From Streptomyces cathayae (lineage in GTDB: Bacteria > Actinomycetota > Actinomycetes > Streptomycetales > Streptomycetaceae): 64,000 nucleotides of DNA. This document shows positions 1-64,000 of the stretch, piece by piece (position 1 is the first letter of the stretch; each line of letters begins with the position of its first letter). The translations under genes and the position numbers were made by a program. Location: the NCBI RefSeq assembly GCF_029760955.1, contig NZ_CP121683.1:85550-149549 (forward strand). The letters run 5' to 3'. Under the pieces are notes generated by a model. It searched no databases. It had not been told where the DNA came from and was given only the letters and a program-made list of their open reading frames with translations.

Positions 1-333
1 TTCGGAACGGTCCAGCGGGAGTCGGCGACTTCTCAGCTGTACACGGTGCTGATGCTCGGTGATGTTCCCGTTGCCGGGGTGCTTGAGCTCGACAACGAAT
101 GGCCGAACCGTCTGCCGTCGAAGTGGATCACCTACTTCGGCGTTGCGTCGCTGAGCGAGGCGCTCAGCCGCGTCGTCGACCTCGGCGGCACACCGGGGGT
201 CGGTCCGGTGGACAGCCCCCACGGCCGCCTGCAACTGGTGCGTGACCCGGTGGGTCACGCGGTGTGCCTGATCGAACTGAAGGACGGACTGCGTCCGGCC
301 AACTTCCCTACGGACCCGGTGGTGACCACATGA
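1..333 (+). CDS. VOC/glyoxalase-family protein, C-terminal part
   Basis: The reading frame is open from the first base, so the N-terminus lies outside the window. The visible 110 or so residues have the pattern of a vicinal-oxygen-chelate (glyoxalase/bleomycin-resistance) half: a conserved alternation around WITYFGV, then a helix with ALSRVVDLGG, then RDPVGHAVCLIE, where the final Glu is the usual metal ligand of the fold. The TGA stop overlaps the ATG of the next gene (ATGA at 330-333), so the two are probably translationally coupled. The substrate cannot be told. VOC genes beside flavin reductases often sit in aromatic or natural-product catabolism, which is inference only. Confidence 0.75.
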   Translation, partial: FGTVQRESATSQLYTVLMLGDVPVAGVLELDNEWPNRLPSKWITYFGVASLSEALSRVVDLGGTPGVGPVDSPHGRLQLVRDPVGHAVCLIELKDGLRPANFPTDPVVTT

Positions 334-845
334 TGACCGAGCCCCTACTCGATTCCGCTGATTTCCGCCAGGTGTGCGGACACTTCCCGACCGGCGTGAC
401 CGCCGTCACCGCTGTCACCGACGAGGGCGGCTACGCGGCGCTGACCGTGAACTCGTTCACATCGGTTTCCCTGGAGCCGGCGAAGGTACTGTTCTGCCTG
501 GCGACGGCGTCGTCGAGCTTCGCGGTCCTCAAGAACGCGCGGAGGATCGCCATCCACATCCTGGCCCAGGACCAGGAGGACATCGCGCGCCGGTGCGCGA
601 CCTCGGGGCTGACGGGCGCGGACAAGCTGGAGGGTGTGGCGTGGACGGCCGGGCCGGACGGTGTCCCGCTGATTCCGGGAACGTCGGCGATTCTGACGGG
701 CACGACCGATGAACTGATCACCAGCGGCGACCACGTCATCATCCTGATCGACGTCGATCATGTGCATCTGAAGCCGTCGCCGGTGCCGGCGCTGTCGTTC
801 TACCGGGGTCGGTTCTCCTCGCCCACTGCCGTCGCCGCCGACTGA
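330..845 (+). CDS. Flavin reductase family protein
   Basis: 171 aa from ATG 330, with an alternative ATG at 333. The protein matches the flavin reductase-like FMN-binding split-barrel family (HpaC/TftC type): FRQVCGHFPTGVTAVTA at the N-terminus, ALTVNSFTSVSLEPAKVLFC (the S-x-P core) and the C-terminal ALSFYRGRF. The family reduces FMN or FAD with NAD(P)H to feed a two-component monooxygenase; no monooxygenase partner is visible, so it would lie upstream of the window. The length is normal. An open frame from 264 extends further upstream but overlaps the VOC gene, and the ATGA overlap favours the start chosen here. Confidence 0.85.
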   Translation: MMTEPLLDSADFRQVCGHFPTGVTAVTAVTDEGGYAALTVNSFTSVSLEPAKVLFCLATASSSFAVLKNARRIAIHILAQDQEDIARRCATSGLTGADKLEGVAWTAGPDGVPLIPGTSAILTGTTDELITSGDHVIILIDVDHVHLKPSPVPALSFYRGRFSSPTAVAAD

Positions 846-848
846 CCG

Positions 849-878
849 ACAGGGCCTCCCGGGACCGGGAGGCCCTGT
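849..878. terminator. Bidirectional hairpin terminator
   Basis: A perfect 13-bp inverted repeat (849-861 pairing with 866-878, 4-nt loop GGAC) begins a few bases after the flavin reductase stop. The convergent tetR gene ends at 955, so the hairpin sits between two 3' ends. There is no U tract, as is usual in Streptomyces. Confidence 0.8.
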
Positions 879-954
879 GCGCGTCCGATACGGCCGAGCC
901 AGAGCGGCCCTGACGGGTGGTGGGACGCCTCAGTGACTCGGAAGTCGACTCGTT

Positions 955-1587
955 TCAGACGACCAGGCCGTCGAGGACGAGTGTGCAGAACTGGTCCGTG
1001 ACATCGTCGACGCTCATCGTTCCATCGGGGTTGAACCACTGAAACGTCGAGGCGCACATCCCGATGATGCCGAAGGCGACGATGCGGCTGGTCACGTTGG
1101 AGCGGAATTTCCCGGCGTCGATGCCGTGTTGGACGATTCCGCAGATGAGCGCTTCGAGTTCGTCGCGTTTCTCGGTGACGGCTCGGAGGTGCTCACCGGT
1201 GAGGTGCCGGCGCTCCTGGTAGAAGATCGCGACGTGGGCGCGGTAGGACGCGACACCACTGAGGCTGAGCCGGATGAGCGCCCGTAGCTGGTCGGCGATG
1301 TCAGAGTGCTGTTCGACGATCGCGCGGGCGGCTTTGATCTGGGTGTCGAGGTACTCGTTCTGGATCTGCCACAGTACATCTTCTTTGCTCTGGAAGTGGT
1401 GGTAGAACGCACCCTTGGTGAGGTTGGCGCCGTCGACGATCTGCTGGAGCGTGGTTCGGTCGAATCCTTCCTGTTCGAACAGGTGAAGTGAGCTGTCGAC
1501 GAGTGCACGGCGGGTACCCTGCGGGTCGTAGCCCTGGGGCCAACGACGCCTCCTCGACTTGGCCGTGGTTTCTGCGGGTTCTGTCAT
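955..1587 (-). CDS. TetR/AcrR-family transcriptional regulator
   Basis: 210 aa from ATG 1587. The N-terminal helix-turn-helix is clear: TRRALVDSSLHLFEQEGFDR, then TTLQQIVDGANLTKGAFYHH, the canonical TetR recognition helix, followed by FQSKEDVLW. The C-terminal domain resembles actinobacterial regulators of acyl-CoA metabolism. It lies 20 bp downstream of a MaoC-type hydratase gene on the same strand, so it is probably cotranscribed and autoregulated through the near-palindrome at 2176-2193. The frame stays open well upstream of 1587, but that sequence has no TetR similarity and overlaps the hydratase gene. Confidence 0.9.
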   Translation of the reverse strand: MTEPAETTAKSRRRRWPQGYDPQGTRRALVDSSLHLFEQEGFDRTTLQQIVDGANLTKGAFYHHFQSKEDVLWQIQNEYLDTQIKAARAIVEQHSDIADQLRALIRLSLSGVASYRAHVAIFYQERRHLTGEHLRAVTEKRDELEALICGIVQHGIDAGKFRSNVTSRIVAFGIIGMCASTFQWFNPDGTMSVDDVTDQFCTLVLDGLVV

Positions 1588-1607
1588 CGTGTTCCTCGGG
1601 AGGGTGC

Positions 1608-2096
1608 CTAGTCGTAGTAGCGGAACAGCATTTCCGCGATGCAGCATGGCTGGGACTCGGACGCGAACTCTATGACCACCGAGGCCTTGGCCTGTACGCC
1701 TTCGGCAGGGTTGTCGTCGGTTGCGGGGATCGGTTCGGCGGACACCAGCGTCGCAGTGCCCTGGATTTCGGTGCCGGGCGGGAGCGGGCGGATGAACCGG
1801 ACCCGGTCGAGTCCGTAGTTGACGCCCATGGAGAACTCCTTGACCTCGAGGATGTCCTGGAGGAGCCTCGGGACGAGGGCAAGGGTGAAGAACCCGTGGA
1901 CGACGGTGGTGCCGAAGGGTCCGGCCTTGGCCCGCTCCACGTCGACGTGGATCCACTGGTGGTCCTTGGTGATGTCGGCGAACTGGTTCACCTCTGCCTG
2001 GGTGACGACCTGGACTTCACTGGCCCCGAGATCCTTGCCGACGAGGTCGAGGAGCTGCTTCGGGCCGGCGATGGTGGTGCGGCGGGGAGGTCTCAT
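1608..2096 (-). CDS. MaoC-like (R)-specific enoyl-CoA hydratase
   Basis: 162 aa, the normal length for a single hot-dog MaoC hydratase. The hydratase-2 motif is present as DHQWIHVDVERA with GPFGTTVVHGFFTLAL, which carries the catalytic Asp and His. The expected activity is hydration of trans-2-enoyl-CoA to (R)-3-hydroxyacyl-CoA, or a related dehydration. It is the first gene of a two-gene operon with the TetR regulator, suggesting control by an acyl-CoA ligand. The gene looks complete. The physiological substrate is unknown. Confidence 0.88.
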   Translation of the reverse strand: MRPPRRTTIAGPKQLLDLVGKDLGASEVQVVTQAEVNQFADITKDHQWIHVDVERAKAGPFGTTVVHGFFTLALVPRLLQDILEVKEFSMGVNYGLDRVRFIRPLPPGTEIQGTATLVSAEPIPATDDNPAEGVQAKASVVIEFASESQPCCIAEMLFRYYD

Positions 2097-2175
2097 CTTC
2101 TCTGCTCCGTTCCGACTGGGTCGTCATGAACCAGACCGGGTCACGACGTGCACGGGAAGGGCCTTCCTCTTCTTC

Positions 2176-2193
2176 ATACCGACTAGATGGTAT
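2176..2193. promoter_or_regulatory. Probable TetR operator
   Basis: ATACCGACTAGATGGTAT is an 18-bp near-palindrome with 14 of 18 positions symmetric (ATACC..CTAG..GGTAT). It lies 80 bp upstream of the maoC start, in the only promoter region the maoC-tetR operon can have. Its size and ACCGA half-site resemble operators of actinobacterial TetR repressors of acyl-CoA metabolism. Assignment to the neighbouring TetR is inference from position. Confidence 0.55.
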
Positions 2194-2271
2194 CTCTTTT
2201 GCCGCAAGCTCAACCACCGGTTCAAGAGGTCCGGCGCGGCGGGACCGGGAGCCCGAGGAGTCGTCCGCACC

Positions 2272-2556
2272 ATGATCTATCTGCTCGCCACGCGGATCTT
2301 CGCGTGGCTCGCTCTGCTGTGTCGACCCTACTCGGCGAAGAACGCCAAGTCTCATCCTGCGGCACGAGGTCGCGGTGCTGCGCCGTCAGGTCTCCGCGCC
2401 CAAGCCCGGCTGGCCGGACCGGGCGCTGCTCGCCGCGCTCGCCCGACTGCTGCCCCGAGCCCTGCGCGGGCACCGGATCGTCTCCCCGCTCACCCTGCTG
2501 GCCTGGCACCAGCATCCGGCGAAGAAGAAGTGGATGCAACCGTTCTCTCCGGAACG
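2272..2556 (+). pseudogene. Integrase-type transposase, N-terminal fragment
   Basis: An ATG at 2272 opens MIYLLATRIFAWLALL. The reading then shifts frame near 2351, continuing as LRHEVAVLRRQ and GHRIVSPLTLLAWHQ, the N-terminal region of the actinobacterial integrase-core transposase family; the intact relative at 32399 has ILALRHQITVLERQL at the equivalent place. The catalytic domain is missing because the sequence runs straight into the IS6-type element at about 2560. It is broken twice: a 1-nt frameshift and a 3' truncation. Confidence 0.65.
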
Positions 2557-2559
2557 CCC

Positions 2560-3440
2560 GGCTCTGCCGGAAGGGCATTGTCACGTTGGCTGACCGGCCT
2601 GAGACGATCTTGGAGCTGGTCGTGCCAGGGAGGGGTTCGCTCGTGTCGTCCGCGCCGCCGTCGTACAAGGGTCACCGGTACCCGGTGGAGATCATCGCGC
2701 ACTGCGTGTGGCTGTACCACCGCTTCCCGCTCAGCTTCCGCGAGGTCGAGGAGTTGATGCTGGAGCACGGCGTGCTCGTCTCCCACGAGACCATCCGGCG
2801 GTGGTGCCTGAAGTTCGGGCAGTCCTACGCCAACGCACTGCGCCGCCGACGCCCCCGCCCGGGGGACAAATGGCACCTGGACGAGGTCTTCATCAAGATC
2901 AACGGAGAGCGGAAGTACCTGTGGCGGGCGGTGGACGCCGACGGGATCGTGCTGGACATCCTCGTGCAGAACCGCCGTGACAAGGCCGCGGCCAAGCGGT
3001 TCTTCAGGAAGCTGATGAAGGCCACCCAGTCGGTGCCACGAGTGATCGTCACCGACAAACTCCGCTCCTCCGGCGCCGCCCACCGCGAGGCGATGCCCTC
3101 CGTCGAGCACCGCTGTCACCAGGGCCTGAACAACCGGGCCGAAAACAGTCATCAGCCGACGAGGCAGCGCGAGCGCGCGATGAAAGGCTTCCGCTCCGTC
3201 GGCGGGGCGCAGCGGTTCCTGTCCGCGTTCGGCGGTATCTCGCCCCACTTCAGGCCCCACCGCCACCTGATGACAGCCTCCGGCTACCGAGCCGAGATGA
3301 CTATCCGCTTCGCGATCTGGGACCAGATCACCGGCGCTGCCGGCCGGCCCGCCGCGGCCTGACCCCAGGCCCGAAGCGCAAGCCCACCACGCCCCGACGC
3401 GCCATCAGACAGTCACGCACCCAACAACATGACAACGCCC
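2560..3440 (+). mobile_element. IS6-family insertion sequence
   Basis: The left end starts GGCTCTGCC, close to the GGTTCTG typical of IS6 ends. An internal stretch of that end (GGGCATTGTCA, 2573-2583) is matched in inverted orientation by TGACAACGCCC at 3430-3440 with one mismatch. Beyond 3440 the outer part of the right repeat is not found, and IS5-type sequence starts at once, so the right end looks truncated or recombined. One transposase gene lies between. Confidence 0.6.
2643..3362 (+). CDS. IS6-family transposase
   Basis: 239 aa from GTG 2643, preceded by AGGGAGGGG at good spacing. This is the full family length. It starts SYKGHRYPVEIIAHCVWLYH, then FREVEELMLEHGVLVSHETI (helix-turn-helix). 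The DDE catalytic residues lie in WHLDEVFIKI (first Asp), VIVTDKLRSS (second Asp) and NRAENSHQPTR (Glu). No frameshift is visible, so the enzyme should be functional if the ends are. IS6 elements transpose by cointegration, which often leaves one copy between rearranged segments, as here. Confidence 0.88.
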   Translation: MSSAPPSYKGHRYPVEIIAHCVWLYHRFPLSFREVEELMLEHGVLVSHETIRRWCLKFGQSYANALRRRRPRPGDKWHLDEVFIKINGERKYLWRAVDADGIVLDILVQNRRDKAAAKRFFRKLMKATQSVPRVIVTDKLRSSGAAHREAMPSVEHRCHQGLNNRAENSHQPTRQRERAMKGFRSVGGAQRFLSAFGGISPHFRPHRHLMTASGYRAEMTIRFAIWDQITGAAGRPAAA

Positions 3441-3815
3441 GGCCGCGCGTATTCCTCACGTGCCATCCGCAGCCAGCTGCGACGCCGGGGCATCCGTGCG
3501 GTCATCTCGCAGCCGTCCGACCGAGTCGGCCACCGCCTGCGGCGAGGCCGACTCGGTGGTCGTCCGCCCGGCTTCGGCAGCGAGGCATACAGGCAGCGGA
3601 ACACCGTCGAGCGGTGCATCAACCGCCTCAAGCAGTGGCGCGGCCTGGCTACACGAACCGACAAGCTCGCGATCGCCTATCAGGCCGCACTCCACCTCGC
3701 GGGCATCCTCAACCGGCCGGACACGACGCTGACCGAAGAGACAGAACCTAAGCCGCGACGAGCCAGGTCGTCTCAGCAGTCAGCCCCGCCCGGCACTCAG
3801 CCGGAGCGGGACTGA
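3441..3815 (+). pseudogene. IS5-family (ISL2-like) transposase, C-terminal fragment
   Basis: The frame begins abruptly at the IS6 boundary and encodes AYSSRAIRSQLRRRGIRAVI, GHRLRRG and RNTVERCINRLKQWRGLATR, the C-terminal half of the ISL2-group OrfB, including the catalytic Glu in NTVERCINRLK. The N-terminal part with the first two acidic residues is absent. The fragment reaches a natural stop at 3815. The 125 bp up to the next gene contain nothing I recognise. Confidence 0.7.
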
Positions 3816-3940
3816 TCAGTATGTGTGGCGTGAAGGGCGGTCGCCTACGCGGCGAAAGGCTCTGCAGGGCTTCAGCCGAACGATCGTCCCTGCAGGCGAT
3901 AGATGAGGCCCGGGACACTGTCCCCTCCACCACGTTCCTT

Positions 3941-5460
3941 TCAACCGTGCGAGTCCGGCAGATGTTCCCGGGCAGGAGTCTCGTTTTGTGAGGGCGGTTC
4001 TGGCAGATCGGGGTGGCCGTGGATCCAGGACAGGCCTCCCAGATCCAGGCGCCGGCGAGTGCGGGTGACGGCCACGTAGGCCAGGCGGGCTTCGGCACCG
4101 TCGATGGGGCCGGGCGGCGCCGGAACGCCCGTGCGATCGCCGAAGTGGTTGTCCTGGGTGCGCTCGAAATCGTCGGCGATCAGCACACAGGGCCATTCGC
4201 GCCCCTTGGCCTTGTGGGCGGTGGAGACGGTGACCTGGGCGTGCGGTTCGGGGACAAGGTGGTCGACGGCGGTGAGGATGGCCTCGGTGCCGTGGGTGTC
4301 GACGAGGTGGACCAGGGGCTGTAGGTCGCGTCCGGCCGGGTCGTGGGCGGCATAGTCCTGCAGGTCGCCCCAGGAGGGGAAGAGGGTCAGTTCGGGGTGG
4401 TGTGTGCGGCGGCCTTCCTTGAGGTCGCGGGCGGCGAGGGCGAGGGTGCGCAGGCTGTCTCCTCCCCCGGCCAGGGCGACGGAGTATCCGGCGGCCATGA
4501 GGGTCATGACCTGGGCCATGGCGCCGGCGTTGGTGCGGCACAGCACAGCGTCCGGGCGGGTGATGGGGCCGAGTTCGGTGGGCACGGTGGGGGTGCCGGT
4601 GAGGCGGATGGGGGCGTCGGCCAGGTGGAGCCAGCGGTTGGCTTCCGCGGCGAGGTCGGGGCCGAAGCGGAAGGACTGCGAGAGGGCGAGCTGGGTGCCG
4701 TCGAAGCCGGTCATGACGTCCTTGGCGCCGCGCCAGTGGTAGATGGCCTGGGCGGAGTCGCCGACCATGACCAGTTGGGCGTGGCCGCGCTGGTGAAGGA
4801 AGATCTGTTCGACGACGGGGTTGGTGTCCTGGGCCTCGTCCAGCAGCAGGAAGTCCGCTTCGAGTTTCGGGTGGGTGAGGGCCCAGATCTTCAGGTAGTG
4901 GTCGTGGTCGAAGCGCACCGCGCCGTCGTCGGGGTGCTGCAGGTCGGCCCAGGCCTTGTGGGCGAAGGGCACGATGTGGGCGGCGAGAGCTGGGTGTGGA
5001 GGTCGCTGTCTTCCAGGTTGCGCAGGCGGGGGACGTGGTGGCGGGTGATCGTGGTGTCGGCGGTGTGGCAGAAGCGCATCACGGTGCGCAGGGTGGCGTT
5101 GGAGAGGGCCTTCTGGGTGACGTCGCGGTCGCCGATGCGGAGGGCTTTGGTGAGGCCGAGGGCTTGTCCGGTCTGCCAGGCCGGGCGGCGGGGTGCGTTC
5201 AGGCGGCGGGTGTAGCGGTGGCCGACGGCGGCGTAGGCCAGGGCGTGGGCGGTCTTGCACAGGACGTTCTTGGGGAAGCGGGCCGCGGCGTCCTGGGCGA
5301 TGGCGCGGTTGTAGGCGAGGTAGCGGCCGCGGCGTGTGGTGGTGCGGGCGAGCAGGGCCAGGGTGGTGGTCTTGCCGGTGCCCGCGCCGGCCTGGACCGT
5401 CAGGTGGTCGCCGGTGGTGAAGGCGTCGGCTGCGGCGGTCTGCTCGTCGGTCGGGTTCAT
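3941..5460 (-). pseudogene. Fbh1/UvrD-like superfamily 1 helicase, one frameshift
   Basis: Read from ATG 5460, the protein begins MNPTDEQTAAADAF (Q motif), then Walker A GAGTGKTTT, LAYNRAIAQDAAARFP and TAHALAY, the pattern of Fbh1-like DNA helicases. Near 4988 the frame shifts by one base. The other frame continues with LLLDEAQDTNP (Walker B), GDSAQAIYHWRGA (motif III), STAHKAKGREWPCVLIADDF (motif V) and YVAVTRTRRRLD (motif VI), then stops at 3941. All helicase motifs are present once the frameshift is corrected, giving about 506 aa. The start overlaps the stop of the upstream gene (ATGA). It may process recombination intermediates or be mobile-element cargo. Intact or pseudogene depends on whether the indel is real. 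Confidence 0.75.
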
Positions 5461-5933
5461 GGCGTGGGTCCTTGGGGGGTTCGGGTGAGTGCGTGCCCCA
5501 TCGCGGCCAGGAGGTGGGCGGGGGCGGTGTGGGCGAGAAGCCGGCGTACGTCGTGCTCGAGGCGTTTCACTTCGTGATCGGTGTGCTCGGCGAGGGCCCG
5601 GTGGACGGCTCGTTCCAGGAGGCGCTCGGGCTTTTGTCCGGTCTGGAGGGCCGTCGTCTGAAGGGCTGTGTGTGCGGCGGGCGGGAGGGCGAGGTTGAGC
5701 AGCACCTGTCCGCTCGCGTCCGGGTAGTGGGTGGTGATCACGTCGAGGGGGAGCCGGTCTGTGAGGCGTCGGCGCAGCCGGTGGGCGGCCCGGTCGGGGG
5801 TCTTGGCGGGTACGAGTGCCATCAGGCGGGTGGTGTCGCAGTTGGCGGCGAGCGGCATCCTGCGGCAGGCCGCGTCGAGTTCGGCCGGGTTCAGGGGGCG
5901 GGTGAGGGTGATCTCCAGGGCGTGGTGCGGCAT
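5457..5933 (-). CDS. Hypothetical protein coupled to the helicase gene
   Basis: 158 aa from ATG 5933. I do not recognise a family. The sequence is charged and Ala/Leu-rich with predicted helices in the C-terminal half (LLERAVHRALAEH, VKRLEHDVRRLLAH). Its TGA overlaps the helicase ATG by four bases, so the two are almost certainly translated together and may act together. Only 3 bp separate its start from the stop of the upstream DUF6083-like gene at 5937, placing all three in one operon. Confidence 0.6.
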   Translation of the reverse strand: MPHHALEITLTRPLNPAELDAACRRMPLAANCDTTRLMALVPAKTPDRAAHRLRRRLTDRLPLDVITTHYPDASGQVLLNLALPPAAHTALQTTALQTGQKPERLLERAVHRALAEHTDHEVKRLEHDVRRLLAHTAPAHLLAAMGHALTRTPQGPTP

Positions 5934-5936
5934 TTT

Positions 5937-6803
5937 TCACCGCCGGTGGGGCTGGGGCGGCGCGGGGTGCGGCAGCCGGGTGTGGAGGTGGGCGGCGTGC
6001 AGGAGCGGGTCGAGGGGCTGCCAGTCGGCCAGGGCCAGGTCGGCAGCGGCGGGGGCGGCGGTGTGGGTGGTGCAGCGTTGGGCGCGCCAGCGCAGTTGCT
6101 CGGCGTAGGGCAGGTGGTTGAGATCGTAGACGGCCATGCTTCCGCCGGGGAGGGCGAGTTGGCCGCGGTGGGGCTGGATGGGCAGCAGCGTCCAGCGCCC
6201 GGCCGGGTGGGCCGGGTCGAGGATCGGCTGGGTGCAGCGGTGGCGCTGGCGGGTCTGGGCGATGCAGCGGATGTCTGCGACGGGGCCTTCGCCGAGGTAA
6301 TGCGTCAGGAGAATTCGCACGACGGGTCGGACCGGCCGGTCACGGTCGGTGTTCGGGAGCGTGGTGGCGGGCGTGGGGGACGCAGGGGTGAAGGTGCCGG
6401 TGTCGATCAGGCGGCGGGAGCGCACGGCGAGTTGGCGGCGCAGCGCCATGAGGCGGGGATCGGTGGCGCGGGGGTGTGTGGTGGGCCGGGGGCAGAGGGC
6501 GGCGTGCGGGATGCGGCACCAGCCGCTGCCGTCGTCATGGGGGTGGGCGATGCCGCCGCTGAGGTGCCAGCGGCAGGCTTCGGGCACGTCGGCGGTGGCG
6601 ACTTCCGCCGGGTGCAGGGCGATGGGCCGGTGGTCGGTGCGCTGGTGCCAGTCGATGCGGTTGCCGCAGCTGCGGCAGCGGCCGGTCTGTCCGGCGCGCA
6701 GCAGGCGGCTGGGGCTGTGCGCGGCGACCTGCAGGGAGCGGCGGGGCTGGCGGGGGCGGGGGCTGCCGTCCCAGTGGTGGCCGGGGGTGGAGTGGGGGCG
6801 CAT
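5937..6803 (-). CDS. DUF6083-like zinc-ribbon protein
   Basis: 288 aa from ATG 6803, or 296 aa from 6827. The N-terminal part resembles the Streptomyces DUF6083 domain: PSRLLRAGQTGRCRSCGNRI, then DWHQRTDHRPIALHPAE and ACRWHLSGGIAHP, with further Cys/His residues at SGWCRIPHAALCP that could complete a zinc site. The C-terminal half contains LTHYLGEGPVADIRCIAQTR and a second Cys region. The function is unknown; the family occurs in accessory regions of Streptomyces. It is the first gene of the operon with the 158-aa protein and the helicase. Family assignment is from memory of the pattern. Confidence 0.6.
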   Translation of the reverse strand: MRPHSTPGHHWDGSPRPRQPRRSLQVAAHSPSRLLRAGQTGRCRSCGNRIDWHQRTDHRPIALHPAEVATADVPEACRWHLSGGIAHPHDDGSGWCRIPHAALCPRPTTHPRATDPRLMALRRQLAVRSRRLIDTGTFTPASPTPATTLPNTDRDRPVRPVVRILLTHYLGEGPVADIRCIAQTRQRHRCTQPILDPAHPAGRWTLLPIQPHRGQLALPGGSMAVYDLNHLPYAEQLRWRAQRCTTHTAAPAAADLALADWQPLDPLLHAAHLHTRLPHPAPPQPHRR

Positions 6804-6974
6804 GGCGGGCAAAGTGCCAGGCGGCACGCGGTCATGGGGGGTGCTGCGGCGGGGATGTCCCCCGGCCGGCCCAGCGCGCCCGAACGGATCAGCCGGTATG
6901 CGATCGGGCGTTCGGTGTCTGCTCGTCGATTCGGGTGATTCCTTGCGCTCCCTCTTTATGCGGAGGGGGCGGTG

Positions 6975-7289
6975 TCAGGGGGTGTGGGTGCCGGGCGGGG
7001 TGTGGTCGGAGCACAGGGCGCCCAGCAGGTGGTCGATCGGCACGTCGAAGGCGTGGGCGAGGGCGTGCCAGGTGGCGACGTTGCCGGCGGCGCGGCCGTG
7101 TTCGAGGTCGATGAGGGTGCGCCGGGCCAGGCCGCTGCGGCTGGCGAGTTCGTCGAAGCTCCAGCCGCGTTCGACCCGTAGGCGCGCCAGCTGGAGGCGC
7201 AGTGCGGTGGTGTCGGGGTCGGGCGGCAAGATCGTCACCCCACCATCCGAAGGTTCGGATATCCGCCCTGTCAGTGCAGATTTCTGCAC
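6975..7289 (-). CDS. XRE-family helix-turn-helix regulator
   Basis: 104 aa if translation starts at GTG 7289; a shorter protein could start at a GTG within the first 20 codons. The HTH is clear: LRLQLARLRVERGWSFDELA, SRSGLARRTLIDLEHGRAAG and VATWHALAHAFDVPIDHLLG, the classical Cro/CI-type five-helix bundle. It is divergent from the gene starting at 7411. Two perfect palindromes lie over and just inside its 5' end (7245-7260 and 7273-7290), so autoregulation and control of the divergent gene are likely. The 18-bp palindrome covers the GTG itself. Confidence 0.8.
   Translation of the reverse strand: MQKSALTGRISEPSDGGVTILPPDPDTTALRLQLARLRVERGWSFDELASRSGLARRTLIDLEHGRAAGNVATWHALAHAFDVPIDHLLGALCSDHTPPGTHTP
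7245..7260. promoter_or_regulatory. Perfect palindrome, candidate XRE operator 1
   Basis: ATCCGAAGGTTCGGAT: 7-bp arms around a GG spacer, within the 5' end of the XRE frame if the upstream GTG is used, or just upstream of a shorter version of the gene. An operator role is inferred from symmetry and position. Confidence 0.5.
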
Positions 7290-7290
7290 T
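7273..7290. promoter_or_regulatory. Perfect palindrome, candidate XRE operator 2
   Basis: AGTGCAGATTTCTGCACT: 8-bp arms around a TT spacer. It covers the putative GTG start of the XRE gene and lies 120 bp upstream of the divergent gene. Its spacing from the first palindrome, about 28 bp centre to centre, would allow two dimers on one DNA region. Confidence 0.5.
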
Positions 7291-7410
7291 ATTTACTGGG
7301 AGCGGGTGACGTGCGGTACAAGGATCCGCACTACCGTGCGTCCGTCTCCGGCCTCCTGGCGCCGGGGCACCGGCCATCGCAGTACGGACAGTTGGGAGGA
7401 CGACCAGCCG

Positions 7411-8436
7411 ATGAGGCTTGCCGGCGCGCATACCGCGGTGCGGCGTATCTGGACAGTGGAGCTGCGTCCGCGAGCGGGCGGCCTGACGCTCGCCTGCCTC
7501 TCCTGCGCTCCTCCTGCCGCTCCCCTGGAGGCCGCCTCCGCACGATCCGCCGCCCTGACGCATCTGGCCCGCCATGCCCGCACCGACGCATTGCCGACGT
7601 ACCTGCGCAGCTGCCAGTGCCGAACGCAGGGCTGCTGGTGGCATCCGCGGCACCGCGGGTGTGCCGGGCCGGTACTGCTCGCCCTCACCCGCGACCGCAG
7701 CGGCCGCACCTGGCGACTGGCCGACACCTGCGCGGCCTGCGCGGCGGCCACCAGCCATACCGCCGCCGTGCCCGACACGCTGATCGGCTCCTCCCGGCCG
7801 CACCCCTCCCCCGGCCGACCAGCCCCCGCACACCCCGGGTTTCGTCCAGGGCTCAAGGAACAGGTGCGCGTGCGGGAGACGCTCACCTACCTCGCCGCCG
7901 CGCTGCCCCGGTTCACCTCCCCCGCCGCCCGGCTCCTGGCCCTGCAATGCGCCCTGCGCACCGACACCCGCGCACGGGTCCGGCTTCCGGTAGGCCTGCT
8001 GCGCGGCATGCGCCTGCGCGGACACCGCGAACTGTGGCAGGAACTGGCCCACGTCGGCTGGCTGGAACCGCCGGACTTCAAATCGGCACCCGTACAGCTG
8101 CGGCTGCTCGATGCCGCGGCCCTGGACCAGGCACCCACTCGCCGCGCCCGCCGCCGCGCCGCCCACTGGGCACTGCACCCCGCACCCCTGGCCCTGCCGG
8201 CCGCGCCACCCGCACTGCGGCTGACCGCCCTGGTGCTGGCCGCACACGCCTCCGCCCACGCCGAACACCGCGTCGAGATGGACATCCTCGCCCGACTGTG
8301 CGGGCACTCCCCGCAGCAGACCACAGAACTCCTCGACCGGCTGGTGGCATCGCAGACCCTGGCCGGCTGGCAGCACGACCGGGAAACCGACGAGATCTCC
8401 TGGCAGTTACCAACACTGCCCCGGCCAGGACACTGA
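7411..8436 (+). CDS. Hypothetical Cys-rich protein, divergent from XRE gene
   Basis: 341 aa from ATG 7411, preceded by GGGAGGACG. I do not recognise the family. The N-terminal 130 residues carry Cys-x2-Cys pairs and a Cys/His cluster (LACLSCAPP, CQCRTQGCWWHPRHRGCAGP, TCAACAAATS) that look like zinc ribbons. The C-terminal third (HRVEMDILARLCGHSPQQTT, ELLDRLVASQTLAGWQHD) looks like a winged helix-turn-helix. The order of zinc motifs then winged helix suggests a DNA-binding protein, perhaps a replication or regulatory factor of a mobile element. It shares its promoter region with the XRE regulator. Confidence 0.65.
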   Translation: MRLAGAHTAVRRIWTVELRPRAGGLTLACLSCAPPAAPLEAASARSAALTHLARHARTDALPTYLRSCQCRTQGCWWHPRHRGCAGPVLLALTRDRSGRTWRLADTCAACAAATSHTAAVPDTLIGSSRPHPSPGRPAPAHPGFRPGLKEQVRVRETLTYLAAALPRFTSPAARLLALQCALRTDTRARVRLPVGLLRGMRLRGHRELWQELAHVGWLEPPDFKSAPVQLRLLDAAALDQAPTRRARRRAAHWALHPAPLALPAAPPALRLTALVLAAHASAHAEHRVEMDILARLCGHSPQQTTELLDRLVASQTLAGWQHDRETDEISWQLPTLPRPGH

Positions 8437-8656
8437 CACCGGCCGGCAGGCAACCGCCCCCTCTCGAAGAGCCAGGGGCAGACAGCTCTCGACAGCAACG
8501 TCCGGTTCCCCCGCCGTTGCCGGGTCTACGCTGGCGCAGGCCGCAGCCCCCGCGGTCCCGCACACAGTCCAGTGCGCGGACAGCCCGCTCCCCGACCACG
8601 CGCACACACCGACACCTCCCGGCGGCGTGGCCGGCGAGCCGACGAAAGGCCCCGTC

Positions 8657-9268
8657 ATGCCAAAAACCCAGGCCCCCACCACCGAACTGGCGTCGCAATA
8701 CCGTGCCCAGGTGACCGGCGACCTCGAACGCAACGTCCAGGAGCAGGAGCGCATCGGGGCGGAAATCACCGCCCTTCAGGAGCGGTTGACCGCCCTGCGG
8801 CAGGACCACACCGTGCTGGTGAGCGTGCAGCAGGCACTCGGCCTCACCACGGCGCCGGCCAAGCCCGCAGCCGGGCCCGACAGTGCCGCCCTGCCCTCTC
8901 CCCGGAAGGCAGCCGCCGCCGAGCCCGGCAAGCGGACGGCGAGGAAGCCCGCCGCCAAAAAGGCCGCGGCCAAGGCGTCCGGCACGGCGAAGACGGCCCG
9001 GCCCACCCTGGTCGACCTCATCCGCCACCACCTCGCCGAGCAGAGCGAACCGCGCTCCGCCGCCGAGATCTCCGCCGCGCTCGGCCAGGCCCATCCCGAG
9101 CGCGGCATCAAGACCAAGGTCGTCCGCGTCACGCTCGAAGGACTCGTGGCCAAGAGCCAGGCCCAGCGCACCAAGCAGGGCACCTCGGTCTTCTACACCG
9201 CCCCCGCCGCACCGGAGCCCACGACCGCCGCCCAGGCCGAGAAGCGCCCCGCAGACGCCGACCGCTGA
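8657..9268 (+). CDS. Coiled-coil / winged-helix protein, paralogue of 14028-14654
   Basis: 203 aa from ATG 8657, with GAAAGG upstream. The protein has three parts: a coiled coil (LERNVQEQERIGAEITALQE, RLTALRQDHTVL); a lysine/alanine-rich H1-like linker (RKPAAKKAAAKASGTAKTA); and a winged helix (LVDLIRHHLAEQSEPRSAAE, ISAALGQAHPERGIKTKVVR, then VTLEGLVAKSQAQRTKQGTS). The gene at 14028 encodes the same domain order with recognisably similar coiled coil and winged helix. DNA binding is likely; the target is unknown. The basic linker is typical of actinobacterial nucleoid-type proteins. Confidence 0.65.
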   Translation: MPKTQAPTTELASQYRAQVTGDLERNVQEQERIGAEITALQERLTALRQDHTVLVSVQQALGLTTAPAKPAAGPDSAALPSPRKAAAAEPGKRTARKPAAKKAAAKASGTAKTARPTLVDLIRHHLAEQSEPRSAAEISAALGQAHPERGIKTKVVRVTLEGLVAKSQAQRTKQGTSVFYTAPAAPEPTTAAQAEKRPADADR

Positions 9269-9534
9269 AACACGGGGGCATTCTTTCGTCACCCGCCTCC
9301 GTCTGCCGCCACCCGAGCCCCGGACTCGCCTTGCGCGCCGCACCATCAACTCAACAGCCTGCGCGGCACAAAAGGCAGTTCAGCCCATGTATTACTCTCC
9401 GGGTGATGGGAGCTGGCTATCGATGCCGGATGAGACGCTGGCAGGGTGCCGCGCATCCCGAGACAGGTCATCCGCGGCGTCCGATGGCGAAGTGGGCCGA
9501 GGAGATCTGAGATTATCGTCGGGCAAATCTCAGG

Positions 9535-10050
9535 TCAGTGCAGGATCACTCGTGCAAGGGCGGCGTGGAGGCTTCCATCGCTGGCGGCGGCTCCGAGCTG
9601 CGGTGCAGTGGGGTCGCCGGCCACGCCCGTACACAGCACGACGCAGTTTTGCGTCTGCAGCATCTCCCACATCGCGTCGGTGAGACGGTCGCAGACCGCA
9701 GGGCGGATGATCATCGGTTTGCCTTCTTGAGGAGCGGCACCGTGGATGCCCTCCAGGGCTCTGGCTGCGGTGCTGAAAACTGCCGTCCACTCGGGGCTGA
9801 CCGACGGGATGGCCGCTCCTCGCCATAGGGGCCAGGCAAAAAATTCGTTCAGCTGCCGGACCTGTTCGGCGCCGCCGACGGCGTTCAGGGCGATCAGGAC
9901 GGCTCGGGTTCTGTTGAGTGTGATCTCCGTCTGGCGGCCTTGCTGTCGGACGTTCCCGAGGCGTGAGGTATCCAGGCCGACATGGGTCACGCTGAGGTTG
10001 ATGGCGGGCAGCTGGAGTGCTTCACGGGGCGTACCCGGATATGTGGTCAC
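9535..10050 (-). CDS. Hypothetical protein
   Basis: 171 aa from GTG 10050. I do not recognise a family. It begins TTYPGTPREALQLPAINLSV, with later segments QTEITLNRTRAVLIALNAVG, LNEFFAWPLWRGAAIPSVS and RPAVCDRLTDAMWEMLQTQN. There is no signal peptide or membrane segment. It is divergent from the gene at 10356 across a 305-bp region that includes an A/T-rich tract (10108-10155), unusually T-rich for this DNA and a plausible promoter location. The 266 bp between 9269 and 9534 hold no feature I can support. Confidence 0.5.
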   Translation of the reverse strand: MTTYPGTPREALQLPAINLSVTHVGLDTSRLGNVRQQGRQTEITLNRTRAVLIALNAVGGAEQVRQLNEFFAWPLWRGAAIPSVSPEWTAVFSTAARALEGIHGAAPQEGKPMIIRPAVCDRLTDAMWEMLQTQNCVVLCTGVAGDPTAPQLGAAASDGSLHAALARVILH

Positions 10051-10355
10051 CGTCCAAGGATGGGGAGGTCAGCCGCGAGGTCGCCACCCATTACCGCCGA
10101 TTCATCACAATGCATGATGGCTTGACTTTGTTTGATTTCTTTTCGTTTCTTTTGGGGCCGGGCAGGTACATCGGGCCCAGCGTGCTGTCTGCGCCGGATC
10201 GAGCAGGCGGCCACGCCGCCCCGCCTGTCACAGGGCATGCCATCCCCGCCCGCTGCGGCAACACGACATTCCCCGACCCGGCTCGAAGCCGCGAACGTCC
10301 AGCGCCCCGCGCTCACTTACGAGGACTTCGGAACGCCCTTCCGTACGTTGAGCCT

Positions 10356-11381
10356 ATGGTGAGAACTCAACCCAGTGCGGCAGACCGCCACTTGATCCGA
10401 ATCACAGCCGCATCCGGCCTGAAGCTGAGCCCCTACCAACTGGAACGGTGGCGCACGGCCGGGCTGATCCCCCGGCCTGGACCGGACACGCAGTTGGAGA
10501 TCGGCAACACCAAGGTCTACCCACCGGAGACAGCCGCCCTCGTTGCAGGGCTCCTGGTATGTGCTCCGCTGTGCAGAACCAACGACGACCTGGCACTTCT
10601 GGCGTTCTTCAACGAGGTGCCGGTGCCCTTCGATCCCGTGCGCGCAGCCCTGCTTAAGGCCTATTTCCCTCAGTACAGCATGGCCCGGAAACGAGACAAT
10701 GAGGCATTGGAGCGCATCCCGGCGGAGCACCGCGGCCAGGAGGAACCCTGGTACAACTGGGCAGAAGCCGCAGCCTTTCTGGACATGGAGAACCAAGCGG
10801 CCGTCCAGCAGATGAGAGACAATCTCCGACGCCGCCGCGACCTGGCGACAGCATCGCGCGCCGAGCTCGACGAACGCGTCTGCGGCGTGCTCATCTGGCT
10901 GAACGCGCCGGCCTTGCCGACGCACGACAGCGTGTTCATGGCGGACCTGCGCGCAGCCATGGCGTTCGCCGGACCGCCCGAGCGGTCCCGGGCAGCGTGG
11001 CTGCTCGCAGCGCACTGTCACAGCGAACAGCTCGCAGAGCGCAGCGAAACGTCCGGCATGGAGCGGCTTGATACCTTCCTGGCCTTGGCCGACGAGGAGT
11101 TGCAGTCCCTGCGGGAGCAGGTGCGAGAGTCTCTGGACGCTATGTGGCACATGGCGTCGGAGGGGCGCTACCGCCACTTCGATGTGAACTCTGCCGGGAT
11201 GGCCCGCATGGCGGGCCGCATGCTCGTGGAATGGACCACCGCGCGCCGGGCGCACCCTCCGGGATCGCGTCCCGCCCAGCTGCTGGTAGACAGTCTGCGT
11301 AGCCTGTGGTCCCTGTGCTCGACCGACTCCGTCGGAGAAGGCCGCGCCGCGTTCCAGTGCAGGACCCGGCCCGGGCGATAG
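10356..11381 (+). CDS. Hypothetical protein with MerR-like N-terminal motif
   Basis: 341 aa from ATG 10356. Near the N-terminus, SGLKLSPYQLERWRTAGLIP resembles a MerR-type winged helix, where a Tyr/Trp-Arg pair precedes GLI/GLL. The rest is helical and unrecognised, with FNEVPVPFDPVRAALLKAYF and a Trp-rich patch (EEPWYNWAEAAAFLDMEN). It precedes the 649-aa gene on the same strand by 235 bp. The combination of a MerR-like head and a long helical body suggests a sensor or adaptor, but that is speculation. Confidence 0.55.
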   Translation: MVRTQPSAADRHLIRITAASGLKLSPYQLERWRTAGLIPRPGPDTQLEIGNTKVYPPETAALVAGLLVCAPLCRTNDDLALLAFFNEVPVPFDPVRAALLKAYFPQYSMARKRDNEALERIPAEHRGQEEPWYNWAEAAAFLDMENQAAVQQMRDNLRRRRDLATASRAELDERVCGVLIWLNAPALPTHDSVFMADLRAAMAFAGPPERSRAAWLLAAHCHSEQLAERSETSGMERLDTFLALADEELQSLREQVRESLDAMWHMASEGRYRHFDVNSAGMARMAGRMLVEWTTARRAHPPGSRPAQLLVDSLRSLWSLCSTDSVGEGRAAFQCRTRPGR

Positions 11382-11616
11382 TCTCCGGGATCTCACGCCG
11401 CACGCGTATCAAAGTCAGCAGCTCATGGGGCCGGGGCCAGTCGGCAACCGGACGCTTCAGCGGAATGAGGTCAGGCGGACGCCTCCTACATCAGGGCCTG
11501 AAAGCAAGGCAGCGGACCGCGCAGCGCGGCTGCGCCGGTGCCAGCGCAGCCAATGTCGGTGACGTACGGCAGCATGCCGACCGAGCAGCCCTACAAGATG
11601 CGACGGAGAAGAACCC

Positions 11617-13566
11617 GTGACCGGCCAAGATTCCAGCATTGTGCTCCCCTTGGAATTTCTCCTTACTGCAATGGCCGCCTGCGGCCCGGACGACCCTGTG
11701 GTGCAACTGGCGACACAGCAGGTCGGGACGGCGCAGCCTCGGTACGACCAGTCAGTCCTCATGGAAGCTCTGCTGTCGGGCCCGTATGCGCAAGAGGCAC
11801 CTTCATGGCTTCTGGAGGCAGCCGTGGCGGCAGGTCCAGAGGCCGAAGCGGATCCGTCTGGCTTCGGTCCGCGGCCGGGACTGGTCGCGGCCGCCCTCGA
11901 GCACCCGTCGTGCCCGACCTCCCTGCGGGAGCAAACGCTCAGGCGATGCACCATCGATCAGTTGGGCTTGCTCGGGACGCCGCGTGCTGGTGAATGCCTC
12001 GCCGCCGCGGTCGCTGCGGAGCTGCGTACCCGCAGCGGCGCACCGCTGCCCATGACTGCGCAGCTGCTCCAAAAGCCGACTCCGCCCCAGACCGTACTCC
12101 GGCAAGGCCCGTTGCACACTCTGGTGTTCGAAGCCGCTCGGGACACGCTGCCCACCGTGCCTGACCCCGAAGAAGTGGGCGAGGGATCCGACACCGGCGA
12201 CGAGTGGAAGCAGTACAAACAGGCTTACGAAGCGTGGCAGAGCATGTGGCGTCAGGTGCTCGACCGGCACCCGCAGCGTCACCGGGAGCTCATAGCGTGG
12301 GCTGTCGGCACCGACGCTGAGCGGGTGATCTGCGACGAGCTGCTCGGCAGTCTGCCATGGGCCGTCGAACCAGCGCTGCTGGCCGAGCTCGCCAAGGCCG
12401 ACCTTGAGCGTTTCTCCTTCGAGGTGCTGCTGGCCCGGGGCTGCCGCATGCTCCGCGCCGGATCGGACGAGCAGCAGGTCCTGGACCACTTCGCCACGGA
12501 CCTGTCCGCCCTTACGGACGAGGAGCAGGTGCCCTTCCACCATGCCCTGCGCTGTAAGAGCACCACGCTGCTCGACATGGGGTGCTGCGCCCCCGTCACC
12601 TGGGTACAGCGCGCGGCCTCAGGGACCTGGCGCCACCTCCTCAACCCCACGCAGGCCAAAGACGGATACCGGCCTGTCCATTGGCAGGCGTCCACCGCTA
12701 TGCTCACCGACCTCGCCGCGCAGTTCGCCAAGACCGCCGCCCGCGCCCTGCCGTACTGGGAGCCTAAGAAGCGCTCTTGGGGGATAACCGCGCGCGAGGT
12801 GGCCTGGGTCCGCGACATGGTGCTGCGCCTTCCGACCATCACCGAGGACATCAAGGCCGGGGTCCTTCCCATCGTCCGCGACGCGCGCGAGCGGCTGAGA
12901 TATCGCCGCTCAGGTCTCCAGCCACGTCATGACGAGCGAGGCGAGCTCCAGGAGATCCTCGGCACAATCGAGCGTGTCCTCGCCGATCCTGCCCCCGCAG
13001 CCGGCGCGGACCGCCGCTGGACCGCGCTCGGAGCCCCGGACGAAATGGCCGTGCGCGACCTGGCCCGCATCCAGACGCAGGCGCTGAGTGACTACCTGGA
13101 CCGGCATGCCGGCGACGACTCTCTCGTGGAGAAGGCCCTTCTCTCCTGCGCCGCCAGCGGATACCGGTCCCACGACGACTTCGAGGAAGTGCTGCGCCGC
13201 CACAGCTCCCCCGACACGGTGTTGCTTCCTCTCACCGAGCGTCTGCGCACGAACCTCGGAGGCGGACCCTCCTGGCGTGAGGCCTGGACCCGCCTGGTCC
13301 TGGCTGGACCGGAGGCCGGCCCTGCACTCGTGCGTGCCCTGCCAGCCTGGTCGGCGCTGCGCGCCCGGAGCGACCGCCACGGAACCGCGCACCCTGCGGT
13401 GGTCGCCACCGTACGCGAGGCCCTGGGCACCGACCAGGACGCCTGGGGCCGCTTCGCGGCCTGCCCCGCCACCCAATCCGGGCCCACCGCCTGGCTGCGT
13501 CTGGGCGACCTGCTGGACGCAGCCGCCGCGGGAGTCCCGTGGCCGAAGCCGCCGGGCAGCCGATAA
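11617..13566 (+). CDS. Large hypothetical protein, 649 aa
   Basis: The start is GTG 11617, with CGGAGAAG just upstream. No frameshift is seen over nearly 2 kb, so selection or good sequence has kept it open. The protein looks helical and repeat-like, with many Leu/Ala-rich helical segments (LLGSLPWAVEPALLAELAKA, LARGCRMLRAGSDEQQVLDH, YLDRHAGDDSLVEKALLSCA), a pattern compatible with an alpha-solenoid or HEAT-like scaffold. I see no nucleotide-binding or catalytic motif. It follows the MerR-like gene in the same direction. Confidence 0.6.
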   Translation: MTGQDSSIVLPLEFLLTAMAACGPDDPVVQLATQQVGTAQPRYDQSVLMEALLSGPYAQEAPSWLLEAAVAAGPEAEADPSGFGPRPGLVAAALEHPSCPTSLREQTLRRCTIDQLGLLGTPRAGECLAAAVAAELRTRSGAPLPMTAQLLQKPTPPQTVLRQGPLHTLVFEAARDTLPTVPDPEEVGEGSDTGDEWKQYKQAYEAWQSMWRQVLDRHPQRHRELIAWAVGTDAERVICDELLGSLPWAVEPALLAELAKADLERFSFEVLLARGCRMLRAGSDEQQVLDHFATDLSALTDEEQVPFHHALRCKSTTLLDMGCCAPVTWVQRAASGTWRHLLNPTQAKDGYRPVHWQASTAMLTDLAAQFAKTAARALPYWEPKKRSWGITAREVAWVRDMVLRLPTITEDIKAGVLPIVRDARERLRYRRSGLQPRHDERGELQEILGTIERVLADPAPAAGADRRWTALGAPDEMAVRDLARIQTQALSDYLDRHAGDDSLVEKALLSCAASGYRSHDDFEEVLRRHSSPDTVLLPLTERLRTNLGGGPSWREAWTRLVLAGPEAGPALVRALPAWSALRARSDRHGTAHPAVVATVREALGTDQDAWGRFAACPATQSGPTAWLRLGDLLDAAAAGVPWPKPPGSR

Positions 13567-13800
13567 ACCCTGCCACGCCCCCACCGGAACACTGCTGCAC
13601 AACGGCGCTGAGAGACCGCACCGACCACATGGGGAAACGCGGGGTCTCTGCGGCAGTCGCGGCTTGCTCTGTGGAGCGGACATACCGCCACGCGGACAAG
13701 TGCCGGGAACTGTGCGAAGGTGTCCGGCCGTTGCGTCGGTATCGGTCACTGTGCTGTACCGCAGAAGTAGCAATCTGCATGTGGCGGTAGCTGCCGCCGC

Positions 13801-13823
13801 GTAGGGCAGCTACGCGGCCCTAC
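13801..13823 (+). terminator. Hairpin in the 13567-14027 intergenic region
   Basis: GTAGGGC (13801-13807) and GCCCTAC (13817-13823) form a 7-bp stem with a 9-nt loop. It lies 235 bp after the 649-aa gene and is the only structure I can name in the 460-bp non-coding stretch before 14028. A termination role is tentative. Confidence 0.3.
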
Positions 13824-14027
13824 CCCAGTAGGTCGGCAGCATGAACGAGACTCGTGCGGTCCTCAACGCGTCATCTGCGTCTGATGGTGGTCGTGTCGAG
13901 GACGGATTTGTTTCAGGAGCGAGCTGTTGTGGACGGATACCGGTTCGTTGCGGGCTTTCAGGGGGCAGTGCAAGATGCGTCGATAACGTCGGGGACGGCC
14001 TCGTCTGATGTGGTGGAGGGCGGATTC

Positions 14028-14654
14028 ATGCCAGAACCCGTCGTGGTGTCCTCGTCGTTGCGTGCCCGGTACACAGCCATGCTGGCGGCTGACCTGGAAG
14101 GCGTTGCGGTGGAACGCCAGCGGATCGAAGAGGAGTTCGCTACGCTACACCGCCGGCTGCGGGCCCTGGACAGAGAACACGCGTGGCTGACGCGTATGCA
14201 GCAGGAGCTGACGACGCTGGCGGTGGCAGACAGTGGCACCGTCGTTGCTCATGGCCCGGCCGCCTTTGCCGGTGCCAGTGCGCTGGGCGACGCGGCGTCC
14301 GGGCCGCGAGGGTCGGCAGTGAGGCCGTCTGCTGGCCTGGCCGCGGCCAAGGAGCCGAAGCTGCGGGAGCTGATCGTTGAGGAACTGCGGTGTCAGGCCA
14401 GGCCACTGTCCTCCAGCGAGGTGACCGCTGTACTGCGCCGGGCCCATCCGGGCCGGAGGCTCAAGGAGCCGGCCATGCGGCGGGCACTGGAGGCGCTCGT
14501 GGGGCAGGAGCGGGTTCAGCGGCGTAGGCGCGGTGGCCGGGTGTTGTATTCGGTTGCCGATGCCGTGGCCGTGGTCGGCGGTGCTGCGGGCCTGAGCCTG
14601 GTGGCTGACCGGCCTGCTGCCGGGCACGTAGGGGGTCATGCCGCGGCGTCGTAG
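14028..14654 (+). CDS. Coiled-coil / winged-helix protein, paralogue of 8657-9268
   Basis: 208 aa from ATG 14028, with GGAGGG seven bases upstream. It has the same architecture as the protein at 8657: an N-terminal coiled coil (LEGVAVERQRIEEEFATLHR), a short linker, and a winged helix (LRELIVEELRCQARPLSSSE, VTAVLRRAHPGRRLKEPAMR, then RALEALVGQERVQRRRRGG). The linker lacks the lysine/alanine repeats of the paralogue. Its last 19 bp overlap the 3' end of the convergent DEAH helicase gene (14636-14654). DNA binding is likely; the function is unknown. Confidence 0.65.
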   Translation: MPEPVVVSSSLRARYTAMLAADLEGVAVERQRIEEEFATLHRRLRALDREHAWLTRMQQELTTLAVADSGTVVAHGPAAFAGASALGDAASGPRGSAVRPSAGLAAAKEPKLRELIVEELRCQARPLSSSEVTAVLRRAHPGRRLKEPAMRRALEALVGQERVQRRRRGGRVLYSVADAVAVVGGAAGLSLVADRPAAGHVGGHAAAS

Positions 14655-15246
14655 GGGGCGGGGGCCAGGAAGACGGGCAGTGTGTGGAATCCGAGGACTT
14701 CGAGCGCGGTCTGCTGCTCGGGGGTCAGCTGTGCACGGTCGCGGTGGCGGCGTAGCAGCCAGGCGCCGAGGCGGACAGGTGTGCCGTCGAGGTCTTCGGC
14801 GTGGTCGGCCGGCACCTGCAGGTGGCCGTGGCGGGCGTGGTACTGGCGGGCGGCTCGCAGTCCGCGGTTGAAGGCGCGGGCGCGTACGTTGGCGGGCCGG
14901 GTGAGAAGCATGCTGTGGGGGTGGGCGTCGGGGCATGCGCGGGTGAGGGCATCCAGCAGGTGTTCTGCTGGGAGTCGAGGAGGTGGTGGTCGTTGATCTG
15001 GCGATCCAGCCAGGTGTCCCAGGATGAGTCGCGGTCGGCGGGGCGGTGGTAAGCGCATCGCCAGTCGCTGCTGGTCAGGCGGCGTCGGATCTGGACGTAG
15101 GTGTACTGCCAGCGCAGGCTCCAGGGTGGGTTCCAGAAGGGGTCGACTGCTTGGAGGGAGGCGATGCGGGCGGGGGCGAGCTGGCCGGTGTCGGCGCGGC
15201 GTCGCATGGTCTCCAGCCAGGCGGCGATTCGGCGGTCGCCGCTGTG
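14636..15246 (-). pseudogene. DEAH helicase 3' part (helicase-associated repeats)
   Basis: This is the downstream part of the gene that begins at 18297, separated from it by the IS3 element. Joining the flanks and removing one GTG target copy gives a continuous frame (LALGKHAH then SGDRRIAAWLETMRRRADTG), so the two pieces were one gene. It encodes two further helicase-associated (HA) repeats, with DPFWNPPWSLRWQ in one and ARAFNRGLRAARQYHARHGH in the next. A 1-nt frameshift near 14965 separates these. The end overlaps the convergent gene by 19 bp. Confidence 0.75.
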
Positions 15247-15316
15247 TGAGGTTCCCCCGAGATGCGGAGAATGGTGACAGCAGGTCAGGTAGGACTCACA
15301 GAGAGGAGCCCTGCTG

Positions 15317-15625
15317 ATGCCTGCCCCGAGGAAATACCCACTGGAGTTGCGTGAGCGCGCGGTGCGGATGTACCGCACTGCGGAGCCGAAGCCCGTGATC
15401 CGCCGCATGGCCGAGGAACTCGGTGTCCATCATGAGGCCCTGCGCGGCTGGATCCGCCAGGCCGAGGCCGACGCCGGCGAACGCGACGACCTGCTCACCA
15501 GCGACGAACGCGCCGAGCTGGCCGCGCTGCGCAAGGAGAACACCCAGCTCAAGCGGTCCAACGAGATCCTGCGGACGGCCTCGGCTTTTTTCGCGGCACA
15601 GCTCGACCCGACCCGGCCCAGGTGA
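15317..15625 (+). CDS. IS3 OrfA
   Basis: 102 aa. The N-terminal helix-turn-helix (LELRERAVRMYRTAEPKPVI, then EELGVHHEALRGWIRQAEAD) binds the element ends. It is followed by the leucine-zipper segment LAALRKENTQLKRSNEILRT, with the ASAFFAAQLD end typical of IS3-group OrfA. The stop overlaps the GTG of OrfB (GTGA at 15622-15625). In IS3 elements the active transposase is an OrfAB fusion made by programmed frameshifting in this overlap. Confidence 0.9.
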   Translation: MPAPRKYPLELRERAVRMYRTAEPKPVIRRMAEELGVHHEALRGWIRQAEADAGERDDLLTSDERAELAALRKENTQLKRSNEILRTASAFFAAQLDPTRPR

Positions 15626-16545
15626 CCGCGCTCCTCGACGAGCACGAGAACCTGGAGGTCGAGCCCACCCTCCGGGAACTGCACATCCCTTCCTCCACCT
15701 ACTACCGCTGGCGCCGGGCGAAGAAGGAGCCGTGCGAACGGCACCGCCGGGACACCGAGCTGACCAGGCAGATCCAGCAGATCCACACCGACTCCGGCGG
15801 AATCTACGGCTCGCCCCGCGTGCACGCCGTCCTGAAGCGCGAAGGCGTCTACGTCGGCCGCAAACGAGTCGAACGGCTCATGCGCGAAGCCGGCCTCGCC
15901 GGGATCAGTCCTCGCCGGACGGGCAAGGGCTTCACCCGCCGCGACCGGGACGCCGACCTCGCCCCGGATTTGGTCAGGCGCGACTTCACCGCCGACAGGC
16001 CGAACCGGCTGTGGGTCACCGACCTCACCATGATCTCGACCCTTGAGGGACCCTTGTGGCTGTCGGCGATCAGGGACGCGTTCTCCCGTCGGGTGGTGGC
16101 CTGGGAGACCTCCGCCCACGCGGACGCCGACCTCGTGCTGGCCACCCTCGAGTACGCCCTCGCGTCCCGGGAGGTCGAGCCCGGCCAGCTGATTCACCAT
16201 GCGGACCACGGCTGTCAGTACACGTCCGTGAAGCTCACAACACGCTTGGTGCGGGCAGGAATTGAGGCATCCATGGGCTCCGTCGGGGACTCGTACGACA
16301 ACGCCCTGGCGGAGAACCTCTGGATGCTCATCAAGACCGAGGGCCTCCGCGGCCGCACCTTCGCCACCCGGGCCGAGGCGAACCTCGCGCTCTTCGAGTA
16401 CATCGACGGGTTCTACAACAGTCGGCGCATCCAGAAACGCCTCGGCTACCTCAGCCCCGTCGAGTTCGAAGAGAAGCACTACGCCGAGCAGGCAGCGTCC
16501 GAACGAGTGAACCTGAAACCCCGCCAACCCGCTCTGACCAGCTGA
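15622..16545 (+). CDS. IS3 OrfB transposase
   Basis: 307 aa from GTG 15622, the full family length. The N-terminal HTH_21 region is present (GIYGSPRVHAVLKREGVYVG). The DDE catalytic triad lies in NRLWVTDLTMI (Asp), HHADHGCQYTS (Asp) and NALAENLWMLIKTE (Glu), followed by the conserved YNSRRIQKRLGYLSP tail. No frameshift is seen. The enzyme should be functional. Confidence 0.92.
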   Translation: MTALLDEHENLEVEPTLRELHIPSSTYYRWRRAKKEPCERHRRDTELTRQIQQIHTDSGGIYGSPRVHAVLKREGVYVGRKRVERLMREAGLAGISPRRTGKGFTRRDRDADLAPDLVRRDFTADRPNRLWVTDLTMISTLEGPLWLSAIRDAFSRRVVAWETSAHADADLVLATLEYALASREVEPGQLIHHADHGCQYTSVKLTTRLVRAGIEASMGSVGDSYDNALAENLWMLIKTEGLRGRTFATRAEANLALFEYIDGFYNSRRIQKRLGYLSPVEFEEKHYAEQAASERVNLKPRQPALTS

Positions 16546-16576
16546 TCAGCCCCTCCCGAGCAACGGGGGAACCTCA

Positions 16577-18297
16577 GTGGGCGTGTTTGCCGAGCGCGAG
16601 GGTGCCGTGGCGGGTGGCGCTGGCTGCTGCGCGGTTGAGGTGGTGTTCGAAGCTCTCGGGCGGGTGGGGCCATGAGATGCCCAGGCTGGTCAGGGCGGCG
16701 ATGCGTTCGATGGGCAGTGCGCCTGCGGCGTACAGGGAGCGTTGCTGTCCGATCCATTGTCCGAGGGCCAGGCCGTTTCTGGTGACGTGTTCGCTGGGCA
16801 CGTTCAGGTGTCCGTGCTGGCTGTGGAAGGCCCGGGCGGCGTGCCAGCCGTTGTCCCAGAAGGCGTTGTTGCGGGGTTTGTGGGTGAGCAGTTTCAGGGT
16901 GCGGTTGACTTCTGCGGCACGGTGGGGGCGGGCTGGGACGGGTTGCAGCCGCCGCTTCTTGTGGCTGCTGAAGCGCTCGTGGAGCTTGCTGTCGTAGACG
17001 GCCAGGCCGTTGAAGAAGGCCCAGAAGTCGGAGAAGGCGGAGGACTCCATCGCCTCGTGCAGCTTCTGCCTGGGGGCGAGGTAGACGGGGAGGAAAATCG
17101 AGGCGCGTTTGGCCTGGCCGGGGGGTTTGCGCAGGGCTCGTCCGATGGTCTGTGCGATCTTGACGGGGCTGCGGCAGGGGTCGGCGATGAAGATGCCGTC
17201 GGTGTCGGGGGCGTCGACGCCTTCGCACAGCACCCGCACGCTGGACAGGACGGCGCCGTCATGACGGTCGGCGGCGCTGCCGGGGGTGAGGGGGGAGAAG
17301 TGGGTGAACTCGCGGAGGTAGGCGTGGCGTTGCCAGGGCGGCTGGCCGGTGTACAGGGCGCGTGCCCAGGGGTTGCGGATGCCGGTGTGGTCGGCGAGGG
17401 CGTGGGCGGTTTCGGGCAGGGAGTCGGCGAAGCCGCGGGCGGCGGCAATACGGCCGTGAAAGGTGAGGATGGTGCGGACGTCGTGTTCGGCCATGGCGGT
17501 CAGCAGCATCGCCTGCATCGTTGCCAGACGCAGGCCGTCCAGGTGCGGGGTGGGCCGGTCCGTGTGGAGGACGTCGAGGAGTCCGCGGTCTCGGACTTCG
17601 GGGATGACGAGCTGGTATTCAGCGAGGATGCCGCGCTCGATGGCGTCGGCCAGGCTGAGGTGATAGACGGTGGGGTCGTCCATGGAGGCGAGTCGCACGA
17701 GGCGGGGGTGTGCCTGCCGTGGCCGGGCGGGGATGCGCCAGTTGCGGGGGTTGCGGTCATGTAGAGCCGGTGCGCGGCAGGGACGGCGCGGTCGTCGTGG
17801 ATGAGTCCCCATTGTTTGTCCCAGTTGCCGCTGGTGCGGTGGGCTTCGTCGGCCAGGGCAAAGGCCCACTTGGGCAGGTGGTGGGATTGGTGGGCCCGGA
17901 CCAGTGTGGGCAGGGAGTCGTAGGTGGCGAAGACGGCGGTGCGGCCGCCGCAGGCGACGCGGCTCGCCAGTGCCTGGGGGCTGGAGATGAGCGCGAGATG
18001 GCCGCGAAGCCTGCGGTCGTACACGCCGGGCAGTGAGCACACGCCGATGAGCTGGTCGAAGCCGTCGTCTGCGAGCCAGCGGGCTGCGGTCTGTGTCAGC
18101 AGGTCGAGGGTGGGGACGACCACGAGGACGGGGCCGCGGGGTGCGAAGTGTTCGGCGATGCGCTTGCCGATGAGGGTTTTACCGGTGCCGCAGGCGGCGA
18201 CGATGGTTGCGGCGGGCAGTCGTCGGTGCAGGAGGGCATGCGCTCCCGCTTCGATGGCCTCTTCCTGGTGGGGGCGCAGTTGAGCACGGCCAGACAT
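16577..18297 (-). pseudogene. DEAH-box helicase with HA repeats, 5' part
   Basis: The ATG at 18297 opens a superfamily 2 helicase: RPHQEEAIEAGAHALLHRR, Walker A AACGTGKTLIGK (Lys40), VVVPTLDLLTQTAARW (Ia), LADEAHR (DEAH, motif II) and YMTATP (motif III). Near 17757 the frame shifts by one base; the other frame continues with VLCEGVDAPDTDGIF (motif V) and IAQTIGRALRKPPGQ (motif VI), then the first helicase-associated repeat (AFHSQHGHLNVPSEHV). It is cut at 16577 by the IS3 element and continues at 15246. With corrections it would be about 760 aa. Such HA-domain helicases are common on Streptomyces mobile elements. It is divergent from tniQ across 271 bp. Confidence 0.8.
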
Positions 18298-18568
18298 GCG
18301 GCGCTCCGATTCCCTCTCGGCCGAACTCGGTGCCTGCGGGCCCAGGGGCCGCGTGCTTCTTCCTCGGGGCAGTGTGGCAGGTGCTCCGGCGCTCGGGCGG
18401 TTCCGACCGGAGATGGCCATGGTTGACCTGGTGGGCGCGATATGTGATCAGCGCCGGGGTCGGGCGGGTGCCGGTTTTGTTCAGATGGTTGGTCGGTGGC
18501 GGCCGGCGGGGTTCGGTCGGAGTTAGATGAGGGAGTTGGCCGGCCGGACGCTGCGTGGGGAGGGTGCC

Positions 18569-18788
18569 ATGACGGGGCGGGACCCGTTGTTGGGACGGCG
18601 CCGGATGCACCTGGGTTTGCGGTTTTTGCAAGGAGAGTCGACGGGTTCGTATGTGACCCGGCTGGCCGCCCGCAATCTACGCCCGGTGGAGGCGGTACTG
18701 GCCAGTATGGGCAGCGGCCCGATGCCGGTGGACGCGCAGTACACCGAGATGTATGTCAGCCGGTATGCCCGCGAGCGGCTGGCCAATC
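18569..18788 (+). pseudogene. tniQ: tniQ 5' part, interrupted by IS3
   Basis: From ATG 18569 (AGGG upstream) the frame gives MHLGLRFLQGESTGSYVTRL, the typical TniQ N-terminal pattern in which a GES motif follows a short basic leader, and YTEMYVSRYARERLAN. It ends at 18788, where an IS3 element begins. Removal of the IS and one ATC target copy joins codon AAT-C to TG-GCC and restores a 320-aa frame with the piece at 20071. TniQ/TnsD proteins choose the target site in Tn7-like transposons, so this insertion should disable targeting unless an alternative start in the 3' piece works. Confidence 0.85.
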
Positions 18789-18820
18789 GGGACTGCTGCA
18801 TGATCGGGTGACAGCGGGGT

Positions 18821-19710
18821 TTATGCAGCCAGGGCTGCGGCTGGGGTCATGATGGTCTCGTACTCGACGGGGGTCAATCGGGCCAGGCGTTTCTGGCGCC
18901 GGCGTCGGTGGTAGGTGCGCTCGATCCAGGTCACGATCGCGATCCGCAACTCCTGGCGGGTGGCCCAGGTACGGCGGTCGAGGACGTTGTTCTGCAGCAG
19001 CGCGAAGAAGCTCTCCATGGCCGCGTTGTCGCCGGCGGCACCGACTCTCCCCATCGATCCGATCATGCTGTGACGTGCGAGAACTGCGACGAACTTCCGT
19101 GAGCGAAACTGCGACCCGCGGTCGGAATGCACAATGCATCCTGCGACCTGGTCGCGACGGGCGACGGCGGATTCAAGGGCTCTCACGGCGAGGCTGGACT
19201 TCATCCGGGCATCGATGGAATAGCCCACGATGCGGCCCGAGTAGACGTCCTTGACCGCGCACAGGTACAGCTTGCCCTCGCCGGTGGCGTGTTCGGTGAT
19301 GTCCGTCAGCCACAGCCGGTTCGGCCCGTCGGCGGTGAAGACGCGCCGCACCCGGTCGTCGTGGACCGCAGGGCGGCCTTGACGGTCTTCCCGCGGCCTC
19401 TGCGCTTGCCGAACGCGCTCCACCACTGGTTGTCGCGGCAGATCCGCCAGGCGGTCCGCTCGGCCATCGGCTCACCGGCTGCGCGGGCCTCGTCGAGGAG
19501 GAAGCGGTGGCCGAACTCCGGGTCGTCGCGGTGCGCGTTCAACAGGGCGTTGGCCCGGTATGCCTCGGCCAGCTCGGCATCGGTGACCGGGCAGGCCAGC
19601 CACCGGTAGTAGGGCTGGCGGGTCAGATTGAGTACCCGGCACGTCACCGCCACCGGCACCCGGCAAGGGGCATCGGCGGCGGCCAGCTCGCGGACGAGCG
19701 GGTACATCAT
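18821..19710 (-). pseudogene. IS3 OrfB transposase, one frameshift
   Basis: Begins at ATG 19710, overlapping the OrfA stop. The first frame has LNLTRQPYYRWLACPVTDAE and HRDDPEFGHRFLLDEARAAG. Near 19365 a shift leads into VFTADGPNRLWLTDITEHAT (first Asp), CIVHSDRGSQFRS (second Asp) and GDNAAMESFFALLQNNVLD (Glu), ending at 18821. All catalytic residues exist when the frames are joined. The frameshift is not at the OrfA/OrfB junction, where a programmed one would be expected. Confidence 0.8.
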
Positions 19711-20000
19711 TTTGACGGCAGGTTTGCCTGCGACAAATACGCCGCAGCCCTGCGCAGCACCTCGTTCTCCTGCTCCAGGAGCCGGATGCGCTTGCGGGCC
19801 TCGCGCAGCTCGGCCGACTCACCCGACACTGGTGCGGGCCCGGCGCCCTCCTCGGCGTCGGCGCGGCGCAGCCACTTCGACAGCGTGATCGGGTGGACGC
19901 CGAAGTCGGCGGCGATCTGTTCCAGCGTGACGCCGGGCTCGCGGTTGCGCGCGACCCGCACGACGTCCTCGCGGAACTCCTTCGGATACGGCTTGGGCAC
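19707..20000 (-). CDS. IS3 OrfA
   Basis: 97 aa. KEFREDVVRVARNREPGVTL with VHPITLSKWLRRADAE forms the helix-turn-helix, and LREARKRIRLLEQENEVLRR is the leucine zipper. The stop at 19707 overlaps the start of OrfB by four bases. Confidence 0.88.
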   Translation of the reverse strand: MPKPYPKEFREDVVRVARNREPGVTLEQIAADFGVHPITLSKWLRRADAEEGAGPAPVSGESAELREARKRIRLLEQENEVLRRAAAYLSQANLPSK

Positions 20001-20070
20001 TGCAACATCCTTCCAGGCCGCCTCTCAGCAAGCCAGGTCAGGTGTCACCTGTCCGTGCAGCAGTCCCATC

Positions 20071-20813
20071 TGGCCGGGCGGACCGTGGCAGAGATGCAAA
20101 AGCGCCTGGTGAGTCTGAGCGATGAGTTTCTTATGCCCGCCGGTGCGGTGGAGGACTGGGAATGGCCGTGGGACGCGCGGGCCGGCTACGTCGTCCAGGC
20201 TTGCTCCCTGTGTGCGGCGCAGCGTGGGACCCGCTCTCCGGCGTGGTTGATCCTGCCCGACCCGTGGCATGTGTGTCTGCGTCATCAGCGGTGGACGGAC
20301 AACTCGCGCAGCATCCGGCGTCCCTATATCGATCTCCGTCCTCTGCGTGAGGTCGTGCAGGCTCAGCAGCGTCTGAACCGGGTCGTGAAACGCCTGGGCC
20401 CCGTCGCCGCACGGTGGGTGCAGGCGGACGCGTATTCCATCCTGGCGCACTCCGGCTGTCCGTACAGGCCCGAGAAAGTGAGGCAGTGGAACCAGTTGGC
20501 TGTGGAGTTAGGTGAGCAGCGGGTGCGGCCGCTGGCCCAGTTCGGCTGGCTGGCCCTGCTGACTTGGGATCTGGCCTGGCTGGAAGTACGGCGCCTGAGC
20601 GGTGCGCTGAGCAAAGCCGAGCACCGGGAGTGGCTACCGCGGGTCAGCCGGCGGTACGGCTACAGGTTGGCCGGGCCGTTGGCCATCTGGCACGGTCAGC
20701 ACCGTCCTCTTGCGCACGACTACCTCACGGTGGTGCGCAGCGGTCAGCCACTGAGTAAGTGGATCAGGGACGAGATGAGCAAGGCCACCAGGCACGCGCT
20801 CCCCTCCCCCTGA
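20071..20813 (+). pseudogene. tniQ: tniQ 3' part
   Basis: This resumes the TniQ frame after the IS3 element: LAGRTVAEMQKRLVSLSDEF, then the zinc-finger region CSLCAAQRGTRSPAWLILPD with WHVCLRHQRW, the C-x2-C then C-x2-H arrangement of TniQ proteins, and a helical tail ending at 20813. It is 247 codons long, and the joined protein is 320 aa, a short TniQ rather than a long TnsD type. It lies 300 bp upstream of tnsA on the same strand. Confidence 0.85.
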
Positions 20814-21113
20814 CGTCGCTGGAGGATTCGACGTGCCTTCCCTGGGTGCGGCTGCCCGACTCGATGGACCGGCTGTTCCTCTGACCCCGCTCGGCGGCGG
20901 TGCGTTGTGTGTCATTCTGCGGCGGCCGGGGATCAGCCGGCGCCGCCTGTCGGCCGGCTACGAGGGCGGTAGCAGGCGTTCTGGCGAGATCGCAATCCGG
21001 ACCCACTCGTTCGGGTGAGCCAGACGGCTCCTCCTACCGGGTGGCGCGGCGGACGGGGATGCTGCGTCCTGTGTCCGGGGCGCCCTGGGCACGGTACGGG
21101 TGGAGGGCAGCCG

Positions 21114-21821
21114 ATGGAGGTGCGGGTCCGTCACCGCGACGACCTGGGTCGTGAGCGGCTGGTGTCGGCTGCCGTGCTGCGGGGGACACCGGTGGAGGAA
21201 TGGCCGGTGTTGAACGAGCAACGTCCTTACAAGGGCCGCAAGTCCAAGGTGTCGCGATGGTGGTCGTCAACCACGAAGAAGGACATCCTGTGCCGGTCGA
21301 AGGAGCACGCGTTCGCGGCGATGTTCCTCGACCGCGACCCGGACATTGCCTATCTGGGCGCTGCGTCACTGCAGTTGGAGTACGGGGTGGGTGAGGGCAA
21401 GGTCGTGGTGGAACCGGCTTTTTTGGCCCGTACGGTGGGCGGGCAGCGTGTGTTCTACTTCTACTCCCCCGCCTGGCGGGAGCCGGATGAGCAGGAGTGG
21501 GCAGTGGCGCGGGCCGCGGCCGACGACGCGGGCTGGGAGGTGCGGGCTGCGTACGCGCCGGCAGGTCAGCTGCGCCGCAACGTGTACATCGTCTCCCAGT
21601 TCCGCCACGACGAGTATCCCGATGAGGCGGCGAAGGGTGCCTTGCTGGAGGTGTTCGCGCGGCCGCGGTCCGCAGGTGAGGGGGCCGATGCCGCGGGTCT
21701 GCCCCCGGGCCAGGGCAGGGCCCGTTGCTGGCATCTTCTGTGGACGGGGGCGCTGACCTGCGACTGGGAGCGGCCTTTGACTCCGGACAGCATGGTGTGG
21801 GCCGTCCAGGAGGCGCGGTGA
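21114..21821 (+). CDS. tnsA: TnsA-like transposase endonuclease subunit
   Basis: 235 aa from ATG 21114, preceded by GGAGGG. A frame open from GTG 21015 could add 33 residues but has no family similarity. TnsA cuts the 5' ends of Tn7-like elements. Glu64 in RSKEHAFAAMFLDRDPDIAY fits the first catalytic Glu, and LQLEYGVGEGKVVVEPAFLA aligns with the strand that normally reads PDFLV; here the Asp position is Ala (PAFL, residues 101-104), and the following strand (RVFYFYSP) lacks the expected Lys. The GTGA overlap with tnsB shows coupling. The fold assignment rests mostly on context and this pattern. Confidence 0.78.
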   Translation: MEVRVRHRDDLGRERLVSAAVLRGTPVEEWPVLNEQRPYKGRKSKVSRWWSSTTKKDILCRSKEHAFAAMFLDRDPDIAYLGAASLQLEYGVGEGKVVVEPAFLARTVGGQRVFYFYSPAWREPDEQEWAVARAAADDAGWEVRAAYAPAGQLRRNVYIVSQFRHDEYPDEAAKGALLEVFARPRSAGEGADAAGLPPGQGRARCWHLLWTGALTCDWERPLTPDSMVWAVQEAR

Positions 21822-24208
21822 GTGTCCCGGCCGCGCCGGTGGCGGATCCCCTGCGTTCTGCGCCTGCCGGAGGGGCGGACGGTCTGCGGCCGGGGATGAC
21901 CGTGCGGTGGAAGGCCGGGCGGTATCTGATCGGTGCTGTGCAGGGCACCCTGGTGCACCTGGTCGCCCTGGAGGAGGGCGGGCAGGACGCGCTGGTCGTG
22001 GTCTCGGTCCTTGTCTGTGCCGCGGACTTCGCGGTGCTAGAGGGTGACGGGACGCCGCAGGAGCCTGAGGCGGAGCCGGACTGGGCGGTGCTGAACCGGC
22101 TTGCCGAACATCATCTGAAGCAGATGCGGGACTGGGAGGAACACGTCCGCGAAGTACTGACCGGTCGCCCGGTCGGCTCGCAGGGTGCGTTCGTCCCCCG
22201 CCCGGGCTATGACCCGGCAACGACCACCCGGACCGAGCGCTATGCCCTGAAGGCCACCGAGCTGAAAGCTGTCGGCCTGCGCGGTTCGGTCGCCACGGTG
22301 CAGCGTAAATGCCTGGCCTACGAGAAGCAGGGGCTGCTCGGCCTGGTCGATGAGCGGTGGCTGCGCACCACCGCCCCCTACGGTCGCGTCGACGAGCGGG
22401 TGGTGGAGGTGATCCGCCAGCAGGACAAGGCCCAGGACGGCTTGTCGGTGGGCACGCTCTCACGCCTGCGCACCCAGGTACGTACCGCGCTGCGCCACGC
22501 ATACCCGAACGAGTACAAGGAGTTGATGCCCGCCCGGTCCACCTTCTACGACCTGCTCAAACGCCTGGGGATCTCCCACGCCTCCGCAGCGCCCGCAGGC
22601 AGGGACAAGCAGGGGCCCGAGCCGCCCTACCAGCCGGTCATGGTGTCGCTGCTGGGGGAACGCGTCCAGATCGACTCCACCGGACTGGACGTGGTGGCCC
22701 GCGGGGACGACGGCCGGCCGGTCTCGCTGGAGCTGACCTACGCCATCGACACCCTCAGCCGCACCATCCCGGCCGGGATCGTCGTGCCCAAACGGCCCGG
22801 CCGCAAGAAGGGGCCCGGAAGCCGACGCCGCGGGGGGCGCGGCACCAGGTCCCTGGACGCGGCCCTGCTGCTCGCACAGGCGCTGGCCCCCCTGCCGGCA
22901 CGTCCCGGCTGGTCGCCTCAGGCCCTGGCCGAGAACTCCGACCTGCCCTACGAGCAGATGGCCGCCGGCGATCCCCGCATGGCAGGTGCGGCCGCCCGGC
23001 CGGTGGTGCGCCCCAAGACGGTGGTCGTCGACAACGCCAGGATCTTCAAGGCCCAGCATTTCAAGGACGCGTGCAGCATGCTGAACATCGGCGTGGAGCC
23101 CGCCCGGGAACGCACCGCCGAAGACAAAGCGATCATCGAGCGCACCAACCACTCGATCAAGAACGGATTCTCCCAGTTCGTCGCCGGCTACACCGGCGAC
23201 AGCCTGGCCACGCGCGGGAAGAGGGTCGGGCAGGAGCGGTTGTGGCCGATCAACCGAGTGCAGGAGATGTGGCACGAGTGGGTGGCCACCCACTGGCAGC
23301 AGCATCCACACGAAGGGCTGCGCTCCCCCTTCCTGCCCGGCCTCGTCCTCACACCGAACCAGATGTACGCCGCCGCCGTCGCCACGGAAGGCGCCGTGCC
23401 CCGGCCCGCCACCCCCGACGAGAACCGCAAACTGCTGCTCAACGTGAAGCGGATCGTCACCCGCGAGGGCATCCGGATCGACAACCGCACGTATATCAGC
23501 CACCGCATCAGCGAGTTCAAGAACCGCCACACCGGCATCAAGGGACAGGGCCGCCATTGGTCGGTCTACTACAACCCCTACACACCGGGCCGGGTATGGC
23601 TGTACGACCACACGGCCGAGAAGGACCCGGCCCGCAGCCCGTGGGTGCCGTTCGACTTCAAGTACCAGCATTTGATCAACGATGCCTGGACCCAGTACCT
23701 GTGGGAACGGGCCGCCGACATCGTCGCGGACCGTTGCGGCCGGGAAGGTGGCGAGGAGGAGATCACCCGCGCCGTGGACGAACTGCTGGACCGCGCACGC
23801 AAGGGTCCCTCGCCCAAAGACACTCCGGCCGTCCGTGACGCCGTGCCGGTGGCCGCGTTCGTCCCTCAGCCGGTGGACATCGCCGAGACGCCCTTCAACC
23901 CCTACGCGGGCATCGCCCCGGCCGACCCCGCACGCGTGCCCGCCGCGCCGTCGCTGAACGTCCCCGCCAGGGACCTCTTCCCCGGCCAGCGGACCGTGCC
24001 GGCACCCGTCGAGCCCGACCCGGTCGATCCCGACGACGCACTGCCCCCTGCCGCAGACGGACCTCCGCGCCGTCGCCGCCCCGGCCCCGCGAAGACGCCC
24101 CGTCTGGACGGAGCGGCCGGAGACATCTTCCGCAATCTCGCCGCCGAGCCGCCCTCCCGCGCCGGAGAAGACCCGTCGTCGGCCTCCCCCATCCCGCAGG
24201 AGACCTGA
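21818..24208 (+). CDS. tnsB: TnsB-like DDE transposase (Mu/Tn7 family)
   Basis: 796 aa from GTG 21818 (AGGAGG at 21808-21813), overlapping the tnsA stop. HTH regions come first (KAVGLRGSVATVQRKCLAYE; SVGTLSRLRTQVRTAL). The RNase H catalytic core has Asp286 (RVQIDSTGLD), Asp405 (VVVDNARIF) and Glu441 (KAIIERTNHSIKNGF), with exactly 35 residues between the second Asp and the Glu. The Mu-type C-terminal beta-barrel follows (RIDNRTYISHRISEF; HWSVYYNPYTPGRVWLYD) and then a Pro-rich tail that could contact TnsC. No frameshift is present. It makes the 3' strand cuts and joins. Confidence 0.93.
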   Translation: MSVPAAPVADPLRSAPAGGADGLRPGMTVRWKAGRYLIGAVQGTLVHLVALEEGGQDALVVVSVLVCAADFAVLEGDGTPQEPEAEPDWAVLNRLAEHHLKQMRDWEEHVREVLTGRPVGSQGAFVPRPGYDPATTTRTERYALKATELKAVGLRGSVATVQRKCLAYEKQGLLGLVDERWLRTTAPYGRVDERVVEVIRQQDKAQDGLSVGTLSRLRTQVRTALRHAYPNEYKELMPARSTFYDLLKRLGISHASAAPAGRDKQGPEPPYQPVMVSLLGERVQIDSTGLDVVARGDDGRPVSLELTYAIDTLSRTIPAGIVVPKRPGRKKGPGSRRRGGRGTRSLDAALLLAQALAPLPARPGWSPQALAENSDLPYEQMAAGDPRMAGAAARPVVRPKTVVVDNARIFKAQHFKDACSMLNIGVEPARERTAEDKAIIERTNHSIKNGFSQFVAGYTGDSLATRGKRVGQERLWPINRVQEMWHEWVATHWQQHPHEGLRSPFLPGLVLTPNQMYAAAVATEGAVPRPATPDENRKLLLNVKRIVTREGIRIDNRTYISHRISEFKNRHTGIKGQGRHWSVYYNPYTPGRVWLYDHTAEKDPARSPWVPFDFKYQHLINDAWTQYLWERAADIVADRCGREGGEEEITRAVDELLDRARKGPSPKDTPAVRDAVPVAAFVPQPVDIAETPFNPYAGIAPADPARVPAAPSLNVPARDLFPGQRTVPAPVEPDPVDPDDALPPAADGPPRRRRPGPAKTPRLDGAAGDIFRNLAAEPPSRAGEDPSSASPIPQET

Positions 24209-25290
24209 TGCCCACCACGCACACCTCGCAGAGCCCAGTCACCCTAGATGTGGCCCCGGCCCCCTTGTACCGACTGCTGGATCCCGACCTGCTCTCGACG
24301 CGCGAGGGTCTGATGGACTTCGTGCACCACGAACCCAAGCCCCCGGACCTGGCCGACTGTGCCCCCTCGGGCACGAAACTCCCCGACACCGACGTGCGGA
24401 TGATGTACCACGGAAACCTGCCCTGCGTGAGCACCCCCGACGTGACCCGGGGTCTGCTGGACGCCCGTCGTACTCTGCGCACCAACCGGTTCAGGCGAGT
24501 CGGAAAGCGCATGAGCATGGTCATCGACGGGTGTGCCGGCAAGTCCACCCTGCTGGCGCAGATCGCCCGCGCCTATCAGGGACTGCTGGAGAACGAACGC
24601 CGGCCGGACAGGGAATGGACCCCCGTCGTCTACATCAACGTCCCGCCGCGCCACGAATGCAACCTGGACTGGTCCCTGCCCTTCGCCGACTTCTTCGGCA
24701 TGGACCACACCCTCAACCTCGACAAGCGGACCTACCGCAGCACCGACATGACCGAACCGGTCATCCACACGATGCGGGAGAGCGGCACCTCCCTGATCTG
24801 CATCGACGGGATCGACCGCATCCACAGCAACGACCTGACGAAGGCCTTCGCCTACTTCGACAGCCTGCAGGCCCGTCTGCGCGCCTCCGTCATCTACTGC
24901 GGAAACGGTGCCGTCGACATCGTCGAGGAAGCTCTCCGCCATCGCCGTCACGGCGAACGCCCCGACCAGTCCGAGCAGTTCCGCACCACGCTGCCCGTGA
25001 TGCGGATCCGCCGCATCCCCTTCCACGAGGGACAGCAGGACGCCTGGCGCACCGTCCTGATGGACTACGACAAGAACCTCCGTCTGTACAACCATGTCCC
25101 TGGTGCAGGAAAGCTCCTCGACTTCGACACGGAGCTCCACGCGCGGACCGGCGGCTACATGGACACCCTGGATCAGCTCCTGTGCCAGACCGCTCAGCAG
25201 TCCATCGAGGACGGCACCGAAGCGATCACCCAGGAAGGTCTCGACGACATGGTCGTCGGCCGCGGCGACCTGGAGGACGACTGGGCATAG
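24208..25290 (+). CDS. tnsC: TnsC/TniB-like AAA+ ATPase
   Basis: 360 aa. The ATG shares one base with the tnsB stop (TGATG), with CAGGAG upstream. Walker A is DGCAGKST (Lys112), Walker B is SLICIDGID (Asp200), and a sensor-like YCGNGAVDI follows. The size suits a TnsC-type ATPase that links the target selector (TniQ) to the transposase. It ends the tniQ-tnsA-tnsB-tnsC block. The next genes are on the opposite strand and end at 25536; the 245 bp between hold nothing I can identify. Confidence 0.9.
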   Translation: MPTTHTSQSPVTLDVAPAPLYRLLDPDLLSTREGLMDFVHHEPKPPDLADCAPSGTKLPDTDVRMMYHGNLPCVSTPDVTRGLLDARRTLRTNRFRRVGKRMSMVIDGCAGKSTLLAQIARAYQGLLENERRPDREWTPVVYINVPPRHECNLDWSLPFADFFGMDHTLNLDKRTYRSTDMTEPVIHTMRESGTSLICIDGIDRIHSNDLTKAFAYFDSLQARLRASVIYCGNGAVDIVEEALRHRRHGERPDQSEQFRTTLPVMRIRRIPFHEGQQDAWRTVLMDYDKNLRLYNHVPGAGKLLDFDTELHARTGGYMDTLDQLLCQTAQQSIEDGTEAITQEGLDDMVVGRGDLEDDWA

Positions 25291-25535
25291 GGTCTGCTTC
25301 CGGCAACGCCCGGGCAACCGATATTTGAGCGGCCAGGCGAGGGACGGGGGTTGCTCGCGGTGAGTTCCCAATCCGGCTTCGGGTGCGTGCTGGCAGGGTG
25401 GAGCACCACGAGCGGCGGTAGTGGGTTGGGTTGGCTGTGCGATGGCTGTCGGCGCCGCCGGGCACAGAGGCCAGGGACACAAAGAACCTGTGGCAGCGGC
25501 TCATATCGGTCTGCCCACGGGGCTGATGGTGAGCT

Positions 25536-25981
25536 CTACAGGGGTGACGCGCCGGCTGTGGCAGGTCCAGGCGGTTCCCGTCCAGCGCCCTCCCGGCAGG
25601 CGAAGATCAGCGCGACGACACTGTGGAAGCCGAGCTCAGGATCTTCCGCGAGCTGACGGTAGGTGGCCGTGTCGCGTGCACTGGGGCCGGGAGGCCCGCG
25701 GGATGGGTATGCCATTCACCGACCCAGACGCTGCGGTCGGCCGTGAATGCCTCGTCGGCGAGTATCTGAGCGTGCCCGAGGTCGCGCAGGAAGTACGTAG
25801 GGGTGCGGACGGCGGCAGGTCCGGGGGCCCCGGCGTGGCAGATCGTGACGGTGTATCTGGTGTGGTGTCCGAGCAGGATTCCCCCGGTCTCGGTGGTGTG
25901 GTCGACCGTGTGCAGTTCGGTGGTGATCGCGAGGGCGGCCGGAGCAGTGAGGTGTACGACGGTCACGGGCTGCGGGGTCAT
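25536..25981 (-). CDS. JAB/JAMM deubiquitinase-like protease (Cap3-like)
   Basis: Begins at ATG 25981, overlapping the E1 stop (ATGA). It reads TGGILLGHH with Glu31 before it, then WVGEWHTHP (His91, His93). Near 25680 the frame needs a 1-nt correction; the second frame continues SARDTATYRQLAEDPELGFH, which completes the JAMM signature H-x-H-x7-S-x2-D, and reaches a stop at 25536. About 147 aa. In type II CBASS, Cap3 removes the CD-NTase from its conjugated targets. The protein is a stand-alone domain and is the last gene of the four-gene operon. Confidence 0.8.
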
Positions 25982-27256
25982 GGCGCTTCGCAGGTGGGGC
26001 AGCCGGGCCGCGGCGGGGTGGCGGGAAGCCAGCGAAGTTCGGCGGTGCGGCCGAGGTCGAAGGGCGCGGCCCAGCCAGGTTGGCGGCGCAGTCCGATCAG
26101 GGCGTGTTCTCCGGGGAGGCGCTGATCGGGGTGTCCGGCGTGTTCGAGGAGGGTGGCGGCGGCGGTCTTCGCCGCGAGGTGGGCGACGAGGTGGAGGTCC
26201 GGGCCGACGGCGGTCATCGGTCGGTGTCGGGTTCCGGTGCCGTATCCGGCGTCCAGGGCGGGTTCGGGGTCGAGGCTGCCGGCTTCGGTGAGGCTGTGGC
26301 GGCGGCAGGTCAGGCAGCCGTGCGGCGCCATGGGTGCAGCCGGATGATTTCGCCGAGGGCTCCGTACTGCAGAACGCAGGCAAGGATGGCGGTGCGGTCC
26401 GCGCGGCGGGCCAGGTGGCCGGTGACGCGGCGTGCGGCCACCCCGTCAGCCGTACACACGACGAGGTGGGTGTCCATGAGGAGGGCGCGGATCTGGTCGG
26501 CGTGCTCGATGACGTCCAGGGCGAGGGGGTGACGGCGGTGTCGGGGCGCAGCTGGGTGAGTTCCTCAGCCAGTGCGGTGACTTTGGTGCGGCCGATGTGC
26601 CTGCGGGAACTGGTGTGCCGGACGAGGTTGTGCCATTGGAGGCGGTCAGGATCGACGAGGGTGAGGTGCCCGATGCCGTAGCCGGCCAGCGCATGCGCGG
26701 TGGCCGAGCCGATACTCCCCGCCCCGACCAGCATGATGTGGGCATTCTGCAGTTCCTGTACGGGCCAGTGATGGTCGAGTTGCCGAATCCCGGTGGTTTC
26801 GGGCTCGGCCGACATCTCGAGGGGCTGGAAGCCCGCGCGGGTGACGTGCCAGGCGACGAGGTCGGGCAGACGGCTTTCGGGATAAGCGTCCTTCACGCCG
26901 GGGGCGTGGGTGAGGGCGACATAGCCGCCGTCGCCCGGCGTCTTGAAACCGTTGGGGACGGCGTCCTTGAACACGTCAAGTTTCATGGCCGTGTCACGCC
27001 GTACTCGCAGGAGGTGCCAGAGCGCGTGCAGTTCGTTCTTGGCCCGGTACCAGTAGCCGGTAGGGCGGGAGTCGCAGCTGGCGAGCAGGCGGGGGGCGGG
27101 CGGCGGCGGGTCGACCGAGATGATGGAGCCGCCGCCCTCGGAGATTCCGCCTACCACAGCGAGGTCGTCCGGCTGGCTGATACGCAACGACAGCCGGCCC
27201 CATGCGCCCGAGGCGCGGAGTACGGTCGCGGCGTCCTGTGGAATGAGGATCAGCAC
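25978..27256 (-). pseudogene. E1/ThiF-like adenylating enzyme, two frameshifts
   Basis: Begins at GTG 27256, overlapping the E2 stop by 7 bp. The first 160 residues are unlike the adenylation domain and unassigned. Then comes the ThiF/E1 nucleotide fold: IMLVGAGSIGSATAHALAGY (GxGxxG, Gly178-183), LTLVDPDRLQWHNLVRH (Asp202), RRHIGRTKV. A frameshift near 26525, in a C run, leads to LALDVIEHADQIRALLMDTH and VVCTADGV, and a second near 26328 to HGCLTCRRHSL and CPTCEAP, with CxxC pairs that could bind zinc. It stops at 25978. About 425 aa when joined. Its role would be to activate a C-terminal glycine by adenylation. Confidence 0.78.
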
Positions 27257-27807
27257 GCGGGACCGTCCTGCCCGCCGTCCCCGGGTGGCGGGGGCTGGGC
27301 CAGGAAGTGGTCGAGCCGGTGGTCGGTGACGATGCCGCTGCCGGTCATCTCCTCGATCGCCTGGTATTTCATCAGCGCGTACTCGATCCGCCAGCCGGCG
27401 GCCTTCAGTAGCAGGTCGACAACGGTCTCACGGCCCGTCCATACGTCGTCCTGCAGGAGGCACAGGCTGGCGTCTCCGTTGACGTGCCAGATGTGCTGGG
27501 TCCACTCGAACGGGGCGGGCAGCGGGTCCAGCGGGATGATGCGCGGGGCCACCATGGGGTAAGCCTGGCTGTATGCCAGGCGCAGTCGGAGGCCGCTCTC
27601 GCCTATCCAGTCGGTGAGGTGGGTGGGCTCGGGCCGACCGAACGGCCAGCGCGGCAGCGTGCCCTCCCAGCTTCCCGCTCCCTCGTCACTGAAGACGAGG
27701 TCCGGGAAGTGGGCAGGGATCTCCTCCCGGTCTCGTCGCAGTCGGCGTGGTTCGCACTCCCACCAGGCGATGGGAGTGCGGGCGCCACAGACAGGTGCGG
27801 TCGTCAT
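27250..27807 (-). CDS. E2-like conjugating protein
   Basis: 185 aa from ATG 27807; the ATG overlaps the CD-NTase stop (ATGA). An E2-like fold is suggested by RLRLAYSQAYPMVAPRIIPL (the P-x3-P strand) and WHVNGDASLCLLQDDVW, with Cys116 in the place of the E2 catalytic cysteine, followed by TVVDLLLKAAGWRIEYALMK. In known type II CBASS this domain is the N-terminal half of Cap2; here it is its own gene. It would accept the CD-NTase from the E1 and pass it to a target. Confidence 0.8.
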   Translation of the reverse strand: MTTAPVCGARTPIAWWECEPRRLRRDREEIPAHFPDLVFSDEGAGSWEGTLPRWPFGRPEPTHLTDWIGESGLRLRLAYSQAYPMVAPRIIPLDPLPAPFEWTQHIWHVNGDASLCLLQDDVWTGRETVVDLLLKAAGWRIEYALMKYQAIEEMTGSGIVTDHRLDHFLAQPPPPGDGGQDGPAC

Positions 27808-28778
27808 CCCTGGGGTGCGTCCTTGATGGGGCGGGGGCTGATGAGCGCGGGCGCGCCTATCAACGCGGTGCTCTTGGGGGCAGCGGCGGGAGCCGGGAAG
27901 TCCTCACCGAAGATCTCCTGCCACAACCGCAGCGCCTCGTCTGTGTCGCCTTCGGCCGCCGCCGTGCAGGCCTGGTCTGCCAGGTCCGCGGCTTCGGCGA
28001 ACGCAGCCGACAGACCTTCGCGATCCAGGTCGGGCTGGATCTCGCCGCACAGACCGGCCGGGTCCCACACGCCTTCGTTGACCCGGGTCGCGGCGGCGGT
28101 GAAGAACGTCTTCAACCCCTGGCAACGGTTGCCGGACGCGGGCAGGCACTGCAGGGCAAGGACCTCCATGACGAGGGACTTGATGCGCCCTTCGACCTGC
28201 ACGTCGAGTCGCCACTGCTTGAGCAGCCTGACCAGCGGCCGGAAGTACGACCAGTCCCGCTGGTGTTCGGCCACCATGTTGATCAGGTATTCGGGGTTGG
28301 CTGGCACCCATCGGGCGCTGAGCTGCTCGGGGATGAGCAGCGAGTTGTCAGGCTGGCGCAGCGCGGCCATGACGTCGACGGTGAAGGCCTCCGGGTCGTC
28401 GGGGTCGTCGAGGAAGCACTTGACGGCGTGGTTGCGCAGCAGGGTGTGCCGAACCACGGTGGCGTGAGTGCCTTTGCTCTGGCTCAGCAGCCGGTTGACC
28501 TGGGAGCGGATGTGCTCGAGGGCCTCCTCCGCGCTCGGCCCGCTGCTCCCCCACTCGGGGTGTTCGTCCGGGTCGTAGACGACGACGATGTCAACGTCGT
28601 GGATGGGCTTGAGCTGCGTGCTGCGGCTCAAGGAGCCCGATCCGAACGTCTCGAGGACGTCGGGCTCTTTCAGCAGCGCCTCCTTGAACAGGTCCCGGCG
28701 CCCGCGGGCCAGCCGCGTTTTCTTGATGTCCTCGTCGACGGACTTCTGCAGCGCGTCGAATGCCTCGTCGATCCCCAT
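27804..28778 (-). CDS. CBASS cGAS/DncV-like nucleotidyltransferase (CD-NTase)
   Basis: 324 aa from ATG 28778, preceded by GAGGAGG six bases away. The active site is complete: GSGSLSRST (Gly46 to Ser53), HDVDIVVVYD (Asp61, Asp63) and FTVDVMAAL (Asp135). The C-terminal half has the OAS-type helical region (YLINMVAEHQRDWSYFRPLV, RLLKQWRLDVQVEGRIKSLV). The last residue is glycine (KDAPQG), as required in type II CBASS, where the CD-NTase C-terminus is conjugated by Cap2. On phage infection it would make a cyclic oligonucleotide for Cap4. The frame is open to 29216, but that part lacks similarity. First gene of the operon. Confidence 0.9.
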   Translation of the reverse strand: MGIDEAFDALQKSVDEDIKKTRLARGRRDLFKEALLKEPDVLETFGSGSLSRSTQLKPIHDVDIVVVYDPDEHPEWGSSGPSAEEALEHIRSQVNRLLSQSKGTHATVVRHTLLRNHAVKCFLDDPDDPEAFTVDVMAALRQPDNSLLIPEQLSARWVPANPEYLINMVAEHQRDWSYFRPLVRLLKQWRLDVQVEGRIKSLVMEVLALQCLPASGNRCQGLKTFFTAAATRVNEGVWDPAGLCGEIQPDLDREGLSAAFAEAADLADQACTAAAEGDTDEALRLWQEIFGEDFPAPAAAPKSTALIGAPALISPRPIKDAPQG

Positions 28779-29030
28779 GCGGTGTGCCTCCTCGGGCTCG
28801 CCGTTCAGCCCGGGCACGCCCCGGCCGCGGCTCCTGCGAGGCGCGGCCGAAAACGGACGTTCGATGGCTGCTCGTTCCCACGGTACGGGCACCCGCTGAC
28901 AACGCCCCTGGGACCAGGTCGCGTTGATCTTCATGGCGTGGGGTGTCCCGTACCGTGCCGCCGATCCGGCTGCCGAGGGGCAACGCATCGAGCAATCAGG
29001 AGGCTGCCCCGTCAGGCATGGAACGCTCGC

Positions 29031-29078
29031 CCCGCGAAGCGGGATCGCACGAGGGTGCGCTCCCGTAAGAGCGCACCC
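29031..29078. repeat. Two adjacent hairpins in the CBASS intergenic region
   Basis: CCCGC-GAA-GCGGG (29031-29043) and a perfect 10-bp stem GGGTGCGCTC / GAGCGCACCC with a 6-nt loop (29053-29078). They sit in the 460-bp gap between the divergent CD-NTase and 29241 genes. They could be a small structured RNA, a terminator of an unseen transcript, or regulatory sites. I see no coding sequence in the rest of 28779-29240. Confidence 0.45.
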
Positions 29079-29240
29079 CGGCCGACGAGCTGGGGGGACA
29101 TGGGATGTTTCGGGCAGTTGAGGCGGCCTCGTCGTCATCAACCTCCCGCACGGCATGCGTTCAGCCACGGCACGTCGCAACGGGGCGAAGGTTGCCTGAT
29201 GCGGCGCTAAGATCATCGAGCTGAGTGTTGAGGGGGCAGC

Positions 29241-30173
29241 ATGGCCGTCGCCATAGTCGACGCCGTCAGGCTCGCGAAGGCGAACCGACGGAGGTACGAG
29301 CGTCTACTTGAGTGCCACGAGGAGCTCAACCAGCGGGCAGCCGCGGAGAACGCCGCCCAGCACAAGGCACGGCAGACGCTCTACGACGAGGCCCTCGTCC
29401 CCTTCTATGACGTTTTTCGGCGGCTCAAGCACGCCGATCTGGTCGATCTGGCCGCGATCGAGATGCCAACCGTCGGCGGCGACGTGGACATTGTGCTCCG
29501 GCGATTGCGCGAACGCGCTGTGACGGCCGCTGTCGGCGCGCTGGCCGGCGGCGCGCTCGCAGGTTACGGCGCCTGGGCAGGCACCTACCTCGCGGTGGGC
29601 GCCTTCGCCTCCGCCTCGACCGGCACGGCGATATCGGGGTTGTCCGGGGCGGCCGCCACCAGTGCCACGCTCGCATGGCTGGGAGGCGGGTCTCTTGCCG
29701 CAGGCGGTGGCGGGGTGGCGGCCGGGACAACGGTGCTGTCCGTGATCGTCGCGGCTCCAGCCGTTCTCTCGCTGGCTGCCATCGTGGAGTGGCAGGGCCG
29801 CGCAGCCAGACGCGGCCAGCGGGAGATGGCGCAGGACCTGGAGCGGGCCGAGACGGAGATGAGCGCGGCGGAGGATGCGGCGTCCGCACTGTACGCGCGC
29901 AGCAAGGACATACGTCGCGTCCTGCGGGACCTTCGGTTCATCCTGGTAAGACGGCTGCCGTCATTCACCGCGCTGACCGAAGCGTGCGACGACTTCACCC
30001 GGTACGACTCCCGTCAGCGCGCCGAGGTAGCCACGATGGTGGATCTCGCCGGCCTCGCCGTCATGGTCATGAGTTGCCCGATCACGGACGCGGATGGACA
30101 GTTGACCGAGGAATCGGGGCTGGTCGTCGCCGACGCCGAGGCCCGGCTGCGGGTGTTGGACACCGAGGCGTGA
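29241..30173 (+). CDS. Glycine-zipper membrane protein in the CBASS locus
   Basis: 310 aa from ATG 29241, with GAGGGGGC upstream. Three parts: an N-terminal charged coiled coil (residues 10-65); a Gly/Ala-rich hydrophobic block at about 93-182 containing many G-x3-G spacings (GALAGGALAGYGAWAG, GLSGAAAT, WLGGGSLAAGGGGVAAG), long enough for three or four membrane helices; and a second coiled coil with a helical tail. I do not recognise the family. It lies between the CD-NTase operon and cap4 but on the other strand; its 3' end is 11 bp from the cap4 3' end. A pore-forming effector or regulator is possible. Confidence 0.7.
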   Translation: MAVAIVDAVRLAKANRRRYERLLECHEELNQRAAAENAAQHKARQTLYDEALVPFYDVFRRLKHADLVDLAAIEMPTVGGDVDIVLRRLRERAVTAAVGALAGGALAGYGAWAGTYLAVGAFASASTGTAISGLSGAAATSATLAWLGGGSLAAGGGGVAAGTTVLSVIVAAPAVLSLAAIVEWQGRAARRGQREMAQDLERAETEMSAAEDAASALYARSKDIRRVLRDLRFILVRRLPSFTALTEACDDFTRYDSRQRAEVATMVDLAGLAVMVMSCPITDADGQLTEESGLVVADAEARLRVLDTEA

Positions 30174-30184
30174 GCGGGCAGGGT

Positions 30185-31654
30185 TTACGCGTCGACGACG
30201 AACGCCTTCTCATACACCTGCTGTCCGTTGACGTCCTCATACACAGTGGTGGGTCGCAAGCGGTTCCACCGATTGCCCAGCAGCAGAGCCAGGCCCATCG
30301 GGCCGGCCTGGAACAGGTGGATCGCTGGATGTGTGCGGCAGGCACGACGCAGCAGGCCCCGGATTCCGACGGCCAGTGCGCTGGCCGTGGCCGCATCCGG
30401 GATCGCGTTGTCCTTCGCGCCGCCGGGTGGGCGCAGCACCAGCAGACGGGAGACGGGTATCTGCTGCTCCCGCAGAAAGTCCAGCACGTCCTCGGTGGGG
30501 TCGACAGCGACGCCTATGGCCACGGCGAGGTCCGGTCCGAGACCGAGAGCGTGCTCATCAACATCCGGGGCCAGCACAGCGTCGTACTCGGCAGCGGACG
30601 ACCAGACCTGTCCGCGCTGGGCCACGGCCAAATCGACTCCGGTCACCATGCGGAAAGCCGCGCCGACCACAAACGCGGGTGCGAGACGCAGGCTGCCGGT
30701 GACGGCGATGGAGGTCGTGCCCGGCGGCATCCGAAACGGTGCCGCTTCGATGTCCGCCTGCAACTGCGCCCAGGTCGCCGGGGCAAGCGGACGCCGCTTC
30801 ACGTAGGGCGAGGCGCCCTCGAAGTGGTCCGCCCAGTCCACCGCGTAGTCGGCGTCCTCCGCCATCGGGTCCGGTTTCAGCGTGGCGACGGAAAGCACCG
30901 CCCGTGACGAGCCGGCCTCCAGACGCAGAGACTGGATCGCCTCCCTGACATCCGCCAGAGACAGCCTGCGCTGCCCATCGGCGACTTGGCGCGCCACCCA
31001 GTCCGCTCCGGCGTGCATAGCCCCCTCGTCGAACCGTAGCCCCGCAGCAAACATCAGCATCTGCAGGTGCTCATGCAGGTGCAGCACGTCCCGTGCCAGG
31101 TCGAAGCGCAGCACCTTCAGAAGATCCAGCAGCCTGTCCTCGCTCAACCCGATGCCGGCGGCCCAACGACTGCGCGCTTGCCCCTTCTTCGAACGCGGTC
31201 CCTGCTGCGCCGCCTTCGGCACGAGCAACTGGGTGCGGGAATCCCGCAGCGAGATCAGCGGATCCCCGGCGTCCGGGGACCGGTTACTCAACAACGCAAG
31301 ATCAACCGGCAAGCCGTCCCCGGCGAGTTGCTGCCAAGCCTGTGCCACCTTGCGCAGGATCGACGGACCGCCCTGGTCGCTCGGCTTGAGCAAGTACTCC
31401 TCGTTGACAGGTGAGGAACTGTCCGCGGCGTATTTGACCTGCATATAGGTATGCGGTGGCTCCGTACGGTACAGGACAACGTCATCCACGTTCCCCACAC
31501 CATCCATCTCGACGCCCACCGCCACCACCGGGTTCGGCACGCGCATCGCCGCGTCCCGTACCGCTGTGACGCAGCCCTGCCACGCGACCAGCCACTGGTA
31601 CCGGTCACCGGCGATACGAACACCCGTCGAACTCGGGGCAGGCAAGTCAGACAC
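30185..31654 (-). CDS. cap4: Cap4-like CBASS effector: endonuclease with SAVED domain
   Basis: 489 aa from GTG 31654, with GGGAGG upstream; an in-frame ATG at 31684 would add 10 residues. The N-terminal PD-(D/E)xK nuclease of the Cap4 type is visible: GDRYQWLVAWQGC, VGVEMDGVGNVDDVVL (Glu49, Asp57) and YMQVKYA (Gln72, Lys74). The C-terminal third has the SAVED fold: GSLRLAPAFVVGAAFRMVTG, PDLAVAIGVAVDP and IHLFQAGPMGLALLLGNRWN. SAVED binds the cyclic oligonucleotide and triggers DNA cutting. No frameshift. The gene is separated from the CD-NTase by the opposite-strand gene at 29241. Confidence 0.87.
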   Translation of the reverse strand: MSDLPAPSSTGVRIAGDRYQWLVAWQGCVTAVRDAAMRVPNPVVAVGVEMDGVGNVDDVVLYRTEPPHTYMQVKYAADSSSPVNEEYLLKPSDQGGPSILRKVAQAWQQLAGDGLPVDLALLSNRSPDAGDPLISLRDSRTQLLVPKAAQQGPRSKKGQARSRWAAGIGLSEDRLLDLLKVLRFDLARDVLHLHEHLQMLMFAAGLRFDEGAMHAGADWVARQVADGQRRLSLADVREAIQSLRLEAGSSRAVLSVATLKPDPMAEDADYAVDWADHFEGASPYVKRRPLAPATWAQLQADIEAAPFRMPPGTTSIAVTGSLRLAPAFVVGAAFRMVTGVDLAVAQRGQVWSSAAEYDAVLAPDVDEHALGLGPDLAVAIGVAVDPTEDVLDFLREQQIPVSRLLVLRPPGGAKDNAIPDAATASALAVGIRGLLRRACRTHPAIHLFQAGPMGLALLLGNRWNRLRPTTVYEDVNGQQVYEKAFVVDA

Positions 31655-32065
31655 GGAACGCAACCTCCCACTCGAGGCCGCCATACCGCAGCCACCGGGC
31701 AAATCATCGCCCTCGCCCCTTCGCCGTGCCCACCCCCCGGCGCCGAGAGACCATAGCGCTGAACATGGCGTTCACAAGCCCGCCCGGGACCTGGCGAGCT
31801 TGAAAAGATCGACGGGAGATCGCAGCAGGCATCCGCACTCCCTCAGGTCCCTGCTCTATACGCGTCCAAGGTCACTTGATGTGAGTCCAGGGCAAGTTGC
31901 GGCGAGCCAGTTCAGAGGCCTACGGATCAGAGAACCTGCAGGTAAGCAGCTCTCAGATGTTGTCCGAACGCAGTTGAGGTGCTCCAGGTCAGAAAGGCCA
32001 GCCGAACACCAAGATCACATCATCTCTAGCTGGTCGCGACACCACGCGGCCACGCTGAGGAGCTC

Positions 32066-32197
32066 GCGGTCGACGGCGAGACCGAGCCGGTGATCGTCAA
32101 GCTGGGCGTATGGATCTCCAACACCAAAACCAGGCGGGACAAGCTCAGCGCGGAGCAGCTGGCCGCGCTGCGGAAGTTGGGCGTGGAATGGGCGTAG
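32066..32197 (+). pseudogene. Helicase-associated domain, C-terminal remnant
   Basis: The frame ending at TAG 32195-32197 encodes ETEPVIVKLGVWISNTKTRR and LSAEQLAALRKLGVEWA, the last HA repeat of a Streptomyces helicase-associated protein. Nothing upstream continues it: 31655-32065 contains no gene I recognise and appears less GC-rich than its surroundings. It is a leftover 3' end, possibly of an older resident gene cut by insertion of the element to its left. The stretch 32198-32398 is also without recognisable coding sequence. Confidence 0.55.
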
Positions 32198-32398
32198 CGA
32201 CCTTTGACAGGATCTGTCGCCAGCTACTGCCACTCATACGTCGCCCATCGTTGAGGCTCTCACACGGTACGTTGCCCTTGCCGAAAACCTCATCCGCCGA
32301 GGTAGGAGCCGGTGTGCGGGATGCGCGGGTTCTCGAGCACGGACGCTGGAATCGGTGCTCTCGCGGGACTGGCGATCACCCCGGCATGATGGCTGCTC

Positions 32399-33496
32399 GT
32401 GCTGCTACGACTGGCTTACCTGACCGTGACGAACGCGTTCGCCGTGCTGCGCCTGCTGCCCATGAGCGACCGGGACATGGAAACGGAGATCCTCGCCCTC
32501 CGGCATCAGATCACGGTGCTGGAGCGCCAACTCGGTGGCGAAAAGGTTCGGTTCTCCCCGAACGATCGCGCGTTCCTGGCGGCGTTGCTGCACCGCCTGC
32601 CCTCGCAGGTGCTGCGCAGGATACGGCTGGTGGTGCGTCCGGACACCGTGCTGCGCTGGCACCGCGATCTGGTCGCACGCCGCCACGCTGCGCGCTCCCG
32701 GCCCAAGCGCCCGGGAAGGCCGCGGACCGTGCGCTCCATCCGGCTGCTGGTGCTGCGGCTCGCCCGCGAGAACTCCAACTGGGGATACCGCCGCATCCAT
32801 GGCGAACTCCTCGTTCTGGGCGTTACGGTGGCCGCCTCCACCGTCTGGGAAATCTTGAAGGAGGCCGGCATCGACCCGGCGCCCGAGCGGGCCTCGAGCA
32901 CCTGGGCGGGCTTCCTGCGTTCCCAGGCCGACGCGCTCCTGGCGTGCGACTTCTTCGAGACCGTCACCTTGTCCGGGGCCCGCTTGTACGTGTTCGCCGC
33001 GATCGAGCACGCGAACCGCCGGATCCGGGTCCTCGGCGCCACCGCGCACCCCACCGCATCCTGGGTGACGCACGTCGCGAAGAACCTCGTCATGGACCTC
33101 GAAGACGCCGGCTGCCGGGCCAGGTTCCTGATCCGGGACCGGGACGGGAAGTTCCCGCGGTTGTTCGACGAGGTACTCAAGGACGCGGGTATCGAGGTGG
33201 TGCTCAGCGGAGTACGGATGCCGCGCATGAACTCAATCATGGAGCGGTGGGTGCAGACCTGTCGGCGCGAGCTGCTGGACCGCACCCTGATCTGGAACCA
33301 GCGACACCTGCTCCACGCGCTACGCGAGTTCGAAAACTTCTACAACTCCCACCGGCCCCATCAAGGCATCGCCAACGCCCGCCCGCTACGCCCCTTGCCG
33401 ATGCCGATCAGCGATCCGAAGCAGATCACCCGCCTCGACATACGACGACGCCAACGACTCGGCGGCATCCTCCACGAGTACCGACATGCCGCATGA
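32399..33496 (+). CDS. Integrase-core transposase (actinobacterial IS, integrase type)
   Basis: 365 aa from GTG 32399. The N-terminal region has ILALRHQITVLERQLGGEKV and LHRLPSQVLRRIRLVVRPDT, VLRWHRDLVARRH, and the rve integrase core has NWGYRRIHGELLVLGVTVA, LLACDFFETVTLSGARLYVF (Asp), RFLIRDRDGKFPRLFDEVLK (Asp) and RMPRMNSIMERWVQTCRREL (Glu), then the NFYNSHRPHQGIANARP tail. It looks complete and unbroken. The fragment at 2272 belongs to the same family, as may a short piece near 63305-63420. I did not find terminal repeats. Confidence 0.85.
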   Translation: MLLRLAYLTVTNAFAVLRLLPMSDRDMETEILALRHQITVLERQLGGEKVRFSPNDRAFLAALLHRLPSQVLRRIRLVVRPDTVLRWHRDLVARRHAARSRPKRPGRPRTVRSIRLLVLRLARENSNWGYRRIHGELLVLGVTVAASTVWEILKEAGIDPAPERASSTWAGFLRSQADALLACDFFETVTLSGARLYVFAAIEHANRRIRVLGATAHPTASWVTHVAKNLVMDLEDAGCRARFLIRDRDGKFPRLFDEVLKDAGIEVVLSGVRMPRMNSIMERWVQTCRRELLDRTLIWNQRHLLHALREFENFYNSHRPHQGIANARPLRPLPMPISDPKQITRLDIRRRQRLGGILHEYRHAA

Positions 33497-33702
33497 CCTG
33501 CGCGGATGAGCTTTTCGGCAGGCGCAGTGCTCCCGCAGCCAATCGGCCGGGAGCCGCTGACTGAAGCCCAACCGCGCCGCTTCCTGCTTCAGCAGGAGGA
33601 ACTGGTCGGTGTCCACGGCTCGGATCGTCCGCGGCAGCACTGCAGTCATGCCGCGATCATGCCACCAGACGACGCCGGTGGGGCCAGCTCGCACCGACAG
33701 CC

Positions 33703-33790
33703 GGGGCCACTTGAAACCGTCACACCGCCCCAATCGATCTCTGGGTGGGGCCACTTCAGACCGTCCGAGTGGGGCCGACTCAAACCGTCA
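33703..33790 (+). repeat. Three direct repeats, probable IS21-like element end
   Basis: GGGGCCACTTGAAACCGTCA (33703), GGGGCCACTTCAGACCGTCC (33747) and GGGGCCGACTCAAACCGTCA (33771) are near-identical 20-mers at spacings of 44 and 24 bp. Repeated transposase-binding sites of this kind are typical of IS21-type ends. No IS21 transposase genes are nearby, so only an end remains. Around it are scraps: a short minus-strand frame at 33497-33652 and a plus-strand transposase-like stretch (EGFTAEVMCRFLDRLAGHFD) at 33800-33860. Confidence 0.55.
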
Positions 33791-33946
33791 CGGCCACCGA
33801 GGGCTTCACCGCCGAGGTGATGTGCCGCTTCCTGGACCGGCTCGCAGGCCACTTCGACTCCAATGGGCAACTACCACCGTTCGGCCTGTGTCAATCGTGT
33901 TGATCACCATGCTGTGGCGCCTGTGCATCTGGGCTACGTTTCCGGA

Positions 33947-35760
33947 GTGATCGATTCCCCCTCTCCAGCAAGACAAGCCCCCTGCCTGCGCTTCAGGTTG
34001 CCCTCTTCGGCACGCAGGCTGAGCAGTTCCACGGGCCGTGGCGCGAGCTGTTCAGCTCTGCTCCCTTCGCCTTCCAGGAAGGACTCACGCACCGGGAGCG
34101 CACCGAGCTGTCCTATCAGCGACTCCACTTGGTCAATGAGGCTGTTTCCGATGCTCGGGCTCTGGTTGCCGACGCCGCTTCCCTGACCGCGTTGCACGAA
34201 TGGGCAGGGGTTGCCGATGCCGGCATGGCAACGATCGCGAGCATCCACTTCAATCTGTTCCTCGGCAGCCTCCTGGATCACGACCATGAGGACCGGAACC
34301 TGACGCCCTACCTCCAGATGGAGCGTCTGGGGACCTTCCTGTGCACCGAGCAAGCACACGGCAATGACGCTTCCCAGCTGGAAACCACCGCCACGTTCGA
34401 TCGGGCGTCAGGCGGCTTCGTGCTCGACACCCCGTCTGACGGCGCCCGAAAGTTCATGCCCAACACCAGTTCCGTAGGCGGCGCGAAGGACGCACTCGTC
34501 GCGGCCCGGCTGATCGTTGACGGGGACGACAAGGGCGTGTTCCTGTTCCTGACCCCTCTCAGCGACAGGAACGGGCAGCATCTGCCGGGTGTTGAGGTCT
34601 GGGACCTGCCCCAGACCGGAAGCGCTCCCGTGGATCACTGCACCACAGCGTTCCGCAGCGTCCCCCTGCCGTTCACCGCCATGCTGCAGGGGGAGCATGG
34701 ACGACTCCGCCCGGACGGCCAGTTCGTCAGCTCCCTGGGCAACAGCCGCAAACGGTTCCTCCATTCCATCGGTCGCGTGACCATGGGCAAACTCTGCATG
34801 AGCGCATACAGCCTGGGAGTGACACGGCACGCCTTGGGCATCGCCGTGCGGCACGCCCACACCCGGCAGACAGCAGGAATGACCAAGGGGCAGCGGGTGC
34901 CCCTGATGTCACATCGGAGCCACCACACACCGCTCCTGGACGCCCTTGCCTCGACTTACGCAGCCACGTTGCTGCACCGGTCCGTTGTCCGGCAGTGGAG
35001 CCAGTCCACGGAGGCCGACCGTGAGGACTGCGAACGGCTGATAGCCGTCGCCAAGGGGTGGATCACATGGCGGGCCCGGGCCGTCATGACGGAGTGCCGC
35101 GAGAGGTGCGGTGCGCAAGGGCTCGCTCTGGCCAACGGCATAACGTTCCAGCTAGCCGCCAACGAGGGCACGATCACCGCCGAGGGAGACAATCTTGTCA
35201 TCTGGACCAAGGCGGCCGGGGAGATGCTTCTGGGGGGCCTCACCCCGAAGCCGGCCAGTGAGGCACTGCCCGAGGATCGCTCGCTGCGCGATCCGCAGCA
35301 CTTGCAGGACCTCCTGGCGGACGTAGAGCGAATATGGCACGAGCGGGCGCGTACGCGGCTGCGCACCAAGGGGGCTCGCTCACCCCTGGAACGATGGAAC
35401 ACAACGGTCACCCCGGCCCTGAAACTCGTCGACGCGCATGCCCATCGCCTGGCCGCCGAGGCTCTGCTGAGTGCGTCCGCCCAAACCGCATCGGCACACG
35501 CCCGGTCGCTGCTCGTGGACCTGCACGGCCTCTTCGCCCTTCGCGAAGTGGCCGCCCACAGCGGCGACCTCCTGGCGCAAGGGCGTCTGACTACCGATCA
35601 GGTCTTGGATCTGCCGGACGTCGTCGAGAGTGTCGTCGCCGACCTCGCACCTCATGCGCTGGAGATGGTTGAGGCGTTCTCCGTGCCTCACGGACTTTTG
35701 GACCGCCACCCCATACTGCACCCGGACGGTTCAAGCGGCCTCGCGCCGGCCCTGCCATGA
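33947..35760 (+). CDS. Acyl-CoA dehydrogenase/oxidase-like protein
   Basis: From 34129 (TTG) the frame is open for 543 aa. Similarity begins earlier (LPALQVALFGTQAEQF, HGPWRELFSS, EGLTHRERTELSYQRLHLVN), so a start at GTG 33947 (VIDSPSPARQA) plus one missing C in the run near 33979 is likely. The protein resembles acyl-CoA oxidases: EQAHGNDASQLETTATFD (substrate/FAD loop), FRSVPLPFTAMLQGE, ARAVMTECRERCGAQGLALA and EGDNLVIWTKAAGEML (flavin-binding region). Expected activity: FAD-dependent oxidation of acyl-CoA. It stands alone. Confidence 0.75.
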
Positions 35761-35841
35761 CTTCTGCGTACCTGACGGACCTCGTTGCGGCTGGTTGAAG
35801 CAAGGTTCCTCGCCGTCGACAACGTCCCATGAGGGCGGTTG

Positions 35842-35887
35842 CCGTACGTGCCTGACGAACTCTCGGATATTCGTGAGGCACGTACGG
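35842..35887. terminator. Long hairpin after the acyl-CoA oxidase gene
   Basis: 18-bp arms with one mismatch (CCGTACGTGCCTGACGAA at 35842-35859 and its partner at 35870-35887) around a 10-nt loop. It lies between two convergent genes (stops at 35760 and 35979), so bidirectional termination is the natural reading. Confidence 0.65.
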
Positions 35888-35978
35888 AGGTCGGCACTTG
35901 TCTCACGCCTCGGCGCGTCTCGGGGTGACGCGCGGGCGGGAGGGCCCGCCACCGGTGCGGGCCCTCCGGGCACCTGCT

Positions 35979-36608
35979 TCAGAAGTACATCGCGCGGTGG
36001 GAGGTGTAGGTGAACCTGTCACCGGCGCTCAAGGCGTACACGACGCGTCCACAGAAGTCCTGATACTCGGCTTCTTGCGCCGCATCCAGCGTGATGGCCG
36101 GTACCGGCCCGGACGGCGCTCCACGCCCAATGGCCCTGAGGAGGCCGGGCGGTGTCTTGAGCTCCATCACATCCAGTACGCGTCCGAAGTCACCGACGAG
36201 ACACCGCATGCTCGTCTCCTCCGCCAGCTCGTCGAGCGCATCGGTGAGCCGGCCAGTTTCCCGTTCCGCTCGAGCGAGCATGGTGTGACAGGCCCGCAGG
36301 GTGTGCAGATACTCCGCCGGGACGTCCACGGAGTACAGGCACGTCAGCTGTCGGCCTCGCGAGTCGTGCAGGGCATAGCCTTTCCGGCCCCCCTGCCCTC
36401 GGGCCGCCGGGACCAGGTCCTGCCACTGGAGCAGAGGCGGAAAACTCTGCTGAATTTCGCCCCATTTGCAATACGCAGTGCGGATCATCAGGTCCTGTCC
36501 ATCACTCAGATCGTTTCGGTAGAAGTGATACAGGTCGTACAACAAAGGCTGCTCGATCCCGATGAACATACCGAGGAACACCGGATCGTCCGGGACCAAG
36601 AGCCGCAT
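35979..36608 (-). CDS. Hypothetical protein (DUF6879-like size and style)
   Basis: 209 aa from ATG 36608, behind a strong ribosome-binding site (GGAGGGAGGA). I do not recognise it firmly. The middle has YDLYHFYRNDLSDGQDLMIR and LPVPAARG-type segments, then VDVPAEYLHTLRACHTMLAR and a C-terminal RVVYALSAGDRFTYTSHRAM. It has no membrane or nucleotide-binding motif. It lies 30 bp downstream of the MmyB-type regulator gene in the same direction, the usual arrangement for a regulator and its small partner in Streptomyces. The name in the call is a guess from style only. Confidence 0.45.
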   Translation of the reverse strand: MRLLVPDDPVFLGMFIGIEQPLLYDLYHFYRNDLSDGQDLMIRTAYCKWGEIQQSFPPLLQWQDLVPAARGQGGRKGYALHDSRGRQLTCLYSVDVPAEYLHTLRACHTMLARAERETGRLTDALDELAEETSMRCLVGDFGRVLDVMELKTPPGLLRAIGRGAPSGPVPAITLDAAQEAEYQDFCGRVVYALSAGDRFTYTSHRAMYF

Positions 36609-36637
36609 CGAGATCCTCCCTCCTGGCGTTGGTGGTG

Positions 36638-37350
36638 CTACTGGGCAGCGGACTCAAAGAGGATGGTCAGGACGCTCACCCCGACAGCACGGGCAGCCAT
36701 GAACCGCGCCGTTCCCTCACCGTGCATCGGATGGCGCAGAGGGTGCGCCTGGCCGTTCAGACCCCGGCTTGGCTCGGCGACAATCTGCTGCAGAGCCGGG
36801 TCACGGACGGCGTCCGCATACAGAGCCCGCACCGTGTCGTCGGCCGGATACCGGTAGCGAGCCAGCCTCAACTCAGCGAGCAAATCCGGCGCCCAGCGCT
36901 TGTCCCAGTTCACAAGGACCGTTCGCGTTTCCTCCGAGAACAGCGCCCAGCGCCACAGGTTCGCCGGCTGCCCTCCCTTGGAGAACATCTGCGGGAACGA
37001 CTCGTCGGATGCCACCAGGAGCCCCCCCCGGGGGTCACGGCACAGGCCATCTCGCGTTGCCCGTTCAGGACCTCCTGCCAGTGCGGCGACGGATCTTCCA
37101 CGAGGAGCACCGGGTTCGTCCCGTACAGGTTCAGGTGGGCGATCCGCAGATCGTGCGTCGTGAACCCGAGCAACTGCGCAATGCGCATGAAAACGTCCGG
37201 AGGGGGATGTGACGTTCCGGCCTCCACCTTCTGGTGCACACCAGCCCCGCCCCCGCGCAACGGAGGAGGTCTCGCTCCGCGAACCCCTGCGCGCTGCGGG
37301 AGGGCCTGCGGGAGATCTGCACCGCGCCTGAGCGCTTCGTCGACGTCCAC
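36638..37350 (-). pseudogene. XRE/MmyB-type transcriptional regulator, frameshifted
   Basis: The upstream part encodes the second half of an HTH (GVHQKVEAGTSHPPPDVFMR, IAQLLGFTTHDLRI) and NPVLLVEDPSPHWQEVLNGQ. In a run of eight G on the coding strand (37020-37028) the frame shifts, and the continuation is LLVASDESFPQMFSKGG, NLWRWALFSEETRTVLVNWD and LLAELRLARYRYPADDTVRA, the MmyB-like ligand-binding domain. One extra G, making nine, would restore a single frame. The extreme N-terminus upstream of the HTH is unclear and may hold another indel, so the 5' limit given is approximate. Confidence 0.65.
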
Positions 37351-37443
37351 CTGCCGCAGCCCTTTGGTACGCGGTCCACCGCGGCGGCTACCCGACCACG
37401 GCTCCAGTGCTCTGACCGCACAGGTTCACCGAGTTGAGTGCGC

Positions 37444-38002
37444 TCAGTCGGGCCGTGCCGCCTTCCACGTCCACGACGTCCGGCGGGGCAGACCGTCCAG
37501 GTCCCCTCGTCCAGTGCACCACAGCAACACTGGGACGGGCTCGCCGGGCGGGGCGTCGGGGAACAGCCGGTCGAGCACGGCCGCCCATAGCGGTGTCGGC
37601 GGCAGCCAGTCCGCGGGTGATGTCGTGGATGTGCAGCAGGATCTCGGCGACGCCCATCGCCGCGAATCCCGTCGGGTCGCACGGGCCCCGGTGCCAGGCC
37701 CGCAGGGACGGGTCGGCGGTGGCCAGCGCGCTGCCGGGCAGGCCGCCGCAGGCGGCGGCCACCTGCAGCGCCTCGGCAGGCGAGGCGGTGGGGCGCACGC
37801 GCAAATCGAAGAGGAGGTAGGCGTCGGCCGGGCGCGCGGCGAGCTGGCCTGCGTAGGCCAGCAGGTCGTGGCCGATGTGTGAGGCGGTCTGCCGGCAGTT
37901 CCACTCCAGCGGGCCGGCCGGCACTGTCCAGTCCTCGTCCGTGCGAGGCCTCAGTACCTCCAGCATCTGCGCCACGGCGGCCTGAACGTCTTGGTGGTGC
38001 AT
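37444..38002 (-). CDS. Maleylpyruvate isomerase N-terminal-like (DinB/MDMPI) protein
   Basis: Begins at ATG 38002 with GAGGAG upstream. It encodes VAQMLEVLRPRTDEDWTVPA, GPLEWNCRQTASHIGHDLLA (the WN/HIGHD helices of the mycothiol-dependent isomerase family) and MGVAEILLHIHDITRGLAAA with the metal-binding His residues. Near 37592 a 1-nt shift is needed; the other frame reads AVLDRLFPDAPPGEPVPVLL and WCTGRGDLDGLPRR, and stops at 37444. About 186 aa when joined. The family uses mycothiol as cofactor or is a DinB-like thiol transferase; the substrate is unknown. Confidence 0.65.
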
Positions 38003-38051
38003 GCGGTGCTCCTCGCAGGGCACGTTGTGATGGGCTGTGCTGTTCGTTCGT

Positions 38052-39257
38052 TCAGGCCGCGGCGGTGATGGGTCTGCCGCCCCAGCGGATGCCTTTCTCG
38101 CTTCGGCTGCGGGCGCGTTCCTTGCGCTGGGCAGCGAGGACGTCGGGGTGGCGGGCGTTCTTGTTGCGCCAGCGCAGGTAGGCGTGCAGGGCACGGGTCT
38201 GGACGGTGTGGTTGGGGTGGTGGGAGTTGGCGACGGTGAACTGCCGCAGTGGTCCGAAGTGGGCTTCGATCGGGTTGGCCCAGGACGCGTAGGTCGGGGT
38301 GAAGCACAGCTCGACCCGGTTCTTCTTCGCCCAGCGCCGGATCGTCTGGCCTTTGTGGGCGGAGAGGTTGTCCAGGATGACGTAGATCGGGGCGCCGTCC
38401 GGGCGGGCCGCGCGGATCGACTTCAGTGCGGCCAGGGTGTTCGCGGCGCCCTTCTCGCGTCGGTTGACGCCCCACAGGGTGTCGTCGCCGATCGAGTAGC
38501 AGCCGTGGAAGTAGCGCACTCCGTGGGTGCGGTGGTAGGTCGCGGGGTGACGCTCGGGGTGACCGGCAGGTGCCCACGACGAACCAGGGGCGGGGCGGAT
38601 ACCGAGCGGGCCGAACTCGTCGAACGCGAACACACGGTCCGGGAAGCGGTCCAGGACCTCCTCCATGCGATCGAGCTTGGTGGCGCGGTCCGGGTCGGGT
38701 GACTCCTTCCACGTCTTGGTGCGCTGGAGGTGATGCCGCGGCGCGCGAGCAGGCACCGTAACGCCTCGCGGCTGATCCGGATCATGTGGCCGGGCACGCG
38801 GCGCAAGTTAGGCGGCGAGTTTGCGGAGGGACCAGCGGGTAAAGGACTGGCCGAGCTTGGTCGGGCGGGTGGTGGCCGTCGCCACGGCGAAGTCCTCGTC
38901 GTCAGGACTGAGCGGGCGGGAGGCCCTCCTCCCCGGGCGGAGCCTGGGGGGACGGCCTCCCGCCCACCGAGGGTCCAGACAGGCCAGGCCGATCTCGTTG
39001 AACCGGTGGATCAGGTCCCGGACGGTGTCCTCGTCGGCCTGCACCAGCTTCGCGCTCACCGGCACCCGGTTCCCGCCGGCCGAGGCCAGCAGCATCATCG
39101 CGCGCCGGTACCACACCGAACTGGTACTTCCCCGGCGCACTATCTGCTGCAGCCTCTGACCCTCCTGGTCGGTCAACCTGCGCACACGGACAGGCTCAGC
39201 CACCACACCCCCAGCGGTCGGATCGGACGTCACTGCACATCCAACCGCCCGGACCAC
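38052..39257 (-). pseudogene. IS630-family transposase, frameshifted
   Basis: Three frames in order. From 39257: RRLTDQEGQRLQQIVRRG (HTH), DEDTVRDLIHRFNEIGLACL, DPRWAGGRPPRL. Then VPGHMIRISREALRCLLARR. Then LQRTKTWKESPDPD, RVFAFDEFGPLGIRPA (Asp), YVILDNLSAHKGQTIRRW (Asp) and YASWANPIEAHFGPLRQF (Glu), to a stop at 38052. Shifts lie near 38810 and 38730. A palindromic GC-rich stretch (38915-38965, arms GCGGGAGGCC/GGCCTCCCGC) seems to be inserted between WAGGRPP and SPDDEDF, adding residues absent from relatives. Confidence 0.8.
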
Positions 39258-39278
39258 CGACCCGGCGAACCTATGCGG

Positions 39279-39887
39279 TCAGAGCACTAGCGGGCCCGGG
39301 GCCTGCCGCTCCAGCTTCGTCAGGTCGACCGCGGCGGCCTGTCCCGTTGTCGTGCATGTCTGCGCAGGGAGCGGCACGGCAGAGGGCTCGGGGTCGGCCT
39401 CGACGCCGTAGTCGGTTGCCAGTCCCGCAAGGCCAGAGGCATAGCCCTGTCCCACGGCCCGGACCTTCCAGCCGTACCGCGGCGGTACAACTCCGCCAGG
39501 AGCACGGCGGTCTCCCCCGAGGTGAAGTCCGGCGCGGTGAACGACGCCGACGGGGCACCGTTCTGGGTGAACGTCAGCTGAGGGGCTCGGGTAAAGACAG
39601 CACCTGGTTGCGGCGGATCAACGCTCACGTCCACCCCTACACGGTGCACGTCGGCCGGCAGGCGAGAAAGCTCCGCAGTGAACCGCCGCGCCCTCGACGG
39701 ATACACCGTCCTGGGCTGGATGGTTGTAGAAGACCAGGTCGTGATCGCCACGGACCTTGCCGTCGGGGCCGAGCAGCAGCGCGGACGCATCCGCCGAGAG
39801 TCCCTGTACGGACACCGACAGCACCGTCCGCGCTGTCAGCAGCGCCGTGTTCTCACCCTTACGCAGCGACGTCGCCGGGTCTGTCAA
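39279..39887 (-). pseudogene. TerD-family protein, two frameshifts
   Basis: Begins at TTG 39887 (SLRKGENTALLTARTVLSVS). Near 39680 the frame shifts to FTAELSRLPADVHRVGVDVS, QLTFTQNGAPSASFTAPDFT and GETAVLLAELYRR. Near 39483 a second shift gives YGWKVRAVGQGYASGLAGLA, TDYGVEAD, to a stop at 39279. Joined, this is a typical TerD calcium-binding beta-sandwich of about 200 aa, with the LxELYRRxGxWKVRAVGQGY signature. TerD proteins are linked to tellurite and stress resistance and to signalling complexes in Streptomyces. Two indels in 600 bp hint at sequence error. Confidence 0.75.
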
Positions 39888-40001
39888 ACGAGAGGCCCGG
39901 ATCGGACACTGAGACCTGCGTCTGATGCGAGAAGCTTCGGGCGAGAGTGTCGCCTGGCTCGGGGACGAGATAGGCGAAGTGACGGGGGTGCGGTGCTGTC
40001 G

Positions 40002-40457
40002 TCACCTTCCGGGCGGGGGCACGTCGGCTTTGAGGGTTTTCATCGCAAAGCGGGACTGGAGCTTGGCCAGGCCCGGCAGGGCGAGCAGCCGTTGGGTCAT
40101 GAACTGCTCGTAGGTTTCCAGGTCGGCGACCGAGATCAGCGCGTGGTAGTCGGAAGCGCCGAACATGCGGCGTGCCTCGACGATTTCGGGGAGGGCCACC
40201 AGTTCGGCTTCGAAGCGCTCGACCGTGGTGCGGGCCTGGTCGGTGAGTTCGAGGTCGACCTGGACCTCGAAGCCGCGGTTGAGGGCCTTGGGGGCGATGC
40301 GGGCGTGGTAGCCGAGGATCACTCCCTGCTCTTCCAGGCGTCTGACGCGGCGCAGGCAGGGTGAGGGCGTCAGGCCGATCCGGTCGGCGAGTTCGGTGTT
40401 GGTCAGGCGGCAGTCGCGGCGCAGTTGCTCGATTATTGCGCGGTCGGTGCGGTCCAC
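40002..40457 (-). CDS. Lrp/AsnC-family regulator, divergent from dgdA
   Basis: 151 aa from GTG 40457 (VDRTDRAIIEQLRRDCRLTN), with a longer open frame to 40502. HTH: TELADRIGLTPSPCLRRVRR with LEEQGVILGYHARI, then the RAM ligand domain (VERFEAELVALPEIVEARRM, FGASDYHALISVADLETYEQ, FMTQRLLALPGLAKLQSRFA). The start is 109 bp from the divergent aminotransferase-like gene, so it most likely controls that gene in response to an amino acid. Confidence 0.88.
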   Translation of the reverse strand: MDRTDRAIIEQLRRDCRLTNTELADRIGLTPSPCLRRVRRLEEQGVILGYHARIAPKALNRGFEVQVDLELTDQARTTVERFEAELVALPEIVEARRMFGASDYHALISVADLETYEQFMTQRLLALPGLAKLQSRFAMKTLKADVPPPGR

Positions 40458-40463
40458 GCGTGA

Positions 40464-41912
<1,449 letters not shown>

Positions 41913-41991
41913 CCACATTCGCATCCCGGCAGCCGTCCGGCTGCCGGGCCGGTCCCGCACCGAACTGCACCGAGCGGCCGGGGTCTGAGAG

Positions 41992-42372
41992 TCAGCCCTC
42001 GGCCTTGATCGTTTTCATGGTGAGGTGGGACTCGAGGCGGAGGACGGCGGGGTGGCCGGTGAGCTTGTCCATGACGAAGGCCTCGTAGGCGGCGTCGTCG
42101 GCGACGGCGACGCGGACGAAGTGATGCGGGCTGCCGTACATACGGCGCAACTCGACGACTTCGTCGTACGCGGCGACGGCGGCCTCGAACTCCTCGATCG
42201 TCGTGCGGTCCTGGGCATGGATCTCGACGTCGACGAGGACTTCCATGCCGCGGCCCATGGCCTCGGGGTCGATGACGGCCCGGTAGCCGGCGATGACGCC
42301 GGCCTCCTCCAGCCGCTTGACCCGCCGCAGGCACGACGGCGGCGTCAGGCCGACCCGCTTCGCGAGCTGGAC
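41992..42372 (-). pseudogene. Second Lrp/AsnC regulator, N-terminally truncated
   Basis: The minus-strand frame encodes VQLAKRVGLTPPSCLRRVKR, LEEAGVIAGYRAVIDPEAMG, then the ligand domain (TTIEEFEAAVAAYDEVVELR, RMYGSPHHFVRVAVADDAAY) to a stop at 41992. The first helix of the DNA-binding domain, about 20 residues, is missing: at about 42372 the sequence passes into a WD40-repeat remnant on the other strand. It is similar to, but clearly distinct from, the regulator at 40002. Confidence 0.75.
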
Positions 42373-42573
42373 GGCCGGCCTGCCGCCGTCACTGGCGGAC
42401 TAGACGGCACGGTCCGCATCCGGGACCTCAACAAGCGGGTCTCCTCGCGCTTGCTCCTGCCCGCAATGGCGGGCGCTCTGGCCATAACGCCCGCCGGGAT
42501 CCTCGCATGCGGCACCAATCGCGACATTGGCATACTTACGGCAAAGGCGGGCGTAAAAGCTACCTGTATTTAG
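42373..42573 (+). pseudogene. WD40-repeat protein, C-terminal remnant
   Basis: Plus-strand frame GLDGTVRIRDLNKRVSSRLL, LPAMAGALAITPAGILACGT, ending GVKATCI at a stop at 42571. The first part is a WD40 blade (DGTVRIRDL in place of DGTVRLWDL). The N-terminal repeats are absent, and the break coincides with the truncation of the AsnC gene, so the site is a recombination joint. Confidence 0.55.
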
Positions 42574-42842
42574 CTTGGCGTTTACCGACTTCGGCGCTTT
42601 GAGGTCCGACCGGACTCTGCTGCGCGATTCGCCGCGGGGGTGAGGGCGGGTTGATGAGGATCTTTGAAAACGGCCAGGGATACTCGTCGCCCCACTCGGT
42701 CCGGAGTCCAACGGAGTGGGGAGTTTCAGAGAGCGTTGCCGACCGGGGCCGCCCGCTCGTGGAGTGTGCGGGCCGTGCTGGCCGGTCAAGGGCGGGCGGT
42801 GTCATCGCCTCGAAGCGACAGTGCGGGTGAGAAGGGTTGCCC

Positions 42843-43770
42843 GTGGCCGTGCGGAGACCGTTGACGCGTGAGGAGCGTGAGGAGATCGCGGTCGGACGCG
42901 CCCAAGGTGAGGGGGTGCGGGAGATCGCCCGGCGGGTCGGCCGATGCTCGTCGGTGGTCAGCCGGGAGCCGGCACGCAACTCCTCGACGCGCGGCTACCG
43001 GGCATCGACGGCCGACAAGCGGGCGGCGACGCGGCGTCGGCGGCCTCAGCAACGCCTGCTGGACGACAACGTGCTGCTGCGGCAGCGGGTCCTGGCCGAC
43101 CTGCGGTACGGGCGCACGCCGAACCAGATCGCGGGCCGTTTGAAACTCGAGGCCCAGGACACGAGTGTGGCAGTCATGGAAGGCTCGCTCCCGGCCGGCG
43201 GGGAAACGATCTCCCACGAGGCCGTCTGCACGTGGATCTACGCACCGCCCAAGGGCGAGCTCGCCCGGCTGGGCGTGATGCTGCCCAGCCGCCGCACTGC
43301 CCGCGGCCCCCGCCGCAGGCCCGATGCGTCCCAAGGAGCCGGATCGCCGGCCTGCGCTCGATCCACGACCGTCCCGCCGAAGCTCTCGTCCGCCGGGTCC
43401 CCGGCCGCTGGGAAGGCGACCTCGTCGTGGGCAGGAACGGCGCTACCGCGGCCGCGACCCCGGCCGGCCGCGCCACCCGCTTCCTGATGATCCTCGCCCT
43501 GCCGAAGGGCGAGAACGCCGACGGCCTGTCGACCGTGCTCACCCACCAGATCGACGGTATGCCGGAGTTGGTGCGCAAGTCGCTGACCAGGGAACCGGGA
43601 TGGGACGGCATGCCGCGCTGGCCCTGGCTACCGGCCTGGACGTCTGCTTCGCCGACACCGGGCGTTCCGTCGGGCCGCACGGCCCAAGGAACTGCTCGAC
43701 CGAACGCTCCCGCCGCAGGGCCCCGAGGATGAACGACTCCGTCAAGTACCGCACCCGGTCACCATAGGGT
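42843..43770 (+). pseudogene. IS30-family transposase, frameshifted and truncated
   Basis: The GTG at 42843 opens RPLTREEREEIAVGRAQGEG, VREIARRVGRCSSVVSREPA (the IS30 HTH), YGRTPNQIAGRLKLEA and ISHEAVCTWIYAPPKGELAR. Near 43335 the frame shifts to GLRSIHDRPAEALVRRVPGR, WEGDLVVGRNGATAAATPAG (first Asp), RFLMILALPKGENADGLST, and near 43595 shifts again to GRHAALALATGLDVCFAD. The final Glu region and the conserved C-terminal tail are absent or scrambled. The 250 bp after it (43771-44021) show nothing I can identify. Confidence 0.75.
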
Positions 43771-44021
43771 GCTCATCTCGTCGGCAAGCTCGACGATCAA
43801 CAGGAGCATCAACGCCGTGCTTGCGGGAGGCGGGTGCATCTTTCTTGCCTCCGGTGGTGGGCTGCGCTGGGTCAGCGGCTGGGCGGACGCGCCCTCCAGG
43901 GGGGCGGAGGCAGGACGACCGGATCAGGGAGCGCTGTGGCTGCAGGGGCGTTGCGGACGGTGCCGCCGGCCGCTGGGCTGCCCCTTCGGCGGGGGCGCTG
44001 GCCGGTTGGTGTCGGGGCGTC

Positions 44022-44555
44022 TCAGGGGCGGGGCTCGATCACCTCCAGGGCGCCGGTGTGGGTGTCATAGCTGCGCAGGGTGATGAGCCGGGCCGACAGC
44101 GGCGGCGCCGGCAGCAGTTCGGGGATGCGCCGGCCGGCGAAGGCACCTGCCCGCCGGGTACGGCCGAGGGTGATGTGCGGGCTCCAGCGCCCGGGTTCGT
44201 GGAATGGGCTGAGGGTCTCGGGCGGGCTGTCCGAGGCCACCGCCTCCCATACCCGGCGGTGCACGCCGGCCAGCGCGGAGTCGGGATCCAGCGACCAGGC
44301 CAGCACCGAGGTGGGCCTCTCGAAGCGGACCACGCCGGTGAACCGCACCGGCAGCGGCAGGGCGGCGGCCACCTCGGCGAGCTCCCAGCGGATCGGGGCG
44401 GTCAGCTCCGGGCAGGCGGCCAGGGTGAGGTGCGGGCTGTTGGTCGGTGAGCGGTGGCGCGCCTGACTGGGCAGCCCCGCGTCCGCGAGCCGCCGCCAGG
44501 CCTTTCGAACCGCTAGTTCTGCCGCCTCGTCCAGCAGAAGCTCGACCGTGCGCAC
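44022..44555 (-). CDS. 2'-5' RNA ligase family (2H phosphoesterase)
   Basis: 177 aa from GTG 44555. Both 2H motifs are present: SPHLTLA in the first half and SPHITLG in the second, the paired H-x-T/S motifs of the 2H superfamily. The length suits a bacterial 2'-5' RNA ligase / cyclic nucleotide phosphodiesterase (ThpR-like). Natural substrates of bacterial members are poorly defined; some cleave 2',3'-cyclic phosphates. It stands alone among IS remnants and looks intact. Confidence 0.85.
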   Translation of the reverse strand: MRTVELLLDEAAELAVRKAWRRLADAGLPSQARHRSPTNSPHLTLAACPELTAPIRWELAEVAAALPLPVRFTGVVRFERPTSVLAWSLDPDSALAGVHRRVWEAVASDSPPETLSPFHEPGRWSPHITLGRTRRAGAFAGRRIPELLPAPPLSARLITLRSYDTHTGALEVIEPRP

Positions 44556-45045
44556 CGCTGCAGCCTACCGGTGGTCTGTGAGTGAGCAGGTCCTCGCGGG
44601 CAGGCAGCACTGTTCAGGAAGTGGGGCGGAAGGCAGTGGCAGGGCCGATGACGCCCGGGGAGGGGCCGCCGCCGGTGGCGCCGGGACATCCACCGGGCCG
44701 CATCCTTCCGGTTCCTCTGTTCGCCGTGCGCCGTGTCTGGGCTGCACCTTGTGCCGTGCGGGTGGCGGGCGCCCGTTCCGCGGGCCGGGTGCCGCGGTGG
44801 GAGGCTTGTGGGGTTTCTGTGTGGGGCCGGGGTTCTGGGGGCGGTGCTGCTGGTGTGCGGTGGCCTGCTCCTGGCTGTGGTTGTGGGAGGGGCCGTGCGG
44901 CCGGGGTCGAGGGCGGGGTGGTGGGCGGTCCGCTGCCGTTGGTGGTCACGGATCTGCTCGATACGGCGGCTCGGCTCGTCGGGATCCGTGGTCTGCATCA
45001 GGTCGGTGAGGTTCTCGTAGCACACTGAACCGCCCCGGGTTCGGC
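44556..45045. other. Region without a supportable gene
   Basis: Several open frames cross this GC-rich stretch on both strands. A plus-strand frame has a hydrophobic run (VLGAVLLVCGGLLLAVVVGG) and a minus-strand frame begins MCYENLTDLMQTTDPDEP, but neither has a ribosome-binding site, family pattern or balanced composition. I make no gene call here. Confidence 0.4.
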
Positions 45046-45049
45046 AGAG

Positions 45050-46300
45050 ATCTCACATTGTGGTTGTGACCTGGGGTTTCTTGGATTCCCTGGAGTGATC
45101 GGCCTCGTCCTCGACGGGTGGGACGGGGGCTGTCTCCCCGTGGAGCCCGCGGTGGTTGTGCCAGTCGGTCCACACCGGCGGTGGCGGCTCGATGGGGAGA
45201 GGGTCTTCCAGGGCCGCTGCGGCTTGAGCCGTTCGGTTTTGCACGGGCCGATCGTGCTCTTCCTCGGGGCGTTGTCGTACGCGTCGCCGGCAGATCCGGT
45301 CGGGGCCGCGATGCCGGCCGCATCCGGGTGTCCGGCGGCCGGACACCGGTGTATTGGCTGTCCGCATCGCTGTGGTGTGTCAACTCGCCGCGCACATATG
45401 GATATTCATCGCGGTCGCGCTGCCACAGCGCGGTCTTCAGAGTGTCCAGGACGAGCCGGGGCTCCTTCGGCGTCGCGGCGAGCCGGCCGGCGATCCGGCG
45501 GGAGAAGGTGTCGAGGGCAAAGGCGAGGTGGACCACTGCGGGCCAGGTGGCCGCGTGCGTGAGATCCCCGGCCCGGCAGCGATTCGGAGCGCCGGCGGCG
45601 AAGTCGCGGTCCACCCGGCCCGGTGCCCGCTCGGCCTGCTGGTCCGGCATCGTGGTGAGCACCCTCTTGCCGCGGACGGCGCCGGCGCTGCCCGGCTCGC
45701 GCAGCAGCCGCTCGGCGGTGCGCCGGGCCGCCTGATGACCCCGGCGGGTCGGCTCCCGCCAGATCTTCCGGGCGCCGTGGACACGGTGGTTGTCGGTGTG
45801 GACCTGGCGGATCAGCTTCTTGAGCTCCGTGTCCCGCACAGAACGGGCGGGCGGGGCGGCCGGGCGTTTCTTGTGGGCGCGGGAGGCGGACGGGGCGATC
45901 GTGCAGTCGTGTTCGGTGAGTGTCCTGCAGATCGGCTCGATGCCGCCGAAGCGGTCCCGGTGCTCCTCGAGGAACGCTGCGGGCGTGTGGGGGGCCGGTC
46001 GGGCTCGGCCGCGAAGGAACTCGCCGCGGCCTTGAGGATCTCGTTGGCCCGCTTCAGTTCGGCGTTCTCCTTCTTCAACGCCTTGAGCGGGCGGACTCCT
46101 CCGTCGTCGTCCCCGGACGCGGTCCTGCGTCGATCTCGTGCTGCTTCACCCGGTTCCGCAGCGTCTCGCGGGAGCCGGTGCCGAGCTTGTCCGTGACCGC
46201 CTGCAAGGCGGCCGTCTCGTGCGCGTGGTCGTCGCGCGCCTCGGCGACCATGCGCACCGCATGCGGCGGAGTTCAAGGGGGTGACGGGAAGGTCGTGCCA
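45050..46300 (-). pseudogene. Degenerate IS3-family element
   Basis: From the 5' side on the minus strand, OrfA pieces: VTDKLGTGSRETLRNRVKQH (HTH) and LKKENAELKRANEILKAAAS (zipper). OrfB pieces: ELKKLIRQVHTDNHRVHGAR, LAFALDTFSRRIAGRLA, ELTHHSDADSQYTG (the second Asp motif, normally HSDRGSQYT, damaged) and WHNHRGLHGETAPVPPVEDE near the end. Frameshifts occur throughout, the first catalytic Asp region reads RCRAGDLTHAATWP, and I find no inverted repeats. A dead relic of a third IS3 subtype. Confidence 0.7.
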
Positions 46301-46788
46301 TGACTCGATCCTTATGGCGAGCCGGGGCGGTTCACCGGCACGACACCACCCCACCCCAGGGGGCGCAGACGCCTCGGTGGGCGCTCCGGGCGCCGCCGAT
46401 CGGCAAAAGGGCTCTGGAGGCTGATCGGCGTGCGGGGGGCCGGGCAGCGCCGCCGTCCTCTTTCCCCTTCTCACGCCCCAGAACAGCGCCGGACTCGCCG
46501 CCTGCGCCGGAGTCATTCGTCGCCGCCCGGCCCGCTGACCAGCACCCATGCTGAGCCGTGGCACCGATCGGCACCGCCTCGGGCGTGCGCCCGGTCATCG
46601 GGCTCTGCCCACCTTGCGGGTCCCAAGTCCGCCGGGTGCGGTGCGCCGCGGGGCTCGCGGCGCGGCGGGGCCGAGCGGTGCCGAGGCTTTGGCCGATCCT
46701 CCAGCATTTTCGACTTATTGCCCCGGAACGCCATCCAAGTCCCGTCCTGAGACGTATCCCGTGTGGAGTAATTTTCAGGAGGAACGCA
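46301..46788. other. Region without a supportable gene
   Basis: Nothing recognisable is encoded between the degenerate IS3 and the histidine-rich peptide gene. The last 60 bp must contain its promoter; they are locally A/T-richer (GTGTGGAGTAATTTTCAGGA at 46760-46780). Confidence 0.4.
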
Positions 46789-46965
46789 ATGGCTATCTTC
46801 AGCAGTCTGATGCCTGCCCATCGCCGGGACCGCAACAACGACACGTCGCGCCGCGACGACTTCTCGGGGCACGGTCACGGGCACGACCACGGGCACGACC
46901 ACGGCGACCGCCACGGGCACGACCACGGCGACCGTCGCGGGCACGGCTACGGCTACGGCCACTAG
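46789..46965 (+). CDS. Small histidine-rich peptide (58 aa)
   Basis: The ATG at 46789 is preceded at ideal distance by a perfect AGGAGG (46777-46782), the best ribosome-binding site in this part of the window. The peptide begins MAIFSSLMPAHRRDRNNDTS, then consists of about 30 residues made almost only of His, Gly, Asp and Arg, as HGHDHGHDHGD-type repeats, ending in HGYGYGH. Such repeats bind Ni, Zn, Co or Cu. It ends 84 bp before an ABC exporter gene on the same strand. It could be a metal-storage peptide, an exported metallophore, or a precursor peptide. It has no signal peptide. Confidence 0.75.
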   Translation: MAIFSSLMPAHRRDRNNDTSRRDDFSGHGHGHDHGHDHGDRHGHDHGDRRGHGYGYGH

Positions 46966-47048
46966 TGACCACGCTACGGAGGCTGAGCGGACCGTAGATT
47001 GAAAGGCCCTGGTCCGCTCCGTCCGTCCCTCCACGAGGAACGCATGCC

Positions 47049-48887
47049 ATGGTGCATGTCCTGCGGCGTCTGCTGTCGGTGGGTGAGGCTTCCGATGTGG
47101 TGGCGGCCGCGCCCCCGGTGTCTTTGCGCGAGGTGTTCCGGCGGTTCTGGCCCTATACCCGCGGCGGCGGCGCTGGTTCGTTCCCGTCGTCCTGTTCAGC
47201 CTGATCGGCCCCGCCCTCGACGCCACGGAGATCTGGCTCTTCAAGACCGTGGTGGACGGTGTGCTCGTTCCCCGCGACATCGGACCGCTCCTGTGGATCG
47301 CACCGACCTATCTGGGGCTCGTCATCGGCTCCGGCATTCTGGGGTTCGCCGACGACGTGACGTCCACGTGGGTCAGCGAACGCTTCCTGCTGACGCTGCG
47401 CTCCGATGTGTTCCGGCACGTCCAGGGCCTGTCGCTCGGGTTCTTCGAACGCCGGCGGCTCGGGGACGTGCTGTCGCGGGTGACGGGCGATGTCGACACG
47501 GTCGAGACGTTCCTGCTCTCGGGAGTGGCGGACGCCCTCTACTACGTGATCCGCCTGGGTGTCTTCCTCGGTCTGCTGTTCTATCTGCAGTGGGATCTGA
47601 CCCTCCTCGCCCTCGTCATCGTGCCGCTGTTCTGGCGCGCCGCCCGGCACTTCGCGCGGCTGATCAAGGAGGCGTCCCGGGAGCGCAGGCGCCGCAGCGG
47701 TTCGATCAGCGCGATCGCCGAGGAGTCGCTGGGCAACGTCGCCCTGGTGCAGGCGTACAACCGGCAGAGGTGGGAGGAGCGCCGGTTCGAGCGTGAGAAC
47801 GTCGGCAGGTTCCGGGCCACGATGGCCTCGACGCGGATCCGCGCCGTCTACGGATCCGTCGTCGAGGTCATCGAGGTGTCCGGCGTCCTGGCGGTCATGA
47901 GCCTGGGCACCTGGAAGCTGGCCCAGGGGCAGCTCACGCTGGGCGGACTGCTGGTCTTCCTGGCGCTGATCGGCAACCTCTACAGTCCGGTCCGCGGTCT
48001 GTCCCACCTGGGCACCACCTTCTACGCGGCGTCCGCCTCGGCCGAACGGATCATCGAGCTGCTGGACCAGCGGCCGCAGGTCGCCGAGGCCGCCGGTGCC
48101 CGCCGGACCGGCCGTGCGCGAGGAGGTGGAGTTCGACGGCGTCTTCTTCCGCTATCCCGGCACGCCGTCCTGGGCGCTGTCGGACGTGTCGTTCCACGTG
48201 GCGGCCGGGGAGACGCTGGCGCTGGTCGGGGCCAGCGGGGCGCAAGTCGACGGTCGCGAAGCTGCAGCTGCGCTTCTACGATCCCGACCGGGGCGCGGTC
48301 CGCCTGGACGGGACAAACCTGCGGGACCTGCGCCTGTCCGACCTGCGGGAGAGCGTCGCGGTGGTCCTGCAGGAGACGCTCGTCTTCCACGGCACCGTGC
48401 GGGACAACATCGCCTACGGCGGCCGGAGGCGACGGAGGCGGACATCGTCGCGGCGGCGCGCGCCGCGGACGCGCACGAGTTCATCGAGCTGCTGCCCATG
48501 GGCTACGACACGATGGTCGGCCAGCGCGGCCGGACGCTCTCCGGCGGGCAGCGCCAGCGCCTGGCGATCGCCCGCGCGATGATCAGGGACGCGCCCGTGC
48601 TCCTCCTGGACGAACCGACCACCGGCCTCGATGTGCGGTCCGGCCGGCGGATCATGGACCCGCTGCGCCGGCTCATGGCCGGGCGGACGACCGTCGTCAT
48701 CTCCCACAACCTGCTGACCGTCCAGGACGCCACGCGCATCGTGGTTCTCGACCGGGGCAGGATCGTCGAGTGCGGCGCCCACGACGACCTGCTCGAGCGC
48801 GGCGGGACGTACGCCCGGCTGCACTGGCTGAACGCCCCGGCCGGGTCCCCGGCCGGGTCCCCGGCCCTGGGGACGGTGCTGCCGTGA
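47049..48887 (+). pseudogene. ABC exporter (fused permease and ATPase), four frameshifts
   Basis: The ATG at 47049 opens VHVLRRLLSVGEASDVV and RRFWPYTRG. Near 47165 it shifts to RRWFVPVVLFSLIGPALD and the type 1 exporter membrane domain, with about six hydrophobic segments and the coupling-helix region FFERRRLGDVLSRVTGDVDT. Near 48090 it shifts to [20 protein letters not shown], then near 48240 (in the Walker A, GASGA...KS), then [20 protein letters not shown] (Q loop), and near 48425 to [17 protein letters not shown] (signature) with LLLDEPTTGLDV (Walker B). Corrected, it is a complete half-transporter of about 610 aa. Its stop overlaps the kinase GTG (GTGA). Confidence 0.8.
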
Positions 48888-49800
48888 GTGTCCCGGCGGT
48901 GCGGGCCGCCCCGGTTCTGGCGCCCGGCACGAGACCGGTCCCGGGCTACGAGGTGCTGGCGCATCTGGCGCGCACCGGCTGGCTCGACGTCTACGACGTC
49001 TGGAGCCAGGAGCGGGACTGCCGCTGTGTGGTCAAGGCCGTGCGCCCCGACCGCCGGGAGCAGGAGCAGCTGGGCGAGCGGCTGCTGCGTGAGGGGCGGT
49101 GGCTGGGGGCCTTCACCCACCCGCACCTGGTCCGCGCGTACGAGACGTTCGAGTCGCCGGTGCCGCTCGTCGTGCTGGAGACGCTGACCGGCGAGACGCT
49201 GTCCCACCTCATCCACCGGTTGCGGCGCGGCCGTCCGCCGCCGACGTGGCGCTGCTCGGGGTGCAGCTGTGTTCCGCGATCCACTACCTCCACGGTCAGG
49301 GTCTGCTGCACCTGGACCTCAAGCCGTCGAACGTGGTGGTGGACCGCGGTCACGCCAAGGTGCTGGACCTGAGTACCGCGCGGCCGCCCGGGCCCGCGCC
49401 CGCGGGGGCGGGCACGTTCTGCTACCTCGCTCCCGAGCAGGCCCGCGGCGGGCCGCTGTCGGCAGCCGCGGACGTGTGGGGCGTCGGCATCACGTTGTAC
49501 GAGGTCGCCGCCGGCGACGTGCCGTTCGGCCGCGGGGATCGCCGCGGGGTTTCTCCCCGTGGGGAGGAAGGGGACGAGCCCTGCGACGGCAGCGTCACGG
49601 GCGGCCAGGACCGCTGGTATCCGCAGCTGGAGGAGGCCGCCCCGCCGGTCGGCTCGCGGCGGCGGCTGCCCGGGGGGCTCGCGGCGGCCATCGACGGCTG
49701 CCTTCGGACCGATCCGTCGTCCCGGCCCTCGGTCGCCGAACTGGCCGCCGCACTCGACGCGACGCTGCCCGGCCCGGGGCGCCGCGCCGCCCGCCCCTGA
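48884..49800 (+). CDS. Serine/threonine protein kinase
   Basis: Begins at GTG 48884 inside the exporter stop. Kinase motifs: CRCVVKAVRPD (VAIK-like Lys), FTHPHLVRAYE, LVVLETLTGETLSHLI. Near 49235 the frame shifts to LLGVQLCSAIHYLHGQGLLH, LDLKPSNVVV (catalytic loop with HLD for HRD), VLDLSTARPP (DLS in place of DFG) and FCYLAPEQARGGPLSAAADV (APE). It is about 305 aa with no transmembrane segment or PASTA domain. The altered HRD and DFG motifs keep the Asp residues, so activity is possible. Coupling to the exporter suggests a joint role. Confidence 0.8.
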
Positions 49801-49821
49801 GGACGGGGCGGGGCGCCGGTC

Positions 49822-50593
49822 TCACGCGCTTTGGCCGGTCTCGAAGCGGCCGGTGGCCAGGACGGTGCCGTCAAAGGCGGTCAGGCGGGCGCCGGCGAGT
49901 GCCGCGGGGTCGACCGGGGCCGCCGCGCCCCAGTCACCCCGTCCGTTGCTCAGGGTGAAGGTGCCCACGCGGATCGTGGTGCCGTCCGTGCGCTCCAGGA
50001 GGCAGACGACCTTGCCGCTGTACGGAGTGCCGGCGGCGGCGAGGTCGACGCTCATGTAGATCCAACCGGGTTTCCCCGGGTCTGCGGGGTGAGCGTAGAC
50101 GTCTCCGGCCGACGGCCCGGGGCCCGAGGCCGAGGTCAGCTCTCCCTCCCTCAAAGGCGTCTGGACCTTTACGGCAGGGGGGCTCGGGGCCGTGAGACTC
50201 TCGATGGCGGTGCCGGCCGCCCAGCCGGTGAACCCGAACGCGAAGGCGAACGCGGCCACGGCGGAGGCGGCCCGCAGCCGGATGCGGCGTGCGCGGCTGC
50301 GGACCGTCCCGTGCGTGAGGCCGGGCGCCCGCGGGCGGGGTCCCCCTCGTGCGCCGTCGCGTCCTGGGGCAGTCTGCGCACCACCCGGGTCTCGAACCCG
50401 AGCGGCGGCTCGCTGCCCGGCACCAGCCCGATCAGTCCGTCGCCACCAGGGTCATGTGCTCGATGCACTCCCGACACGCCGCGCACCGGTCCAGATGTGC
50501 GACCGCCACCGCCCGCTCACGGCCGGGCAGCACGCCCAGTGCCAGCTCGGCGCCGACCTCCCGCAGCTTCTCGCAGGTCACGTCACTGGCCAT
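49822..50593 (-). pseudogene. Zinc-finger anti-sigma factor, frameshifted
   Basis: The ATG at 50593 opens ASDVTCEKLREVGAELALGV and AVAHLDRCAACRECIEH, the H-x3-C-x2-C zinc anti-sigma motif. Near 50450 a shift leads to DGLIGLVPGSEPPLGFETRV. A later shift leads to a single membrane segment (AFAFAFGFTGWAAGTAI), then the extracytoplasmic RskA-type domain (KPGWIYMSVDLAAAGTPYSG, KVVCLLERTDGTTIRVGTFT) to a stop at 49822. The architecture is that of RskA-family anti-sigma factors. The gene overlaps the sigma gene by 11 bp. Confidence 0.75.
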
Positions 50594-51185
50594 GGTCCCC
50601 TCGATCCGGAGAGGCGAGTGTGGTCCGCAGCTTTCCCATCGCCGTCCTGATCCGCGTCTTGGCGGTGCCCAGCGGGATCTTCTCCCAGTCGGCGATCTGC
50701 TGGGCCGTCATTCCGTAGATGCCCGCCATCACCAGGGCACGACCCTGTTCCCGGGGCAGCCGCGCCGGCGGCCCGCAGCTGGGACGAGGCCTCGTCGGCC
50801 AGGGCCCACTGCTCGGGAGTCTCGGTCACGGCGTCGAGGAGCGTGTCGAGGTCCTCGGGTGCCACCGGCTCCGTCCGCCGCGCACGCACGGCGTCGACGG
50901 CGAGATTGTGCGCGATGGTCGTCAGCCAGGTCGTCACCGACCCGCGGCGCGGTCGTAGATCTGCGCATGACGCCACGCCCGCTCGAACGTCTGCTGGGCG
51001 ATGTCCTCGGCAAGCTGCCGATCTTTGGTGACGGCGACGGCGACACCGAAGACCGCGCGCTGAAACCTCCGTACGAAGGTGACCGCGAGTTCCGGATCAC
51101 CGGTGGCCAGCCCGGACAGCAGAGCCTCGTCCGAAAGACGGCCGACGGGAACCGGAAACTCGGCACACTCATATGTACGGTCCAC
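50583..51185 (-). pseudogene. ECF-type sigma-70 factor, frameshifted
   Basis: The best start is GTG 51185. Region 2 is TFVRRFQRAVFGVAVAVTKD and QLAEDIAQQTFERAWRHAQI. Near 50945 it shifts to GSVTTWLTTIAHNLAVDAVR and, near 50765, to LARLPREQGRALVMAGIYGM with TAQQIADWEKIPLGTAKTRI (region 4), to a stop at 50583 inside the anti-sigma start. The domain order and the overlapping anti-sigma gene identify a SigK/RskA-like pair. About 200 aa when joined. Confidence 0.78.
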
Positions 51186-51399
51186 CCCCCGCCGAGGGAT
51201 TGCCCGGCCGCCACGGAAGACCACATTCCCATTCTGCGCCGGTTTCTGCCGGTTGCACGCACTGCGCGCAGCGCGGTCAGTGGCCGTTCCGCGCCGGCCG
51301 CGGCACGTGATCCGCCAAGGTCTGGGAACCGGCCCGGAAACCGGCCCCCGCCACACCCCGGCACGCGGCAAAGACCCCCGCACCCCATTACGTGACAGC

Positions 51400-52480
51400 G
51401 CCGGTCGGGACGTTCGCCGGTGCGCTTGAGGCAACCGCGGCTCTGAGGGGTGAGGGCCGCACGCCAGGGACCGGGCGGGCGTGCAGCACCGGCCGGCCGT
51501 CCGCTCCGCCCGGCCGGTCCGGCACCTTCCTCAGGTGCTGGCGGGTGCGCCGGTCGTCGGCCACGGTCGCGCGCACCACCAGCGCACAGCCGCCGCCCTC
51601 GACGGCGGGCGCGCTCTCGGTGGTGATGCGTACGAGCCGGCTCTCGCGGGCGGGCGCGCCGTCGGGGCCGGTGTGCGCGCCCGTGGCGCACCGGGTGCAG
51701 GGGGATCTCGGCGGTGCGGCGAAAACGCCGGGCGTGCTCGCCGGCCGCCCGGGGATCGATCCGGGTGAGGAGGGGCGTCGGCGGCCGCGGCGAACGGCCG
51801 GCCCGGGTCGGTGGGCGCCCGGGCGCGGTCGCGCGCACCACCAGCGCACAGCCGCCGCCCTCGACGGCGGGCGCGATCTCGGTGGTGATGCGTACGAGCC
51901 GGCTCTCGCGGGCGGGCGCGCCGTCGGGGCCGGTGTGCGCGCCCGTGGCGCACCGGGTGCAGGGGATCTCGGCGGTGCGGCGAAAACGCCGGGCGTGCTC
52001 GCCGGCCGCCCGGGGATCGATCCGGGTGAGGAGGGGCGTCGGCGGCCGCGGCGAACGGCCGGCCCGGGTCGGTGGGCGCCCGGGCGCGGTCGGCGAGCAC
52101 GGTCCGGGGGCGGGCCGGCTCCGGTGAGGTGGTGGCGCACCGTCTGGCTGCCGGTACGGGCGGGCAGGGCGACGGGGCAGCAGGGCGACGGGGCGGCCCA
52201 AAGCCCTCAGCCGGTTCAGCGGGCGGCCCGGCGGTTGCTGCGTGCAGGGGGTCAGGGCGTGGATTTCGTCCACGATGACGGTCCGCCCGGACCGGGCGGC
52301 GAGGCGCGGCATGCTGAAGCGGGCCGGGAGGGCGGCCGTGAGGGCCTGGTCGATGGTGGCGAGGGTGGACCGGGCCGGCAGGGCGCGGTCCCAGCCGCGC
52401 GGCGGCCGTCCGGCACGGTCACCCGTTTTTCGGGCCGCGACACCATGTCGTCTGCGTCGTCTTCGGATCCGTCCGGGTGC
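51400..52480 (-). pseudogene. CRISPR-associated helicase Cas3, degraded internal fragment
   Basis: On the minus strand: STLATIDQALTAALPARFSM, RTVIVDEIHALTPCTQQ (DExH box; Cas3 proteins have VDEVHAYDPYMQ) and NRLRALGRPVALL, then after frameshifts LLTRIDPRAAGEHARRFRRT, ARESRLVRITTEIAPAVEGG and GCALVVRATVADDRRTRQHL, as in the helicase C-terminal half of Cas3. The N-terminal HD nuclease, Walker A and the C-terminal domain are not seen. A segment is duplicated in tandem (51565-52087). No other cas gene or CRISPR repeat array is in the window. Confidence 0.55.
51565..52087. repeat. 262-bp tandem duplication
   Basis: The segment 51565-51826 is repeated directly at 51827-52087. The copies are near-identical: one has a G5 run where the other has G4 (262 against 261 bp), and I noticed one substitution (GCGCGCTC against GCGCGATC). 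The unit lies inside the cas3 remnant, so the duplication happened after or during its decay, or it is an assembly artefact. Confidence 0.85.
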
Positions 52481-52521
52481 TCGGTCGCCCCGGGGCTCAC
52501 GCACGGTTCGGGGCGCGGTTG

Positions 52522-53079
52522 CTACAGGTCGAACTCCAGGTGCTCGATGTCCGTGAAGCGGACCTCCTCCAGGCTTCCGGCGCGGCGTCCGCCGTCCTGG
52601 AAGTACACCTCCTTGAGGGCTTCGGCGGCGATCTCCTGGAGTCGGGCGTCGCCGGCCCCGGCCTCCTGGGCCTCGAAGAGGCGGGCGGCGTAGCGCGGGG
52701 GCAGGGCGATGGTCAGGTGCCGGATGCGGTCCTGGTCCGTCGACCCGATCGGCGCGGTGTAGCCGAGGCGGGCGCGGGTGTCGATGACGATGCCGCCGGT
52801 GGTCGCCGCCTTCTGCCGGGCCTTCGCCCGGATCTGCGGCTGCCACCGCTTCTTCACCTCGCGCTCCAGGCGCGCGGCGAGCTCCGGACGGGGCTTTTTG
52901 ATCTGGTCCTTCACGTACCGCTCGACGGTGCGCTGGGAGATGCGCAGCATCTGGGCGACCGGCTTGGTGCCTCCCATCTGCTTGACCAGGTAGCGCATCT
53001 GCGCGGGCGCGCTCTTGGGAGCCGGGCGGGTGAACGCCTTGTGCACCGCGGCGTCCAGGCCGTCCCCGAACAGGCTCAT
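52522..53079 (-). CDS. tpg: Telomere terminal protein Tpg
   Basis: 185 aa, the standard Tpg length. It begins MSLFGDGLDAAVHKAFTRPA and has the HTH-containing core QMGGTKPVAQMLRISQRTVE, RYVKDQIKKPRPELAARLER, and the end RFTDIEHLEFDL, all characteristic of Streptomyces Tpg. Tpg is covalently attached to the 5' ends of linear replicons and primes end patching. It follows tap on the same strand with 12 bp between them, the canonical order. It is unbroken. Confidence 0.93.
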   Translation of the reverse strand: MSLFGDGLDAAVHKAFTRPAPKSAPAQMRYLVKQMGGTKPVAQMLRISQRTVERYVKDQIKKPRPELAARLEREVKKRWQPQIRAKARQKAATTGGIVIDTRARLGYTAPIGSTDQDRIRHLTIALPPRYAARLFEAQEAGAGDARLQEIAAEALKEVYFQDGGRRAGSLEEVRFTDIEHLEFDL

Positions 53080-53091
53080 CGTCGCTCTCTC

Positions 53092-55330
53092 CTACTCTCC
53101 GTTGTCGACGTCGGTGACGGTGCCGTCCTTGATGTAGCGGGCGAGGTTGAGCTCCGGCGCGTCGAACCGGTCGCGGATCTCCTCGCCCCACAGGACGGTC
53201 TGGGTGCCCTCGTGCTTGACCAGGCCGGGGTTGATGCCGAGCTTGAAGCCGCCGGGCAGCGGCTTGCCGTCCCGGTAGGGCAGGAAGTCCAGCGGGCTGG
53301 TGCCGTCGGTGGCGTAGACGACGCAGTCGGACAGGATCGCGACCGGGTAGTGGCCGGTGAACGCCGCGTGCTTGACGATCTTGCGGTGCAGGTTGATGCG
53401 GGTGCGGGAGATGACCGCCGCGCGGATGTCCGGCCGCCAGGTGGGGCGGGACAGCGCGCGCCACGGCTCGCCGGGCCGCCAGCCCTCGCCGCGCGGGCGC
53501 TCGCGGAGCTTGCCCAGGCCGCCCTTGACCGTGGCCTTGATCGCCGAGACGACGATCGCCAGCTGGGGGTCGCGCTGCTTGTGGCCGTCCATGGCCGCCA
53601 GGAAGTCGGCCGGGGAGAGGTCCGCGTGCACGCCGAGGTCGGCCATCGTGGCCAGGTAGGCGTCGCGCAGCCGCTGGTACCAGCCGTCCAGGTAGCGGCC
53701 GTTCTCGTACCGCACCCACGCCTCGATCGGGCGCACCTCGTAGCCCAGCTCCGCCGCGTAGGCGACGGTGGGTGTCGCATACCAGGCCGGGCCCTTGGGG
53801 CGCTCGCCCGTGGGCGTGAACGGGCTGGGCAGCAGGCCGGCGTCCAGCTCCGTCCACGTGTCCTTGCCGACCTTCACGCGGGACAGGTCGACGTGGGACA
53901 GGTCCACCAGCCAGCTGCCGGGCAGCTTCGGATCGAACACCGGGTGGGTGACGTGCGTCGGCGCGCCGAGGCCGACGTTCAGGCCGTTGGCGCGGCGGCG
54001 AAGGCCATGTTCACGTCGATGCCGACCAGGTGGCGGCGCAGGCATTCGGCATCGGTCATCGGGCGTGCCCAGTCGTAGGCCTCCTCGAAGAGCTTCTCCG
54101 CCGGGCCGCGCACGTGAAAGCGCGGCAGGTCCGCCAGGAGCGGGTGCCCGTCCGGGGCCTCGCACGGCGCCGGGTCGACCGGGTCCTTGCCCAGGCTGTT
54201 GGGGTGGTGCTCGGAGTGCCGCTTGCCGTCGGCGTCGGGCTCGGAGGCCCGGGTCGGCGGGTGCAGCGCGGTCATCAGCTCCAGGCCGGTGACGGCGGTG
54301 GAGCCGCGCGGCGTCATCACCTGCGACGCGTACACGCCCAGCACGTGGGCGAGGTCCGCCGGCGGCAGCTGTCCGGCCCCGCCCCAGTGGCGGGTGTCGA
54401 GCGCGTGCCAGGACGGGATGCACAGCTGGACGCAGGCCCGCTCCGAGCCTGCGCGGGGCGGTAGATCCGCGCCCACGGCCCGAACCCGCGCTTGGTGAGC
54501 TTCCAGTCGGCACGGGCCAGTTGCTTGATGACCTTATGGCCCTCGGGGATCCGCCCGGCGAGCCGCTCCTCATCGGTGAGGGCGGCGGCAGGCCGTAGCG
54601 CTCCAGGGCAGCCTCGGTGAGCACGAGCAGTGGGTCGGCGTCCTTGCCCGGCCCGGACAGCTTCGGCTGCCCGAGCCGTGCCTCCGTGAGCGTCCAGTCG
54701 ACCAGGGACGGGAGGGACCTGGCGGGCACGTTCAGGACCAGGCCGCCGGTGCAGTACGCCAGCACCTGCCCGTCCTCGACGTCGACGACCGCGAGCGGCC
54801 CGTTCTCGAAGCGCGCGTCGGCGCCGCCCGCCGGGGTGCCGGCCGGGGCCGTCTTCCGCGTGCCCGGGCGGCACGGCGTCGACGGCGGCCCGGTGGTGCG
54901 CGCCGGACGCGGCGCGGCCGCCGGAGCAGCGGCGACGAGGGCGGGGCTGGTCTGGGTGTTCTCGGTTGCGGTCATGTCCGCAGCGTCGGATGCCGGGCCT
55001 GTGGACAGAGTCTGCTCTCCGCCGGGGCGGGCGTCGCGGTGAACGCGGCGGCACGGCAGTGTCTTGGACGGGCGCGGCCGTGTCGACCGGGGCGGGGTAG
55101 AGCTCCGCGAGCTGCGTGAGCAGCCGCGCGTACGCCTCACGCTCCGGCGGGCGGGGCTCGGTCTTGCCGGACTCCCAGGCGCTCACCGTGGCACGGCGCA
55201 CCTTCAGCGCGGCGGCCACCTCGTCCAGTGTCAGGCCGTGCGCGGTACGCAGTCGCTTGCGCTCCTTCGCCGGCGGCAGCGGAGAGCGGGACGCGACCAG
55301 TGCGTCGACCGCGTCGAACAGCTCGGACAT
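53092..55330 (-). pseudogene. tap: Telomere-associated protein Tap, four frameshifts
   Basis: The ATG at 55330 (GGAGGTG upstream) opens MSELFDAVDALVASRSPLPP and an XRE-type HTH (RKRLRTAHGLTLDEVAAALK, VRRATVSAWESGKTEPRPPE). Shifts near 55060, 54585, 54460 and 53990 link it to LAVVDVEDGQVLAYCTGGLV, KVIKQLARADWKLTKRGFGP, WARIYRP, VLGVYASQVMTPRGSTAVTG, GWYQRLRDAYLATMADLGVH and RYIKDGTVTDVDNGE. The whole matches Tap, which recruits Tpg to the telomere 3' overhang. Corrected length is about 745 aa. A linear replicon needs a working tap unless another copy exists, which argues that the indels are not real. Confidence 0.88.
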
Positions 55331-55543
55331 GGAACACCTCCTGACCGGCACCCTACCCCGTGAACCGTAAGGATCGCGTACTTTCACCGTACGAACTGCG
55401 TACGGACTGCGATCGGCGGGTGACGTGACGTTTCAAGCGGTGTCCTGGGCCGACCTCGCGCAGCGAGGGTCGAGCGTGGCCGCCGAAGATCGGTGGCCAC
55501 TGGGGTTTCTCACCGAAGGTTGAGTGGAGTGGGGCACCGGAGA

Positions 55544-56268
55544 TCACGGACGTCGCGCCAGGAAGACAAACTCCCTTCCTGGGCGATCGGGCGCATCGCG
55601 AACCTCCTCCACCACGTCTCCACGCGCGACCAGATCCCGCCCGACCTCCTCCCGCCCGCGGAAACGCAGCGTCGAATCCGACGTCAGCACCTGTCCGTCC
55701 ACTGCGAACCTGTCGGTCCGGCGGAACGTCACCAGAGGCCGGCTCGCCTCGAGCGGCCGAACCCAGCTCTCGACGGAGCCGACACCGGGGATCTCGGTCA
55801 CACGGTAGGAGTTCTCGCGGGTCCACTCTTTTCAGGCGCGTCTGGCCGGATCGCGCGTCTCGAGACCAGCTGCCCGCCGGGCCGCAGTGCTTCGCGGGCT
55901 CCCTCCAGCGTCTTGTGCCATGCCGGCGGATCAGCGATGGCCTGGGCGACGTTCGCTGTCATCGTCGCGAGGTCGACCTGCAGCGGTGGGAGGTCTGTCG
56001 CGTCACCGCAGATCCAGCGCACACGCTCACTGCCCGGCTTGGCCCGGGCGACGTCGAGGGACGCCCGGGCGGGATCCACGCCGACGACCTCGATCCCGCG
56101 GTCGGCCAGGAGAAGTGCGAACACCCCTGTGCCGCAGCCGATGTCCAGTACTCGTTGCGCCTCGAACTCCTCCGCCATCTCCAGGTACGCGTCGAGGTCG
56201 CTGCGGTCGGGGTCGAGCGGATCGTAGATCGCGGCGAGTCGTGGATGCGCGAAGCAGTCGTCAGCCAT
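55544..56268 (-). CDS. Class I SAM-dependent methyltransferase
   Basis: Begins at ATG 56268 (MADDCFAHPRLAAIYDPLDP). Motif I is RVLDIGCGTGVFALLLADRG, with GIEVVGVDPARASLDVARAK and WICGDATDLPPLQVDLATMT following, then AREALRPGGQLV. A shift near 55830 leads to ENSYRVTEIPGVGSVESWVR, RFAVDGQVLTSDSTLRFRGR and a stop at 55544. About 241 aa, a typical small Methyltransf_25/11 family enzyme of unknown substrate. The region from its end to tap (55331-55543) is non-coding and contains CGTACG palindromes near 55388-55412 that may be tap promoter sites. Confidence 0.78.
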
Positions 56269-56479
56269 GCGGTTGAACGTATGCGGAGCCGGGCCCGGAC
56301 AGCTGCCGAGTTCGCCGACGGTCCCCCCGCGGCATCGGCGCTCCGTGCCGATCAATCTTCGCTGTCGCAGGACAGATGCTCCCGAGCCGCCGGGCCGGCC
56401 TCTGTTCACGAACCGACCGGTTACTGGACACCGAGCCCCGGCGCACTCCTGGCGTCCGGCGGGTCTGGCCGTTCGGCCC

Positions 56480-56939
56480 CGGCGAACCCGCCGTCGACGG
56501 GACTGCTGATGACCAGGTGCGGATTCACGCCAGTCGGGGCCAAGAGCGTCGACGTATTCCTCGAACCGGGGCGACTTCACGAGCCCGGTGACGACCGCCA
56601 GTACCGGCAGGTCGTTGGCCTCGCGGAGTTTGGTGAGACCCCGATAAGCCAGAAGCGTCATGGGGAGGCACACGAACGCCCCCAGCGGGTCTGACCGGGT
56701 GGCCAGGACACAGCTCAGGACGGCGCGGCCAGGCCTACGTCCACCCTGAGGTCGGCTTCTGCTACGAGCCGGCCGCAGTCTCCGTACCTGTCCCTGCTTG
56801 CGGTGCACAAACGCGTGCGTAGCTGCGGCAGGTCCTGCAGCAGGTTCTCCACAGCCTCTTTGACGAGCTCCGGAGATGGATGCGGCTCTTTGCAGATGAC
56901 CCTGTCCTCGCAGTACTTGCTGAGTCTCTTCACCGCCAT
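56480..56939 (-). pseudogene. Hypothetical protein, one frameshift
   Basis: From ATG 56939: MAVKRLSKYCEDRVICKEPH, PSPELVKEAVENLLQDLPQL, RTRLCTASRDRYGDCGRLVA, ADLRVDVGLA. A 1-nt shift near 56722 continues it as VLSCVLATRSDPLGAFVCLP, LTKLREANDLPVLAVVTGLV and RFEEYVDALGPDW. The 3' limit is approximate because the frame has no early stop. Upstream (56940-57240), pieces such as RFLAAFLVAVPLDGRGV end in a TGA close to this ATG and may be a small coupled membrane protein. I recognise no family. Confidence 0.4.
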
Positions 56940-57338
56940 CTTGGTCAGCTCGCCCGTAGCCCCGAGGCGGCCAGACCTCCGGCGAGCGACTCCAGCTGTG
57001 ACCGCACGCCCCGGCCGTCCAAAGGCACGGCAACAAGGAAAGCGGCAAGAAAAACGGTCAGGGCGCCCCGAAGCCAGCGACTGAAGAATCCCGGCGGGGG
57101 ACCTCCAGAACGCTTCCCCTGAGGTACGCGAGAAAGGCCCCGGCCGCCAGAACGACCGGCTTGCCCAGCCGGTGCGCCGCGTCGTGGAGCGGCTGCAACT
57201 GCTGCCCGGCTTCGGACCTGCTCGGGATGCTGTCACCTGATACTCCAGCCGTAGATCGTGATCTTGTTGCTGGAGGGCGGTGGAGAGGGGGCCGCCGTCG
57301 GTCGTCGACGAGATCGAGCCGGGCAGCAGAGGCGTCCG

Positions 57339-57743
57339 CTACTCGAGTCCTCCGAGACGGCGGGCATCTTTGATCTCGCGGAGCCCGGCAGCCGTCATCG
57401 GGGTCCACTCCCTCCTCTGCCCAGCGGTATGGAGGGCGGCTCCAACCTCGCTGAGCTTCGCGGAGGACAACACGCCCGCCCGCTCGATCAGGTCGTCCCG
57501 GGCGACAGTGGTCAGCCAGGTGCAAGGAGTAAAGCCTGGACGCGGGAACGCGAACCGCAGCACGCCTTCGAAGGGCAGCCCTTCCCGGGCGCCTATCGCC
57601 ACTTCAACGCCCAGGCCGCTGATGTCGACGCCCGCCGGCGCAACGACCTGCATGACCTGGAACCCGGATGACTCGTCGTCCGACAGCAGCACGACCGGGC
57701 GTCGCTCGTCGAAGTCGACCCACCAGACTTCGCCGCGTTGCAT
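57339..57743 (-). CDS. MazF/PemK-like endoribonuclease toxin
   Basis: 134 aa from ATG 57743, with AGGAGG at 57748-57753. It begins MQRGEVWWVDFDERRPVVLL, the hallmark start of the MazF fold (RGEVWWVDF), with LPFEGVLRFAFPRPGFTPCT and WLTTVARDDLIERAGVLSSA in the positions of the MazF strands and C-terminal helix. MazF toxins cut mRNA at short motifs. No antitoxin gene is visible on either side: upstream is an IS701 fragment and downstream no short coupled ORF. The antitoxin may have been lost to the IS insertion. Confidence 0.78.
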   Translation of the reverse strand: MQRGEVWWVDFDERRPVVLLSDDESSGFQVMQVVAPAGVDISGLGVEVAIGAREGLPFEGVLRFAFPRPGFTPCTWLTTVARDDLIERAGVLSSAKLSEVGAALHTAGQRREWTPMTAAGLREIKDARRLGGLE

Positions 57744-57872
57744 GTGTCCTCCTGGTACGAGTCGGCGGGCGGACGCTGCGTGCCGAGCGGGACACCGGAT
57801 GCGGCCCCGCCTTCGCACGTCGTGACCGAGGGGGTGGTGAAGACGGGTGCGGCCACCGGTGATCATCGGTGT

Positions 57873-58400
57873 GTGAAGACTGAAGATCATGCGGTAGCCG
57901 CGGGTCATAGCGTAGGCCCTGTCCGCTGGCAGGAGGCGTTCGAGGTCGTGATGGGCCGGATAGCGGGCCGGTTCGCGCGGGTTGAACCCCGGCGCCGGGT
58001 GCGGGACTTGGTGCTGGGGCTGCTGTCGGACCTGCCGCGCAAGAACTGCTGGAGCATCGCCGAGTGGGCCGGGGAAGCGAATCCGGACGGCATGCAGCAC
58101 CTGCTCGGCCGGGCCAGGCGGGATGCCGACACCGTGCGCGACGACGTGCGTGAGTACGTACCGGAGCACCCGCAGGACAAGAATGCGGTGCTGGTGGTCG
58201 ATGAGACCGGGGATGTGAAAAAGGGCACGCACACCGTCGGTGTCCAGCGCCGTACACCGGCACCGCCGGGAGGGATCGAGAACTCCCCAGGTCGCCGTCT
58301 ACCTCGTCTACGCGGGCCGCCGCGGACACGCGGCAGTGGACCGTGAGCTGTATCCGCGCTCGTGGACGTGCGACCCGGCCCGCCGCCGGGCCGCCGGCCC
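57873..58400 (+). pseudogene. IS701-family transposase, N-terminal fragment
   Basis: From GTG 57873: WQEAFEVVMGRIAGRFARVE, RRRVRDLVLGLLSDLPRKNC, WSIAEWAGEANPDGMQHLLG and NAVLVVDETGDVKKGTHTVG (first catalytic Asp). Near 58250 the frame shifts to VAVYLVYAGRRGHAAVDREL with RSWTCDPARRRAAG, after which similarity ends at about 58400. The remaining two thirds of the transposase are missing. The 450 bp that follow (58400-58850) are GC-rich with no gene I can support. Confidence 0.72.
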
Positions 58401-58849
58401 TTCCGGCCGGGTCACCGGCCGCTCGCAGCGCATCTCGGCCACCCGTGAGACAGGGCGACCACCACCGCACCGGGCAGCCCCGACGAGACGGCGGCGCCCG
58501 GCGCGGGAGGCCCACACCGGGCACACAGGATCCCCCCTGGACGGGTACACCACCAGGCACCGCCGGCGTCCGCCGCGGTCCGCGGTGAACCCCCTCCCCC
58601 GGCCCGCCCGGCGGCACACCGCAAGTACGCGCCGCCCGGACGGACCCGCCCACGGCCCGGCCGCTCACCTGACACAGGCAAGCCGGCTCACCCACTGGGA
58701 CAGCGTGAGCGAAGCGGCCGGAGCCCCTCGGGCCGCACCGTGCGGCGGCGACGATGCCGCGAACCACGGCCGCAGCCCGGCCGCCCCGGACAGGGACGAC
58801 GCCCGCGGCGGCCCGGGCCGTCCGCCGGGGCCCCTGCGAAGACAGGACA

Positions 58850-59020
58850 GGTGCGCGGCCGGCCGCGAGACAGTGATGCTCGTCCCGGCACTCGGCACAG
58901 GCCGCCAGATGGGCGCGGACCGCGCTCGTCTCCCCGGGGTCCAGGACGTTGAGGGCGTGTCCTTCCAGCAGGTCACCGATGATGCGGCAATCCCGGGAGG
59001 CAGTGGGTATGGCAGGTCCC
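58850..59020 (-). pseudogene. Zinc-finger anti-sigma factor, N-terminal fragment
   Basis: The minus-strand frame encodes RDCRIIGDLLEGHALNVLDP, GETSAVRAHLAACAECRDEH, an H-x3-C-x2-C zinc anti-sigma domain, but has no clear start codon (an ATA sits where ATG is expected, behind an AAGGGA) and loses similarity after about 55 residues. No sigma gene adjoins it. It is a remnant. Confidence 0.5.
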
Positions 59021-59265
59021 TTCGTGCAGGGGTGGCGATCACCCCGTCCACGGGGCCAGTGTCCGGCGGCCACAACCGGTACACGGCTCCCGTTCCATGA
59101 CCTCACACCATCGCCCGGCAACGGCCCCGCGCATCGTCCCCGCGCAGCAATTCCCGGCTACCACCACGACCGCAGTACCCGACAGCCCACCCACCCACAG
59201 CCCCACCCACGCCAGGGCCACGACGCGCTCCCGCCAGGGCGACGCGCTCCGCGGCCGGGCCGGCC

Positions 59266-59958
59266 TCACCCGGACACCGCAGGACGAACCGCCCCCGTCA
59301 CCGGGCTGACCACACCGCACTGATAGGCGATGACCACCAGCTGGGCCCGGTCACGGACGGCCAGCTTGGTCATGGCCCGGTTGACATGGGTCTTGGCCGT
59401 CAACGGGCTGAGGAACAGACGCTCGGCGATCTCCTCGTTCGACAGTCCCAGCGCGACAAGCCCCAGAACATCGCGCTCCCGCCGCGTCGAGCACTCCAGC
59501 CGCTCGTGCACGGCCGCCGTGCACGGTTCGGCTGCGCCAGGAAGCCGCCTGATCAGCCCCCGGGTCGCCGCAGGCTGGCCTTGCGTCCCCTGCGGCCCAC
59601 CGTACGGACGGCCTCGACAGCTCCCCGGGCCGAGCTGCCCTTGCCGAGAAAGCCGCTCGCCCCGGCCCGCAGAGCCTCCGCCACGTACTCGTCGTCCTCG
59701 AAGGTGGTCAGGATCAAAACCTTCACCGCCGAGAGATCCCCCGCCTCACCGATCAGCCGCGTGGCGGCGGCCACGTCCATCTCCGGCATCCGGATGTCCA
59801 TCAGGATCACATCCGGATGCCGCGCCCTCGCCAGCTCCACCGCCTCCCGGCCGTCGGACGCCTGCCACCGTCTCCATGTCGTCGGCGGAATCGAACAGCA
59901 TCCTGAAAGTGCCCCGCAGCAGGGCCTGGTCATCGGCCAGCAGTACCCGGATCGTCAT
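59266..59958 (-). pseudogene. NarL/LuxR-family response regulator, frameshifted
   Basis: From ATG 59958 (behind GGGAGGG): MTIRVLLADDQALLRGTFRM with the phospho-acceptor region after a shift near 59870: DGREAVELARARHPDVILMD (Asp), IRMPEMDVAAATRLIGEAGD and VLILTTFEDDEYVAEALRAG. A second shift near 59580 leads to the LuxR helix-turn-helix (LECSTRRERDVLGLVALGLS, NEEIAERLFLSPLTAKTHVN) to a stop at 59266. About 230 aa joined. The ATG overlaps the kinase stop. Confidence 0.8.
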
Positions 59959-61175
59959 GCCCATCCCTCCCCGGCGTCCCGCCCGACCGGTGCCACGACG
60001 GCCGCACCCGGCCGCAGCGGCGATTCGGCGGTCACGGTGAACCCCCGCCGGGACGCGCCGCGGCCTCCAGCTTTCCCCCGACGCTGGCCGCACGCTCACG
60101 CATCCCGATCAGCCCGTGACCGGTCCCGGAAGGGGGCCTGTCCGGCCGGGCACACCCGTCGTCCTCGACCGTGACCGTCAGCCACTGGGGCCGGTAGTGC
60201 AGACAGAGACGGGCGTGATCGGCCCCGGCGTGCTTGCGCACATTCGTCAGGGCCTCCTGCACGATGCGGTACGCGGCCAGATCCACCGCCGGCGCCGGCG
60301 GCCGGCCACACCGCGCCGCGTATACCCGACGGACAGGCCCACCCGCCCGAAGGACGCCAGCAGCTCCGGCACCTGCGCCAGACCCGGCATCGGATCCCGC
60401 GGCGCCGCGGATCATCGGACTGCCGCAGCAGACCCACGGTCACCCGGAGTTCCTCCAGCGCGGACCGACTGGTGTCCCGGATGCCCTCCAACGCGGTCAC
60501 CAACTGCTCCGGCCGCCGCTCCACCAGGTGAACAGCAACACCGGCCTGCGCATTGATCAAGGCGATATGGTGCGCGACCACATCATGCAACTCGCGCGCG
60601 ATCCGGATCCGCTCGGCCGCCACCCGCTGCCGCGCCTCCTGCTCACGCGTCCGCTCCGCATACTCCGCCCGTTCCTCCACCGCCGCCACATACGCGCGAC
60701 GCGAACGCACCCCGTCCCCCACCGCGGCAGGCAGCGCCGTCCAGGCCACCATCGCCACGTTGTCCCCGAGCCATGACCGGGAGCCGAACACCACACCCGC
60801 CCCCACCAGCAGAGCGGCCGACGCCGACGCCACCACCCACGTCGTCCGCCGGTCGGTCCGGACCGCCACGGTGTAGACGGACACAATGACCGGACTCGTC
60901 ACCAACGGACTCTCCCGCACCCCGAGCACCTGAAAACCCACCCCGCACACAAGCGCGACGGCCAGGACACCGAACGGGTGACGACGACGCCACAACAACG
61001 CAAAACAACAGACCCCCGCCAGCACCACAGCAGCCGGACGGACCGCCACCCGGTGCTCCTGCGGGATGACGGAGGCCGCCGCCACCGACAGCACGAACAA
61101 CACCACCGGCCCCAGCACATCCAGCGTCCCGAGCGGAGCACCCGCCCCCCGCCGCCAACCGCTGATCACCACCAT
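59955..61175 (-). pseudogene. DesK-like sensor histidine kinase, frameshifted
   Basis: From ATG 61175: five or so hydrophobic segments (VLGPVVLFVLSVAAASVIP; AAVVLAGVCCFALLW; VLAVALVCGVGFQVLG; VVASASAALLVGAGVVF; VAMVAWTALPAAVG), then the HisKA_3 box IRIARELHDVVAHHIALINA (His), GIRDTSRSALEELRVTVGLL. Two shifts near 60390 and 60310 lead to AAYRIVQEALTNVRKHAGAD (N box) and GHGLIGMRERAASVGGKLEA (G box), and a third near 60090 to GFTVTAESPLRPGAAV. The stop at 59955-59957 overlaps the regulator ATG. It forms a two-component system with that regulator; the signal is unknown. Confidence 0.8.
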
Positions 61176-61379
61176 GCCACCACCGTAGAACCGACACCCG
61201 GACACCGCCGACCCAGCCGACACCGAACACCACCGCGGAGACATCCGATCGGGCGATGACAACGACAACCCGCACAGCCCCACCACCACCCCAGGACCCG
61301 GCACAGGACGGCCGAATGCCGATACCCGACGCCAAGGCTCGATCCCGAAGCCCCGGAGCCTGAGCGGGCTCTTTGAAGA

Positions 61380-62104
61380 CGCCGCGATACAGATCCAGGC
61401 GAAGCCGGTGGGCAGCGGCCCGCCCACCTCCAGTCGGGAGGTGTGGCTCCCGTCCGCCTGCCGCTGGGCCCGCAGGAACACCGCGCCTTCTGCCGGTGGC
61501 TTCTTGTGGAGGCTGTGGGCGAGGTCGAATAGGTGGGCGACAAGCAGGACCTTGACGCCGGAATCGAGAAGGGCGCGGGTGATCTGCCGGGCGATCTCGG
61601 CCCCCTCTCGCTCGTTGGTCGCCGCGAAGGACTCGTTGAACAGCACCATCGCCCCGGACATCACGAGGTCCGCGATGCCGCTCATCCGGGACAGCTCCTC
61701 GTCCAGCTTGCCGCTCTCCATCTCCGCGTCCTCCTCGCGCCAAAAGTGCGTGAACAGCCACGCACGGACGTCCGCCGCGAAGGAGTAGGCGGATACGAAC
61801 ATGTCCGCCTGCATCATCAGCTGCGCCACTCCCGACGCTGCGCAGGAACGTGGATTTGCCGCCCGCATTGGCCCCGGTGATCACCAGCAGTGGCACCCCG
61901 TCGGCGTCGACGTCGTTGCCGACCACCCGCTCCTTGCGGCGCAGACTCAGGCGGGGGTCGTAGAGGCCGCGGCAGCTCAGGGCGGGCGCTCCAGCGGGCA
62001 GAGCTGTGGGGAAGGGGAAGCAGAGCGGCTCCTGCTCGGCCGCAAGCCGCTGATGGAGGTGCAGGCAGCCCACGTAGAAGCCGAGTTGGGTGCGGTTCCT
62101 CTCG
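61380..62104 (-). pseudogene. MutS-family ATPase, C-terminal fragment
   Basis: Starts abruptly at about 62104 with NRTQLGFYVGCLHLHQRLAA, then LYDPRLSLRRKERVVGNDVD, Walker A VITGANAGGKSTFLRS and, after a shift near 61830, VAQLMMQADMFVSAYSFAAD, WREEDAEMESGKLDEELSRM, VLFNESFAATNEREGAEIAR (Walker B/signature) and VLLVAHLFDLAHSLHKK. This is the domain V ATPase of stand-alone MutS-like proteins. The connector and lever domains are missing, and the 3' end loses similarity near 61380. A truncated remnant. Confidence 0.7.
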
Positions 62105-62226
62105 AGTGACGGCCGCGATCAAGTGGTGAGGTCGTAGTTCCGCTGGTGAGTGCATCAGGCGGCATGCCGAAAACCATGCGGCGGGGAACCGCGCCGCGTC
62201 GGGCCACTGGGCCGGTGAGCAACGCC

Positions 62227-62616
62227 ATGGCTGAGTACGAAGCGGATACCGAACAGTTGAAGCGAAGGATCTACCTCGGCCTGCGTCAGGACAATCTCGA
62301 CCCACAGCAAGTCGTCGCCCTCGCCTGCGAACTGCTCGACTGGTTCCACCGCACCGACGCCGTCCTGGAGGCCGTCGAACGGAATCCGGCCGAGGTGCCA
62401 CGGTCGGAGATGACAGCCCTGGCCTGGCGCATCCTGGACGACGTGGGTTTCGAGCCGGGCTTCGACCTCGCCCCCGAGCGTTTGGAGACGTTGCGCGACG
62501 CGCTGCGGATCATAGCCCGCGACCTGCCCACGCGTGGGATCGAGGGCGAACCGGAAGATCGAGGTCTGGAGGACTGGTTCCCCGCGGGAGCCCGGTGTCC
62601 GCCTCGCCGACGGTGA
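62227..62616 (+). CDS. Hypothetical protein
   Basis: 129 aa from ATG 62227. It is charged and helical: YEADTEQLKRRIYLGLRQDN, LDPQQVVALACELLDWFHRT, DAVLEAVERNPAEVPRSEMT and FDLAPERLETLRDALRIIAR. I recognise no family; the pattern is plausible for a small soluble actinobacterial protein. The sequence just before it contains a copy of a coding tail (QRNYDLTT on the minus strand) that recurs near 62900. Confidence 0.5.
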   Translation: MAEYEADTEQLKRRIYLGLRQDNLDPQQVVALACELLDWFHRTDAVLEAVERNPAEVPRSEMTALAWRILDDVGFEPGFDLAPERLETLRDALRIIARDLPTRGIEGEPEDRGLEDWFPAGARCPPRRR

Positions 62617-63601
62617 AAGGCTCAACCGGGGCGGCCACATCCTGCCGAGCATGTGCGACGACCCGACCATGGCACTGACCAGTCGACGACCATGATCAGG
62701 AGAGCCTGCTCGAACAGACCTGGCAGGTCTGGCCGGTGTGCCCCCGACATGACCTCGGCGTCCACGGCTCGAAGCGGGGCGCGAGGTTGTGTGGGTGCGC
62801 GGGCGATGACGGACGCATGCTGGCGCCGGTCGGCGAACTCGCCCACGCTCTCGGCCGCCGTCGCCCCAAGTAGGGCTGGCGGTGGGGTGCAGTTCGTTTC
62901 GAACGACCGCCGGGATCAGGCGGTGCGTGCGTAGTTCCGCTGGTCGGGTGCGAGGGAGAGGCGTTCGTGTTCGCGGGCGGCGTGGTAGCGCCAGAAGTCG
63001 AGGTCTCGTTGGCAAGGACGGCGTCCAGCCGCAGCGACGGCTTCCGCTCCGAGCCGCGGACGGCTTCGGCCTTCACCGCGGAGTCGCCGTAATCCCGTCG
63101 AGTGCCGCCCGCCGGCAGGGCGACAGCGCAGCGTCGGCGGGGTGGACGTTGCCCACGCCTCGGCCCCGGCGGCGACTCTGGCGACCCGGACCATACGAAC
63201 ATGCGCGGCTGCCTCGCGCGCTTCAACTCCTCGAACAGCGAGCCCATCCGCCATCCCTCCTCCGCTACCACGGTAGAGACGAACGGCCCCGAACACAGCC
63301 CCGTTCAGCGCTCTTCCAGCTCAACCCTTCCCTTCAGAGGACCGCACCCCATCTCGAACGCGTTCGCCATACCCAGGTACGCCAGTCGCAGCAACGACCG
63401 ATCATCCTGCCGCGCCCACCGCCGACTCGATCGGCCACGGCCAGCACCCCGAAACCCGCTCCCACCTGTATGGATGAGGTATTCAGCAGCGGCCGGGCCC
63501 TCCGCCACGGAATGAGCAGGGTCGCTGTGCCACTGCCGCAGGGGAACCAGGCGAACCGCGCCACCATCTTTCCCCAGGAGTCCACGGAAGGGGCGGAACG
63601 A
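62617..63601. other. Degraded region with gene remnants
   Basis: No complete gene. The minus strand near 62930-63010 encodes a tail RDLDFWRYHAAREHERLSLA with DQRNYARTA and a stop; a shorter relative of this tail (QRNYDLTT) occurs at 62105-62150. The minus strand near 63305-63420 has LLRLAYLGMANAFEM, reminiscent of the N-terminus of the integrase-type transposase at 32399 (LLRLAYLTVTNAF). The rest is unassignable. Confidence 0.4.
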
Positions 63602-64000
63602 GTGGGTACGGACACGGACACCCTCAGGCCACTGCCGGAGTCGCTCCGGGAACATGCCCGGCGCCTCGGGGGAGAAGGTCGCCTTCCAGACCGCCGTACG
63701 CGGCGGACCTACCGGGACCTGGAATGCAGGACCGGACGGCTGGCCGACATGTGGCGGGGCTCGCCTGGCGCGGGGCGAACGGGTGCGGCCATCCTGCTCG
63801 GCAACCGTGTCGAGGCGGTCGAGAGCCTGCTCGCCGTCACCCGGGCGAGCGGGGTGGGGGTGCCGCTGGATCCCGGGAGCTCAGGGGCGGAGTTGGCCCG
63901 TCTGCTGGAGGACTGTGGTGCGCGCGTGCTCATCACCGATGAGGCCCGGCTGACGCATCGGCGGGGACTGCTGTCCCGCTCCGGGCTGATCGTGGTGGTG
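63602..64000 (+). CDS. AMP-dependent synthetase/ligase, N-terminal part
   Basis: The GTG at 63602 follows GGAAGGGG. The frame, open to the window end, reads LPESLREHARRLGGEGRLPD, RTYRDLECRTGRLADMW, AILLGNRVEAVESLLAVTRA, SGVGVPLDPGSSGAELARLL and EDCGARVLITDEARL, the N-terminal subdomain of ANL adenylating enzymes (acyl-CoA synthetases or NRPS-type ligases). The P-loop and catalytic Lys lie outside the window, so the substrate class is open. Confidence 0.75.
   Translation, partial: MGTDTDTLRPLPESLREHARRLGGEGRLPDRRTRRTYRDLECRTGRLADMWRGSPGAGRTGAAILLGNRVEAVESLLAVTRASGVGVPLDPGSSGAELARLLEDCGARVLITDEARLTHRRGLLSRSGLIVVV

Follow-up and report, generated by a model that had tools for sequence, protein, structure and literature searches.

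The stretch of the Streptomyces cathayae genome analysed here (assembly GCF_029760955.1, contig NZ_CP121683.1, positions 85,550-149,549 of the forward strand; 64,000 nt, referred to below as the window) carries on its minus strand four consecutive genes in the order CD-NTase, E2, E1 and JAB (window positions 28778 to 25501). In characterised type II CBASS, an anti-phage defence system, the E1 and E2 domains are usually fused within a single protein, Cap2. The locus raises the question of whether its separate E2 and E1 genes constitute a genuine two-protein form of Cap2, the remains of a broken fusion, or, as an earlier note on this DNA had raised as a possibility, an intermediate between CBASS and the ubiquitin-like Bil operons.

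The features of the locus are presented in Table 1. ATGA overlaps join the CD-NTase gene to the E2 gene and the E1 gene to the JAB gene, while the E2 and E1 genes overlap by 7 bp. The E1 gene starts with GTG at 27256 and the JAB gene with ATG at 25980; the end coordinate of the latter was taken from the frame showing homology. The earlier description of JAB as a third gene of an ATGA-coupled series was borne out with respect to these two overlaps, but requires amendment in that neither E1 nor JAB forms one open frame in the window, each being interrupted by two frameshifts.

Table 1. Position of the operon genes and of the adjacent effector gene in the window.
Feature	Position	Strand	Evidence
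CD-NTase (CBASS oligonucleotide cyclase), 324 aa, C-terminus ...KDAPQG	27804..28778	-	open frame; matches of the orthologue in related locus L004
Separate E2-like protein, 185 aa, presumed catalytic Cys116	27250..27807	-	PADLOC, UBC fold, profile match
Separate E1-like protein, two frameshifts near 26528 and 26323	25977..27256	-	relatives, PADLOC, Foldseek
JAB/Cap3-like isopeptidase, two frameshifts near 25698 and 25592	25501..25980	-	Prok-JAB, PADLOC, JAMM residues of relatives
SAVED effector with PD-DExK nuclease (Cap4-like), 505 aa, upstream of the CD-NTase gene	30185..31702	-	PADLOC, Pfam

A survey of homologous operons revealed that the split is conserved. E2 and E1 are encoded by separate genes, in different frames, in all 14 related CD-NTase operons identified outside the S. 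cathayae genome, a set with a lowest identity of ~40% that is not composed of independent cases, several operons being near-identical (the tree shows L024 and L041 as near-identical, and the CD-NTases of L004, L005 and L006 agree at 97-99%). The junctions of these operons comprise overlaps and gaps that vary, although the frame always differs, and the 7-bp overlap of the window recurs in 7 of the 14 loci. Annotation gives E2 and E1 as separate genes in four plasmids, where the E2 is named only "hypothetical protein". None of the 120 relatives listed (of 641 E1 matches) is long enough to include an E2, the longest comprising 443 aa. Four hits were set aside: L048, with only E1, JAB and SAVED fragments, plasmid hit H5 (31% of E1), and L011 and L012, with weak partial E2 matches. 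The separation of E2, E1 and JAB is genuine and conserved, and CBASS with a two-protein Cap2 is found in several actinobacterial families, yet is rare.

Comparison of the window with the intact locus L004 of Streptomyces sp. TP-A0874 revealed that single bases are missing at each of the four frameshifts. The S. cathayae genome contains two further copies of the region, which over 13.5 kb show 4 or 13 one-base C/G indels relative to the window and not one substitution. The left chromosomal copy carries E1 in one frame and the right copy has only one of the two E1 frameshifts. Since the copies differ only by C/G indels and one has an open E1, the E1 frameshifts seen in the window can almost certainly be put down to errors of assembly; programmed frameshifting was rejected as an explanation, E1 being open in the intact relatives and in the left chromosomal copy. 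The JAB frameshifts are probably also assembly errors, an attribution that is less certain because both are common to all three copies. This sharing, together with the presence of one E1 frameshift in two of the three copies, would suit a decayed operon with real E1 and JAB mutations and no conjugation in this strain, and such loss does occur in relatives (L043 has JAB spread over two frames, L005 a truncated E1, and L048 is fragmentary). Nevertheless, decay appears unlikely, as indels without substitutions fit sequencing error, as does the fact that different genes are broken in each copy: the TniQ-like, TnsB, SAVED and PDC-M09A genes, open in the window, are in pieces in the left copy. Given that E1 and JAB of this assembly do deviate from their relatives by single bases, one could also suppose that the split itself is an artefact, an indel at the junction having broken up what was a single E2-E1 fusion. 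This explanation is so improbable that we reject it: the junction (27240-27260) has the same sequence in all three copies, and none of the 14 relatives is fused. The 7-bp overlap of two separate genes, as originally read from the window, thus stands.

The E2 protein, whose length and Cys116 were correctly predicted in the earlier note, shows a UBC fold (Foldseek, VIA-align), and the Cys116 column is conserved in 44 of 44 aligned relatives. Its L004 orthologue matches the PADLOC model PDLC00860 "E2" (E 2.4e-81), which also matches the E2 of L025, L044 and L047. A profile of the E2 aligns to the N-terminus of fused Cap2 (probability 95.5). The L004 protein was not assigned to any Pfam family, Prok-E2_B was matched only weakly and by just 2 of the 44 members, no PDB sequence matched the profile at E 1 or better, and Cap2 was not among the best 50 Foldseek or the best 50 VIA-align matches.

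The E1 protein contains a ThiF-type adenylation domain (residues ~166-426), and five cysteines are kept in 53/53 cases. Its orthologue matches PADLOC PDLC00829 (E 6e-199). The N-terminal extension previously estimated at about 160 residues is present (~165 residues ahead of the adenylation domain), but need no longer be regarded as unassigned. The predicted structure (pLDDT 90.9) has Cap2 (Cap2-CdnD02, 7to3) as its best Foldseek match (E 4.5e-19), with moderate TM-scores (0.46/0.37) and an rmsd of 9.2. Because this match spans 437 columns including gaps, far more than the adenylation domain needs, and Cap2 carries a wing domain at the matching position according to PMC12355090, the extension (~1-165) is most likely, as judged from the model, the Cap2 wing/linker domain. 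The E1 profile aligns to the C-terminal part of fused Cap2, covering the adenylation domain alone and not the extension. A search with residues 1-166 yielded 22 proteins, each a close E1 of the split type or a fragment of one (≤427 aa). With VIA-align, which hardly tested residues 1-152, other E1s rank first and Cap2 was not found among the best 50 matches. Phage records contained no close E1; of the 6 distant matches there, four carry a MoeB or ThiF annotation.

The remaining components are those of a CBASS operon. The L004 orthologue of the CD-NTase matches PADLOC PDLC00818 Cyclase (E 5.7e-155) and Pfam SMODS above the cut-off, and the CD-NTase sequence matches solved CD-NTases. The L004 orthologue of JAB matches Prok-JAB and PADLOC PDLC00895; among the 12 relatives with a single-frame JAB, the JAMM motif H-x-H-x7-S-x2-D is present in all, and the upstream Glu, identified by pattern, in 11. 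The SAVED gene matches PADLOC PDLC00741 Effector Endonuclease (E 4.1e-224) and Pfam SAVED. A 59-95% identical SAVED gene lies near the operon in 9 of the 14 relatives, and all 14 operons have an effector nearby, either PD-DExK-SAVED (9) or TIR-SAVED (5). On sequence grounds, this nuclease is the likely effector of the operon. Tn7-like genes neighbour the operon; like the frameshifts, the SAVED effector and the near-identical copies, they were overlooked in the earlier note.

Within the PADLOC models, the four operon proteins fit Cyclase, E2, E1-E2 and JAB best, while none of the four reached the curated cut-off of the NCBIfam CBASS models (the CD-NTase scored 109 bits against CBASS_cyclase_b, cut-off 200). 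The features of type II CBASS that were found include the CD-NTase, the E1 and E2 domains and residues, a terminal Gly, a SAVED effector (by homology) and, in relatives, the JAMM motif; the E1-E2 fusion is absent, making this a variant rather than a typical member. We conclude that the system is very probably a type II CBASS of an actinobacterial clade, in which a free E2 and an E1 composed of wing/linker and adenylation domains together make up a two-protein Cap2. Among the titles and abstract openings of the literature searched, to which Millman 2020 and Ledvina 2023 do not belong, none reports CBASS E1 and E2 as products of separate genes.

The CD-NTases of all 15 operons end in -PQG, as expected of a Cap2 substrate, and a terminal Gly or Ala is present in 7 of 8 CD-NTases of the fused-Cap2 comparators. 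This end and the overlapping neighbouring genes support the earlier suggestion that the CD-NTase is the apparent conjugation substrate. From the observed genes, domains, split, -PQG end and presumed catalytic residues (seen in relatives), we infer the following biochemical steps. Most likely, (i) E1 would adenylate the C-terminal glycine of the CD-NTase and then hold the CD-NTase as a thioester, (ii) the wing of E1 would bind the separate E2, as Atg7 does with Atg3 or Atg10, (iii) the CD-NTase would pass to Cys116 of E2 and be linked to a lysine residue, either in a target or in a second CD-NTase, which would constitute priming, and (iv) the JAB protein would undo this conjugation. A phage-activated CD-NTase would then produce a cyclic oligonucleotide that switches on the SAVED nuclease, leading to DNA degradation.

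It could be argued that E1 and E2 conjugate another partner, e.g. the effector or a host protein with a glycine end. This seems very unlikely in view of the adjoining, overlapping genes and the invariant terminus of the CD-NTases: according to PMC10097602, CD-NTases of operons with a full-length Cap2 end in Gly or Ala, a conservation that it does not report for the other architectures. The proposal that the split represents a transitional form linking CBASS to Bil or other ubiquitin-like operons, or is ancestral to fused Cap2, draws on the separate E2, E1 and JAB genes described for ubiquitin-like operons (Iyer 2006 row 6d, PMC1779556; Bil, PMC11354881), and on the likeness of a free E2 and a wing-bearing E1 to Atg7 with Atg3 (PMC12355090). 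We regard it as improbable and did not find it supported. The best PADLOC matches are to the Cyclase, E2, E1-E2 and JAB models, the E1 model is nearest to Cap2 (Foldseek), and there is no room for a ubiquitin-like gene between the CD-NTase and JAB genes of the window, where the genes overlap. An E1 tree was constructed from 12 loci and 14 of the 120 listed E1 proteins, hand-picked for spread; BilD is absent from it, and L053 (partial ThiF) and L059 (near-copy of L052, in alignment A3) were left out. In this weakly supported tree, rooted on ThiF/MoeB and with long branches flagged, the split E1s group with fused CBASS Cap2s and form one group (support 66/53), whereas the fused Cap2s do not, so that fission accounts for the tree no less simply than an ancestral split would.

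Compared with known systems, the two-protein Cap2 operon has the same parts as fused-Cap2 type II CBASS (E. cloacae Cap2-CdnD02, 7to3; E. coli TW11681), including the probable wing/linker, JAB and effector. The Gly/Ala end of the CD-NTase is also common to both, and the E2 profile matches one end of the fused protein and the E1 profile the other; the difference is that the E2, there part of Cap2, is a separate protein in the Streptomyces operon. The CdnG-E2 complex of Serratia marcescens (8yjy) belongs to type II short CBASS. According to PMC11153139 this type has E2 only, whereas the split operons have an E1 and JAB, with E1 beside E2 in 14/14. Atg7 with Atg3 or Atg10 is eukaryotic and its substrates are beta-grasp ubiquitin-like proteins. 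Bil and Iyer 2006 row 6d also have E1-like, E2-like and JAB proteins encoded by separate genes, but include a ubiquitin-like protein (PMC11354881 and PMC1779556); in the Streptomyces operon the CD-NTase stands in its place and no such protein was seen between the CD-NTase and JAB genes.

The split clade is already represented in the PADLOC library. Models PDLC00860 (188 aa) and PDLC00828/PDLC00829 (431/426 aa), which from their names we take to be CBASS models, cover the split E2 and E1 almost from end to end. All three are models of parts, and PDLC00828 and PDLC00829 are named "E1-E2" although, at that length, they could not accommodate an E2. Combined with E2 genes annotated as "hypothetical protein", such E1-only models bearing an E1-E2 label may cause these systems to be misread as lacking an E2.

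We tentatively suggest that these operons may represent an actinobacterial subtype of type II CBASS in its own right. Its cascade of two proteins would resemble that of Atg7/Atg3, the free E2 carrying a cyclase rather than a ubiquitin fold away from an E1 that bears the wing. A loose E2 could set the rate of conjugation or the choice of target independently of activation, and surveys with a "Cap2 lacking E2" class may in part have placed such systems there, their E2 gene having been overlooked. A two-subunit Cap2 would allow the E1 and E2 steps to be separately purified, mutated and titrated, which is hard with the fused enzyme, and would provide a bacterial parallel of the arrangement of Atg7 with a free E2.

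The operon described in the earlier note is present in the window, with separate genes for E2-like, E1-like and JAB proteins next to a CD-NTase gene. ATGA junctions link CD-NTase to E2 and E1 to JAB, and the E2 and E1 genes overlap by 7 bp. The CD-NTase and E2 genes are as the note had them, but neither E1 nor JAB forms one uninterrupted reading frame; each is broken across frames, which had been overlooked.

Features of the CBASS operon and its neighbourhood (window coordinates)
Feature	Position	Strand	Details
CD-NTase	27804-28778	-	324 aa
E2-like gene	27250-27807	-	185 aa, Cys116
E1-like gene	start 27256	-	
JAB gene	start 25980	-	
SAVED protein with PD-DExK nuclease part	30185-31702	-	upstream of CD-NTase; PADLOC PDLC00741, E 4.1e-224
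Tn7-like genes	19893-25290		convergent with CBASS operon
TnsA-like	within 19893-25290		NCBIfam NF033179, 98 bits (cut-off 110)
TnsB	within 19893-25290		Mu-transpos_C, 20.3 bits (cut-off 21.7)
TnsC/TniB	within 19893-25290		21.1 bits (cut-off 22.4)
TniQ-like	within 19893-25290		by eye; no family match

Relative to the locus of Streptomyces sp. TP-A0874 (L004), one base is missing at each of four places in the window: near 26528 and 26323 (E1) and near 25698 and 25592 (JAB). The two remaining internal gaps are of 3 bases each. By its coordinates, the window forms the end of C2, a 149.5-kb contig. The stretches searched for repeats (1-32500 and 45000-64000) recur at both chromosome ends, except 1-1421, which is found at the left end only; thus, the terminal repeats of the chromosome are present a third time, on C2. 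This contig may be a plasmid sharing the chromosome ends, or an assembly duplicate. The 45000-64000 stretch is 99% identical to the chromosome ends, with a length difference. Over the 13,501 bases of 19000-32500, the right and left copies differ from the window by 4 and 13 one-base indels, respectively, all of C or G, with no substitutions. E1 is in one frame in the left copy (profile positions 3-425, no stop), while the right copy retains one of the two E1 frameshifts; the TniQ-like, TnsB, SAVED and PDC-M09A genes are in pieces in the left copy and all open in the window. Since different genes are broken in different copies and substitutions are absent, the E1 frameshifts of the window are almost certainly sequencing errors. 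For JAB this explanation is only likely, because both gaps are common to all three copies.

The separation of E2 and E1 is real. A tblastn survey covered, besides one of this genome's own copies (L021), 15 loci outside this genome, 14 of them with a CD-NTase (L004-L007, L023-L025 and L041-L047); the fifteenth (L048) contains only operon fragments. E2 and E1 are separate ORFs in all 14, in different frames in every case, and the junction is identical in the three copies of this genome. Neither fused homologues nor a junction indel, which would have spoken against the earlier proposal, was encountered among these loci and copies. With the start closest to the alignment, the junction is a 7-bp overlap in seven relatives, another overlap of 1-14 bp in four and a gap of 10-17 bp in three (the annotated start of L044 gives a 26-bp overlap instead). 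JAB lies downstream in a single frame in 12 of the 14, and plasmid gene tables also list E2 and E1 separately. The hosts are Streptomyces (7), Arthrobacter (1) and six others of the same genus (2), order (1), class (2) and phylum (1). The loci are not independent (the CD-NTases of L004-L006 are 97-99% alike). The E1 of L005 (within L005:5570-7905) is cut after residue 213; a downstream 442-aa ORF appears transposase-like by eye.

In protein searches, among the best 120 of 641 E1 matches (7997 candidates with most words in common scored, lengths up to 1.75 times the query admitted) the longest relative has 443 aa, and among the best 120 of 213 E2 matches it has 281 aa. For 35 of these 120 E2 matches (29 of 62 when restricted to contigs of at least 10 kb) the longest contig equals in size that of an E1 match, which fits co-occurrence.

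A SAVED protein 59-95% identical to that of the window is encoded near the operon in nine relatives (including L007, though the start of its SAVED is ambiguous); the five remaining relatives (L025 and L044-L047) have a TIR-SAVED protein (PDLC00728) as neighbour. Between the CD-NTase and SAVED genes lies a divergent gene (29241-30173, + strand) for a 310-aa protein matching the PADLOC phage-defence candidate PDC-M09A (E 1.6e-24), for which tblastn found no counterpart in any of the other 15 loci. TnsB/TnsC relatives adjoin the operon in L004, L006, L007 and L024, and distant TnsA/TnsB in L025; CBASS as cargo of Tn7-like elements has been reported (PMC8649781). Where an intact Streptomyces locus was seen on a replicon that is one contig or complete and linear (the two copies on the chromosome, C1 of G000, and L024, L041, L042 and L043), it lies at most ~30 kb from an end: ~7 kb in G058 (no topology given) and ~4, 8.5 and 2.5 kb in plasmids. 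A partial plasmid match (H5) is ~57 kb from the replicon end.

The split-type genes are rare. In the phylum, 2 of 396 genomes had a match to the E2 model; in the class, 4 of 394 matched the E1 model (at 1e-40), one of the four by a fragment. The E2 protein was found in 6 of 199 relatives, two by weak partial matches; each of these counts includes this genome. PADLOC already has models fitting separate E2 and E1 without E2, and the genes are therefore catalogued as CBASS parts. In ubiquitin-like operons, the occurrence of E2, E1 and JAB as separate genes was described as early as 2006 (PMC1779556); we found no description of CBASS with split E2/E1 in the literature searched, which did not extend to the two papers closest to the subject.

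A tree was built from 39 adenylation domains: 26 split-type (including 14 from proteins taken without view of gene context), 8 fused and 5 ThiF/MoeB-like, with no BilD. In it, the CBASS E1s separate from the ThiF/MoeB-like outgroup (support 100/99). The split E1s form one group (support 66/53; recovered in 62% of bootstrap trees); no such group unites the fused E1s. This topology, in which long branches were flagged, leans towards an origin of the split E1s by a single fission of fused Cap2.

The CD-NTase ends in -PQG in the window and in all 14 relatives. According to Jenson et al. (PMC10097602), Gly or Ala is the last residue of 1,583 cGAS proteins whose operons have full-length Cap2 and Cap3, and this terminus is not conserved in operons without an E2 domain. 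Among our nine fused comparators, seven of the eight listed CD-NTases have a terminal G or A; two of the seven are near-copies. The fused-Cap2 CBASS of Ancylobacter (L058) has a CD-NTase ending in -LP and no JAB in its incomplete gene table. With their conserved terminus, as against no conservation without an E2 domain, the split systems behave in this respect like full-length Cap2 systems. By analogy, the most likely scheme is one in which (i) E1 would activate the CD-NTase tail, (ii) E2, bound to the N-terminal wing of E1, would receive the CD-NTase and then conjugate it, (iii) JAB would reverse the conjugation and (iv) the primed cyclase would signal to the SAVED effector. Our guess is that part of the class recorded in surveys as having no E2 domain may consist of split systems.
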